A stretch of 43,539 nt of DNA from Clostridia bacterium (GTDB lineage Bacteria > Bacillota > Clostridia > Oscillospirales > Acutalibacteraceae), in NCBI GenBank assembly GCA_017626295.1, contig JAGAJB010000026.1, positions 1-43,539 on the forward strand, read 5' to 3'. The position numbers were made by a program, and so were the translations under genes. How positions within the stretch are numbered: position 1 is the stretch's first letter; each line of letters begins with the position of its first letter. Below the pieces are notes generated by a model, which had not been told where the DNA came from, did not search any database, and saw only the letters and a program-made list of their open reading frames with translations. Positions 1 to 43,539 of this stretch are shown in pieces.

Positions 1-585
1 ATGCTCAACGGGTGATACATCATCAATTCGCACAACAGAGCCATTGGCAACTCCCTTTACCGCATTTGCAAAATTATTATTTGCACGGCTTTTTTCTTTT
101 AATATTCCCGTATATGTGGCTTTTGCACTAGGGTACTGTTCATCTGTGCTTTCTTCAGTAATTTCGGTTACTTTGTTTGAGGGCATCTCTGCATCCTCCA
201 GTATTCCCATCGCCATCTCTGAAAACTGAGTGCAATATTTTTCAAATTCCGTAACACTCGGCATTTCCTCAACACCGATTTCTTCCGAATAAGACCCCTG
301 ATTCACATAAAAAACCGTGGGTTTCGGTGAATACATCAATGTAACGCCGTCTTCATCTTCCGTGTATGCGTATACACCTAAAGTAACCGTACCCTTTTTC
401 AATGACGGAATATTACATTTGTTATCTATGACAGGTACAGGGATATTATTAAACGCAGCAGTTACACAAAGACCCTCGAAACATTCGGGCAAATCAAAAT
501 AACAGGTATTAACGCAAACTTCACCTTCGTTGATACAACTGTATTCGGCAATAACAACCGTTTCTTTTGTAATTATAACTTTCAT
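1..585 (-). CDS. Phage tail/baseplate-type protein, N-terminal part (cut by window edge)
   Basis: Open for 195 codons from an ATG preceded by TAAGGGTGAG and running off the left edge, so only the N-terminus is visible. The first ~100 residues look like a small beta-rich domain. A middle stretch holds YPSAKATYTG, and the visible part ends in VVRIDDVSPVEH. The IDDVSP(V/I)EH phrase is common in tail or baseplate proteins of Firmicutes phages with a BppU-like N-terminal domain. It is the last visible gene of the minus-strand phage late operon, 12 bp after the peptidoglycan-binding protein gene, which fits a host-contact role. Tail-fibre or baseplate identity is inference from motif and position; the receptor-binding C-terminus is outside the window. 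Confidence 0.6.
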   Translation of the reverse strand, partial: MKVIITKETVVIAEYSCINEGEVCVNTCYFDLPECFEGLCVTAAFNNIPVPVIDNKCNIPSLKKGTVTLGVYAYTEDEDGVTLMYSPKPTVFYVNQGSYSEEIGVEEMPSVTEFEKYCTQFSEMAMGILEDAEMPSNKVTEITEESTDEQYPSAKATYTGILKEKSRANNNFANAVKGVANGSVVRIDDVSPVEH

Positions 586-597
586 ATTCACTCACCC

Positions 598-1806
598 TTA
601 GCCGTATCTCTCATACATTTTTTCAAGGTATTCCTGGTAATTCTTATACTTTTGTTTTATATAATCGCTTGAGTTAAACTCACCCGAAGTAAGTATGCTG
701 GTAATACCCGTTCTGTCGCAAAATTCCTGGTATGACCTGGGTGCAACTTTAGTGGTACTTTCGGCTTTCTTTTTCGAGGAACTGCTTGAACTTGAACCTG
801 AACTTCTTGAAGAACCTGACGAATTTGCCTTTTTAACTGCAAGGGCATAATTTCGGTCGGCATTTTCCTGGTCCCGTTTGGCTTCCGCCTTTTTAAATGC
901 CATTTCATCCTGAAATTCCTTTCTGTCCAAGGCATCCTGATATTTTTCATAAGCGTATTCTCTGTCGCTTTCCCAGGCATCCACTTCATTAAGAAACGCT
1001 TCAAACTCTGCATCCGACATAGACGCAAGTTTATTAAGAAGATAGTCACCATCTGAATAATATTGCTGAAGTTTTCCTAAGTACTTTTCGTAATCATCAC
1101 CGTCAAGGGAACGAAGAATTGTTATATCATCAATAAGTTTATCGCCCTCATCGGTGTACTGCGCGTATGCCCTGTCGCGCAAATCCAGAGCAATATCGTT
1201 CAGTTCGTTAAGATATTCGTCGTAAGCCTGGTTACCCACGGTGGCGGCATAGGAGTTAAGGAAACCGCCTGTAAGCGCCGTCGCTTGCCCCAAGGTATCC
1301 ATCATAGCCTTTTTGCCGTTTTCAATATATTGCTCGCGATACTGCTCGTAAAGAGGGTCGGCATTCATATTGTAACTGAATTCTTCTCTGTTAAGAATGT
1401 CCTGAAGAACAGCGTCAATTTTATCCGAATACTGACTTTTATATTCACCCGGTTTATTTTTCTCCCAATTTGCCAAGGCATTTTCAGCCGAAATCAAATC
1501 GTTGCTTTTTTTATATTCGGGTCTTTTGGTTTCCTTCGGGGCAGTTATAACGTTTGTTACGGTATTTTTTTTAGAAGTTGATGAGGTACTTTTTTTATTA
1601 AGACTCCCCCATGTTTTTTCACCTACTATACCGTCAACCGAAAGTCCGTTTTTCTTCTGATAATCCTTAACCGCCGCCTGAGTTTTACTGCCGAACTGAC
1701 CGTCAACACTAAGTGAGTAACCGTAACTGTTCAATGCCTGTTGAAGTTTTTTTACATCGTCGCCCGATGAACCGTAAGAAATAGTTGAATATGCTATATT
1801 TACCAC
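598..1806 (-). CDS. Phage structural protein with N-terminal peptidoglycan-binding domain
   Basis: 402 residues. Residues ~8-69 form a PG_binding_1 domain (GSSGDDVKKLQQAL, then VDGQFGSKTQAAVKDYQ and VDGIVGEKTW), known to bind cell-wall glycan or peptide. The rest has no catalytic motif: a long charged, alpha-helical, tyrosine-rich region (~90-310), a Ser/Gly/Lys low-complexity linker (~315-345) and a C-terminal segment. Such a protein could help the tail engage the wall of a Gram-positive host, or be carried in the particle and released on entry. The start is GTG with a weak AGAAAGG placed very close to it, so the exact start is uncertain. The gene begins 5 bp after the 200-residue gene and is clearly in the late operon. 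Confidence 0.65.
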   Translation of the reverse strand: MVNIAYSTISYGSSGDDVKKLQQALNSYGYSLSVDGQFGSKTQAAVKDYQKKNGLSVDGIVGEKTWGSLNKKSTSSTSKKNTVTNVITAPKETKRPEYKKSNDLISAENALANWEKNKPGEYKSQYSDKIDAVLQDILNREEFSYNMNADPLYEQYREQYIENGKKAMMDTLGQATALTGGFLNSYAATVGNQAYDEYLNELNDIALDLRDRAYAQYTDEGDKLIDDITILRSLDGDDYEKYLGKLQQYYSDGDYLLNKLASMSDAEFEAFLNEVDAWESDREYAYEKYQDALDRKEFQDEMAFKKAEAKRDQENADRNYALAVKKANSSGSSRSSGSSSSSSSKKKAESTTKVAPRSYQEFCDRTGITSILTSGEFNSSDYIKQKYKNYQEYLEKMYERYG

Positions 1807-1811
1807 CCTTT

Positions 1812-2414
1812 CTATTCTTGATAATCTGCCAAGTAGCAGCCGCTTATATATACGGAAGTGCCTGCAGGTACTTCCACATCCGAACGGAATACCACTTCGC
1901 CTGTTTTATAGGTAACACCTGCTGTACTTTGTCCGCCCGATGTTAGATTTGCAATACTTTGCAAGGGAACAAATACACCCGGTGTGTGCTGAGGAATTTG
2001 CGCAAGATAATAAGTAACGCCGGCAGAAAGTGTTGTTGTCACCGAAAGACGAAGCCTTACAAAAACCATATTCAGACAAGGAAAATACCTTATGTCGTAA
2101 ACAAGGTTCTCTCCCTTATCCGTACACACGCAACTAAGTGTTTCGTAACTGTGAATTCCCGAAATATTATCGTTTAATTCATTGTATTTTGAAGCACTTT
2201 GCGACTGATATTTCCGTACTTCGTCACGGCAATCATTCGTATCTTTCTCTGTTTTCTCGTAAACTGTTTCCATTGCCTTTTCCACTTTATCTGCAAGGGC
2301 AAAAGAAATCGTTTCGTTAAGTTCAATTAAATAGTTTTTAAGAAGCAAAAAGCGACTGTCGGTAGAATACTTTTTTGAAGTTATATTAGGTATATTCAAA
2401 TTAAGGTCATACAT
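1812..2414 (-). CDS. Small phage tail-associated protein (unknown function)
   Basis: 200 residues, not assigned to a named family. The N-terminal half (to ~95) is helical and charged with a coiled-coil feel (ADKVEKAMETVYEKTEKD). The C-terminal half is beta-rich with Gly/Thr/Val repeats (VTTTLSAGVTYYLAQI, GGQSTAGVTYKTGEV), as in small tail spike or appendage domains. The ATG overlaps the stop of the preceding gene by 8 bp, indicating translational coupling. Its place between the probable tail nozzle and the wall-binding protein suggests a tail-tip role. This is inference from layout and composition only. Confidence 0.5.
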   Translation of the reverse strand: MYDLNLNIPNITSKKYSTDSRFLLLKNYLIELNETISFALADKVEKAMETVYEKTEKDTNDCRDEVRKYQSQSASKYNELNDNISGIHSYETLSCVCTDKGENLVYDIRYFPCLNMVFVRLRLSVTTTLSAGVTYYLAQIPQHTPGVFVPLQSIANLTSGGQSTAGVTYKTGEVVFRSDVEVPAGTSVYISGCYLADYQE

Positions 2415-4167
2415 TCAATTCACTCCCCGATTCAACTTTTCTTGAAATGCTGTAAATTTTTATGTCACCTTTACCTTTTATCTTTATACGCAAATGGTCA
2501 CATCTGGGAGTAATAAACGGCAAAGTAAACGAGCCCGTTTTATCCACTGTTTTATCAATTTGTTTTACCCACACTTTATTACTGTCAACTTCAAAATACA
2601 CCTGAAGTTTTGCGCCTTTTTCGCCGACGGCGCGAATGGTAATATTTGAATAGTATTTGTTTTCGGGAAGCGAAAGTCCCCATAAACCGCTTTCGGCACA
2701 CCACTCAAAATCATCTTCCGGATATCGCTTTGTAAAATCACCTGTAAATATGCCGTAAGGATTTTCACCGTCTATCATTCCCATTTGGTTTGTATCCCCT
2801 GTGTCCGCAATAAAATACAGATTACAGTTGTGCCGGGTGAATTCTTTGATATTTATGTTATCCTCTCTGTGCCAGATGTTTTTTTCCTCGTCAAACACAA
2901 AAAGATGTCTTTTCCTCTCTTTATCCGACATACACACGTAATATTTATTACCGCAAGCACCTGCCACCGCCTCGGAATAGTATTCGTTACCCAGATGAGA
3001 CGATACGCATACAGGCACACCGCCTTCGTAAGCACATATTCCCGTGGGGGATTTGTAATAAAGGGTTTCGTTTAAACACACAAGCGAGCGATGGGAGGAT
3101 TTTTGCACACCGCGTATATAGGAAGTGGTAATTGTATAAGGGGGATTCTGACCGTAAATTTTATGAACGCAGTTTTCTTTAAAGAAAAGTACGTAACCGC
3201 GAAAACTTATAGCCGCCGTAAAATTGCCGTCAGTACCTACGCTTGCGGCATAACTGTCCGTGGAAAGACCCATAAAAACGTTAAAGTTAGTAGGGTCACC
3301 AAGTTTTGATGCGTAAATTTCATTGGTCTTTGAATTACATCCCCATATTCTGTTACCGCTTTCGCAAACAAAATCCATATCAGGAATACGCCTTGACACA
3401 GATACAGGGGTGGTTATTATTACTTCCTTTTCCAAAATCCCCGTAATTATAAGATAATCGTCACCTTTATCGCGGATTATATGTTTTCCGTAAAATCCCG
3501 CATCGCGAAAGCCCACAAAATTAACGCAGTCATACTGATTAAAGTTTTTACCGATACCCTTACAGTTGATTCTTATATACGTTTCGGCTAAGTCAATCCA
3601 CATATCAACTGATTCGGAATACTGTTTGAGAGCGTGCGGTTCCCGTGAAGTGTCGTACCATAAATCTCCGTTGACGGCATTTTTCGGCATAACCGAACTG
3701 ACACTGTACCCCTCATACAAATCACCGTCGGCTTTACACATTACACAGACAGCACCCACTTCACTTTCAAAACGCGCCTCAAGACTACCGCAGTCGGAAA
3801 AATCTTCCGTATTGACATAAACCTTATCGGGAAAAATCAGAAGTTTTGACCCCATGGAAACAAATCTTCGTTCTTTTGATATTTCGGGGAAAGTCAAATC
3901 AAACAAATCCTTTCCGCCATGGTAGAGTTTACCGTTATTTATATAAAGAACCATATCCTTTGTGTAAAGGTCGTGAAGTTTATCTCCGTTTATTTCACTG
4001 AAATAAAACCTTTTATTTCTCGGGGAAAGTACGGGATAACAGTCACTGCTCATATTCTCCGTAAAAGAGAAAGCGTTTTCATCTATAACAATGTTATTTT
4101 CGTACCCCTTAAAAGAGGAAATCATATCAACACTGTTCTGCAAATCAAATAACCGCGGTTTATACAA
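2407..4167 (-). CDS. Probable phage tail-nozzle / stabilisation protein (beta-propeller-like)
   Basis: 586 residues, almost entirely short beta strands with repeated Trp/Tyr/Gly turns (GNRIWGCNSKTNEIYASKLG, NKYYVCMSDKERKRHLFVFD, ENIWHREDN) and no signal peptide or membrane segment. This pattern and length resemble podovirus tail-nozzle or stabilisation proteins, which fold as beta-propellers and extend the portal vertex. Recent phages of Clostridia often carry such a gene just after the small head genes. The gene starts at TTG with an AGGGGA ribosome site 7 bases upstream. The upstream stop overlaps it by 8 bp and the next ATG is 13 codons in, so TTG is the best start. The family call is by fold impression and gene order, not by a catalytic motif. 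Confidence 0.5.
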   Translation of the reverse strand: MYKPRLFDLQNSVDMISSFKGYENNIVIDENAFSFTENMSSDCYPVLSPRNKRFYFSEINGDKLHDLYTKDMVLYINNGKLYHGGKDLFDLTFPEISKERRFVSMGSKLLIFPDKVYVNTEDFSDCGSLEARFESEVGAVCVMCKADGDLYEGYSVSSVMPKNAVNGDLWYDTSREPHALKQYSESVDMWIDLAETYIRINCKGIGKNFNQYDCVNFVGFRDAGFYGKHIIRDKGDDYLIITGILEKEVIITTPVSVSRRIPDMDFVCESGNRIWGCNSKTNEIYASKLGDPTNFNVFMGLSTDSYAASVGTDGNFTAAISFRGYVLFFKENCVHKIYGQNPPYTITTSYIRGVQKSSHRSLVCLNETLYYKSPTGICAYEGGVPVCVSSHLGNEYYSEAVAGACGNKYYVCMSDKERKRHLFVFDEEKNIWHREDNINIKEFTRHNCNLYFIADTGDTNQMGMIDGENPYGIFTGDFTKRYPEDDFEWCAESGLWGLSLPENKYYSNITIRAVGEKGAKLQVYFEVDSNKVWVKQIDKTVDKTGSFTLPFITPRCDHLRIKIKGKGDIKIYSISRKVESGSELNV

Positions 4168-4537
4168 GTAAATCCCCTGCCTTTATAGCGGTATTTTTAA
4201 TTACCGCCTGTTTTCTGTTAATAAAGTCGCTTAACTCTTTGAACATTCTGTTAAAAAGTAAAGTGGAGTTATTGAATCTTGCAATTTCACCGTTCATATA
4301 ATCAAGTTTCATATTCATATAAAGCGAATATATTTCACCGTATTCGTCGGGGGCTTTAAGTTCTGTTTCAAGGGAGGTCATTTCAGTATATCCCCCGAAT
4401 TTTTCTGCACCCCTGGGCTCTGAAAGTTCCGCCGAAATCTTATAATCAAGTTGTGAAATCCAGGCAATTTTTCTTTCAATACTCACACCGTTTGCACGTT
4501 CCGAATCAAAATTTTCAACCGCTTTTGCAAGAGTCAT
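4160..4537 (-). CDS. Probable phage head-tail adaptor protein
   Basis: 125 residues from MTLAKAVENF. The start is fixed by GAGGAGGGG just upstream; a longer reading that begins inside that ribosome site is unlikely. The protein is largely helical with conserved-looking aromatic phrases (KIAWISQLDYKI, PDEYGEIYSLYMNMKLDYMNGEIARFNNS). Small helical proteins of this size directly after the capsid gene in short-tailed phages usually act as head-completion or head-tail adaptor proteins under the portal. It lies between the 77-residue head gene and the probable tail nozzle, matching that order. No motif proves the function; the call rests on size, secondary structure and position. Confidence 0.5.
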   Translation of the reverse strand: MTLAKAVENFDSERANGVSIERKIAWISQLDYKISAELSEPRGAEKFGGYTEMTSLETELKAPDEYGEIYSLYMNMKLDYMNGEIARFNNSTLLFNRMFKELSDFINRKQAVIKNTAIKAGDLLV

Positions 4538-4548
4538 AAAACCCCTCC

Positions 4549-4782
4549 TCAAACGGAAATATTCGCATCAATATAAGCCGCTGAAACCGCAGCCATTCTT
4601 TCGCTGTTTTTGAGAACTTCAGCAAAACGTTCGGGAATTTCAACCGTTTTTCCTGTCTGAACAAGAATTCTTTCACCGTTTACGGCAATAAAACGCTCCG
4701 TGTCATTTCTCGACTGTTTCGGAATAAATACACTGACGAGTTTTTCCTTCTGTGTGCTTGTTTCTTTATTTTTATTTGCCAT
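4549..4782 (-). CDS. Small phage head protein of unknown function
   Basis: 77 residues with a strong AAGGAG ribosome site. A lysine-rich N-terminus is followed by a compact alternating region (KLVSVFIPKQSRNDTERFIAVNGERILVQTGKTVEIPERFAEVLKNS). I recognise this as the type of small ORF often found directly downstream of the capsid gene in Clostridia phages, but no biochemical role is known to me. It follows a perfect hairpin that sits between the capsid stop and this gene's ribosome site, so its expression relative to capsid may be tuned. A decoration or head-completion role is possible but not shown. Confidence 0.6.
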   Translation of the reverse strand: MANKNKETSTQKEKLVSVFIPKQSRNDTERFIAVNGERILVQTGKTVEIPERFAEVLKNSERMAAVSAAYIDANISV

Positions 4783-4804
4783 TTATATACACTCCTTTTA
4801 TTTC

Positions 4805-4828
4805 GGGGTGCCGCCTTAACGGCACCCC
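4805..4828 (-). promoter_or_regulatory. Perfect intercistronic hairpin after the capsid gene
   Basis: Nine-base-pair GC-rich stem GGGGTGCCG / CGGCACCCC with a six-base loop. It lies 7 bp beyond the capsid stop codon and before the ribosome site of the next late gene. In the transcribed (minus) direction no U-run follows, so it is not a standard intrinsic terminator. It could shield the 3' end of a capsid mRNA or attenuate downstream expression. Confidence 0.6.
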
Positions 4829-4835
4829 TTTTGAA

Positions 4836-5846
4836 TTAGTTTTCTTTAGCAGTTTCGCTGAATGCAGAACCGCTTTCAATTCTTACAAGGTATTCTTCAA
4901 CAAGTCTTTTTGCAGTTTTAAGACCTTTCCAACCCACTGAAGAACGCTGGTTAAGGGGGTCGTTACCGTAACCCTTCTGTTTAACGATGTGTTCAACACC
5001 GCCACCGTTAACGCTTGTTACACCGTAAGCATCCGCACCAATAATAAGGGTTGCAAATACTGCCGCGCCGTTGGCACCTTCGTTCCAGATTTTAGCCTCA
5101 GTGCTTTCAACGAAACGAACACCGCCAAGACAACCGATTTCACCTTTAAGCATATTTTCGGGTGTTGCGTATTTCTGTACTTCCATCCACTGATTGCCCG
5201 CTTCCTGCATAAGGTCATAAGCAACGTAAGGGTGGATAATACCCACATAGTAGCCGTCAATTTTGGGGGCATTCATAGCCTTGAGTTCTGCCGCTGCTTT
5301 GAAAACGTCTTTAACACGAAGAAGTGATGTTTTGTCAATCTGACTTCTGGAGGTAACGGCAGTTTCCGTTTCACCGGACACCTTGGGGCAGTACATAACG
5401 TTTGTGCCGCCTACGATTTCGTTTCTTACAATGGTATCCATAGTAAGACCTGCCTGAGAAGCAAGCTGCTTTGTAGCCTCAACAATAGTATTGTCAACTG
5501 CCGTAAGTTCAAGAAGGTCGGTCTGTTCAATGTAGTCACCGTACTGCTCAACAGTTGCGCTGACACTTGAAACGTTGAGTTTGTTACCTGTGGGGGTTAC
5601 ACCCTCTGTAAGAGGAGTAAGAGCCTTGGGAAGAGATGAAAACTTACGGAACTCAATAATCTTACCGCCGTTTTTGGGAATATCGCGTTTCTGACCGAAC
5701 TGGTCGTGAACGAGATAGGGCGATGCGAGTGTAATAAGAGTCTTATCGTAAAATGTTTTCATTTCGGCAGAGAGGTTTTCGGAAGTAGTCTTGTTAACTT
5801 CGTCACCTGCCGCAAATAACTGAATGTTTAAAATGTAATCTGTCAT
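4836..5846 (-). CDS. Major capsid protein, N4-gp56-like family
   Basis: 336 residues. The body matches N4-gp56-family HK97-fold capsid proteins: KNGGKIIEFRKFSSLPKALTPLTEGVTP near residues 57-85, then VEQYGDYIEQTDLLELTAVD, then a long domain ending GWKGLKTAKRLVEEYLVRIES. The first 11 residues end in ILNIQLF before AAGD. This is the leader type that the cysteine protease Prp removes from L27 and from phage 80alpha capsid and scaffold proteins, and a Prp homologue is encoded two genes upstream. Cleavage after Phe11 is therefore expected (inference). It follows the scaffold gene by 21 bp and is presumably the most abundant product of the operon. Confidence 0.88.
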   Translation of the reverse strand: MTDYILNIQLFAAGDEVNKTTSENLSAEMKTFYDKTLITLASPYLVHDQFGQKRDIPKNGGKIIEFRKFSSLPKALTPLTEGVTPTGNKLNVSSVSATVEQYGDYIEQTDLLELTAVDNTIVEATKQLASQAGLTMDTIVRNEIVGGTNVMYCPKVSGETETAVTSRSQIDKTSLLRVKDVFKAAAELKAMNAPKIDGYYVGIIHPYVAYDLMQEAGNQWMEVQKYATPENMLKGEIGCLGGVRFVESTEAKIWNEGANGAAVFATLIIGADAYGVTSVNGGGVEHIVKQKGYGNDPLNQRSSVGWKGLKTAKRLVEEYLVRIESGSAFSETAKEN

Positions 5847-5867
5847 AATTTTTCCTTTCCGATGGCT

Positions 5868-6626
5868 TCAGAATTTAATACTTGCGCCATTCTCGACCTG
5901 TTTTAATATTTTTAAAATATCCTGTGAGGTCAGCGAATTAACGTCAACAGAAGTAACGACAGCACTTTCGGAGGAAACACCGTTCTCAACAGGGCGTCTG
6001 CCCTTTGCCTCAATACCTTTAACCACCTGTTCACGAACTTTACCTGCCGTGTAAGCCATAGCACCGGAAAGAATTTCGTCTTTATGTACGGTTTCATAAG
6101 CCGCCCTTAAGGGCGCACCACCTATAAGAAGTTGTGAAAAAAGTTTGTTTTCGCGAATTTCTTTTCTTAAATCAAAATCGGGGAAACTCTCTTTCAACTC
6201 CTTACTCTCCTGAAGCCAGGAACTTATTCTTCCCCTCAAGTTTTCTCTTCGTGAAATGTGGTTATCAGGTGTATTCTTACGGAGTTCTGATTTCTCACCC
6301 TCAAGGAATGACATAAGTTTATCTTCCTCACCGGGCGAAATTCCGTATTTTTCCATAAGTTTTTCAACTGCGGGAGAAACCTTTTGCTTGTAGTCCTCCA
6401 ATTCTTTTGTCTGTTTAAATCTCTTGTCAATAATTGCCTGTGTTTTTTTAGTAAACTGCTCTTTGAATTTTCCGTTTATAAGTTCAGAAAATTCTGTTTC
6501 TGCATTTACTTCTTCGGCACCGTTCTGCCCGGCGACGGCACTTTCAGCGCCCGTTTCCCCGTTTGCAGTTTCTGAGCCCTCACTGCCGAATAACTGCAAA
6601 TCGAGAGTGTACCTTATTTTTTTCAT
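5868..6626 (-). CDS. Capsid scaffold protein
   Basis: 252 residues starting at MKKIRYTLDLQLFG, chosen because AAAGGAAAA lies at proper distance; the frame is open further upstream but without a ribosome site. The protein is acidic and helical with many Glu/Lys/Gln (FSELINGKFKEQFTKKTQAIIDKRFKQTKELEDYKQK), typical of scaffolds that fill the procapsid and leave before DNA packaging. Like the capsid protein, it carries an N-terminal LDLQLF leader followed by a small residue, so both partners share the putative Prp site. The basic, helical C-terminal part may contact the capsid shell. It is preceded by an unusual 250 bp gap in the operon that holds a terminator-like hairpin and a repeat element. 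Confidence 0.8.
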   Translation of the reverse strand: MKKIRYTLDLQLFGSEGSETANGETGAESAVAGQNGAEEVNAETEFSELINGKFKEQFTKKTQAIIDKRFKQTKELEDYKQKVSPAVEKLMEKYGISPGEEDKLMSFLEGEKSELRKNTPDNHISRRENLRGRISSWLQESKELKESFPDFDLRKEIRENKLFSQLLIGGAPLRAAYETVHKDEILSGAMAYTAGKVREQVVKGIEAKGRRPVENGVSSESAVVTSVDVNSLTSQDILKILKQVENGASIKF

Positions 6627-6741
6627 AAATTTTCCTTTCTTTTTAAGAGCCTTTGCTCTCAGTAAAAAAATCAGTTGCAACTTTCATCGTCTTTCCGAAG
6701 TGTCAAAGAGATGTTTTATATAAAACTCTCTTATCTATATA

Positions 6742-6767
6742 AAAACCGCTTTGGCCGAAACGGTTTT
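6742..6767 (-). terminator. Terminator-like hairpin inside the phage late operon
   Basis: AAAACCG and CGGTTTT arms enclose a second self-complementary core (TTTGGCCGAA). The T-run at the end of the arm continues in both directions, so the hairpin can act on either strand. It separates the portal/Prp genes from the scaffold/capsid genes on the minus strand. Full termination would require a new promoter for the scaffold and capsid genes; I see only a lone TTGACA at about 6701-6706 without a convincing -10. Confidence 0.6.
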
Positions 6768-6773
6768 TTACAC

Positions 6774-6852
6774 ATACCTCCTTTGCGAAAGGAGGGGGAC
6801 CATTGCGTAGTACCCGGAGCAATGGTGGAGGATTCTAGCACCGCAAGGTGCG
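6774..6852 (+). repeat. Palindromic hairpin repeat element, short form
   Basis: Stem 1 is CCTCCTTT / AAAGGAGG, then GGGG, then stem 2 ACCATTGC / GCAATGGT, then GGAGGATTCT, followed by a small GCACC / GGTGC hairpin. This is the same layout as the hairpin modules in the large islands of this window (stem 1, GGGGGACC, stem 2, GGTGG..TTCT) with different stem sequences. It lies in the untranslated gap between Prp and scaffold genes, meaning that the element entered a prophage late operon. Confidence 0.6.
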
Positions 6853-6876
6853 TATAATAAAATCTTTTACCTTATA

Positions 6877-7197
6877 TCATTCAAATCCAACATACTCCGG
6901 ATAATGTTCATGAAGCATTAAAAGACCTGTTATGCAAGTGTCTGTAATAGCAGACACACGCTCCTTTGAAAAGTCAAAACTTTCAATTTCCAAGCAAACG
7001 TAACCCTCACGCACAATATCCTTGTGAAGTTTTAATCTGTCTTTTGCTTCCTCATCGCGAATACAGTTAACAAGCGTAAAAACCAATGCGGAAACACCTG
7101 CACAAACCACGTCTTTTCCGCTTTCGGAAAAACCGCTGTGCCCCTCAATTACTATAAGGGTGTTATCATAGTACTCCCTGTAAAAAACTTTCGTCAC
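6877..7197 (-). CDS. prp: Prp-type cysteine protease (ribosomal-processing protease family), phage-borne
   Basis: 106 residues, the usual Prp length. The diagnostic block is GHSGFSESGKDVVCAGVSAL, with candidate catalytic His20 and Cys32. Prp is a homodimeric cysteine protease that in Firmicutes removes the N-terminal extension of ribosomal protein L27 and is also used by phage 80alpha to trim capsid and scaffold. The host copy normally sits between rplU and rpmA; this one lies between portal and scaffold in a phage operon. GTG start, overlapping the portal stop by 4 bp, so it is translated with the portal. The likely substrates are the scaffold and capsid encoded just downstream, both with LQLF leaders. 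Family assignment is strong; substrate assignment is inference. Confidence 0.85.
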   Translation of the reverse strand: MTKVFYREYYDNTLIVIEGHSGFSESGKDVVCAGVSALVFTLVNCIRDEEAKDRLKLHKDIVREGYVCLEIESFDFSKERVSAITDTCITGLLMLHEHYPEYVGFE

Positions 7198-8852
7198 AGA
7201 GTACTCACCCCTGCACTGAGTTTTGCCGCCAATGCGCTCTTACCTTCAAAATCCATCATACCGATAGCAATTAAAGCCTGCTGACGCATTTCGGGATTAA
7301 ACATTCCTGCACTGTATAATTGCAAAGCGAGTTCATTCTGACTTATTTTTGAAAAGGGGTTTGCTTTTTCGGCACAGACCTTAATATCAAATACAGGTTT
7401 TCTTACGCCCATATCAATACCGAACGCACTGCCCTGACTTTTCACGCGAATCGCTGAATTATCGTATGTAACAAACTGTTGTTCGCCGTTTTCACCGAGA
7501 ATTCTGAAAAAGCGCGGTTCATCATAAAACTGACGTATAAGTTCAACCGCCAGAGTATTAAGTTCCGAAAACGCTCTGTAACCGCTTTTAACCATATCCC
7601 TTGTAAGTTTACCGCCTGCTTCCTGCAACGCGGCAATAGCCGAAGCAGCAGTTACACCGCTTGAAACACCGCCCTGTGAAAAGTCACGGTTACCGCTTGT
7701 TTCTTTGAGTTCATCTATTTTAGTGTTAAGAATACCCAGATATATTTCGGGAATACCCGAAAGTTTTATTTCTCTGATACTGTCCTCGCCTAAATTACTG
7801 CCCGAAACGTGAACAAAATTATTGCTCCAATCCGCGAATTCTTCCTCATTTACAGCACCCGATGAATTTATAAAATAGCGGGGATTTGTTGCCATAACCG
7901 CATTTTTCACAAGTGCATTACCCAGCATATCAATCTGCTTTTGGGCATCTTTCATAATGTCTATGTAACCGAAACCGCAAGGCGTACCCTCTTCAACAAA
8001 AAGCGAGTCGAACACAAAGGGGTACATACCGTGGTCGTAAAATCCGCGTTCTGCGTATTCGGGGTCATTTTCCGAAGCGTAAAGCAATTCGCCGTTGCAG
8101 AATTTACAGTAATGAACGGTTTCAACACCGTCTCTTATAACTTTGTAATACCTGTCAATAACTGCGCTTTTCTCCGAAGTGTCTACGGAATCGTCATAAA
8201 CGTAATGTGCAATTTCCACCGAGGATGAGCCCAACTTACCCGATAACTGCGGATAAAGTGAAAGCAGAGTTTCGTTATCCGTAAGTTCTACGTGAAAAAC
8301 ATTTTTACTTTTCTGAATATCTTTAATGCCCGGTTCCCAGAAAAGATTTAAAATATCCACCTGTTTTATTTCAATATCGCCCAAGCCGTTGTTTTTTAAA
8401 GGGTTCCAGAATATTCCGTAAACCGCCGTACCTGCTTTGAGTTTGTACCACCAGGCATCGCTGTAAATCTTCTCAAAGCCGTTTCTTTCAAAAATAACAG
8501 GCAAAACCTGTGAAAGAACAGTCGCCGCCTTTTCGTCGCTTGCCTCCCTGGGCAGGCAGGTTACCGCGGGGTAGTTATCCATAGCATCTGCGTGTTTATT
8601 GGCAATTGAGTTAAAAAGCCACGCAGAAGCGTTGTCGGTACCTTTATCACCTCTCAACTGTTCCCAATGTCGCATTTTAAACCATTGCTCATTGTCAACA
8701 ATTCTTGTTTCAAGGGATGTCTTTGATTCTTTATATTTTTTTAGAATATTAAGCGCTTTCTCAATATCCTCTTTGCCGATTTTTCCGCGTACACCTATGC
8801 TTTCGGCAGGTTTCACCTTTTCAAAACCTTTTTTATTATCTTTGTTATCCAT
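7194..8852 (-). CDS. Phage portal protein
   Basis: 552 residues, beginning ATG after AAGGAGA. Lies directly after the large terminase gene (9 bp gap). Features of short-tailed-phage portals: an N-terminal helical region with NEQWFKMRHWEQL and NSIANKHADAMDNYP, a central wing domain (DIEIKQVDILNLFWEPGIKDIQ), GFGYIDIMKDAQKQIDMLGNALVKNAVMATNP for the stem/crown region, and a C-terminal helical part (GGVSSGVTAASAIAALQEAGGKLTRDMVKSGYRAF). The portal is the dodecameric channel through which DNA is packaged and later ejected; it binds the large terminase during packaging. Translationally coupled to the Prp gene downstream. Confidence 0.85.
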   Translation of the reverse strand: MDNKDNKKGFEKVKPAESIGVRGKIGKEDIEKALNILKKYKESKTSLETRIVDNEQWFKMRHWEQLRGDKGTDNASAWLFNSIANKHADAMDNYPAVTCLPREASDEKAATVLSQVLPVIFERNGFEKIYSDAWWYKLKAGTAVYGIFWNPLKNNGLGDIEIKQVDILNLFWEPGIKDIQKSKNVFHVELTDNETLLSLYPQLSGKLGSSSVEIAHYVYDDSVDTSEKSAVIDRYYKVIRDGVETVHYCKFCNGELLYASENDPEYAERGFYDHGMYPFVFDSLFVEEGTPCGFGYIDIMKDAQKQIDMLGNALVKNAVMATNPRYFINSSGAVNEEEFADWSNNFVHVSGSNLGEDSIREIKLSGIPEIYLGILNTKIDELKETSGNRDFSQGGVSSGVTAASAIAALQEAGGKLTRDMVKSGYRAFSELNTLAVELIRQFYDEPRFFRILGENGEQQFVTYDNSAIRVKSQGSAFGIDMGVRKPVFDIKVCAEKANPFSKISQNELALQLYSAGMFNPEMRQQALIAIGMMDFEGKSALAAKLSAGVSTL

Positions 8853-8861
8853 AAAATCTCC

Positions 8862-10235
8862 TTATACTGTCCTGTAATAGCCTTTATGTAAATTAAGCGG
8901 GTCATCACCCAATGCAGTAACTTTCTTTTTATAAGTAGGTGCAATAGGTCTTGCCATACACATATATCTGACTTCGTCTGCAATATGGTCCTCGCCCGTT
9001 GTATCCAAATCTTCGGGGTTGTTGTTACTGAATTTCAATTCGGGAACAGTCCTTATAAACCCCTTACAAGTATTAAAAACATACATCATCGGTATGCCGT
9101 TTTCGTCAAAACTTAATCTGTAATGAACCTGCATCCAACCGGGAAGCCTTTTGTTATCGCCCTTTGTAAAATACACGCCGTTCCTGTCCGCCGCCTCAAT
9201 AATGGCTTCACCTCGCGAAGCATCCCATATAGACGGGTCAGCAACACCTATAATCCTTTTATTTTTAAGCCACCTGTGTTGCTTTTCTATATCGGCAATT
9301 TCCGAAAAAATCTTTTCCGGGGGCCACTTCACACCTTCATTCGGGGTTTTCGTACAACCGTACAGTTCAAGTATTCTGTACAGCCTTCCGTCATAATCAA
9401 CCGCCCACCAGGCACACGAAAAAGGCTTTGCGTAACCGAAGTCGAAGGACCTGTATATCACCCAGTCGTTAGGTATCTCAAAAGGCTCTATAACGTGAGT
9501 AAAAACTCCGTCTTTGTAATGTTCGGGAACGTCTCTGAACTCCTCAAAAAACTGACCGTCAAATATATCCCAATTGCCGAAGCGGTGCGCCTGACGGAGT
9601 TTTTCGGGCAGTGAATCAAGAACCTTAACGTATTCGGGGTTTGTTTTCATAAGCACCGTGTTATCGTCGATGGTTGCGGGAATGAATATATAGTCATTGG
9701 GGTCCTCGCCGCTTTCGTAACGTCCTTTAACAAACAGCCGTTTAAACCAGTTATGACCTACGCCGCCCGGATTCCCCGTAAAATACATCCGTGGTTTAAA
9801 ATCACTTCGGGTTGTTCTGTTGCAAGTCATCAGAAATTGTATTTGAGTAAATGTAAAATGGGTGCATTCTTCAACACCTATAACGTCGTACTCCTGACCC
9901 TGATACTGATAAATGTCATTTTCCGTGTCGCAATAACCCAACCTTATTCTTGAACCGTTGGGAAAAATGAACGCTCTTTCGTCACGCTTGTACCGTGCAA
10001 TTCCGTTTAATTGGGAAAGTAGCGGAAGCAAATGGTTTTCACGAAGTTCGGGAAGAGTCTTTCTTAAAAGCAAAAGTTTTAAACCGCTGTATTCAAATGC
10101 AAGTAATACGAACTTCGTTCTCAATGCCCAGGATTTTCCGCCCCCACGCGCTCCGCCGTAACCTATAAACCTGTGGTGACTGTTAAAAAACTCCTTTTGT
10201 TTTTCATTCGGCGGAGAAATAAAAAGTTCTTTCAT
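8862..10235 (-). CDS. terL: Phage terminase large subunit
   Basis: 457 residues with both expected domains. ATPase: Walker A GARGGGKS at residues 28-35, Walker B VIGVEE at about 118-123, coupling motif TGNPGG near 175. RNase-H-like nuclease: acidic residues in SFDFGYAKP (Asp265), VADPSIWD (Asp333) and EDHIADEVRY (Asp416/420). It drives packaging of concatemeric phage DNA into the prohead through the portal and cuts the genome. The ATG overlaps the stop of the 88-residue gene (ATGA). All motif residues are intact, so the gene does not look decayed. Confidence 0.93.
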   Translation of the reverse strand: MKELFISPPNEKQKEFFNSHHRFIGYGGARGGGKSWALRTKFVLLAFEYSGLKLLLLRKTLPELRENHLLPLLSQLNGIARYKRDERAFIFPNGSRIRLGYCDTENDIYQYQGQEYDVIGVEECTHFTFTQIQFLMTCNRTTRSDFKPRMYFTGNPGGVGHNWFKRLFVKGRYESGEDPNDYIFIPATIDDNTVLMKTNPEYVKVLDSLPEKLRQAHRFGNWDIFDGQFFEEFRDVPEHYKDGVFTHVIEPFEIPNDWVIYRSFDFGYAKPFSCAWWAVDYDGRLYRILELYGCTKTPNEGVKWPPEKIFSEIADIEKQHRWLKNKRIIGVADPSIWDASRGEAIIEAADRNGVYFTKGDNKRLPGWMQVHYRLSFDENGIPMMYVFNTCKGFIRTVPELKFSNNNPEDLDTTGEDHIADEVRYMCMARPIAPTYKKKVTALGDDPLNLHKGYYRTV

Positions 10236-10498
10236 TTACTCCACTCCTCAAGTTGTTTTTCAAATCGGATAACCACACCGTCAGAAACGTCGTGTACACC
10301 GTCACAATCCTCCAACAAGCCGTACAGTTCCCGCAAAGCACCCACGCTCTCTTTTAAAAATTTCGCATCAATATCAGGGTTACCTGTATTACGGAAACTC
10401 TTTCGCGCTTTTTTTACTATATCGTCAATCAAAGCGCTCATATTATCAGCAGCCGAGGATACTCTTTTATATTTATCGGGAATTTTTTTCTCGCTCAA
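10232..10498 (-). CDS. Small helical protein in the small-terminase position
   Basis: 88 residues if started at TTG, which overlaps the stop of the upstream ORF (TTGA) and has AAAGGGG about 9 bases upstream. A longer reading from an ATG 25 codons earlier would overlap the upstream gene by 79 bp and lacks a better ribosome site. The protein is acidic and helical (DKYKRVSSAADNMSALIDDIVKKARKSF, FLKESVGALRELYGLLEDC). It immediately precedes terL, where the small terminase subunit is expected, but no helix-turn-helix DNA-binding signature is clear. I call the position, not the function. Confidence 0.5.
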   Translation of the reverse strand: MSEKKIPDKYKRVSSAADNMSALIDDIVKKARKSFRNTGNPDIDAKFLKESVGALRELYGLLEDCDGVHDVSDGVVIRFEKQLEEWSK

Positions 10499-10722
10499 GT
10501 TTTCAAGCCCCTTTCGTAAAGCATTGAAACCGTTCTGTAATGCTGACAGTTTCTGCCTCCCTGAGAACTGCAAACAGCAATTTCATAATATCTTTTCTTT
10601 TTATTGTCCTGAAATCTGTGAAAGCATTTTGTACCGTTTAAAATACCCTCGCAGGCAATAAAACTGTCCCCTTCTTTTAAATAAAAAGGGCATTCAATTC
10701 TTCCTTCTATCATTTTTGACAT
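10495..10722 (-). CDS. Small cysteine-rich phage protein, possible zinc binder
   Basis: 75 residues from MSKMIEGRIECPFYLKEG, chosen because AGGAGG lies 10 bases upstream; an in-frame GTG sits too close to that site. Cys residues in ECPFY, ACEGI, TKCFH, AVCSS and NCQHY, with nearby His, could hold a zinc ion. ORFs of this type (MIEG.I.CPFY... ending ML/MLYERGL) are common next to terminase genes in Clostridia phages. The role is not known to me; a transcription or packaging accessory is conceivable. It is the first gene after the putative minus-strand phage promoter. Confidence 0.6.
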   Translation of the reverse strand: MSKMIEGRIECPFYLKEGDSFIACEGILNGTKCFHRFQDNKKKRYYEIAVCSSQGGRNCQHYRTVSMLYERGLKT

Positions 10723-10753
10723 TTTTCGCACGCCTCCTGTACTATTATTGGTA

Positions 10754-10782
10754 TTGACATAAATTTGGAAATAAGTTATATT
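10754..10782 (+). promoter_or_regulatory. Promoter of the phage repressor gene
   Basis: TTGACA, 17-base spacer, TATATT: a near-consensus vegetative promoter pointing right. The start point would be near 10789, giving a leader of about 130 bases before the XRE gene. The transcript runs across the oppositely directed late promoter and its three TTTCCGAAC sites. Confidence 0.65.
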
Positions 10783-10802
10783 ATTAGTGAAATTTGTACA
10801 GA

Positions 10803-10863
10803 TTTCCGAACCGCAATTGCATTATAGTACAGGTTTCCGAACTTTTCAACCTATTTTCCGAAC
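10803..10863. promoter_or_regulatory. Three direct operator-like repeats TTTCCGAAC
   Basis: Exact copies of TTTCCGAAC begin at 10803, 10834 and 10855, spaced 31 and 21 bases apart, close to three and two helical turns. One lies in the spacer of the minus-strand promoter, one just upstream of its -35 and one downstream of its -10. This is the arrangement expected for repression by the adjacent XRE protein. Binding is inference. Confidence 0.65.
10821..10849 (-). promoter_or_regulatory. Promoter of the phage late operon
   Basis: On the minus strand TTGAAA, 17-base spacer, TATAAT. It faces the repressor promoter across about 40 bases, so the two transcripts converge and overlap. It is the only strong promoter seen for the terminase-to-tail operon. 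Confidence 0.65.
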
Positions 10864-10919
10864 ATTCGTTCGTTCGACATTTTTTTGTAAGTTTGCACAA
10901 AATTTGGGAGGTAGAAACT

Positions 10920-11255
10920 GTGAACATGTATGAAAAAATTCAACAGTTATGTAATGAAAAAGGTATAAAACCCGCCGGTTTATGTAAAGCCACAGGTATT
11001 CCCAAAAGCACTTTATCGGAATTAAAACAAGGCAGAACCAAAACATTGTCCACTCAGACACTAAGTAAAATAGCCCAGTATTTTAATGTATCCCTGGGGT
11101 ACTTTGACGATAACTTTGACCCCGTTGAAGATGCAAAAGACGAACTTTTCCAAAAGCGCAAACTTCTGTTTGATATGTCAAAACGCGCTACCGAAGACCA
11201 ACTTGATACATTCCTTGTAATGTTCCAGGCTCTTATAGATAAGGAGGAGAGATAA
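10920..11255 (+). CDS. XRE/CI-type phage repressor
   Basis: 111 residues. GTG start, chosen because GGGAGG lies 8 bases upstream; a nearby ATG two codons later is spaced less well. Residues ~3-60 form an HTH_3 (XRE) domain: IQQLCNEKGIKPAGLCKATGIPKSTLSELKQG...LSKIAQYFNVSLGYF. The C-terminal ~45 residues are charged and helical and may dimerise. Short repressors with an HTH and no RecA-cleaved domain are commonly inactivated by an ImmA-type protease, and such a gene follows directly. It likely binds the three TTTCCGAAC sites upstream and silences the phage late promoter. Confidence 0.85.
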   Translation: MNMYEKIQQLCNEKGIKPAGLCKATGIPKSTLSELKQGRTKTLSTQTLSKIAQYFNVSLGYFDDNFDPVEDAKDELFQKRKLLFDMSKRATEDQLDTFLVMFQALIDKEER

Positions 11256-11256
11256 A

Positions 11257-11460
11257 CTGATTTTAATTAGAGAAATAAAAATGCCACTCACAATCAGGGC
11301 ATTTACAATACCCGATGCGAATGGCGATTTTAACATATATATTAACGAAAGCCTCTCCGACGAAGCAAAAGAAAAATCCCTTGCCCACGAAAAACGCCAC
11401 ATAGAACGGGGCGATTTTCAAAAAAATGAGTTAGCAAGGATTCTGGAAAAATCATTGTAG
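11257..11460 (+). CDS. Minimal ImmA/IrrE-like zinc metalloprotease (CTG start)
   Basis: 67 residues, beginning at CTG one base after the repressor stop, with AGGAGGAGA about 7 bases upstream. The first ATG lies 24 bases further and has no ribosome site of its own. The sequence starts ILIREIKMPLTIRAFTI, contains YINESLSDEAKEKS and a perfect HExxH motif (AHEKRHIERGDF). I recognise it as the short form of ImmA/IrrE-family proteins found beside XRE repressors in Clostridia mobile elements. In ICEBs1, ImmA cleaves its partner repressor ImmR to induce the element; a parallel role is likely here. No further zinc ligand is evident beyond the HExxH region, so activity is not certain. Confidence 0.75.
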   Translation: MILIREIKMPLTIRAFTIPDANGDFNIYINESLSDEAKEKSLAHEKRHIERGDFQKNELARILEKSL

Positions 11461-12182
11461 TTATAATTCGTAATTCGTAATGCGTAATTATCGGAACTGC
11501 GTTGGCGATTTATAATAAAGTTGATGTGTTGCGAAGCCTATCCCTCATGCGAGCCTTGGCTCGTAGGAGGGGGGACCGTTCTTTAGATGAATTTTTGTTT
11601 TGATTTTGTTTTAAAGCGCGTCCGAAACCGAAACATTTAATATAATCGGTCGGAACGGTGGGTGGTACCATTCTCATTCCGCTTGCGAAATATATCGCAT
11701 ACAAAGTATATATCGCACCCAAAGGGCATATGGGTAGTTCTCTTGCGGTTATTCTTCAGTCGGATAGAACAATGTTTTATCATCCCTGTTTCGACTTTGT
11801 CGGAATAGGGAGGGGGACCGCGACAGCGGTGGTGGGTAGTTCTCTCGCGGTTATTCTTCAGTCGGATAGAACAATGTTTATATAAACCATAAAGAAACAA
11901 TCTTCTACCCAACTGACAACTAACGGTCAGTGAACTACCCACCACCATTCTGCCCGAACTTTTATACAACAAAAAACTTTATCACCCGTGGTAAATATAC
12001 AAAAAGCAACAATTATATCGAAGAATGGTCCCCCTCCCTATTTGCAAGCAAACAGGGATGATAAGGCTTCGCAACACCGCAACTTAATCTATAATCGGCT
12101 TGCCCCTTTAATTACGCATTACGCATTATAATCGCCAACGCAGTTCCGCAATTCCTCACTCCTAACTCCTCACTCCTAATTT
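11461..12182. repeat. Repeat island A: MITE-like hairpin element with heptamer borders
   Basis: No gene. From left: heptamer tandem (ATTCGTA type), a flank reading TTATCGGAACTGCGTTGGC, then a left arm (GTTGATGTGTTGCGAAGCC.., about 11515-11578). In the centre are hairpin modules, including two copies about 105 bases apart of a block starting GGGTAGTTCTC. The right arm (about 12024-12090) is an inverted match to the left arm, followed by ATTACGC heptamers, the flank in reverse and CACTCCT/AACTCCT heptamers. The open frames that cross it are repeat-derived and have no ribosome sites. The right half is an inverted near-copy of the left part of island B. Confidence 0.75.
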
Positions 12183-12183
12183 A

Positions 12184-12214
12184 AAAACCGCTATCTCAAC
12201 AAGATAGCGGTTTT
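12184..12214 (-). terminator. Intrinsic terminator of the YdjC gene
   Basis: Perfect 13 bp stem AAAACCGCTATCT / AGATAGCGGTTTT with a five-base loop, ending in a T-run in the minus direction just beyond the YdjC stop. The A-run on the other arm makes it able to work in both directions, insulating the gene from island A. Confidence 0.85.
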
Positions 12215-12217
12215 TTG

Positions 12218-13108
12218 TTATTTCTTCATTTCTGCAAGGTCGCGGTAGTTAATCAGTTTTATACCGCAAGCCTTGATGTGCTGTAGTGTCTGGGGGTCGG
12301 AGAAAAGTTTATGTTCCCATACCCTTCTGTGCCATGCACCTGTAATTGCTTTCAGTTCGTCACTTTCAAGTGCGGGGTGGATATAAGTTTCGGTAACACC
12401 GTTGGGGAAGGACCTGTAAAGTTCGTATATATACTCTTTAAAGTTTTCGTAACTGTCGTTCTGAGGTCCGTTCCATTCACCCGGAATAAGATAATCGGGC
12501 ATAGCCACGCCTTTTGATTTCGCATAAGCAAGAATCTTATCGTAGAACATAGAAATCATATCTAAATCTATTTTAACTGCAAGGGTATCGTTGGAGAACA
12601 TCTCGGGAACGAAAGTACCGGGGAAACGGAAAGGAAGTCCGTTTTCGCCTGCAATGTCCAGGGTAAGATTAAGAAGTTCAAATCTGCCTGTTTCAATACC
12701 GTAAAGCGAACCCATATGGTTATCGAGGTGTGACGGCACAACACCGAAAGACTTAAATCTTTCTATCTGCGCTCTGATTTCTGTTTCAACTTCGTCAATG
12801 TCGCAGTTTTTCTCAAACTCGTCAGACTCGTGGTACATAAAATCTTCACTGTCACGCAAAGAACCTGTACAACCCTGAGCAATGGGACTCCATCTGTAAT
12901 TACCCCACTCACTTGTGAAAGTAAGGTGTACGCCCACTGCATATTCGGGATGTTCTGCAGCCCATCTGCCCGCCTCTTTTGCCCAACTGCAAGGTGTCAT
13001 AATTGTGGCAGACGTAATACCGCCCTTTTGGAACAAATCTGCAACTGCCATATTGGCAGAGTGGCACATACCGAAATCGTCAGCATTGATAATCAAATAT
13101 TTATCCAT
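12218..13108 (-). CDS. YdjC/ChbG-family carbohydrate deacetylase
   Basis: 296 residues from MDKYLIINADDFGM; AAGGAG precedes this ATG, so the longer open frame is not used. The NADDFG signature (Asp10, Asp11) plus later histidines in GVHLTF and SHLDNHMG form the divalent-metal site of YdjC-like TIM-barrel deacetylases. Known members remove N-acetyl groups from chitooligosaccharides or related sugars in the cytoplasm. The C-terminal half (LIPGEWNGPQNDSYENFKEYIYELYRSFPNGVTETYIHPALES) keeps the family pattern. It lies 13 bp after the peptidoglycan-binding protein gene and is probably in one operon with it, hinting at a cell-wall sugar substrate (inference). Confidence 0.87.
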   Translation of the reverse strand: MDKYLIINADDFGMCHSANMAVADLFQKGGITSATIMTPCSWAKEAGRWAAEHPEYAVGVHLTFTSEWGNYRWSPIAQGCTGSLRDSEDFMYHESDEFEKNCDIDEVETEIRAQIERFKSFGVVPSHLDNHMGSLYGIETGRFELLNLTLDIAGENGLPFRFPGTFVPEMFSNDTLAVKIDLDMISMFYDKILAYAKSKGVAMPDYLIPGEWNGPQNDSYENFKEYIYELYRSFPNGVTETYIHPALESDELKAITGAWHRRVWEHKLFSDPQTLQHIKACGIKLINYRDLAEMKK

Positions 13109-13121
13109 TAAGCACACTCCT

Positions 13122-14201
13122 TTATTTGTTGGCTTCTTCAAAAAGGTCAGAAAGGCTCATAGCCTTTTTCTCTGAGGTTTCTGTTGTTTCAGGAACACTC
13201 TGAGTTTCAGATACTTCTGTTTTATCCTCAATTGTATTTTTCTTCTTTTTCTTTTTAAGCATAAATATAATTATAATCGCAATTATTGCAACGCACCATA
13301 TAGCCGCAAGAATAATAATCACAATACCCAAAGTACTGTTTTTTTCTCCGCTATCCGCCACAGGAGAAGTTACGCCTATTGTTTCGGGGGCAGTAAGTAT
13401 AACTGCGGGTGGTGCAGTTGTTGCAGTTACAGAATGTTCGTAATAAAGAAGTTCAATTTTATCAATAACCGCATCATTTACAATACCGTCGGAAGCAAGT
13501 CCTTTTTCTTGCTGAAGTTTCTTAACGAGAGCCTGGGTTTCTGCATCGTAAACACCTGTTACGGGTTTACCTGTAAGGCCGTAATTTGTGTAAATGAACA
13601 TCCATTGCATCCATTTAACACCTTCACCGCTGTCACCGGGTTTAATTTCACCTGCAGGCTTTTTATAAGGGTTACCCGTTGCGGCAAAATTCACGGTTTC
13701 ACTCTGAGAGGAGGCGCTGACTGCAGGCGGAGTTGTGGCACTCGTTACGGGTGCATTTGTCTGCCCTTGGATATATGTAACCGCAGGAACAGGGTCAATG
13801 AAACCTACGTTATTGGTGCTTACAGGGTATGTAGCCACGGGAGTTGAGTTTTGTGTGTTTTCACCGGGGTCACCGCCAATTATACTGCCTATAATATCGC
13901 CCACGTCACCTATAATTCCGCCAAAACCGCCGAAACCGCCGATTAAACTGCCGGAATTTGATACTGCGTTGGTTTTATCTTCAATGTAATTATCAACTTT
14001 GCTTTGAGTTGTCGAGTTATTCATATCCGCCGCTTCATCGCGAACAGTGTTCATATCAGCAGCCTCATCATAATACTGCTGACGCTCAGCGTAAGATATG
14101 TCACTCAATCCACCGTTTTCAGTTTTGTTACCCAACAGAACGGTAAGTGAAACAGACGCAACTATAACCGCGGCACAAAAAGCCATCAATTTTCTTTTCA
14201 T
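13122..14201 (-). CDS. Membrane protein with extracellular peptidoglycan-binding domain
   Basis: 359 residues from MKRKLMAFC, with AAGGATGGAG upstream; an earlier ATG lies inside the ribosome site. Order: N-terminal signal or anchor helix (~3-23), Gly/Ile-rich low-complexity region (GGFGGFGGIIGDVGDIIGSI), Thr/Pro/Ala-rich linker, PG_binding_1-like domain (~180-260, PGDSGEGVKWMQWMF...VYDAETQALVKKLQQEKGL..DGIV), a second Thr/Ala/Pro linker, a strongly hydrophobic helix (~297-322), then a Lys-rich stop-transfer and a Glu/Ser/Thr-rich tail. With two hydrophobic ends it would hold a wall-binding domain outside the cell. No enzyme motif is visible. Operon with the YdjC gene; promoter seen upstream. 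Confidence 0.75.
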   Translation of the reverse strand: MKRKLMAFCAAVIVASVSLTVLLGNKTENGGLSDISYAERQQYYDEAADMNTVRDEAADMNNSTTQSKVDNYIEDKTNAVSNSGSLIGGFGGFGGIIGDVGDIIGSIIGGDPGENTQNSTPVATYPVSTNNVGFIDPVPAVTYIQGQTNAPVTSATTPPAVSASSQSETVNFAATGNPYKKPAGEIKPGDSGEGVKWMQWMFIYTNYGLTGKPVTGVYDAETQALVKKLQQEKGLASDGIVNDAVIDKIELLYYEHSVTATTAPPAVILTAPETIGVTSPVADSGEKNSTLGIVIIILAAIWCVAIIAIIIIFMLKKKKKKNTIEDKTEVSETQSVPETTETSEKKAMSLSDLFEEANK

Positions 14202-14245
14202 AATCTCCATCCTTAAAACTGCAATTATACAAATAGTTATTCTGT

Positions 14246-14275
14246 ATTATATCACACTCACCGATTCAATTGCAA
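14246..14275 (-). promoter_or_regulatory. Promoter of the peptidoglycan-binding protein / YdjC operon
   Basis: Minus-strand TTGCAA, 18-base spacer, TATAAT, about 45 bases upstream of the start codon. The -10 is consensus and the -35 is weaker. Confidence 0.55.
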
Positions 14276-14364
14276 TACAATATAAATAAACATTTTGTTA
14301 ATGTGTACATCAGCAAAAACTTTCAACAAAGTTTTGAACATTTTTGAATGAACGAAAAAAAATT

Positions 14365-14577
14365 TCAACTTTTAAAAAATCGCTTTTTCACAGAAACTGA
14401 TTCTTGTTCCTTACCGCTACCCGTTTCCTTCCCCCTGCCTGTTTCTGTATCTGACTCTTTAACTATAAAAATATCTATTTATTTTCTTTATCTATATAGG
14501 CAGCGATTGGCAGCGAACGGCAGCGATTGGCAGCATTTGAAAGCATTTGGTAGCATTTGGTAGCATTTGGCAGAAAA
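14365..14577 (-). pseudogene. Decayed C-terminal part of the DUF6291 phage gene, with decamer repeats
   Basis: Beyond the stop of the DUF6291 ORF the same strand keeps a coding look in shifted frames. Ten-base repeats (GGCAGCGATT, later GGTAGCATTT on the plus strand, about 14499-14573) would encode a cycling KCYQMLPNAT-type peptide. Then come remnants reading YIDKENK and KESDTETGRGKETGSGKEQE before a stop. Phage DnaD-like and DUF6291 proteins often end in such KCxQMxxNA and KE/DTE-rich tails. I therefore read this as the broken 3' end of one gene. The remaining bases to the promoter of the neighbouring gene hold nothing else I recognise. Confidence 0.55.
14499..14573. repeat. Seven-and-a-half tandem decamers
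   Basis: Consecutive ten-base units: GGCAGCGATT, GGCAGCGAAC, GGCAGCGATT, GGCAGCATTT, GAAAGCATTT, GGTAGCATTT, GGTAGCATTT and a partial unit. They grade from a GCGATT type to a GCATTT type. The period of about one helical turn and the place in a phage replication gene resemble iterons, but an A+T-rich unwinding region and an intact initiator are not obvious. Confidence 0.75.
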
Positions 14578-14910
14578 TCATTTGTTCATTTTCTCCAGTA
14601 ATTCGGAAAAATCAAGATTCGCGTCATATTTTTCATTTTTCCCGTAAATTTCCGCCTTTCTTTTACCGCCTTTAGATGCATTTTCGGCATTCTTTTTACA
14701 CCGTTCTTCATAAGCCGCTTTATCTCGGTCAATTGCGTTTTTGATAAATGTAAAAACCAGGTATAACGTTTTGTTTTCAAATTCCGGTTCTTCTTCGTTT
14801 TTTGCGTACTTCACCATTGCTCTGAATAACTCCCCCAATTCCGCGTTATCAAGGCAACTAAACGGTTCCTCCCAATCAAAATAAACTAAAAAACTTTTCT
14901 TGTCAGCCAT
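14578..14910 (-). CDS. DUF6291-type phage replication-associated protein, truncated
   Basis: 110 residues from MADKKSFLVYFDWEEPFSCLDNAELGELFRAM, with AAGGAAAA upstream; an earlier in-frame ATG is unsupported. The whole visible protein is the DUF6291 N-terminal domain (FENKTLYLVFTFIKNAIDRDKAAYEERCKKNAENASKGGK). This domain is found in phage proteins of Clostridia near replication genes and usually continues into a longer variable C-terminus. Here it stops after KMNK, and degraded coding sequence continues beyond. It is isolated between a repeat island and the peptidoglycan-binding operon, 3 kb from the prophage late module. It may be a scrap of the early region of that prophage (inference). 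Confidence 0.7.
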   Translation of the reverse strand: MADKKSFLVYFDWEEPFSCLDNAELGELFRAMVKYAKNEEEPEFENKTLYLVFTFIKNAIDRDKAAYEERCKKNAENASKGGKRKAEIYGKNEKYDANLDFSELLEKMNK

Positions 14911-14989
14911 TAAAATATAGTTTTCCTTTCTTTTTTTATTTTGATTATAAACCCGAAAATTGACGATTTCTACCAAGTTTGGAGTTTTT

Positions 14990-15751
14990 TAATTAGGGGC
15001 AAAGCCGATTTTAATTCGTAATGCGTAATTCGTAATGCGTAATTAAAGGGGCAAGCCGATTATAGATTAAGTTGCGGTGTTGCGAAGCCTTATCATCCCT
15101 GTTTGCTTGCAAATAGGGAGGGGGACCGTTCTCCGATATAATTGTTGTTTTTTGTATATTTACCACGGGTGATAAAGTTTTTTGTTGTATAAAAGTTCGG
15201 GCAGAATGGTGGTGGGTAGTTCACTGACTGCTATTCTTCATTTGGATAGGACCACTTATCCCCGTAAGGTACGCACCTGTGCGTACCACTGAGATAAAGA
15301 CATATTAAATGAAGCGCGAAGCCTATCCCTCTTGCAAATCTTTGATTTGTAGGAGGGTGGCACCGCAGGTGACGGGTGGTACCTTCTCGCGGGACGAATA
15401 GATTCGTCCCTTACGGTAGTTAATCGCTCTATACACCCAAAGAATAACCGCGAGAGAACTACCCACCACCGCTGTCGCGGTCCCCCTCCCTATTCCGACA
15501 AAGTCGAAACAGGGATGATAAAACATTGTTCTATCCGACTGAAGAATAACCGCGAGAGAACTACCCACCACCGCTGTCGCGGTCCCCCTCCCTATTTGCA
15601 AGCAAACAGGGATGATAAGGCTTCGCAACACATCAACTTTATTTTAAATTGCCAATGCAGTTCCGATAATTACGTATTACGAATTACGCATTACGAATTA
15701 TAATCGGCGTTAGCCCCGAAATTTTGCATTTTGCATTCTGCATTTTGCATT
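14990..15751. repeat. Repeat island B: inverted partner of island A with nested hairpin modules
   Basis: No gene. The left border has heptamers (ATTCGTA/ATGCGTA), then an arm with GTTGCGGTGTTGCGAAGCC, stem CCCTGTTTGC / GCAAATAGGG and GGGGGACC (about 15068-15127). Inside are a long stem-2 insert, a module with a CAAATC / GATTTG stem and an inverted tandem of two modules containing ACCGC / GCGGT. The right arm is at about 15581-15640, followed by ATTACG heptamers and TTTTGCA heptamers. Its left part is the reverse complement of the right part of island A and its right part of the left of A. The two islands thus form a long inverted repeat around the 12.2-15.0 kb block. Confidence 0.75.
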
Positions 15752-15752
15752 A

Positions 15753-15786
15753 AAAAAACCGCCCGACACTTCTGTCGGACGGTTTT
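15753..15786 (-). terminator. Intrinsic terminator of the E2-type acyltransferase gene
   Basis: AAAACCGCCCGACA pairs with TGTCGGACGGTTTT around a short TTC loop (one mismatch). It lies 3 bp beyond the stop in the minus direction and ends in a T-run. Confidence 0.8.
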
Positions 15787-15789
15787 AAA

Positions 15790-16719
15790 TCAAGCATTAT
15801 GGTTAAGTATTTCTTCGGGATTGTTGAAGAACTCGTTGAGTTTTGTAAGGAAGGGTCTGACCTCACCGAAGTCAAGCGCTCTGTGGTCGAAGCAAATGTT
15901 AATGGGAAGAATTGTTCTTATTTCGACCTGTTCATTACCGTTTTCATCGGCAATAACAACAGGTTTTCTCTGCAAAGCACCTATACCGATAGCGCAAATC
16001 TGAGGGGGAATAACCATGAGCATAGCACATTCACCGGAAAGCCCTCTTGAATCTGCACCGATATTGGAAACTGTAATAGTACCCTGTTTAAGATCTTTGT
16101 ATGTAATTCTCTCGGTTTCGGGAATAGCCTCGTAAGCCTTTTTCTCTGCACCTTTGAGAAGTTGGATTTTATGACGTTTATTTGTATTTGCACCGTAAAG
16201 TCTTTTGATAGCCTTAAGAATATGACCTTTTTTAAGTTTGTCAACAGTATCACGGAAAGAAACCGAGTAAAGAGCCTCAGTAAGATTAGTCTTTTCAAGT
16301 CTGCGGTTAATATCTGCCTGATAATCAGCAATTTCCATAAGGGTTTTGTTACCCATATCTTTCATTGTGATTGTCATCATTTCGCCGCTGGGTAATGTCC
16401 ACGGAACAGAAATATCGATATTATCAAATACAGTAACCTTACCTCTTACAAGACCTTTTTCGTAATGCATATGCGCATTGATAACAGGGTCAACCTCAAT
16501 TGCCTCCGCAATAGCCTTAAGAAGAACAGCATTAAATGTAACCTTATTACCGTTAGGACTTTTGTTTTCAGTCGAAAACTTCTTAAATTCAGCAACGAAC
16601 TCAGTAACGTCAGGTTCAAAAAGATAACTTACGTGGGGAATATTCTGCCAACTTTCAGTAGTCATATTGGCAACGATTTTACGCTGAATTCCAAATCTCG
16701 TAATACTTTTTACCGCCAT
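15790..16719 (-). CDS. Stand-alone 2-oxoacid dehydrogenase acyltransferase (E2 catalytic domain)
   Basis: 309 residues, ATG after AAGGGTGA. The sequence corresponds only to the catalytic domain of E2 acyltransferases: an N-terminal PHVSYLFEPDVTEFVAEFKK region, TFNAVLLKAIAEAI, NIDISVPWTLPSGEMM and TITVSNIGADSRG. The active-site region reads CFDHRALDFGEV. The catalytic His and Asp of HxxxDG are present, but the following Gly is replaced by Phe. No lipoyl or E1/E3-binding domain is encoded and no E1 or E3 gene is nearby, so it is unlikely to work in a standard 2-oxoacid dehydrogenase complex. It is probably a trimeric CoA-dependent acyltransferase like CAT, of unknown acceptor. Confidence 0.75.
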   Translation of the reverse strand: MAVKSITRFGIQRKIVANMTTESWQNIPHVSYLFEPDVTEFVAEFKKFSTENKSPNGNKVTFNAVLLKAIAEAIEVDPVINAHMHYEKGLVRGKVTVFDNIDISVPWTLPSGEMMTITMKDMGNKTLMEIADYQADINRRLEKTNLTEALYSVSFRDTVDKLKKGHILKAIKRLYGANTNKRHKIQLLKGAEKKAYEAIPETERITYKDLKQGTITVSNIGADSRGLSGECAMLMVIPPQICAIGIGALQRKPVVIADENGNEQVEIRTILPINICFDHRALDFGEVRPFLTKLNEFFNNPEEILNHNA

Positions 16720-16842
16720 AAATTTTCACCCTTAAAAAAATAAAATATTGTTATAAGACCTGCAACAAGCCTTTATTATGAGTACTGCGTGAAGAAAAAT
16801 GCGTTTTAAAACAACTTTCACCCAATACAATACTTTGGTATA

Positions 16843-16872
16843 ATTATATCAAAACTAGTGAATGAATGTCAA
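16843..16872 (-). promoter_or_regulatory. Promoter of the E2-type acyltransferase gene
   Basis: Minus-strand TTGACA, 18-base spacer, TATAAT; both boxes match consensus. The leader is about 115 bases long and shows no clear riboswitch fold. Confidence 0.7.
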
Positions 16873-16997
16873 TTCACATCTCAAAAAAATTTGCCTTACA
16901 ATCCAAATTCTGCCATTTTGTACAAAGTGAATTTTTTCATTTTGTATATTACGCTTTAATATAGAATAGTGTTGTTAAAATATTGTTAATATTTCCG

Positions 16998-17003
16998 TAT
17001 AAT
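16998..17003 (+). promoter_or_regulatory. Candidate -10 box of the ABC-DUF1854-ABC cluster
   Basis: TATAAT lies about 78 bases before the first ABC gene in the 361-base divergent gap. The -35 at 17-base spacing is only TTAAAA, and a better TTGTTA sits 20 bases away. The rest of the gap is A+T-rich with nothing else I recognise. Confidence 0.35.
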
Positions 17004-17080
17004 TTATATATGTCACTTGTCATTTAAAGAGCGATATGGTAAAATATGGGGTACGAATTCAGCAACATTTTTGGGAGAAA

Positions 17081-19477
17081 ATGATGGAAATATTAAACAA
17101 AATCTTATATAAACTTCATATCAAAAAGCCTCCCCGTTCGCATAAAGGGGAGCGAGAACTTTTACCCCCGCCAGTAAAGGATATACTGGAAAAAGAAAAC
17201 CTTGATACCTCTTCGGTTATATTTTCCTTAAAGACCGATATGTGCGGTGCGGAAGAGTACGGCGACGTGTATATTTTCTTCGATGAAAAAGGCATTTACA
17301 CCGCAGAAATTGAAGAGCCGATAAAACCTAAAAAAAATAAAAAGAAACTCGATTTCAAACCGAAACTTTTAAAACTCACATCAATACCCATAGATGAAAT
17401 AGATGAAGTTTTCGCCGAGCAGTACCTTGCCACAGGTCAACTTACCTACACCTGCAAAGGCGAATACTATTCTTTGGGTTATTTCTCAATAGGACTTCTT
17501 GAAAGAGCCGATAATTTCAGAAGAATATTCAATGCATTCAAGCAGAACAAAGACCACGAACAGTACCTTAACAATGACACCGGAAACGCTTGTGAAAAAT
17601 GCGGTACCCCTATCCCCAAAGGTCTTAAATACTGCAAAGACTGTGTTGATAAAAAATCCACGGTAAAACGCCTTTTCTCATTTTTCGGTGATGTAAAATG
17701 GAAAATGATATTTATGATTTGTGCCGTGCTTTTCAGCAGTGCAATAAATCTTATTTTGCCGAAGTTCAGCACGCAGAAACTTTACGACGAAGTCCTTAAC
17801 ACAAGCAACACCTTGGGTTATGATGCTTTGTTAAAGGGTCTGTTTTCCGTTGTTCTTACAATGGCGGCTTTAAAAATAACACACCAGTTATTTACTCTTT
17901 TTTACCAGTACATTGTAGCGGGTATTCTTCCCGAGGTTGTTTACGGCATAAAACTTAAAATTTTCAAGGCAATGCAGAGCCTTTCCGTAGGTTTTTACAC
18001 CCACAAGCAAACAGGCTCACTTATGGACAGAGTAACAAGGGATGCCAACAACATTTATTGGTTCTTTGTTGACGGTTTCCCCTACCTTATTGCAAACGCA
18101 GTCACGGTTGCAGGCTTGATTGTGATAATGTTCTTCACAAGCGCAAAACTCACACTGACTATTTTAAGTGCCACAGTTTTTATACTCGTTCTGTACCCCA
18201 TAGTAAATAAAAAGTTCAGAAAACTTCACCACAGGGTATGGGTGCAAAATTCAAGGCTCACTTCAAAAGTCAGCGATAACATAAACGGACACAGAATCAT
18301 AAAAGCCTTTTCAAAAGAAAATGATGAACTTGACGAATTCGGAAAAATCAGTTCAGGTCTTCTGAATGCGGAAATAAAATCCGCAAACACGGAAAGCACC
18401 GTTTTCCCCATACTTTCAATTCTTATTTATTTAATAAGTGCAGTTGTTTTAGGCTACGGCGGTATACTTTGCATAGTACATAAAGAAATCACCGTAGGTG
18501 AACTTCTCACTTTCGTTGTTTATCTTCAGATGCTTCAAGCCCCCATTGAATTTCTTTCCTGGGTCACTACCTGGTGGGCTCGTTGCGTGGATTCCGCACA
18601 GCGTGTTTTTGAAATAATGGACACAGAGCCCGACGTTAAAGATAAAGATAACCCCATCATTCTTGACGATTTCAAAGGCTCTGTGGAACTTCAGGAACTT
18701 CAGTTTGAGTATGAGCCTGCACACCCCATAATAAAAAATCTTTCTTTAAAAATCGAAGCAGGCGAAATGCTCGGCATCGTAGGTAAAACAGGTGCAGGTA
18801 AAACAACCATTTCAAACCTTATTGCAAGGCTTTACGACCCCAAAGAAGGGGTTGTAAAAATTGACGGAATAGACGTAAAAGACCTTTCTTCCAAACAGTT
18901 ACGAAGAAATATCGGTATTGTTTCGCAGGATATTTTCTTATTTATGGGAACTATTGCGGATAATATCCGCTATGCAAGACCCGATGCCACCAATGACGAA
19001 GTAATTGCCGCGGCAAAAGCCGCTTCGGCTCACTCCTTTATTTCAAAACTTCCCGACGGATACGAAACTTACGTAGGCTCGGGCGGTAAGGGTTTATCGG
19101 GCGGTGAACGTCAAAGAATTTCAATAGCGAGAACCATTATCCAAAACCCGAAAATCTTAATTCTCGACGAGGCAACTGCCGCAATGGATACGGAAACAGA
19201 GCGCAACATTCAGAACTCCCTTTCGCAGTTAAAATCAGGCAGAACTACTATTGCTATTGCCCACCGTCTTTCCACTTTGCGCGATGCAGATAAACTTGCG
19301 GTTATCGACGAAGGCGAGTGTATCGAGTTCGGCACTTACGAGGAACTTATGGAGAAAAAAGGCGCTTATTACAATATGTTTAAATTACAGGAGGAAGCAC
19401 TTCGCTTTATCGGTATAGGCGAAGAATCTTCCCGCGAAACCGACGAAAAGGAGCATGAACACAATGAGCAACGATAA
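17081..19477 (+). CDS. ABC half-exporter with N-terminal cytoplasmic domain and zinc ribbon (first of pair)
   Basis: 798 residues from MMEILNKILYKL after GGGAG; the open frame begins earlier without a ribosome site. Residues ~1-165 form a soluble, beta-rich region of pleckstrin-like appearance. Residues 171-188 form a zinc ribbon CEKCGTPIPKGLKYCKDC. Then come six predicted membrane helices (type I ABC exporter fold) and a nucleotide-binding domain with Walker A GKTGAGKT near 568, signature LSGGERQRISIARTI, Walker B ILILDEATAAMD and the H-loop AHRLS. All catalytic motifs are intact. It overlaps the DUF1854 gene, and a second similar transporter follows, so a heterodimeric exporter is likely. 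NCBI has called related clusters cyanophycin-metabolism-associated, but no cyanophycin gene is present here, so the substrate is unknown. Confidence 0.85.
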   Translation: MMEILNKILYKLHIKKPPRSHKGERELLPPPVKDILEKENLDTSSVIFSLKTDMCGAEEYGDVYIFFDEKGIYTAEIEEPIKPKKNKKKLDFKPKLLKLTSIPIDEIDEVFAEQYLATGQLTYTCKGEYYSLGYFSIGLLERADNFRRIFNAFKQNKDHEQYLNNDTGNACEKCGTPIPKGLKYCKDCVDKKSTVKRLFSFFGDVKWKMIFMICAVLFSSAINLILPKFSTQKLYDEVLNTSNTLGYDALLKGLFSVVLTMAALKITHQLFTLFYQYIVAGILPEVVYGIKLKIFKAMQSLSVGFYTHKQTGSLMDRVTRDANNIYWFFVDGFPYLIANAVTVAGLIVIMFFTSAKLTLTILSATVFILVLYPIVNKKFRKLHHRVWVQNSRLTSKVSDNINGHRIIKAFSKENDELDEFGKISSGLLNAEIKSANTESTVFPILSILIYLISAVVLGYGGILCIVHKEITVGELLTFVVYLQMLQAPIEFLSWVTTWWARCVDSAQRVFEIMDTEPDVKDKDNPIILDDFKGSVELQELQFEYEPAHPIIKNLSLKIEAGEMLGIVGKTGAGKTTISNLIARLYDPKEGVVKIDGIDVKDLSSKQLRRNIGIVSQDIFLFMGTIADNIRYARPDATNDEVIAAAKAASAHSFISKLPDGYETYVGSGGKGLSGGERQRISIARTIIQNPKILILDEATAAMDTETERNIQNSLSQLKSGRTTIAIAHRLSTLRDADKLAVIDEGECIEFGTYEELMEKKGAYYNMFKLQEEALRFIGIGEESSRETDEKEHEHNEQR

Positions 19478-19967
19478 ACTTAAAATTGAATTCTTAAAAC
19501 CCGAAAACTGTGTTTTTTCCTTTAACAGTAACGGTTTTCTTGTAATGACTCTGGAGGGCGAGTTAAAGGGCAGAGTAAAACTTATCCGCACCTACCCCTA
19601 TTCACTTACTGATGAATACATCTGCGTTCACGATTTGGACGATAACGAAATCGGTATAATAAGGGATTTAAAAGAACTTGACCAAAACTCAAAAGAAAGT
19701 GCCGAAAAAGAACTTCAAAACCGCTACTACTGCCCTACCGTCACCGCGGTAAAAAGCGTAAAAGAGCGAATGGGTCACTTTTACTTTCAGACTGTTGTTG
19801 ACGGCAAGGAAAAGAACTTCACCGTCCGTGACATAACAAGAAATATGCGTTTTGCATCAGACGATACACTGCTTATCTTTGATATGGACGGCAACAGATA
19901 CATCATACCCGAATTTGAAAAAATCGAATCTAAAAGCAAACGGCTTCTCGAACCGTATTTATATTGA
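19464..19967 (+). CDS. DUF1854 protein linked to ABC exporters
   Basis: 167 residues from MSNDKLKIEF, with AAAAGGAG about 10 bases upstream; an ATG three codons earlier is too close to that site. The DUF1854 pattern is clear: RTYPYSLTDEYICVHDLDDNEIGIIRDLKEL, then RYYCPTVTAVKSVKERMGHFYFQTVVDGKEKNFTVRDITRN, then LLIFDMDGNRYIIPEFEKIESKSKRLLEPYL. Proteins of this family are encoded beside ABC exporters in many bacteria; their function is not established. It is soluble, without membrane segments. The gene overlaps the end of the first ABC gene and touches the start of the second, so the three are made together and may form one complex. Confidence 0.85.
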   Translation: MSNDKLKIEFLKPENCVFSFNSNGFLVMTLEGELKGRVKLIRTYPYSLTDEYICVHDLDDNEIGIIRDLKELDQNSKESAEKELQNRYYCPTVTAVKSVKERMGHFYFQTVVDGKEKNFTVRDITRNMRFASDDTLLIFDMDGNRYIIPEFEKIESKSKRLLEPYLY

Positions 19968-19969
19968 TT

Positions 19970-22126
19970 ATGAAAGAGATTATTGCACATTTTGATATTT
20001 CCCCCAAAGGTGAATATTGTGACGGCGTGCTTTCTTTCAAAGACGGCGTTATTACAAAAACCCTTGAGGGCAAGGAAGAAAAATTTAATACAGATAACAT
20101 TTCTGAAGCAGTTCAGTATACCGATGTGGGTTGCGGATGGTTAGAGTTGAAACCCAAAGGTGCAAAGGATGACGGCAGCGAAAACATTGCAATTTGCCGT
20201 TTTTCAATGACTTGCGTCGGCGAAATCGGTGAGTTTGTAAAGGTGCTTAACCACCTTTTTGAAACAGGCGAAACTCTGGATATTAACACCTCCGACTTAC
20301 CCGTTTGCCCCAAATGCCACAGGCACTATTTACGCGGTATGAATATGTGTATGTTCTGCGTAAAAAAATCCTACGTATTTTCCCGCGCTTTCGGATTTTT
20401 TAAACCCTACGTAAAGTCAGTTGTTCTCACGGGGCTTTTACTTACGGTTGCGAATGTACTTTCAGCCGTAATGCCCCTTTTCAATTCCATTCTTATTGAC
20501 GATTATCTTGTACCCACCGCTGACGCAACACCTTTTTTCCAATCGCGGACAACGGGTATTATTTCAATAGCCGTTATTATGGCTTGCGTTTTCGCATTGT
20601 CGCAAGTTATCAATATTTTCAGTTCGCGCATTTCAAATAAGATAGGCTCGCGTTTTTCAAGCGATTTGCGTAATATAGTTTACGGCAAGATACAGGAACT
20701 CTCTTTAACCGCAATGTCAAAAAGGTCTGCTGGTAACCTTATAACGAGGGTCACCAACGATACCGAACGCGTAAAAGAATTTTTTAATCAACAGGGTCGT
20801 TATCTCATACAACAGGTAATTATGTTTACCGTTATTTTGACAATTCTTTTCCGTACCAACGTACTGCTTACGGTTGTTGTTCTTATCCCCGTGCCCATCG
20901 GTGCGCTTATGATGACACGCTTCCGCCACGCAACGCGGGTGCGCTACTTTAAACAATGGCGCATAAACTCGAAAGCCACCTCGATTCTCCACGATATAAT
21001 TAAGGGAATAAGGGTAGTAAAAGCCTTCGGTAACGAAGAAAGAGAAATCGAAAAATTTGCCAACGTTTCAAAGAAACTCGCTAAAGTCAGCGCCTCAAAC
21101 GAAAAGTTCTGGGCGGTAACGTTCCCCCTTGTAGGTAATTTTATGGCTCTTGGTGAATTCCTTGTACTGATAATCGGCGGTAAAATGGTGCTTGACGGTA
21201 CGCTTACATTGGGCGAACTTACACGCTTCAACTTATATCTCGCTTACCTTTACGCACCTTTGCGCTGGCTTTCAATGTTCCCCAGACGCCTTGCGGACTG
21301 TACCACAAGCCTTGTTAAGATTTACGAAATCCTTGATGAAGAGCCTGCTGACGAAAAAGAAACGTCTGACATTACGCTAGATGCATCAAAACCCATTGAT
21401 TTTGATAACGTAACATTCGGTTACAAATCCTATGAGCCTGTTCTTAAGAATATAAATCTTCATATTGAGCCCGGTGAAATGATAGGACTTGTAGGTCATT
21501 CGGGCGCAGGTAAATCTACGGTTATAAATCTTTGTATGCGCTTATATGACCCCGGTGTAGGTAAAATCACAATAGGCGGTGTGGATATAAAAACCGTTTC
21601 GCCAAAAGAATTACGCGATAATATAGGCGTGGTTTTTCAGGAAACATATTTGTTCTCCGGCTCTGTTTTCGAGAATATCGCTTATGCCCGCCCCGACGCT
21701 TCACCCGATGAAGTAATAGCCGCCGCCAAAGCAGCAAATGCCCACGAGTTTATTACAAAACTCCCCGACGGATACAATACGGTTATCGGTGAAAACGGCC
21801 ATTCTCTTTCGGGTGGTGAACGTCAGCGAATAAGCATTGCACGTGCAATTCTCAAAAACCCGAAAATACTTATTCTCGACGAGGCAACAAGTTCCCTCGA
21901 CCCCGAAACAGAAATAAAAATTCAGGAAGCACTCACAAGACTTATAGAGGGCAGAACAACCATCGCCATTGCCCACAGGCTTGCAACACTGAGAAACGCA
22001 GACAGGCTTGTAGTTATTGAAAAAGGCAGGGTTGCAGAAGTCGGCTCTCACGAAGAACTTATATCTTTAGGCGGAATTTACAGTAACCTGGTAGCCGCCC
22101 AAAGGCAAACACATTCGTTGCATTAA
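19970..22126 (+). CDS. ABC half-exporter with N-terminal cytoplasmic domain and zinc ribbon (second of pair)
   Basis: 718 residues from MKEIIAHFD; the ATG follows the DUF1854 stop by 2 bases and no strong ribosome site is visible, suggesting coupled translation. The N-terminal ~110 residues are a second soluble beta-rich region, followed by a zinc ribbon at 113-130 (CPKCHRHYLRGMNMCMFC). Then comes a six-helix exporter membrane domain and a nucleotide-binding domain with Walker A GHSGAGKS, LSGGERQRISIARAI, ILILDEATSSLD and AHRLATLR. Both ATP sites of a heterodimer with the first transporter would be complete. The parallel architecture of the two proteins points to a pair that arose by duplication. 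A strong terminator follows. Confidence 0.85.
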   Translation: MKEIIAHFDISPKGEYCDGVLSFKDGVITKTLEGKEEKFNTDNISEAVQYTDVGCGWLELKPKGAKDDGSENIAICRFSMTCVGEIGEFVKVLNHLFETGETLDINTSDLPVCPKCHRHYLRGMNMCMFCVKKSYVFSRAFGFFKPYVKSVVLTGLLLTVANVLSAVMPLFNSILIDDYLVPTADATPFFQSRTTGIISIAVIMACVFALSQVINIFSSRISNKIGSRFSSDLRNIVYGKIQELSLTAMSKRSAGNLITRVTNDTERVKEFFNQQGRYLIQQVIMFTVILTILFRTNVLLTVVVLIPVPIGALMMTRFRHATRVRYFKQWRINSKATSILHDIIKGIRVVKAFGNEEREIEKFANVSKKLAKVSASNEKFWAVTFPLVGNFMALGEFLVLIIGGKMVLDGTLTLGELTRFNLYLAYLYAPLRWLSMFPRRLADCTTSLVKIYEILDEEPADEKETSDITLDASKPIDFDNVTFGYKSYEPVLKNINLHIEPGEMIGLVGHSGAGKSTVINLCMRLYDPGVGKITIGGVDIKTVSPKELRDNIGVVFQETYLFSGSVFENIAYARPDASPDEVIAAAKAANAHEFITKLPDGYNTVIGENGHSLSGGERQRISIARAILKNPKILILDEATSSLDPETEIKIQEALTRLIEGRTTIAIAHRLATLRNADRLVVIEKGRVAEVGSHEELISLGGIYSNLVAAQRQTHSLH

Positions 22127-22130
22127 AAAA

Positions 22131-22152
22131 ACACCCCGAAGGGTGTTTTTTT
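22131..22152 (+). terminator. Intrinsic terminator of the ABC-DUF1854-ABC cluster
   Basis: ACACCC / GGGTGT stem with CGAA loop and a T-run of six to seven, 4 bases after the last stop codon. Confidence 0.85.
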
Positions 22153-22640
22153 AATGCAAAATTCAAAATGCAAAATTCAAAATTATCGGAACTGCGTTGG
22201 CAAATTAAAATAAAGTTGATGTGTTGCGAAGCCTATCATCCCTGTTTCATCTATGATGAAATAGGGAGGGGGACCGCGCCAGCGGTGGTGGGTAGTTCTC
22301 TTTCGGTTTTTCTTCAGTGGGATAGAACAATATTTAGACAAACCATAAAGAAACAATCTTCTACCCAACTGACAACTAATGGTCAGTGAACTACCCACCA
22401 CCATTCCGCCCGAACTTTTATACAACAAAAAACTTTATCACCCGTGGTAAACATACGAAAAACAACAATTATATCGGAGAACGGTCCCCCTCCCTATTTG
22501 CAAGCAAACAGGGATGATAAGGCTTCGCAACACCGCAACTTAACCTATAATCGGCTTGCCCCTTTAATTACGCATTATAATCGGCTTTGCCCCGAAATTT
22601 TGCATTTTGTATTTTGCATTCTGCATTTTGCATTTTTATA
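22153..22640. repeat. Repeat island C: simplest full MITE-like element with heptamer borders
   Basis: No gene. The left border consists of heptamers ATGCAAA/ATTCAAA and the flank TTATCGGAACTGCGTTGGC. The left arm (22212-22275) has stem CCCTGTTTCATC / GATGAAATAGGG and GGGGGACC, followed by an ACCGC GCCA GCGGT hairpin and GGTGGGTAGTTCTC. The centre is about 120 bases with CTGACAACTAATGGTCAG. The right arm (about 22484-22543) is the inverted counterpart, with stem CCCTGTTTGC / GCAAATAGGG. The right border is TTTTGCA heptamers. The element of about 330 bases has terminal inverted repeats of about 60 bases and no coding capacity. Confidence 0.75.
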
Positions 22641-22684
22641 AACTTCCATTTATTATTCACACTCAAAAAACAAACACTATTCTT

Positions 22685-23587
22685 ATGAATAAAAAAACTT
22701 TAAAACTAACCGTAATCATTACTGTTATTCTACTTATTTTCTTCCAATATTCAGATTATTTTACAGAAAAAAACGGATACTCTGCCTCGACGGAACTTTT
22801 AACAGTAATTAACAATATTAAAATAACCAACCCTAAATCCCAAGAGCATATCCGAATAATGTCATATAACCTTTTAGCGGACTCTTTAGGCTTTGAGGGA
22901 ACATATGCAAAAACAAGAGCCGACGGAGTTTGTAACCTTTTAAATGAACTCAGCGCCGATGTTGTAGGGCTTCAGGAAACAAGCAGAAATTGGCACACCT
23001 GCATAGATGAAAAAACCAACTATTCTTTCATTTCTCCCATAAGGACAAAACTTTTCGGAACTATGACTTCTGTTATTTATAACGAAAACACACTAACCCT
23101 TTTAAAAAGCGGTGAAAAAGTTTTTAATCACGGCTACGATTCACGGCTGAGGCGTATGGTGTGGGGTATATTTAAGTATAATGAAAACGGCAAAGTTTTC
23201 GCTGTGATAAATACTCATTTCAGTTTAAGTAACAATAATATTACAACGCCCATGAATCAGGCTGCGGAACTTTTAGATTTCGGTGAAAAACTTCGGGAAG
23301 AATACAACTGTCCCGTGTTTTTTATTGGCGATTTTAACGCGAGAGAGCGAAACAGGAACACCAATATATCATCATCCGTTTACGAAACCCTTAGCACAAC
23401 CCTTAACGATGCAAAAACCGAGGCACAAAGTGTTGCAAGCGGAGTAAAACAAAGTATATACGCCTCATCAAATGACCATATTTTCATTAAAGGCAACGCA
23501 GAAATTAAAAATTATGTTATCCTCTCCCAGAACGAATTTACAAATCTCAGCGACCACTACCCTATTTTCGTAGATATAGTTATGTAA
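22685..23587 (+). CDS. Membrane-anchored endonuclease/exonuclease/phosphatase-family hydrolase
   Basis: 300 residues from MNKKTLKLTVIITVILLIFF; this ATG is the first after the repeat island, though its ribosome site is weak. One N-terminal hydrophobic helix (~8-25) directs the rest outside the cell. EEP-fold motifs in order: IMSYNLLADS, VVGLQETSRNW (metal Glu), NTHFSL, IGDFNARERN and LSDHYPIFVDI. These residues form the metal-dependent phosphodiesterase site shared by DNase I-like enzymes, sphingomyelinases and inositol phosphatases. Substrate cannot be told from sequence. A+T-richer than its neighbours and directly beside island C, so it may have been acquired with the repeat region. Confidence 0.8.
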   Translation: MNKKTLKLTVIITVILLIFFQYSDYFTEKNGYSASTELLTVINNIKITNPKSQEHIRIMSYNLLADSLGFEGTYAKTRADGVCNLLNELSADVVGLQETSRNWHTCIDEKTNYSFISPIRTKLFGTMTSVIYNENTLTLLKSGEKVFNHGYDSRLRRMVWGIFKYNENGKVFAVINTHFSLSNNNITTPMNQAAELLDFGEKLREEYNCPVFFIGDFNARERNRNTNISSSVYETLSTTLNDAKTEAQSVASGVKQSIYASSNDHIFIKGNAEIKNYVILSQNEFTNLSDHYPIFVDIVM

Positions 23588-23611
23588 TTTATTAAAAATG
23601 TTAATTTTTTG

Positions 23612-23640
23612 TTGACTTTGAACTATTTTCCTCGTACAAT
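23612..23640 (+). promoter_or_regulatory. Promoter of the M28 peptidase gene
   Basis: TTGACT, 17-base spacer, TACAAT, about 34 bases before the chosen start codon. Confidence 0.65.
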
Positions 23641-23673
23641 TACTATATAACTATAAAGAACGGAGAGATGGAC

Positions 23674-24933
23674 ATGGAATTAAAAACCAAAACAGATTTA
23701 AGCAATGTCATTTCAGAAAAAAGAAAATACGCTCAGTATATGATTGATGAAATCACTCATATCATCAAAACTTTCGGCAAACGCGACCCCGGTAGCGAGG
23801 GCGAAAGAAAATCCTGCGAGTATATGGCAGAAGTACTCAAAAACGACTGCGGCTGTGACAGAATACAAATTGAACATTTCAAAGAGAACCCCGGTTCATT
23901 CTTCGGTTGGATTTATATAACGTTCGCATTTATTCTTGCCGCAATTCCCATATTCTTCTTTGCACCCGTTGTTTCGGCAGTTCTGGTTGCCCTCGGCTTT
24001 ATACTCGCCATTACTCAATTCGGTATGTATAAAAAAGTTGTTGATAAACTTTTCCCCGAAAAAGAAGGCACTAACGTAACCGCTATCAAAAGTTGCAAAG
24101 GCGAAGTAAAACGCCGTATATTCTTCAACGGTCACCCCGACGCTGCTTGGGAATGGCCCCTTAACTACAAATTCGGCGGCGTAGTTTTTGAAGGTCATAT
24201 CATTGTTTCTGCTGTGGGCGCACTTCTTTTTCTCATTTGTTCCATCGCTTACGTTGCAGAAAACGGTTTATCCTTCGGTCTTATTGATACATCCTGCTGG
24301 CAGGCAAAGGCAATGCTTATAGGTCTTATTTTCGTTCCTTTCCAGATAGGTATGTTCTTTATGTGGAACAGCAAACTTGTTGTTGACGGTGCAAACGATA
24401 ACCTTACAGGTTGCTATATGGGTATCGCTATCCTTAAAGCACTTAAAGACCAGGGCATAGAACTTGAAAACACCGAATTAGGCGTTATCCTTACAGGTAG
24501 TGAGGAAGCAGGTCTTCGCGGTTCAAAGGCTTGGTGCGAGGCTCACAAAGGCGAGTTTCAGGATGTTCCCACATTCATCATTTCCTACGATACAATTTAC
24601 GACCCCAAATATCTCCTTACAAACTACCGCGACCTTAACGGCACGGTAAAGGTTGACAAAGATGTTTCCGACTTGTTTATGGAAGCCGCCGCATCAATAA
24701 ACGTTCATTGCAAAAAAGGTATGGTTCCCCCTCTCGGCGGTGCAACCGATTCAGCCGCTTTTGCACAGGCAGGCTTCAGAGCAACAGGTATTACAGGTCT
24801 TAACCACAAACTTGAAGATTACTACCACACAAGACGTGATACATACGATAATATGAACGCCGACGGTCTTGCAGACTGCTACGCAGCAAGCGTAAAAGCC
24901 CTCGAAATGTTCGACAACGGCGCAAAACAGTAA
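23674..24933 (+). CDS. M28-family zinc aminopeptidase with inserted membrane helices
   Basis: 419 residues from MELKTKTDLS; CGGAGAG is 8 bases before this ATG and too close to the one two codons earlier. The M28 metal set is complete: His in NGHPDAAWEW, Asp in VDGANDNLTG, Glu-Glu in GSEEAGLRGS, Asp in SYDTIYD and His in YHTRRDT. Between the N-terminal part and the catalytic core lie hydrophobic segments (IYITFAFILAAIPIFFFA, VVSAVLVALGFILAI, then IIVSAVGALLFLICSIAYVA and AKAMLIGLIFVPFQIGMFF). The enzyme is thus membrane-embedded within its own fold. Such interruption is unusual for M28 exopeptidases, which are mostly soluble or anchored by one helix. Monocistronic, with own promoter and terminator. 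Confidence 0.82.
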   Translation: MELKTKTDLSNVISEKRKYAQYMIDEITHIIKTFGKRDPGSEGERKSCEYMAEVLKNDCGCDRIQIEHFKENPGSFFGWIYITFAFILAAIPIFFFAPVVSAVLVALGFILAITQFGMYKKVVDKLFPEKEGTNVTAIKSCKGEVKRRIFFNGHPDAAWEWPLNYKFGGVVFEGHIIVSAVGALLFLICSIAYVAENGLSFGLIDTSCWQAKAMLIGLIFVPFQIGMFFMWNSKLVVDGANDNLTGCYMGIAILKALKDQGIELENTELGVILTGSEEAGLRGSKAWCEAHKGEFQDVPTFIISYDTIYDPKYLLTNYRDLNGTVKVDKDVSDLFMEAAASINVHCKKGMVPPLGGATDSAAFAQAGFRATGITGLNHKLEDYYHTRRDTYDNMNADGLADCYAASVKALEMFDNGAKQ

Positions 24934-24936
24934 AAC

Positions 24937-24965
24937 AAAAACGCACCTTTTTCAAGGTGCGTTTT
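24937..24965. terminator. Bidirectional terminator between M28 peptidase and isomerase genes
   Basis: AAAACGCACCTT / AAGGTGCGTTTT with a short TTTTC-type loop. Serves both converging genes; the stop codon of the minus-strand gene is inside the stem. Confidence 0.85.
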
Positions 24966-25818
24966 TTACTTTGTCAACCATCACTGCAAATCTGCACGCT
25001 CTTATGTATGCTTGGGCTACATATTCTTCAACAGGCATTTTAAAATACTTATCATTTTCGTGGCGGTTTGGTTTGGATTTATTATTAAGTTCAAAGGTCA
25101 GAATGTCGTTGAAACCTGTTTTTGCAAGTCGTTTTGCGTTGTAATCCCAGTCTGCAATGCCATCAAAGGGCAAAAGGTGTAAATCATCGTGCCAAAATGT
25201 TTTGCCGTTAAAATCTTTGACACCCAGATTATCGTTGATATGGGTCACCAACAGTTTATCACCGTAAAGAGCCAAAAGGTCTTTGGAGTGGTTGTAGCAC
25301 ATTTCGTGACCTGAATCCCAACAAAAGCCGACACATTCTCTGTGGCGGTATGTGGTCAGTAATGCATCAAGCCCCTCCTCACCCTCGGTGTTTTCAAAAG
25401 CGATTTTAATACCGAGTTTTTCAGCGTGGTTAATAACTTTGCCGTAATTTTCAAGGCCGAACTCTGTGGGAACACAAGGCTCGTCAAAGCCCACGTAAAC
25501 GTGGGAAACCATAACGGGAATTTCGAGTTTTGCGCAAAGGTCAAGAAAATGTTTTAAATCCTTAACACCTTGTTCTGCATCTTCTTTCTCCTTTTCATCC
25601 CACATATCTGCGGTGTGATTCCACGGTGCGTGAAAGGCATTAAAAATCATACCTTCCTCTTTTCCGACTTTGGCAGTTTCTATAATACGGTCATCATCAC
25701 CCACATTCCAATGACCTGTAAAGGCTTCAAAGCCTGTTCTTTTAAAAAGTCTTATCTGTTCGGCATCGGTTAACCCAAAACTTCCGTTCAAAGAAAGACA
25801 TAATTTTTGTCCTTGCAT
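24952..25818 (-). CDS. Sugar isomerase/epimerase-family TIM-barrel protein
   Basis: 288 residues from MQGQKLCLSLNGSFG, preceded by GGGGAGAAA; the open frame extends earlier without support. The AP_endonuc_2 / xylose-isomerase-like barrel has all expected metal ligands: Glu in IAFENTEGEEG, Asp and His in CWDSGHEMCY, His in VTHINDN and Glu in TFELNNKS. Relatives interconvert keto sugars or process inosose-type substrates with a divalent metal. It is the last gene of an operon with a glycosidase and a phosphatase-like enzyme, so it probably acts on the released sugar. Exact substrate unknown. Confidence 0.82.
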   Translation of the reverse strand: MQGQKLCLSLNGSFGLTDAEQIRLFKRTGFEAFTGHWNVGDDDRIIETAKVGKEEGMIFNAFHAPWNHTADMWDEKEKEDAEQGVKDLKHFLDLCAKLEIPVMVSHVYVGFDEPCVPTEFGLENYGKVINHAEKLGIKIAFENTEGEEGLDALLTTYRHRECVGFCWDSGHEMCYNHSKDLLALYGDKLLVTHINDNLGVKDFNGKTFWHDDLHLLPFDGIADWDYNAKRLAKTGFNDILTFELNNKSKPNRHENDKYFKMPVEEYVAQAYIRACRFAVMVDKVKNAP

Positions 25819-25842
25819 ACTTTCTCCCCATTCCTGATTAAA

Positions 25843-25903
25843 ATGCAACGCGGTTCCGATAATTACGAATTACGCATTACGAATTACGAATTGAATTACG
25901 GCT
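25843..25903. repeat. Solo border fragment of the repeat islands (heptamers plus flank)
   Basis: GCAACGCGGTTCCGATAATT followed by ATTACGA/ATTACGC heptamers. It equals the right border of islands A and B without any hairpin core. It fills the gap between two genes of one operon and contains the stop codon of the phosphoesterase gene. Confidence 0.7.
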
Positions 25904-27524
25904 GATACGGAACAGGTCTGTGCTGAACTTCCGATTCAATTGTGATAAAGTTATTGTGTTCGTAATAATAAGCGTGCATACGAAGATTTTTACAGAAACC
26001 GTGCATTGGCGCGTAAAGTTGACCTTCATCAAGGCGAAGGCAAGGTGCTTCCATTTCATATTCACCATTCTCTGTAACCACCGTAGCGGAATTTTCGGTG
26101 AATTCTGCCGTTCTGTTATAAACGCCCACCTTAATTTTACCTTTTGTTCTCTCAACGTCGCCGCCAATGAAATTTATAATCTGTCCTATGGGAACATACC
26201 ATATACCGTCAATATTTCTCGGCAGTGTTACTACTGAACATAAACCTAAATCATAGCCCTTGAATTTAATGCGCGTCTGATTATAAACAGGTGCAAGGTC
26301 ATAAGGTAAAATAATATCATTGCCTTTATCGACAATACATTTATCCGCTGTTTTGCCGTCCTCAACAAAGGCTGTAAGAGTACATTTATCACCGTCAATA
26401 TCAACTATGGAGAACATTGAAAGGCTGTCCTCGTTGCCGTATGATTTAACGTTCCACACTTTCGGAACAATTTTCGGCCCACCTGAATTGCGGTGGCTTG
26501 CAGCAAGGTTATAATGAATCGTGCCCTGTGAGGGTTTATCGTAAATTCCCTCGCCCCTACGGGGATAAGAGCGCGAGAATGAATGCTCGTGACCCGAAAA
26601 AACTATATCATACTTATCCATACCGTCACGCATTGCAGGGTATGTGTCGTCGCATTCAAGTTCGGGACCTGCATAGTTTACAGGGAAATGGTGAACGGCA
26701 AACTTCCAGGTTTTATCGCTTTTTTCAGCCTGTTCTATAAGCCACTCGTTCATTTCTTCATAACCGCTTGTACCTGTAATACAAAAGTGTGCGTTACCGT
26801 AATCGAAAGCGTGGTTTGCAACGCACCAACCCTCAGGGCCGTTGTGAGCATAACTTCCCCAAAGTTGATTTGTAAAATACTCTGCGTGCTCGGAGTAATA
26901 TTTATCTTCTTTAGTAAAATAACTGCTGAATCCCATATCGTCGTGGTTACCCATACAGAACATAACGGGTATACTTTCGCAAATACCTTTAAAACCCTCA
27001 AACATTCCTGTCCATTGAATATCTGTCTGACCGCAGTTTGTGTTGTCGCCCCCTGTAAGAATAAACTCACATTCGGGATGTTCTTTGAGGACTTTACCTA
27101 AAAATTCACGAAGGACCGAGTAATCTGCAGGCGGTTCTGCATCCCCTGCCTGAATATCGGAAATGCAAAGGAAAGAAAACTTAGTCGCGTTTTCTTTTGC
27201 GGTTTTGAAAGTGTAAACCGCACTTCTGTTTACGTCATCACCGCAAGTGTATTCGTATTTCGTGTCGGGGTTAAGTCCTGTCATATCCGCAAAGAAGAAA
27301 TTACTTTCGTCCATATCGGTTGCAAAAGTGATTTTTTCTGCCTCCGCTTTCATCCAACAGTCAGTACCCGGTTCTCTGTAAAGAGCGTAACCGCAGTCAA
27401 CACTTGTGTCGGTTCTCCATCTTACCGTCATAGAGCGTGACGCATCACCTTTTATGGAGAGCATTATCTGGTCGGGCTTCGGGGAAGACCCTCTTATATT
27501 TTTCCATTCGCTTTTTGTAATCAC
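25896..27524 (-). CDS. Purple-acid-phosphatase-like metallophosphoesterase with C-terminal Cu-amine-oxidase-N-like domain
   Basis: 542 residues, GTG start with AAGG 7 bases upstream. Residues ~20-115 are a fibronectin-III-like N-terminal domain typical of purple acid phosphatases (SMTVRWRTD..., LNPDTKYEYTCG). The metallophosphoesterase core follows: CISDIQAGD, TGGDNTN, MGNHDD, VHHFP and SGHEHSFS, a full two-metal set. From ~410 the domain resembles Cu_amine_oxidN1 (FKGYDLGLC..., WYVPIGQIINFIGGDVE, LYAPMHGFCKNL), which elsewhere occurs in wall-bound proteins. No signal peptide is visible, so the protein appears cytoplasmic. Middle gene of a three-gene operon; it may dephosphorylate a sugar or a related ester. 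Confidence 0.8.
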   Translation of the reverse strand: MITKSEWKNIRGSSPKPDQIMLSIKGDASRSMTVRWRTDTSVDCGYALYREPGTDCWMKAEAEKITFATDMDESNFFFADMTGLNPDTKYEYTCGDDVNRSAVYTFKTAKENATKFSFLCISDIQAGDAEPPADYSVLREFLGKVLKEHPECEFILTGGDNTNCGQTDIQWTGMFEGFKGICESIPVMFCMGNHDDMGFSSYFTKEDKYYSEHAEYFTNQLWGSYAHNGPEGWCVANHAFDYGNAHFCITGTSGYEEMNEWLIEQAEKSDKTWKFAVHHFPVNYAGPELECDDTYPAMRDGMDKYDIVFSGHEHSFSRSYPRRGEGIYDKPSQGTIHYNLAASHRNSGGPKIVPKVWNVKSYGNEDSLSMFSIVDIDGDKCTLTAFVEDGKTADKCIVDKGNDIILPYDLAPVYNQTRIKFKGYDLGLCSVVTLPRNIDGIWYVPIGQIINFIGGDVERTKGKIKVGVYNRTAEFTENSATVVTENGEYEMEAPCLRLDEGQLYAPMHGFCKNLRMHAYYYEHNNFITIESEVQHRPVPYQP

Positions 27525-27541
27525 AAAAACGCCTTCTTTCC

Positions 27542-29488
27542 TTAATCTTTAATTGAAACCATCTGGTGAATATCTACTTTCGGCACGGTAAATTCTGCAT
27601 TACCGTCAATATATCGGAATTCCAGTTCCGTACCCGAAGGAACAAGAGTTACTTTTGTCGGCTTTTTATCGCACTTAACACTGCATTTAACATCATAGAG
27701 GGGAACTGTATCTTCAATAACTTCGGTATTTTCGCCCCTTACCGTTGTATGAGCAAAAAGAAGATGTAAAATGCTTCTCTTTTCTTTTTCCTGCCTTGTT
27801 AACGTAACAACCGCCCTGTCGGGAATATCTGCGTAAACGGACTTGTGGCAACCCATCATTTTATTTAAAACAAAATTAAAAAGTTCCTTAAAACAAATAT
27901 GGCCGTGTTTTGCATAAGCGGTAAAAATATCCCAACCGATGTATGCCACATTTTCTTTTAACACAACCGCAGGATAACTTTCTTCGGGGTTATTGGGTGC
28001 GTGGGCGTGTGAACAGAAATGCTCGGAAGTTCTGTTGAAATAAGGGTTCTGCACATACGCCAATACTTCACAATCCTCTGCCTCAAGCATAAAAGAATTA
28101 CATCTCATAACGTATTCGGTTGTGCCGTTAACGGTATCGTAGGCGGGTATAAGGTATGTAGGATTAAATTCATTCTCGCCTTTGTATTTTGCACCTGTAT
28201 TGAGAATGAACTTGCCGTCTTTCACCAAAGATTGACCGCTGGCGATAACTTTACCGCCCTTTTCAACATAAGCCTTTATTTTCTTTGTCATTTCATCCGA
28301 CAAAACGATAACGTCGGGTAAAATAAGCACTTTGTAGTTTGAGAAATCCATTGTGCTGTCTATAAAATTATAAAGGCAGTTATTTTCAAGAAGCATTCTG
28401 TTAGCACCGAAATCCGCCTTTTCGTTGGCTTTTCCCGTAACGGACTCGGCACTTAAAACTGCTATATCCGCAACGTTTACGGCATCGGTGAGCCAAGGCT
28501 CTTTTTCTTCCACAAGTGAATACGCCTTACCGATAAGACCGTACGTTGCCATATTCATTTCACCTAAAGGATGCATCTGGTCACCGATAGAGCAACCTGC
28601 ACCGTTAGCGATGCTTAATGATGTTTCGTAAATAAGGGCATTGGGATGTTTAAATCCGCCGAACTCACCCCAGGAATGATGGAATTTACCTGTCATACCT
28701 AAAAATTCGGTATTCTTAAGTGACCGTGAATATGCCGCAGAAAGCGGAAAATGGTCGTAACCCCAACCGCCTGTGGGCAAACTTTCAAGTTCAAGGTGTG
28801 TATTGGAGTCAATATATCTGTAATCACCTTTCGGAACGTGACCGCTGTTGTGGAAAATTGTGGCGGTGTCGCTGTATTTTCTTACAGCATTGTTAGTTTC
28901 TTCAAGGTATTTATTGAATACGATTTGCGCAAATTCATTTCGGTCTTTTTCGTTTTCAATATCAAGACCTAAACTTTTCATATCTGAAACACATTTTTCG
29001 CAGTAGCAGACTCTTGGTGAAATAATGTCGAGGAATATACCGCAGGGGTTATACTTCACCATTACTTCTTCAATTTGTCTGCAAAGAAAATCAAGGTAAT
29101 CCGTATTGAAGCAAAGAAGATGAAAATGCATTTCATTTTCATAATTTATTTGCTCTTGCTTATGGGGTGACGGCTGATAACGCCACTCAGGGCGTTTCAC
29201 ATATTCTTTTTCGTCAAAACCCGCGGAAATATAAACGGGTGCGTTGACCCCTATTTCTTTACAGGCTTCAAGTTGAGCACCAAGTAAATCGAAATCCAAC
29301 TCGGGATGTATTTCGTTTACTTCCGTGGGATGATAAGACCAACCGTGATGACATTTTGAAAAAACGGTTATTGAGTCAACGTGACCGATTTTCAAAGCCT
29401 CCTGAAACTGTTCTATGGAAAATTTCTTTCCCACAGGCAAAGTGCCGTTTGTATGAAAATCAAGATGAACTTGTCTTTTTCTCAACAT
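27542..29488 (-). CDS. Putative glycoside hydrolase, GHL6 + GH42M-like domains
   Basis: 648 residues from MLRKRQVHLDFHTNG, with AAGGAGTG upstream; a longer open frame is unlikely. The N-terminal ~330 residues resemble the Hypothetical Glycosyl Hydrolase 6 barrel (HLDFHTNGTLPVG, FSKCHHGWSYHP, CGIFLDIISPRVCYCEKC with a possible metal-binding Cys cluster, WGEFGGF). The middle is like the beta-galactosidase trimerisation domain of GH42 (VADIAVLSAES..., FSNYKVLILPDVIVLSDEMTKKIKAYVEKGGKVIASG). The C-terminal beta domain ends PKVDIHQMVSIKD. No signal peptide, so it should hydrolyse oligosaccharides in the cytoplasm. First gene of its operon, directly at the divergent promoter. Substrate unknown. Confidence 0.75.
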   Translation of the reverse strand: MLRKRQVHLDFHTNGTLPVGKKFSIEQFQEALKIGHVDSITVFSKCHHGWSYHPTEVNEIHPELDFDLLGAQLEACKEIGVNAPVYISAGFDEKEYVKRPEWRYQPSPHKQEQINYENEMHFHLLCFNTDYLDFLCRQIEEVMVKYNPCGIFLDIISPRVCYCEKCVSDMKSLGLDIENEKDRNEFAQIVFNKYLEETNNAVRKYSDTATIFHNSGHVPKGDYRYIDSNTHLELESLPTGGWGYDHFPLSAAYSRSLKNTEFLGMTGKFHHSWGEFGGFKHPNALIYETSLSIANGAGCSIGDQMHPLGEMNMATYGLIGKAYSLVEEKEPWLTDAVNVADIAVLSAESVTGKANEKADFGANRMLLENNCLYNFIDSTMDFSNYKVLILPDVIVLSDEMTKKIKAYVEKGGKVIASGQSLVKDGKFILNTGAKYKGENEFNPTYLIPAYDTVNGTTEYVMRCNSFMLEAEDCEVLAYVQNPYFNRTSEHFCSHAHAPNNPEESYPAVVLKENVAYIGWDIFTAYAKHGHICFKELFNFVLNKMMGCHKSVYADIPDRAVVTLTRQEKEKRSILHLLFAHTTVRGENTEVIEDTVPLYDVKCSVKCDKKPTKVTLVPSGTELEFRYIDGNAEFTVPKVDIHQMVSIKD

Positions 29489-29515
29489 AAATACACACTC
29501 CTTAATGTTGCACCA

Positions 29516-29545
29516 ATTATAACACACAAAGAAAATTAAAATCAA
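29516..29545 (-). promoter_or_regulatory. Promoter of the GHL6 glycosidase operon
   Basis: Minus-strand TTGATT, 18-base spacer, TATAAT, about 28 bases before the start codon. Confidence 0.6.
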
Positions 29546-29563
29546 TTTTTTTATAAAAATATA

Positions 29564-29592
29564 TTGTTTAACATTCATTCTTTTGATAAACT
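29564..29592 (+). promoter_or_regulatory. Promoter of the Gfo/Idh/MocA gene
   Basis: TTGTTT, 17-base spacer, TAAACT, about 36 bases before the start. The 139-base divergent gap is A+T-rich and could host a shared regulator site, but no clear palindrome is visible. Confidence 0.45.
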
Positions 29593-29627
29593 AAACCTGA
29601 TATGAAACCTGTACGGAGGTTCTATTT

Positions 29628-30869
29628 ATGGAAAAAGTAAAAATCGGCATATTCGGCGCAGGCCGCGGTATTGATATTGCCCAAAACTTAATGCTTCTCG
29701 ACTGTGAAATTACGGCTCTTTGCGACTTCAACGAAAAGCGAAGAAACGAGGGTTTAAAGAAACTCGGCAAAGACGTTGCCGCTTATGATGATTTTGATAA
29801 ATTTATAGAACATGATATGGATGCGGTTGTAATTGCAAACTATTTCCACGAGCATACCCCTTATGCAATAAAATGCTTTGAGAAAAACATCCACGTTTTC
29901 TGTGAATGTATCAGTAACGGCACAATGGCAGAGGGTGTAGAACTTTTAAGAGCATACGAAAAAAGCAATTCAATTTATATGCTTGCAGAAAATTATCCTC
30001 AGATGATTTTCAATCGTGAGATGAAAAAAGTTTGCGACGGCGGTACATTGGGGCAGATTCTCTACGCAGAAGGCGAATACAACCACCCTGTTACCGCAGA
30101 TGATATTGAATTCAACAAGAATTATGTATACTTTATTGAGCATTGGAGAAACTTTCTGCCACGTTCATATTACATAACTCACTCTATTGCACCTCTTATG
30201 TGGTCAACAGGCGCAACTCCTAAAAAGGTACACGCATTTCCTGTATACGCACCGTTTAAAGAAAAAATCACCGCAAGGCGTGTTGGCGACCGAGCCGCTG
30301 TCATAACAACCGTAAACGATGATAATTCCGTTTTCAAAATAACGGGTTGTTCTGCTTTCGGGGCTCATAATAACACATACCGCATCTGCGGTGAAAAAGG
30401 TCAGATCGAAAACCTTCGCGGTATGGGTAGCAAAATTATGCTCCGCTATAATGAATGGTCTGTCCCCGAAGGCAAGGAAGAAGTAAACCTCTATGAACCG
30501 ACCTGGAATGACAAAGATGAAGAATTCATCAATAAAGCAGGTCACGGTGGCGGTGACTATATAATAGCAAGAATGTTCCTTGACTGTATAAAGGCGGGAA
30601 AAGAACCGGAACACCCCTTCGACATTTATTCCGCAGTTACAATGTCATCTGTGGCAATTCTTGCACACCGTTCCGTTCTCAATAACGGTGTCACATACGA
30701 TATTCCCGATTTCCGCTTGGAAGAATGTCGCAAGGAATACGAAAACGACCGCCTGACACCTATCCACGGTACAGACGGCAGCAAACCCAATATTCCCTGT
30801 TCTTCAAACCCCGATTACACTCCCTCAGAAGAACAAATTGAAAAAATGAGAGAATTATTGAAAGAATAA
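29628..30869 (+). CDS. Gfo/Idh/MocA-family NAD(P)-dependent oxidoreductase
   Basis: 413 residues, ATG after CGGAGG. The Rossmann motif IGIFGAGRGIDIAQN is at residues ~5-19. The usual EKP motif (active-site Lys) is replaced by FCECISNGTMAEG, so the standard catalytic lysine is absent. The C-terminal alpha/beta domain carries NYPQMIFNREM, YAEGEYNHP and HWRNFLPRSYYITHSIAPLMWSTG. Members oxidise or epimerise sugars, inositols or glycosides through a keto intermediate, or hydrolyse glycosides by an NAD-assisted route. It is divergent from the glycosidase operon and upstream of an aldolase, so probably part of the same pathway. Confidence 0.82.
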   Translation: MEKVKIGIFGAGRGIDIAQNLMLLDCEITALCDFNEKRRNEGLKKLGKDVAAYDDFDKFIEHDMDAVVIANYFHEHTPYAIKCFEKNIHVFCECISNGTMAEGVELLRAYEKSNSIYMLAENYPQMIFNREMKKVCDGGTLGQILYAEGEYNHPVTADDIEFNKNYVYFIEHWRNFLPRSYYITHSIAPLMWSTGATPKKVHAFPVYAPFKEKITARRVGDRAAVITTVNDDNSVFKITGCSAFGAHNNTYRICGEKGQIENLRGMGSKIMLRYNEWSVPEGKEEVNLYEPTWNDKDEEFINKAGHGGGDYIIARMFLDCIKAGKEPEHPFDIYSAVTMSSVAILAHRSVLNNGVTYDIPDFRLEECRKEYENDRLTPIHGTDGSKPNIPCSSNPDYTPSEEQIEKMRELLKE

Positions 30870-30881
30870 AATGTTTTTTCA

Positions 30882-30910
30882 TAGACATTAAACAAAAAGT
30901 GTGCTACAAT
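30882..30910 (+). promoter_or_regulatory. Promoter of the aldolase gene
   Basis: TAGACA, 17-base spacer, TACAAT in the 75-base gap before the aldolase, indicating that this gene can be expressed apart from the upstream oxidoreductase. Confidence 0.6.
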
Positions 30911-30944
30911 TCTTTTAAATAAAAAAACGAAAGGTTATGATAAA

Positions 30945-31862
30945 ATGAAAGACCTTACTAAATACCACGGTATAATCCCCGCTTTCTACGCTTGTTACGA
31001 AGATGACGGCAGCGTTTCACCCGAAAGAACAAAAGCCTTTACAAAGTACCTTCTCGACAAAGGTGTTAAAGGACTTTACGTATGCGGTTCATCAGGTGAA
31101 TGTATCTATCAGAGCAAAGAGGAAAGAAAACTCATTCTCGAATCCGTTATGGAAGTTGCAAAGGGCAAAATGACAATTATCGCCCACGTTGCTTGCAACA
31201 ACACAGCGGACTCTATGGAACTTGCCGCACACGCAGAAAGCCTGGGTGTTGATGCAATTGCATCTATTCCCCCCATCTACTTTAAACTGCCGGAAGAATC
31301 CATTGCACAGTATTGGAATGATATTTCTTCCGCTGCACCCAATACAGATTTCGTTATCTATAACATTCCTCAACTTGCAGGCGTTTCACTTACAATGTCA
31401 CTTCTTAACGAAATGCTCAAAAACCCCCGTGTTGTAGGTGTTAAAAACTCCTCAATGCCCACACAGGATATTCAGATGTTTAAGGACAGAGGCGGCGACG
31501 ATATAGTTGTTTTCAACGGTCCCGACGAGCAGTTTGTTGCAGGCCGTGCAATAGGCGCGCAGGGTGGTATCGGCGGTACATACGCCGTTATGCCCGAACT
31601 TTTCCTTAAAGCAGATGAACTTATTAAAGCAGGAAATCTCGATAAAGCGCGAGAAATTCAGTACGCAATAAACAATATCATATACGCAATGTGCGACTGC
31701 AAATGTAATATGTATGCCGCCGCAAAAGAAGTTCTTCGCCTTCAGGGTATAGATATTGGCGATGCAAGAAAACCCCTTGCAGGACTTAAAGAGGAAAGTA
31801 AATCCCTCGCCGCAAAGGTTAAATCTATGATAGACGAAGCAAAAGCAAAGTTTTGCGACTGA
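30945..31862 (+). CDS. DapA/NanA-family aldolase, N-acetylneuraminate-lyase-like
   Basis: 305 residues, the standard length of this TIM-barrel family. Key sites: GSSGECIYQS (~48-57) for the carboxylate, YNIPQLAGVSLT with the catalytic Tyr, and VVGVKNSS with the Schiff-base Lys. The YNIP..(S/A)GV..T form is closer to N-acetylneuraminate lyase than to dihydrodipicolinate synthase. Such enzymes reversibly split a 2-keto acid sugar into pyruvate and an aldehyde. With the nearby oxidoreductase, glycosidase and isomerase it suggests breakdown of an acidic or keto sugar, but no sialic acid kinase, epimerase or transporter is present, so a true sialic acid pathway is not shown. Confidence 0.85.
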   Translation: MKDLTKYHGIIPAFYACYEDDGSVSPERTKAFTKYLLDKGVKGLYVCGSSGECIYQSKEERKLILESVMEVAKGKMTIIAHVACNNTADSMELAAHAESLGVDAIASIPPIYFKLPEESIAQYWNDISSAAPNTDFVIYNIPQLAGVSLTMSLLNEMLKNPRVVGVKNSSMPTQDIQMFKDRGGDDIVVFNGPDEQFVAGRAIGAQGGIGGTYAVMPELFLKADELIKAGNLDKAREIQYAINNIIYAMCDCKCNMYAAAKEVLRLQGIDIGDARKPLAGLKEESKSLAAKVKSMIDEAKAKFCD

Positions 31863-31924
31863 TTATATAAAAACAACCGCTACTAGCATGTTGAATGCTG
31901 ATAAGAATATATTTTAAAAATGTT

Positions 31925-31952
31925 GTGTAACCTCAGTAAAATGGGGTTACAC
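31925..31952 (+). terminator. Terminator of the aldolase gene
   Basis: GTGTAACC / GGTTACAC stem with a 12-base loop, then GCTTTTCTTTT. The stem is good, though the T-run is interrupted. Confidence 0.6.
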
Positions 31953-31992
31953 GCTTTTCTTTTATGGAATTCTTCTAGGCTTTGTAATGCAC

Positions 31993-32041
31993 TTCCCAAA
32001 AATGAAAATATATTGATTTTGGGAAATAAAGGTGGTATAAT
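31993..32041 (+). promoter_or_regulatory. Promoter and operator-like palindrome of the ATPase gene
   Basis: TTGATT, 17-base spacer, TATAAT (32013-32041) lies just before the AAA/DUF4143 gene. A 9 bp inverted repeat TTCCCAAAA / TTTTGGGAA (31993-32025) overlaps the -35 and spacer, as expected for an operator. No regulator gene is adjacent. Confidence 0.6.
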
Positions 32042-32062
32042 AACTTTGCGAGGTGATTTTCT

Positions 32063-33256
32063 ATGAAACTGATCGAAAGAAAACAATACTTAGATAAAAT
32101 GATAGGAGTTATCGGAACACCGGACATTAAAGTTCTGACGGGTGTAAGGCGTTCAGGCAAATCAAAATTGCTGGAAGCATTCAAGACTTATGTGCAAAAG
32201 AACATTCCTAACGCTAATATTATTCATATCAATTTTAATCTGTCTAAGTATGACAACCTTAAAGAATACAAGGCACTTAACGAATATATTGAAAATAGCT
32301 TTACAGAAGGTAAGGAAAATTTCGTTTTAATCGATGAAATTCAAATGTGTGATAACTTTGAACTGTGCATAAACAATCTGCACGCAACCGAAATGTATGA
32401 TATTTATATCACGGGTTCTAATGCCTTTTTGCTCAGTTCTGACTTGGCGACGCTGTTTACCGGCAGAACCTTTGAAATAAAGGTATATCCCTTTTCCTTT
32501 GCTGAGTATGTTCATTACTTTGAATTGACAGACAAATATACTGCCTTTGATAATTATATGCTTGAAGGCGGTATGTCCGGTTCTTATCTGTATAAAGACC
32601 CCGAAGATAAATACGATTACATCGAAAACGTCTTTGATACGTTGATTTTAAGGGATATACGTCAAAAGTATAACATCAAAAATCCTGCTTTGATGGATAG
32701 AATTTCCCAATTCTTAATGGATAATGTATCCAATTTAACTTCCGCAAGAAGTGTCACGGACACTCTCACCTCGAATAAGGATAAAATCAACCATAAAACT
32801 GTTGGTAATTATATCCAATATCTTTGCAACGCTTTTGCGTTCTATAAGTTCCGCAGATACGATATTAAAGGCAAAAAGTATCTTTCTTCCAACGATAAGT
32901 ATTATTTAAGTGACCATACTTTCCGTTATGCAAAACTCGGAACTAAAAATTTAGATAACGGCAGAGTAATTGAAAATATCGTTGCAATGGAATTGCTTAG
33001 ACGAGGCTACGAGGTTTATGTCGGTGTCCTATATAAAAAAGAGATCGACTTTGTGGCTTTGAAAAGAAACGAGAAAATTTATATTCAGGTTTCGGATAAT
33101 ATAACCCATCCCGATACTTTTAAACGAGAAGTAGAGCCTCTGCTTAAAATTAAAGATGCCTATCCTAAAATGGTAATTGCACGAACAAGAAACCCCGAGT
33201 ATCAATATGAGGGTGTTAAAGTTGTTGATGTGGCAGATTGGCTATTGGGCAAATAA
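32063..33256 (+). CDS. AAA-family ATPase with DUF4143 domain
   Basis: 397 residues, ATG after GAGGTG. The AAA_14 domain is N-terminal: Walker A GVRRSGKS (~28-35), Walker B FVLIDEIQ (~95), and the family hallmark ITGSNAFLLSSDLATLFTGRTFEIKVYPFSFAEY. The C-terminal DUF4143 region includes ENIVAMELLRRGYEVYVGVLYKKEIDFVALKRNEKIYIQVS, a pattern like PD-(D/E)xK nuclease folds. These proteins are widespread and numerous in gut anaerobes; their job is not settled, with roles in DNA handling or stress proposed. Stand-alone with its own promoter and operator. A+T-richer than its neighbours, consistent with acquisition by transfer. Confidence 0.85.
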   Translation: MKLIERKQYLDKMIGVIGTPDIKVLTGVRRSGKSKLLEAFKTYVQKNIPNANIIHINFNLSKYDNLKEYKALNEYIENSFTEGKENFVLIDEIQMCDNFELCINNLHATEMYDIYITGSNAFLLSSDLATLFTGRTFEIKVYPFSFAEYVHYFELTDKYTAFDNYMLEGGMSGSYLYKDPEDKYDYIENVFDTLILRDIRQKYNIKNPALMDRISQFLMDNVSNLTSARSVTDTLTSNKDKINHKTVGNYIQYLCNAFAFYKFRRYDIKGKKYLSSNDKYYLSDHTFRYAKLGTKNLDNGRVIENIVAMELLRRGYEVYVGVLYKKEIDFVALKRNEKIYIQVSDNITHPDTFKREVEPLLKIKDAYPKMVIARTRNPEYQYEGVKVVDVADWLLGK

Positions 33257-33260
33257 TCAG

Positions 33261-33289
33261 AAAAGCATATCCGAATCGGATATGCTTTT
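33261..33289. terminator. Bidirectional terminator between ATPase and ABC genes
   Basis: Perfect 13 bp stem AAAAGCATATCCG / CGGATATGCTTTT with a three-base loop and T-runs both ways, between two converging stop codons. Confidence 0.9.
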
Positions 33290-33292
33290 TCG

Positions 33293-35074
33293 TTAAACAT
33301 ATTTTTCTGCTTGCAGGCGGAACATATATGCGTACTTTCCGTCAAGTGCCATCAATTCATCGTGTGAGCCGTGTTCAATTATCTCGCCGTTTTCAAGCAT
33401 ATATATTTCATCAGCCATAACCGTCGTAGAAAGGCGGTGGGAAATGAAGATAACTGTCTTACGGTCTGCCGCTTTCGCCATAGATTGATTAAGTGCATAC
33501 TCTGCAACAGGGTCAAGATTTGCGCTGGGTTCATCAAGAACAGCAAAAGGACAATCTTTATAAAAGGCTCTTGCAATTGCGATTTTCTGTGCTTCACCGC
33601 CCGAAAGAGAAACACCGTCATCGTCAAATTCTCTTAAAAGAATACTGTCCGTACCGTCGGGTAGTTCTCTGTGGAAATCCGCTGCATTCAAGGCTTCCTC
33701 TACCTTTTCTTTTTCGTGTGAATCATCCATTGAAACATTTTCCCCCAACGTTGCACCGAAAAGAGAAAAATCCTGGAAAACCGCTGCAAAATTACGGTGA
33801 TATGCATTTATATCCCATTCTTTTATATTAACACCGTTTATAGTTATAGCACCTTCGGTCACATCATAAAGGCGCAAAAGAAGGTTAGTAAGCGTGGTTT
33901 TACCCGCACCGTTATAGCCCACAAGGGCTATTTTTTTATAGGGGGATATTTCAAAGTTTACGTTTTTGAGAACGTATTTATCCGTACCCGGATATTTAAA
34001 TGAAACATTATCGAATTTTATAGTTACGGGATTTTCATAAATGGTAGTTTTTTTACCCGAAATCATTTTTTCCTTTGCGTTCATAAAACGTCGGAATTTT
34101 TCAACATAAAGTCCGTTTTCACGCATACTTATGGCAAATTGGCTTGTAATTGCAAAAACGCTGTTACTTATGGAGGAGGCTCCGTTAAAAGTTGCGGCAA
34201 AATCGCCCAAGCCAACTTCCTTTGTAACAATGGCTTTATACCCCATAAGCAGAGTTATGCCAAGATATATGAGAAGTGTCATGGGTAAACATTCCTGGCA
34301 AAAATACAGTTTCCATTGTTTTGTAAGGTACGGTGCTATTGTTTTTAAACGGTCCGAAATATTTTTATTATATCTTGTTTCAATCATTTTGCCTGCGCCC
34401 GAAAGTCTTAATTCCTTGGCGTAGTCCTGCAGATAGAAAACACGGCTGAAATACAGATTTTTTCTGTCAAGAGGTGTCATTGCCTCGGTTCTTTCAACGT
34501 TGACTTTTGCAATAAGTCTTCCTATGGGGACCATTATAGAAACGCACACTGCAACAAAAACAAGACATATCGGGTCAATTGTGAGTATAACCGCACCTAT
34601 GGTAACGACACCGATAATATTGGTAAGAATATCCTGCGTATTGGATAAAACAGCGTATGCCCTTTCATTCATTGAGTTCATGGCAAGCACAAGGTCGTTA
34701 TAATACTCGGGATTATCGTAAGCCTCATAGTCCATCTTTGCTGCTTTTTCATAAATAGTCTTATATATTGCAAAATACAGTTTTTCCTTTTGCTTAGGTA
34801 ACGAAACCTCGTAAAATAGCGTTGTGCAAAGGTTTGTGATAATAACAAAAGCAACAAATAACCCGAGTGCAACAGCAACCCGATAGTAATCCTTTCCCTC
34901 GGTTGCAACGTCTATTATGTACCTGAGAAGTACAACGTTTGAAAGTGTCCAGGGCAGGTTTGAAAGCACATCAAAAAACAAATATCCGAAAACCATAAAA
35001 GGTGTATGTTTTGAAATAAATTTCAACATATAGATATAGTTTTTTAATGATTTGGTTTTTTCTTTATTCTTCAT
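33293..35074 (-). CDS. ABC half-exporter (second gene of pair)
   Basis: 593 residues from MKNKEKTKSLKNYIYM, with AAGGAGGTG upstream; the much longer open frame lies over the neighbouring gene. Type I exporter membrane domain (~20-310), then an ATPase domain with Walker A GYNGAGKT, signature LSGGEAQKIAIARAF, Walker B FAVLDEPSANLD and H-loop ISHRLS. All motifs are intact. Its start overlaps the stop of the upstream ABC gene by 11 bp, so the two are co-translated and likely form a heterodimer. Such pairs export peptides, lipids or drugs; no precursor peptide, modifying enzyme or regulator is visible beside them. Confidence 0.85.
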   Translation of the reverse strand: MKNKEKTKSLKNYIYMLKFISKHTPFMVFGYLFFDVLSNLPWTLSNVVLLRYIIDVATEGKDYYRVAVALGLFVAFVIITNLCTTLFYEVSLPKQKEKLYFAIYKTIYEKAAKMDYEAYDNPEYYNDLVLAMNSMNERAYAVLSNTQDILTNIIGVVTIGAVILTIDPICLVFVAVCVSIMVPIGRLIAKVNVERTEAMTPLDRKNLYFSRVFYLQDYAKELRLSGAGKMIETRYNKNISDRLKTIAPYLTKQWKLYFCQECLPMTLLIYLGITLLMGYKAIVTKEVGLGDFAATFNGASSISNSVFAITSQFAISMRENGLYVEKFRRFMNAKEKMISGKKTTIYENPVTIKFDNVSFKYPGTDKYVLKNVNFEISPYKKIALVGYNGAGKTTLTNLLLRLYDVTEGAITINGVNIKEWDINAYHRNFAAVFQDFSLFGATLGENVSMDDSHEKEKVEEALNAADFHRELPDGTDSILLREFDDDGVSLSGGEAQKIAIARAFYKDCPFAVLDEPSANLDPVAEYALNQSMAKAADRKTVIFISHRLSTTVMADEIYMLENGEIIEHGSHDELMALDGKYAYMFRLQAEKYV

Positions 35075-36890
35075 CTTCACACACCTCCTTATATCCCGAT
35101 GCCTGAAGAGTGAACATTTCGCAGTATTCCCCGCCGTTTTCCATAAGTTCGGTATGTGTACCGTTTTCCGAAAGTACGCCTTTATTAAAGACCAATATAT
35201 TATCAGCGCGTGTAGCACTTGAAAGACGGTGAGATATATAAATAACTGTCTTTCCCTTTGTACCTTCAATTAACGCATCATACATTTTACTTTCGGCAAC
35301 AGGGTCAAGGGCAGACGAAGGCTCGTCAAGAATAGCAACGTCAAAGTTTCTTGCAAAAAGGCGCGCTATTGTAACCTTTTGAGTTTCGCCACCTGAAAGA
35401 AGTACGCCTTCACTATCAAATTCTTTTGTTAGAAGTGAATTTTCTTTGTTGGGTAACCTGCCTATTTTTTCATAAGCACCTGCCATTTTAAGTGCTTTTA
35501 CGGCAGTTTCTCTGTTTTCATCGGTTACTTCCTCTGTTAAAACGTTTTCCGAAACAGTCATAGCAAAAACGCGGTAATCCTGAAAAACAGAAGCAAATTT
35601 TTCACGGTATTCAAGCAGTTTATATTCCTTAATATTGATACCGTTATAAAGAATCTCGCCTTCTGTTACGTCATAAAAACGCATAATGAGTTTTGAAAGA
35701 GTGGTCTTTCCCGCACCGTTATGACCCACAACGGCAATAGTCTGCCCTTTTTCTATTTTAAAAGAAACATTTTTTACAATGTAATCGCCGTCATCTTTAT
35801 ATCTGAACGAAACATTCTTGAATTCGAGGCTTGAAAACTCTTCGGGAGTAATATCTCCGCTTTGGATTTTCGGCTCATATTCGAGAAATTCTCTCAGATT
35901 CTGCACCCACAAACAATGTTTTTGTTGCATAGCGAAATAATAGGCAAGCTGATTGAGTTTGTTTCTGCAGGTTGTTATGGCAGACACAAGCACGGAAAAT
36001 TCCGAAATAGGAATATCGCCTACTACCATAAGCCTGTAACAGCCGTATATAAAACCGCCCGTAACGGGAATTATTTCTGCAAAATAGTCGGATACACACT
36101 CAAGTATTGCTATCTTCCAACCGTATTTTTTTATTACGGCAATATTCTTTTCTATTGCTCTTCTGAAACGCTTTTCAATAACAACAAATATATTGGTTGT
36201 TTTAATTTCTTTTGCAAAGTCTTTAAGAAGAATCGTTCTTCTGATGTAGTCCTTTTGTCTTTCATAGGGTGTCATTTCTTTCTCTTTTTCAAGTTCCATA
36301 TTATTCTTGAACACCCTGAAAGCAATAACTACTATGGGGCACAATAAAAACACAAGCAAGAACGGGTCTATTGAAACGAGGTACACAACAAGCAAAACAA
36401 GACTCACAAGCGACCCTATTGTCCATGCAGAGCCTTCTATAATCCTTTTAAATCCGCTTTTATCCACAACCCAGGTTGCCCGGTTATATTTATCGAAAAA
36501 TTCGGGATTTTCATAACACCCCAATTCAACCTCTTGCGCCTTTTTGAAAATAAGTGAATTTATATAACTTTCACATTTTATTTCAAACTTTATCCTGACG
36601 GTATAAACATCAATATATCCGATAAGGTCAACAAGGATTTTACCTAAAACAATAATACACATTCTTATTGCAAATTCTCTGAACGTGCCGTTACCCTCAA
36701 TAACAGAAAGTGCTGTTTCAAGGAACATAACGTTTATAACTACTGCGTAATAAACGTTTTCTGCAATATAAGAAAAATATATTATAAAAAGCGACAATGG
36801 CGCACTTTTCAACGCACACCCAAGCATAAAGGCTGTGTTTTTTAATATATGTGCTTTTTGTCGTGCCTGTTTTTTCTTTTTGTGTTGCAT
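35064..36890 (-). CDS. ABC half-exporter (first gene of pair)
   Basis: 608 residues from MQHKKKKQARQKAH; CGGAG lies 8 bases upstream of this ATG and the ATG seven codons earlier lacks one. Lys-rich N-terminus, six membrane helices (~30-310), ATPase domain with Walker A GHNGAGKT, signature LSGGETQKVTIARLF, Walker B VAILDEPSSALD and ISHRLSSATRAD. Similar in build to its downstream partner, so the pair probably arose by duplication. The gap of about 160 bases to the upstream glycosidase gene has no clear terminator, so read-through cannot be excluded. Confidence 0.85.
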   Translation of the reverse strand: MQHKKKKQARQKAHILKNTAFMLGCALKSAPLSLFIIYFSYIAENVYYAVVINVMFLETALSVIEGNGTFREFAIRMCIIVLGKILVDLIGYIDVYTVRIKFEIKCESYINSLIFKKAQEVELGCYENPEFFDKYNRATWVVDKSGFKRIIEGSAWTIGSLVSLVLLVVYLVSIDPFLLVFLLCPIVVIAFRVFKNNMELEKEKEMTPYERQKDYIRRTILLKDFAKEIKTTNIFVVIEKRFRRAIEKNIAVIKKYGWKIAILECVSDYFAEIIPVTGGFIYGCYRLMVVGDIPISEFSVLVSAITTCRNKLNQLAYYFAMQQKHCLWVQNLREFLEYEPKIQSGDITPEEFSSLEFKNVSFRYKDDGDYIVKNVSFKIEKGQTIAVVGHNGAGKTTLSKLIMRFYDVTEGEILYNGINIKEYKLLEYREKFASVFQDYRVFAMTVSENVLTEEVTDENRETAVKALKMAGAYEKIGRLPNKENSLLTKEFDSEGVLLSGGETQKVTIARLFARNFDVAILDEPSSALDPVAESKMYDALIEGTKGKTVIYISHRLSSATRADNILVFNKGVLSENGTHTELMENGGEYCEMFTLQASGYKEVCEDEE

Positions 36891-37049
36891 TTTTAAACTC
36901 CGTGAATTCAATTTTTATTTCCGACATATAAATACAAGTTTAATTCTTATTCTTTAGTTAATACTTTTTTATTCCATGATTTTTTGTGACATTTCGTGTA
37001 CTTCATATACACTTGTATTTTTGGTACGAATGTTAGAAGGAATTAAATC

Positions 37050-39494
37050 TCATTCTGTATATAGTGCAACAGGTCCATACAGTCCCCCTGATACAAAGTC
37101 TTTTGCAAAATCCTTTTCACCGTCAAAATACGGAGATAATTCTTCCTTATTCCATTTATCGAAATAATCTGTGTGAACATACCAGTTTGCTGATGTATTG
37201 GTTACAACTATTTTCAGTTTATTCTCCTTATTGAGTACACCCTCAGGAATTTTTAATCTGTACGGTGACATCATAACTGTACCCAAAGTTTTATCATTGA
37301 GATACACGCAAGCCGTGAAATGCACATCTCCGAGGTCAATTTCTCCTTCTTTTCCGACTTTTTCAGTCGAGAGTGTAAATGTTGTTTCATAAACACCGCT
37401 TCCGGAATAAGCACTGCCAATAAGATATGACCAATCACCAAGGCTTATTGGAACTGCTTTGTCAGAATGTTTTACATTTTCAAATCCGTTTTCATTGCAA
37501 ACGAGTTCGGTCCCTTTACGGAATAAAAAGTCATTCTGAATTTCAAATTTCTCTTTAAACCTTTTTTTCTTTTCTGCAGTCAGGTTTTCGTCTGTCAGCA
37601 ATATTACAGCCGTTTCACCTATCTGAAGAGAAAGCTTAAGAATGTTACTTTCAGTTTCCAAATGTTGCAGATTACCGCTAACCAAATCAAGCATATAGCC
37701 ATTTGAGGTCGGCAGATGAATCCGATAAACTGCATCTTCGCCTGATTCACGGAAAAGGCAGAAAATTTCTGCATTATCTGCTTTTCTGTGCATTGCCCTT
37801 AAGCCACTTCCATCAACTTCGATTACGGGAGTAATATTTTCCGGTTCATACGAAACTATGCCACCACATTTGATAAAACTATTCAATGCTTTTTGTGTGG
37901 CGTCGGGGATATAAGCGTTTTTGGGAATAATAATGTGTTTGTATTTCGCTCTGCCAATGTGCATGAAGCCGCCCTCTGTTATTTCTGAAACCTGCAAAAT
38001 ATCATCGTCAACAATATCGAAATCCACTATCATATCTTCAAGGGTTCTGCCAAGCATATCGAAATTTTTTGCCATACTATCTGCATGCAGACCGCCCTGA
38101 AAATCGTGAACAGGATAATAAAGTCCTGTTTCGCAGATACGTTCTCCGAGGGAGGAAATATACGAAAGGCGTTCCGTATATCGATTAAATTCAGCGAACT
38201 GACCATAATACACCTGTTTTTCAGTAAAAACAGGCAATTCCTGTGCAAGAAGTGCGCCTTTGCGTCCGAGAGGAAAATTAAAGGGATTGAAAACGTTTAT
38301 TCCGCGTACAGCCTGGTATCCTACGGTATACCGCATTATATCGTAAGTCAGTCCCGGTCCCGCTACACCGAAAATCTCACTCATTGCAAGTTTTGTGCCG
38401 TTCTGTGCGGCAGCAGATGAAGCGTATCTGGGAAAAAATCCGTTGTAAGCGTTCATATCATTCTTGATTTTTGCTTTATTTTCCGGGTAAAGTTGGCGCC
38501 ATATAATATCAACACCGGGAATATCAAAGCACCTCAGAGCACGCATCAGATTAAAGTTACTACCGCCACGGATACATCCCAGAGGATTGTGGTCCACATC
38601 CATATGTCCTGTAAAAGCAATACCATTTTCATTTGCCCATTTTTTGCAAGGTATGAGAAAATTATCACAGAACATACGGCTGCACAAATCGTACCAACGG
38701 TACAATATATTAACATTTTCCGCTGTTGTCGGTATGTTTTCTGCAATCAGCGGAAGGTGCGGTAATATTGATTCACCGTATATGGATTTATATTTCTCTT
38801 CTAACTCTTTATTGAAAGCGCCTGCCGGTGCTTTGGGCTCGTCTGTAAATACCGCTGTAACATTTTCACCAAGAGCATCTTTCATTACCGAGGCATATTT
38901 TTCGTGAGTGATTTTAATAAAGTATTCCGTTGCATCTTTGTTAAGTAAATCGGGATAATTACCGTTTGATTCTTTTTCTGCAACATACTCAGTTACAACT
39001 GAATCCTCAGAAAATATATAGCCATCTTCAATAATTTCGGTTTCATTCAGAAAAGTTACCAAAACATCGGGTGTTGTTTTTTTATATACCTCTCCTGCTG
39101 AAAAAGAGCGCTGGTAAAATTCCAATGTCTGTCGGGCATATTCGGGGTGATCTTTAAGAACTTTTCCGCAAGCACTGCCAGAGGGCCATCCCCCTTCATC
39201 ATAAATCCAACTGTTCATACCAAGGGATTTCCCCTTTTCTACAGCATAGGCACATAATTCAAAGTATTCCGATGTGAGATAATCAGGTGTAAGGTTAGTG
39301 GGCATACTGTCAGGTCGGAAATTTTTCGGTTCGGGAAGAATATAAAATGACCGTATACCGAGACTCTGCATTTCAGCAAGTTGAACATCTATAATTTCGC
39401 GAGTACAGACGTCATTCCACACCCATACATACACAGGTGCGTATGAAACATCAGGAGAACTAAAACTCTCTACATCAAATTTATTGTTTATCAT
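37050..39494 (-). CDS. GH106-like glycoside hydrolase (putative alpha-L-rhamnosidase)
   Basis: 814 residues without signal peptide. Features of the GH106-related group: VYVWVWNDVCTREIIDVQLAEMQSLG at the N-terminus, the YDEGGWPSG hallmark near residue 94, FTDEPKAPAG, FTGHMDVDHNPLG and IPGVDIIWRQLYP in the barrel. A C-terminal jelly-roll (VYETTFTLS, GDVHFTACVYLNDKTLGTVMMSPYRLKIPEG) resembles a galactose-binding-like domain. GH106 enzymes remove terminal alpha-L-rhamnose. It lies 22 bp after the MFS transporter gene, and a GH78-like gene is next upstream, which supports a rhamnoside use. Activity on rhamnose is inferred, not proved. Confidence 0.75.
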   Translation of the reverse strand: MINNKFDVESFSSPDVSYAPVYVWVWNDVCTREIIDVQLAEMQSLGIRSFYILPEPKNFRPDSMPTNLTPDYLTSEYFELCAYAVEKGKSLGMNSWIYDEGGWPSGSACGKVLKDHPEYARQTLEFYQRSFSAGEVYKKTTPDVLVTFLNETEIIEDGYIFSEDSVVTEYVAEKESNGNYPDLLNKDATEYFIKITHEKYASVMKDALGENVTAVFTDEPKAPAGAFNKELEEKYKSIYGESILPHLPLIAENIPTTAENVNILYRWYDLCSRMFCDNFLIPCKKWANENGIAFTGHMDVDHNPLGCIRGGSNFNLMRALRCFDIPGVDIIWRQLYPENKAKIKNDMNAYNGFFPRYASSAAAQNGTKLAMSEIFGVAGPGLTYDIMRYTVGYQAVRGINVFNPFNFPLGRKGALLAQELPVFTEKQVYYGQFAEFNRYTERLSYISSLGERICETGLYYPVHDFQGGLHADSMAKNFDMLGRTLEDMIVDFDIVDDDILQVSEITEGGFMHIGRAKYKHIIIPKNAYIPDATQKALNSFIKCGGIVSYEPENITPVIEVDGSGLRAMHRKADNAEIFCLFRESGEDAVYRIHLPTSNGYMLDLVSGNLQHLETESNILKLSLQIGETAVILLTDENLTAEKKKRFKEKFEIQNDFLFRKGTELVCNENGFENVKHSDKAVPISLGDWSYLIGSAYSGSGVYETTFTLSTEKVGKEGEIDLGDVHFTACVYLNDKTLGTVMMSPYRLKIPEGVLNKENKLKIVVTNTSANWYVHTDYFDKWNKEELSPYFDGEKDFAKDFVSGGLYGPVALYTE

Positions 39495-39516
39495 TATTCA
39501 TCAGTCCTTTGAAACT

Positions 39517-40695
39517 TCAGACTTTTGTATCATATCTATTCTGCTTTTTCAACTTATTTATAAATAACTTCAAAGCCACAATCATTATCACATAGAGAAA
39601 AGCCAGCAGGACGGGATATACACCTATACCAAACAGTCCGCTTATAATGCTGACCATAGGCGGTGCCAGCATAACGCCCATATAAGCAAATGCTATCTGC
39701 GAACCCATAATAGATTGTGATGCTTCTTTTCCGAAGTTGTGAGGTGTCAGGTGTATCATATTAGGATAAATAGAGCCGTTACCCAGACCTATAAGGAACA
39801 ATCCCACCACAGAAACAATACCCGGCAGAGGAAGAAGCATAATTATAATGGCAGGTGCAAGAATAAAAGCACCTATGCCTATACGCTTCCATGTGCTGAT
39901 TTTATCGGAAAGCAAACCCGAAACAAAACGTCCCACAGACATTCCCACATAATAAACTGTCAGAGCAAGCGCACCGTGTTCTGCCTCAAATCCTTTTTCG
40001 GTTACGAGATATGTACTTCCCCACACTCCGCATGCATATTCAATTGCATTTGTTGCAAGCATAATAATCCATACCAGACGAACTTCAGGCATTTTTATCA
40101 TCTGAAAAAGAGAAAGGTTCACGCCTTTTTCCTCTTTGTCTTGTTGGGCTGAAGAAGTCTTTTTCCACAGAGGAAGGGATACAAGCAGTAAAATAGTAAT
40201 AAATAACTGAACGTAAAAAGCATAGCGATAACCGTTGCGCCAACCCGTATCACTCAATGCCTGTGACATAAGATACGGACTCAGGCTAACCCCCACACCG
40301 TAAAAGCAATGCAAGAAATTCATATGGCTTGCTTTGAAGTGCAGAGCGACATAGTTATTAAGTCCCGAATCAATCGCACCGGCACCAAATCCGAGGATAA
40401 CAGCTAACGGTATCATAAACCAAAAAGACGGGGCAACAGAAAAACCAATCAAAGCCACAGCAGTCATAGCTGTACTGAAGGCAGTGACCTTAGCCGTTCC
40501 CAATTTATTTAGAATTCCCGCACTGAACATACTCGACAACACTGTGCAACCCGAAATAATAAATGTTAGAATACTCACCGCTTCAACGGGAATATTCATT
40601 TCTGTATGTATAGCAGGCCAGGCAGAACCGATGAGAGAATCCGGAACACCCAGACCTATAAATGCAACATATATAACAACTAATAAAAAAGCCAT
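39517..40695 (-). CDS. MFS transporter, probable sugar or glycoside importer
   Basis: 392 residues with about 12 hydrophobic segments. The start MAFLLVVIYVAFIGLGVPDSLIGSAWPAIHTEM after GGAGGATTT is typical of sugar-type MFS carriers related to FucP and fungal-type sugar MFS. The inter-helix motif region GILNKLGTAKVTAF and the second-half motif GLLSDKISTWKRIG are present. It sits between the GH78-like and GH106-like genes on the same strand, so it probably brings in the glycoside or sugar that these enzymes handle. Substrate not determinable from sequence. Confidence 0.82.
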   Translation of the reverse strand: MAFLLVVIYVAFIGLGVPDSLIGSAWPAIHTEMNIPVEAVSILTFIISGCTVLSSMFSAGILNKLGTAKVTAFSTAMTAVALIGFSVAPSFWFMIPLAVILGFGAGAIDSGLNNYVALHFKASHMNFLHCFYGVGVSLSPYLMSQALSDTGWRNGYRYAFYVQLFITILLLVSLPLWKKTSSAQQDKEEKGVNLSLFQMIKMPEVRLVWIIMLATNAIEYACGVWGSTYLVTEKGFEAEHGALALTVYYVGMSVGRFVSGLLSDKISTWKRIGIGAFILAPAIIIMLLPLPGIVSVVGLFLIGLGNGSIYPNMIHLTPHNFGKEASQSIMGSQIAFAYMGVMLAPPMVSIISGLFGIGVYPVLLAFLYVIMIVALKLFINKLKKQNRYDTKV

Positions 40696-40727
40696 AAATC
40701 CTCCGGAACATTTTGCTCAACAAACTC

Positions 40728-40756
40728 ATTATACCACATTCCCGCCACATTTTCAC
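40728..40756 (-). promoter_or_regulatory. Promoter of the MFS / GH106-like operon
   Basis: Minus-strand GTGAAA, 17-base spacer, TATAAT, about 32 bases before the MFS start. No terminator is seen after the GH78-like gene, so read-through may add to expression. Confidence 0.55.
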
Positions 40757-40792
40757 AGTTACATCTACAGTTGAAGGCAGGTATTTTTTCCG

Positions 40793-43123
40793 TTATCGAG
40801 TACTTTCCACAATCTCCACATCACCTATTTTACCGTTTACATATTCACCCTTTTGGTAAAAAGGCTCTGAATTGATATTTACAACAGCATTAGTTGGTAC
40901 ATATAAAACAGCCTTCACACCTTGCGGAAGAGTAAGGTCTATAATATAATCACCGTCTATCTTTTCGTAATTAAGAGTAATTAACCCTTTTACACTCGGA
41001 ACGGTACAGTTCAGATGGTCGGACAGAGTATATTGAGGCTCGATTTTAACCTTTTCGTAGCCTGCAACACTCGGAGTGATACCTGCAAAATGCTTGCTCA
41101 TTATAACAAGGGGGCCACCACTCCACGCGTGATTCTTAGTACCTCGCCAGGAGTCCCAGAATTCCCAGAGAGTAGAGTAATCCTCACTCATCATACCCTC
41201 ATATCTCTCCTTAATTCTGTCATACGCCGCCTCATATTCTCCCATTGTGCAAAGGGCTTCAAGAACGTAGTATTCCATATACGGACTTGAATTTTTAGTG
41301 GTAGTCAGTACGTTTGTAACAGTGTCATACTGCTCTTTTTCCGCAAGCCCCGACAAAACAGCAAGTGCATTGGCTCTGTCATCGGGCTTTTTAACATCTT
41401 CACTTTTGAAGCCTTCTTCTGTCCAAAGGGTCTTATAGCCTTTTGAGATAGTATTTTTCCTTTCGGTAATAAACGAGATGTCCTCACATTTTCCTAAAAT
41501 CTCCGCCATTTCCTCTGTTGCAGAAAGAGCATAGTAAACCCAGGCATTTTCTATAGCAGTCATATCTGCCTTTTTGCCCCAATCGGGCCAATCCCACGAA
41601 CCTTCACGGTGAACCACAAGATTATTTTCGCCCATTTCCCAAAGTTTCAGGTAGTCAAGGGATTCATCGTAAACCTTTTCGAGAAAAGCCTTGTCACCGG
41701 TATATTCATAGTAAGTGAGGAAGCCTACGATTCCCGCAAGTTGCTGAACGGGAAGTTCAAAATAGTCACCGCTTATAGGTACAACAGTCTGAAGAACTTT
41801 AGTGTCGTCAACGTGAGAAAGCATCGCCTCCACACCCTTTTGATACAGCAGGTAGGAATTACTGTCCAAAGAGTACATAGTCATAATCATTTCACTTGTA
41901 ACGTCGCCCCACCACTGTGCTCTTTCTCTGTCGGGACAATCCATAAAATTGTCACGCATGGTAACGTACAGAGTACGCAAAGATTTCTGCCACAGAGAAT
42001 TCATAAATTCATCATCGCACTTAAAGTCACCGCAGAACGAACTGTCGTACCCTGTTTCACGGTACTTGAGCGAAACAACCGTAACACCTTTCGGTATTTT
42101 ATAAGTAATATGTTCACCGTTAAACCAGCCTAAAGCTTCAAACTCCTGTTCGCCCTCTTTAGTTATATAGGTAGTTGAAACCGCACCGATTAAAGTATTT
42201 TCTGTTGTTATGCGAATCTTTTTGCCTTTGGGTGCTATTATTTTAAGATAGGGGGTTATCTGTGCGTTATAGGGAATATCTACGGTGATTTTTTCACCGA
42301 AAAGCGAATTTACTGTATAGTTTTCGTAAATATCTGAATTCTCATAATCTTTAAGACCGTAATCCTTCAAAAAAGGAATTCCTCTCGGACAGAGTTTGCC
42401 GTAAACGCCCTCACCGCCCACGGCATATTCCGTTGCATTTTCCCAGGACGAAACATCGTAACCGACATTCATCCAATCGTCCGTATCTTTTCTTGCATCG
42501 AAATAAACACTGTATTCGGGAAGTCTGTAGTTAGGCGGATAAAGAGAACTGTCAATATATGCAGGATTTCTTTTTACTTTCCAACTTTTATCTGAAATTA
42601 TATTTACTCCATCGCCTATTGCTTCAAAAAGGAATCCGCCCTGACCACTGCTGCTGTAGGAATAACTTGTATCATTATCCCAGAACCACACCAAAGCACA
42701 AATCGAGTTTTCACCTTCTTTGAGGAAAGGGGCAATATCCACACTGTCATAGTAGCCGCTGTTTTTAGCGGGACCTCGTTTGACGCTTCCCTCAAAAACA
42801 ACGGTTTCTCCGTTTATGTAAAGCCAATATTTCGAGTCGGCTGAGATGTGAGCAATAAGTTCTTCGGGCTTTCTTTCAAAACTTACCTTTTTATTAAAAC
42901 ACATCCAGACGTTTTTCTCCGTAAGATTCTCCTCATCCCAGATCCATTTGGCATTCCAATCGTTTTTTTCAACCGTAGAAATAACGCTGTATTCGGGAAT
43001 ACTGTGGGGAATCTTATAATCGTTGGTGTACGGCACCGTTGCCGTTTCCCCCGACGGAAAAAGTGAAGAAATAAACGCTGCCGCTATTGCAAGATAAGAA
43101 ACAATTGTCTGTAAAATCCTCAT
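40793..43123 (-). CDS. GH78-like alpha-L-rhamnosidase, secreted or membrane-anchored
   Basis: 776 residues; ATG after CAGGGAGG. An N-terminal hydrophobic stretch MRILQTIVSYLAIAAAFISS with a short polar tail suggests a signal peptide or anchor. Then come a beta-sandwich with AHISADSKYWLYINGETVVFEG (bacterial rhamnosidase N-domain), further beta domains, and the (alpha/alpha)6 barrel with FMDCPDRERAQWWGDVTSE, WDWPDWGKKADM and WEFWDSWRGTKNHAWSGGPLVIMSKH. The Asp/Glu residues of DCPDRERAQWWGD match the general acid region of GH78. The enzyme would cleave rhamnosides outside the cell for import by the MFS carrier next to it. Promoter not clear. Confidence 0.82.
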   Translation of the reverse strand: MRILQTIVSYLAIAAAFISSLFPSGETATVPYTNDYKIPHSIPEYSVISTVEKNDWNAKWIWDEENLTEKNVWMCFNKKVSFERKPEELIAHISADSKYWLYINGETVVFEGSVKRGPAKNSGYYDSVDIAPFLKEGENSICALVWFWDNDTSYSYSSSGQGGFLFEAIGDGVNIISDKSWKVKRNPAYIDSSLYPPNYRLPEYSVYFDARKDTDDWMNVGYDVSSWENATEYAVGGEGVYGKLCPRGIPFLKDYGLKDYENSDIYENYTVNSLFGEKITVDIPYNAQITPYLKIIAPKGKKIRITTENTLIGAVSTTYITKEGEQEFEALGWFNGEHITYKIPKGVTVVSLKYRETGYDSSFCGDFKCDDEFMNSLWQKSLRTLYVTMRDNFMDCPDRERAQWWGDVTSEMIMTMYSLDSNSYLLYQKGVEAMLSHVDDTKVLQTVVPISGDYFELPVQQLAGIVGFLTYYEYTGDKAFLEKVYDESLDYLKLWEMGENNLVVHREGSWDWPDWGKKADMTAIENAWVYYALSATEEMAEILGKCEDISFITERKNTISKGYKTLWTEEGFKSEDVKKPDDRANALAVLSGLAEKEQYDTVTNVLTTTKNSSPYMEYYVLEALCTMGEYEAAYDRIKERYEGMMSEDYSTLWEFWDSWRGTKNHAWSGGPLVIMSKHFAGITPSVAGYEKVKIEPQYTLSDHLNCTVPSVKGLITLNYEKIDGDYIIDLTLPQGVKAVLYVPTNAVVNINSEPFYQKGEYVNGKIGDVEIVESTR

Positions 43124-43294
43124 AGGAACCTCCCTGATATTATTTGCGGTGATAAATCTTATTGTATTTTAAACTAAATTTCACGATGTTTTCATATAGT
43201 CCAACTCCGTCTGTGGGCTTTATGTGGTCGTTACCATTTTTAATAGAAAAACTGCAAATCAGTATTTACTTGATAGAAAAAGCAATTTGTTGTA

Positions 43295-43539
43295 GTCCTG
43301 CCTCTCTTCGAAGAGAGGGGGACCACCTTTTTATTAATTTGGGATTAAATCAAAGTTTCAAGAGTGCCAAATAATAAAGAATAAAAATAAATTTAGTTGG
43401 GTGGTGGAGAGTTCTTGACGCGAACTTCTGAGCGTCTTTTCACCGTAAGGTGAAACTGTAACAAATTTATTGTTCTCGGTAAGTATATTGCAATTGAATC
43501 TTACGATTCAACGACACGCCTGATGTCGTGTCGAGAACC
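43295..43539. repeat. Repeat element F: hairpin-rich element at the right edge
   Basis: No gene in the 416 bases after the GH78-like start; the first 170 are A+T-rich with nothing I recognise. From 43301 follow an 18 bp palindrome CCTCTCTTCGAAGAGAGG, GGGACCACC, a 70-base spacer and GGGTGGTGGAGAGTTCTT, the same layout as the other islands with a new stem. Further hairpins (TCACC GTAA GGTGA; GAATC TTAC GATTC; GACACG..CGTGTC) are enclosed by GTTCTCG / CGAGAAC. It may continue beyond the window. Confidence 0.6.

Follow-up and report, generated by a model that had tools for sequence, protein, structure and literature searches.

A Prp-type protease in the head gene block of a GTA-like chromosomal element and its predicted leader substrates

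A gene for a Prp-type cysteine protease that lies among the head genes of a phage-like cluster, beside genes whose products begin with Prp-type leaders, raises the question of whether such an element matures its own particles or leaves this to the cellular Prp of its host. We have analysed one such cluster in a stretch of 43,539 nucleotides, here called the window, together with its relatives. The combined evidence makes it likely that the protein is an autonomous particle-maturation protease of a vertically inherited, GTA-like element, although cleavage, its timing and the packaging of host DNA are read from genes and comparisons.

The protease and its place in the cluster

The TerL, portal, prp, scaffold and capsid genes all lie on the minus strand of the window, as judged by their open reading frames (Table 1). 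The initial annotation described a Prp homologue of 106 residues with His20 and Cys32 between portal and scaffold, and this is confirmed by matches to PF04327 (E 7e-17, 61.9 bits against a cut-off of 27) and to phrog_4478, a 'peptidase' family. The His-Cys dyad is accompanied by a structural Asp29, three residues before the Cys. An AF2 model of the protein has a mean pLDDT of 92.6; in a Foldseek search it matches the S. aureus Prp-substrate complex 7jvs with E 1.8e-6 and a TM score of 0.73, and all 14 PDB matches with E < 0.001 are Prp-family chains. Of 104 non-redundant elements, the window included, 103 retain both catalytic residues (residue by residue, His in 103, Asp in 96 and Cys in 103); a separate alignment of 57 Prp rows was pre-filtered on the active site and provides no independent test of this conservation. 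On profile, dyad and fold, the window protein is a member of the Prp cysteine protease family (PF04327 / C108). Among 14 control genomes the Prp profile matched in just three, and E. coli was not one of these.

Table 1. Features of the cluster and its chromosomal surroundings (positions in the window)
Feature	Positions	Strand	Basis
Cluster ORF interrupted by contig end	1..591	-	comparison with relatives; the sister-species cluster continues past its counterpart to holin and amidase
Peptidoglycan-binding cluster protein	598..1806	-	PF01471, endolysin PHROGs
Tail-side ORF, longer in sister-species copies	1812..2414	-	sister-species copy matches tail PHROGs
Internal virion / short-tail protein	2407..4167	-	phrog_511, E 5e-63
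Conserved cluster ORF, 130 aa	4160..4552	-	phrog_12105
Conserved cluster ORF, 77 aa	4549..4782	-	phrog_15239
Major capsid protein, 336 aa	4836..5846	-	phrog_1357, E 2e-86; PF13252/PF25209
Capsid Prp-type leader MTDYILNIQLF, predicted cut after Phe11	5814..5846	-	sequence
Putative scaffold protein, 252 aa	5868..6626	-	location between Prp and capsid; phrog_13908 (function unknown); start codon
Scaffold Prp-type leader MKKIRYTLDLQLF, predicted cut after Phe13	6588..6626	-	sequence; motif frequency; co-varies with the capsid leader among relatives
Prp-type cysteine protease, 106 aa, His20/Asp29/Cys32	6877..7197	-	PF04327, phrog_4478, AF2 model, Foldseek
P22-like portal protein	7194..8852	-	PF16510, E 2e-30; phrog_156
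Terminase large subunit (TerL)	8862..10235	-	PF04466, phrog_979
Small conserved ORF directly before TerL, in small-terminase place	10232..10573	-	family in 10 genomes; the copy in one sister species has no Pfam/PHROG match
Small conserved ORF opening the cluster	10495..10731	-	conservation across genomes; the copy in one sister species has no family match
HTH regulator adjoining cluster, conserved neighbour	10794..11255	+	PF13443; in 12 of 14 genomes compared
Chromosomal gene near cluster (product presumably YdjC-like), often conserved neighbour	12218..13141	-	9 of 14 genomes compared

The prp gene starts at a GTG codon that overlaps the stop codon of the portal gene. It sits between portal and scaffold and so away from the place of a cellular prp, between rplU and rpmA; it is embedded, as a head-maturation protease gene would be, in a portal-scaffold-capsid block whose products carry Prp-type sites. 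Head protease genes are usually ordered portal, protease, scaffold, capsid. The ATG of the scaffold gene at 6626 is preceded by AAAGGAAA, and the longest reading frame begins farther upstream, at a TTG at 6680. The name scaffold agrees with the location and with phrog_13908, but this PHROG has no assigned function and we retain the name as putative. The 187-bp spacer between prp and scaffold is unique in the genome, and its reading as a repeat was rejected.

Cellular Prps (YsxB; MEROPS C108, PF04327; 7jvs, 7kld, 2g0i and 2idl) share the predicted fold, the Cys-His dyad and the structural Asp with the window protein, but the cellular Prp of the same host is only 28% identical to it. In a Prp tree, built on few alignment columns and rooted at the midpoint, 41 of 42 cellular rows fall on the opposite side from the window Prp. 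The tree needs 2 changes of label, compared with 37 when labels are shuffled, and supported branches force 2, which rejects a recent capture of a host prp by the element; only one row crosses, a cellular Prp on a long branch from a Treponema bin (L294).

Leaders on the scaffold and capsid proteins

The scaffold leader runs into GSEG at the predicted site LDLQLF/G and the capsid leader into AAGD at LNIQLF/A, where the slash marks the predicted cut. The motif [LIVMF]x[LIVMFC]Qx[FLMY][AGS] occurs by chance at 0.0065 per 30 residues (114 matches in 526,847 residues of element-locus ORF bodies). Among 143 window ORFs of at least 60 aa, scaffold and capsid are the sole carriers of the motif near the N-terminus, and the initial proposal of Prp-type leaders on both proteins holds. 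Across 103 elements (the non-redundant set less L190), a leader profile trained on the same sites that it scored gives both proteins more than 10 bits in 85, compared with 7 of 1,234 other ORFs, and the strict motif is found on both proteins in 49, on one in 32 and on neither in 22.

The leaders of scaffold and capsid co-vary beyond phylogeny. In 92 of the 104 elements, 440 of 644 leader positions are identical between the two proteins, against a within-cluster expectation of 388 (0 of 20,000 permutations); of the 12 elements left out, 11 scored weakly on the scaffold, the capsid or both, in some cases through choice of a wrong ORF for the scaffold, and the twelfth, L190, has a dead Prp. In the stricter set of 85 elements the corresponding figures are 420 of 595 and 367.6 (0 of 10,000 permutations). 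The co-varying positions include P2, which adjoins the predicted scissile bond; P3 and P1' do not reach significance within the tightest clusters of the 92-element test, and Gln at P3 is present on just one of the two leaders in 12 of the 92. Codons give no sign of copying of leaders between the two genes: the same codon is used in 228 of 436 cases, with 227.5 expected.

Some element leaders (LRLF/D, LTHF/S) are unlike the L27 leader of the host; in L236, for example, both scaffold and capsid carry LNLRLF/D and the host L27 has ISLQHF/A. An acidic residue (D/E) at P1' of the capsid leader is seen in 5 of 6 elements without the structural Asp compared with 2 of 84 with it, a count that leaves 10 elements unscored and includes just two independent losses of Asp. 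When enzyme columns were scanned against odd leaders, in 770 tests per set and with no tree correction, position 29 stood out for acidic P1' and others were weaker. The spread of leader variants offers a natural substrate-specificity series for the Prp family. One could go further and propose that element-borne Prps are old, self-standing capsid-maturation proteases that shift specificity with their leaders, including the exchange of an acidic residue in the enzyme for one in the substrate, so that bacterial Prp with long L27 would be a domesticated offshoot of the viral system and not its source, and users without prp, such as 80alpha, would be derived; we regard this as a doubtful speculation.

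Inheritance of the element and the source of the protease

The cluster was initially described as a phage, a term that does not hold in its narrow sense. TerL is present in 17 of 22 genomes of the genus; distances between elements track those between hosts (Mantel r = 0.92, p = 0.0005), and the chromosomal neighbours at the TerL end recur in as many as 12 of 14 genomes, those past the amidase at the opposite end in as many as 8. The element is thus inherited vertically at a fixed chromosomal place, as a GTA would be, and we set aside an ordinary phage because the flanks are conserved and the distances host-like. A prophage or decaying remnant that happens to be shared would account for the phage-like character of every cluster gene, for related clusters in a phage-like setting on two further contigs of the same genome (C12 and C23; the C12 and window capsids share 91% identity) and for imperfect flanks, G014 and G020 lacking the gene at 12218 and G005, G010 and G016 having different neighbours on the tail side. 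We consider it unlikely, however, in view of the shared neighbours, the host-like distances, the TerL and Prp frames without internal stops, and the lack of any integrase or replication family among the proteins scanned, a set that covers part of the tail ORFs, the window being cut at its left end.

The host genome does hold the second prp that had been suggested for search, in an rplU-prp-rpmA arrangement (C35) with a long L27 beginning MLKINIQLF/AHKK. At positions P5-P1' the window capsid leader is identical to this L27 leader (6 of 6) and the scaffold leader agrees at 3 of 6. Either enzyme might therefore cut the capsid leader, and since the host has this locus and a long L27, Prp independence is not readable from the window alone. 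Cutting by the host Prp, as in 80alpha, with the element Prp redundant or a chaperone, would also fit what is seen among relatives. Intact prp is found in 15 of 18 elements of the genus (two of the 15, L082 and L083, have an odd scaffold leader), and in two further clusters of the window genome. Elements of two sister species (L183, L184) lack prp through one loss event and L190 retains a dead copy; all keep their leaders, as if relying on the host enzyme, and on both proteins of L183 and L184 the leader agrees with that of host L27 in full (6 of 6), as it does in 0 of the 14 genus elements that bear prp and whose host leader is known. An element can thus do without prp where the host has Prp, and the cellular enzyme may share the particle-processing work in the window host. 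In four loci with scaffold and capsid genes (L189, L191, L246 and L255), inspection by eye recognised neither terminase nor portal upstream, which makes them unfair as prp-minus controls. L167 and L103 are also ambiguous as prp-less cases. Bacillus phage Pony, a single case with a capsid of the same family (37%), has neither prp in the stretch examined nor a leader.

Against a general reliance on the host Prp stand the variant leaders unlike host L27, the catalytic His and Cys kept in nearly every element, and the presence of leaders in hosts that yielded no cellular Prp, namely Faecalibacterium and three others. In 31 Faecalibacterium genomes with 27 L27 matches, L27 is short, beginning MAHKKG, in all 24 that are readable, and no Prp adjoins L27 at these 24 loci. 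The genus has 32 Prp matches in 30 of the 31 genomes, 26 of them within frames of at least 300 aa. Prp and scaffold form a single frame with a Prp site at the junction in 12 of 14 contexts examined, and the capsid leader is present in 14 of 14. An ATG lies at the predicted cleavage site in 12 of 14 junctions read, so that the scaffold may also start there; an AF2 model of the fusion, in which a docked leader was sought, is poor (pLDDT 63.8, with the leader stretch < 50). G038, G058 and G059 are likewise short-L27 hosts whose only Prps are those of elements. We judge cutting by the host enzyme alone to be improbable.

The claim of an own protease with no host dependence therefore stands in part: the Prp-substrate cassette is widespread and extends to Faecalibacterium with no cellular Prp found, but the window host has a cellular Prp and a sister lineage does without prp. 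A suggested tie of capsid assembly to ribosome maturation is unsupported, because element Prps stand apart from cellular Prps, one long-branched row excepted, and elements occur in hosts with leaderless L27. A role of the leaders as signals for assembly or chaperone binding, bound by Prp and needing no cut, is very improbable: the dead Prp retained in L190 and an 80alpha scaffold N-terminus that is essential where its cutting is not (PMC5744158) would agree with it, but P2 beside the scissile bond co-varies, the catalytic residues are near-invariant, and the motif lies inside one Prp-scaffold frame in Faecalibacterium-type elements, an inner start being possible.

In the autonomous reading that we favour, the window holds the head half of a GTA-like element inherited with the chromosome, with Prp as its own prohead protease, encoded in the head-protease slot. 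The enzyme would recognise the N-terminal hydrophobic leader ending Q-x-F on scaffold and capsid and trim both after Phe during particle assembly, and the particle would package host DNA. The Prp family is being studied as a target for antibiotics (PMC9405229), and the role of its cleavage in capsids is called unclear in PMC5744158, being dispensable in 80alpha with Prp essential to the cell. Where an element brings a Prp of its own, most of all in hosts with leaderless L27 and no cellular Prp found, the part of the enzyme in capsids can be told from that in ribosomes and put to the test. For a gene-transfer system of abundant gut bacteria, the Prp of such GTA-like clusters represents a candidate maturation enzyme, together with its site.

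Comparison with known systems

No title or abstract among the open-access matches listed describes capsid processing by a Prp that a phage or GTA encodes. The closest described system is FpGTA I of Faecalibacterium, a 10.5 kb operon near-ubiquitous in the genus that encodes TerL, portal, scaffold, capsid and short-tailed-phage proteins (PMC12946183). We infer from content and prevalence that the Faecalibacterium loci examined here are FpGTA I. GTA-like packaging is reported for Faecalibacterium and not for the window genus; the authors state that more maturation genes may still await identification, and the main text has 0 mentions of protease, peptidase or Prp (PMC12946183). The window cluster is related and has the same TerL, portal, scaffold, capsid and short-tail content; clusters of the FpGTA I type (L337, L341, L345, L349) are 41-43% identical to it in TerL, 50-52% in portal and 57-58% in capsid. 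It differs in its separate prp gene and in the cellular Prp retained by its host.

Staphylococcal phage 80alpha has the same kind of leader on capsid and scaffold, cut after Phe by Prp, but it lacks a protease gene and relies on the Prp of its host (PMC5744158, PMC9405229); leader cleavage of both proteins is dispensable there (PMC5744158).

Prp genes, grouped under phrog_4478, are also present in isolated phages. In Lactococcus phage PLgT-1, where it is called 'peptidase', and in Latilactobacillus phage TMW 1.1447 P1, Prp lies at the portal gene or one tiny ORF beyond, with leaders on scaffold and head proteins as in the window, but these are ordinary phages with a minor head gene after Prp. 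In Dorea phage DO134P1 prp is unannotated, its start missing in the listed frame, and no Prp-type leader was found. The one-frame layout of the Faecalibacterium elements resembles that of lambda C/Nu3 and the herpesviruses, in which protease and scaffold also share a frame and the proteases belong to unrelated families.

The protease of the window cluster

As in the initial annotation, the Prp gene of the window lies between those for the portal and the putative scaffold. Its product is a clear PF04327 member by profile and sequence, with His20, Asp29 and Cys32 present, and the structures closest to its AF2 model (pLDDT 92.6, soft at residues 21–30) are Prp-family chains, including the S. aureus Prp–substrate complex 7jvs. 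The Prp-type leaders described on scaffold and capsid are likewise there; the motif, expected by chance at 0.0065 per 30-residue N-terminus, is N-terminal in these two of the 143 window ORFs only. The best reading is that the window Prp has the putative function of an autonomous Prp-type prohead protease of an element resembling gene transfer agents (GTAs).

Window cluster in transcription order
Feature	Coordinates	Strand	Remarks
Two small ORFs		-	Precede TerL
TerL	10235-8862	-	
P22-like portal	8852-7194	-	
Prp	7197-6877	-	PF04327; between portal and putative scaffold
Putative scaffold	6626-5868	-	
Capsid	5846-4836	-	
Two small ORFs		-	Between capsid and next row
Internal-virion or short-tail protein	4167-2407	-	
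Short tail-side ORF, then peptidoglycan-binding protein		-	Last, up to contig end

Elsewhere in the window, 11637-11972, 15323-15631 and 22183-22428 hold similar intergenic sequence, with the same peptide stretches in frames of either strand, which looks like a short repeated element.

A profile search finds four Prps in the genome of the window. One is cellular, in the order rplU-prp-rpmA with a long, leader-bearing L27 (MLKINIQLF/AHKK, the slash marking the predicted cut), so that the second prp proposed as a check is present. The other three, in the window and on contigs C12 and C23, each lie between portal and scaffold genes, with leaders on both scaffold and capsid in all three clusters; C12 (locus L006) and C23 (L007) share with the window the order terL-portal-prp-scaffold-capsid. 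Upstream in C12, one gene looks by eye like a small terminase, and further genes there appear phage-like too. Between the window and C12, identity is 91% for the capsids, 27% for the Prps and 37% for the scaffolds. Protease and scaffold have thus evolved rapidly or been replaced next to a near-constant capsid, whose high identity points to exchange of sequence between a prophage and the GTA-like element.

In an unrooted Prp tree built on few columns, with 113 sequences from elements and 42 from cells, the element and cellular labels require 2 changes, against 37 when shuffled; 41 of the 42 cellular Prps lie on one side, and the one exception is L294, on a long branch, from a Treponema bin. This split rules out a recent copy of the host prp as the source of the window Prp.

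Prp-bearing relatives and their leaders

Relatives came from 70 prp loci in IMG/VR and from capsid loci in IMG/VR and GTDB (the best 80 of 463 and best 80 of 139). With the genus of the window and Faecalibacterium, this gave 184 loci (104 once redundancy was removed) in which a capsid is accompanied by a same-strand upstream prp and a scaffold candidate. The self-contained cassette of protease and substrates proposed in the initial annotation is correct and more general than first thought, and in these relatives Prp would be the element's own tool. The catalytic His and Cys are retained in 103, the exception being L190. By the strict leader motif, 49 of those 103 elements have a match on scaffold and capsid alike, 32 on a single one of the two and 22 on neither. 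With a profile trained on these same sites, both proteins exceed 10 bits in 85/103 (7/1,234 for other ORFs) and 5 bits in 92/103 (61/1,234).

Several loci stand beside this set. In the siphovirus-like, prp-bearing L017, L026, L027 and L058 the tail-tube (major tail) protein also has a Prp leader. L189, L191, L246 and L255 hold scaffold–capsid pairs of the same family with no terminase or portal recognised upstream, some of them with leader-like starts, and may be satellites or remnants. Dorea phage DO134P1 shows Prp similarity (L009:6001-6258) with no annotated gene, the N-terminus being cut in the listed frame. L241, a cluster of this type on a Treponema MAG contig whose bin has a short (leaderless) L27 and the very divergent cellular Prp L294, may be a binning error.

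The scaffold and capsid leaders, taken as belonging to unrelated proteins, were compared in 92 of the 104 elements. Of the other 12, 11 scored too weakly (in some the scaffold ORF was wrongly chosen), and L190 was excluded because its Prp is dead. Identical residues occupy 440 of 644 positions, against 352 expected when scaffolds are shuffled among all elements and 388 within capsid clusters (40% cut), and neither shuffle reached 440 in 20,000 tries. Within clusters, co-variation is seen at P2, P4 and P5 (each 0/20,000) and nearly so at P6 (29/20,000); over the same 20,000 shuffles it is not upheld at P3 or P1', the residue after the cut. P1, before the cut, is nearly invariant in the 92 elements, and in 12 of them Gln is at P3 on just one leader. 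A stricter set of 85 gives 420/595 against 367.6 within clusters (0/10,000). Codon use gives no sign that one leader was copied from the other: of 436 identical residues, 228 share the codon, where each gene's own codon usage predicts 227.5.

Individual pairs illustrate the range: LNLRLF/D on both proteins of L236, MDLRLF/D with MNLRLF/D in L171, LDLTLF/E with FKIDLF/E in L132, and IQHF on both in L138 and L241. The L27 leader in the host of L236, ISLQHF/A, is of a different type, and the L217 capsid has MTLTHF/S where its host L27 has INIQLF/A. The capsid P1' is Asp or Glu in 5/6 elements without the enzyme's structural Asp and in 2/84 with it (10 unscored; Fisher p 3e-6), a hint, with only two independent losses on the tree, that loss of this Asp may go with an acidic P1'.

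The leaders might instead mainly guide assembly. The most serious caution comes from phage 80alpha, in which the scaffold leader is reported to be required but leader cleavage is not (PMC5744158).

A probable autonomous protease in hosts with a cellular Prp and in hosts where none was found

Judged by gene content, Faecalibacterium is a predicted natural knock-out of cellular Prp. Among 31 genomes (the genus of F. prausnitzii CNCM I 4541), L27 starts leaderless with MAHKKG in all 24 readable of 27 matches, no Prp adjoins L27 in the readable loci, and rplU and rpmA are adjacent in F. prausnitzii. The 32 Prp matches fall in 30 genomes, one genome having none; 26 are in frames of at least 300 aa, and five of the six shorter frames can be assigned to an element from the capsid gene nearby (L332, L343, L346, L204, L238), the sixth, in genome G090, falling outside that count. 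Prp and scaffold form a single long frame in 12/14 contexts (13 genomes; separate in L346, frame-broken in L343), and all 14 have a capsid leader. Ten aligned fused proteins have an LQxF site at the domain junction, and 12/14 junctions carry an ATG there, often after a purine-rich stretch (15 frames were given, of which the pattern did not pick up L030). Scaffold may therefore be produced in two forms, as part of the fusion and from the inner start, in the manner of lambda C and Nu3. Three further hosts, G038, G058 and G059, also have a short L27 and element Prps only; as their genomes are MAGs, the absence of a cellular Prp is less certain. The claim that the element is independent of the host enzyme is supported for relatives and would be a prediction for the window; the claimed link to ribosome maturation is not supported.

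In L183 and L184, sister species representing one event, scaffold directly follows portal, with no prp, and both leaders match the host L27 at 6/6 positions, as in 0/14 prp-bearing elements of the genus with a known host leader. In the sister species with L190, an ORF in the prp slot (L190:4831-5136) can be aligned to the window Prp, yet its region with His and Cys is gone; the ORF may be a pseudo-protease or in early decay, and both leaders are retained. Apparently an element can lose its own prp where the host has Prp, and the losses would fit such a fallback.

A chromosomal fixture resembling gene transfer agents

TerL is present in 17/22 genomes of the window's genus (10/11 of the good ones). 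One more genome, G008, has part of the cluster, on a truncated contig (L184); since the coordinates of its cellular Prp equal those in G051, the two are counted once. Among 14 genomes compared, an HTH regulator flanks the cluster in 12, the gene at window 12218-13141 adjoins it in nine (it is absent from G014 and G020, where the flank is available), transporter genes lie on the TerL side in seven, and common genes follow the tail-side amidase in up to eight; G005, G010 and G016 have different tail-side genes, common to one another. In the sister species G018, the one read through, the cluster extends to holin and amidase, ∼16 kb overall, and the proteins scanned include no member of an integrase or replication family. 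TerL/portal/capsid distances track those of host L21/Prp/L27 (Mantel r=0.92, p=0.0005, 1,999 permutations; 14 genomes, 91 pairs; single genes 0.68 to 0.90). Fixed flanks and vertical descent are how GTAs look, and the window cluster appears to be of this kind.

The nearest published GTA to the window cluster is FpGTA I of Faecalibacterium. Its operon, 10.5 kb long, is described as encoding TerL, portal, scaffolding and capsid proteins, and its ∼40 nm particles as containing DNA fragments of 8.4-8.9 kb (PMC12946183); the terms protease, peptidase and Prp are absent from that paper's main text. The window cluster would be a candidate for similar packaging.
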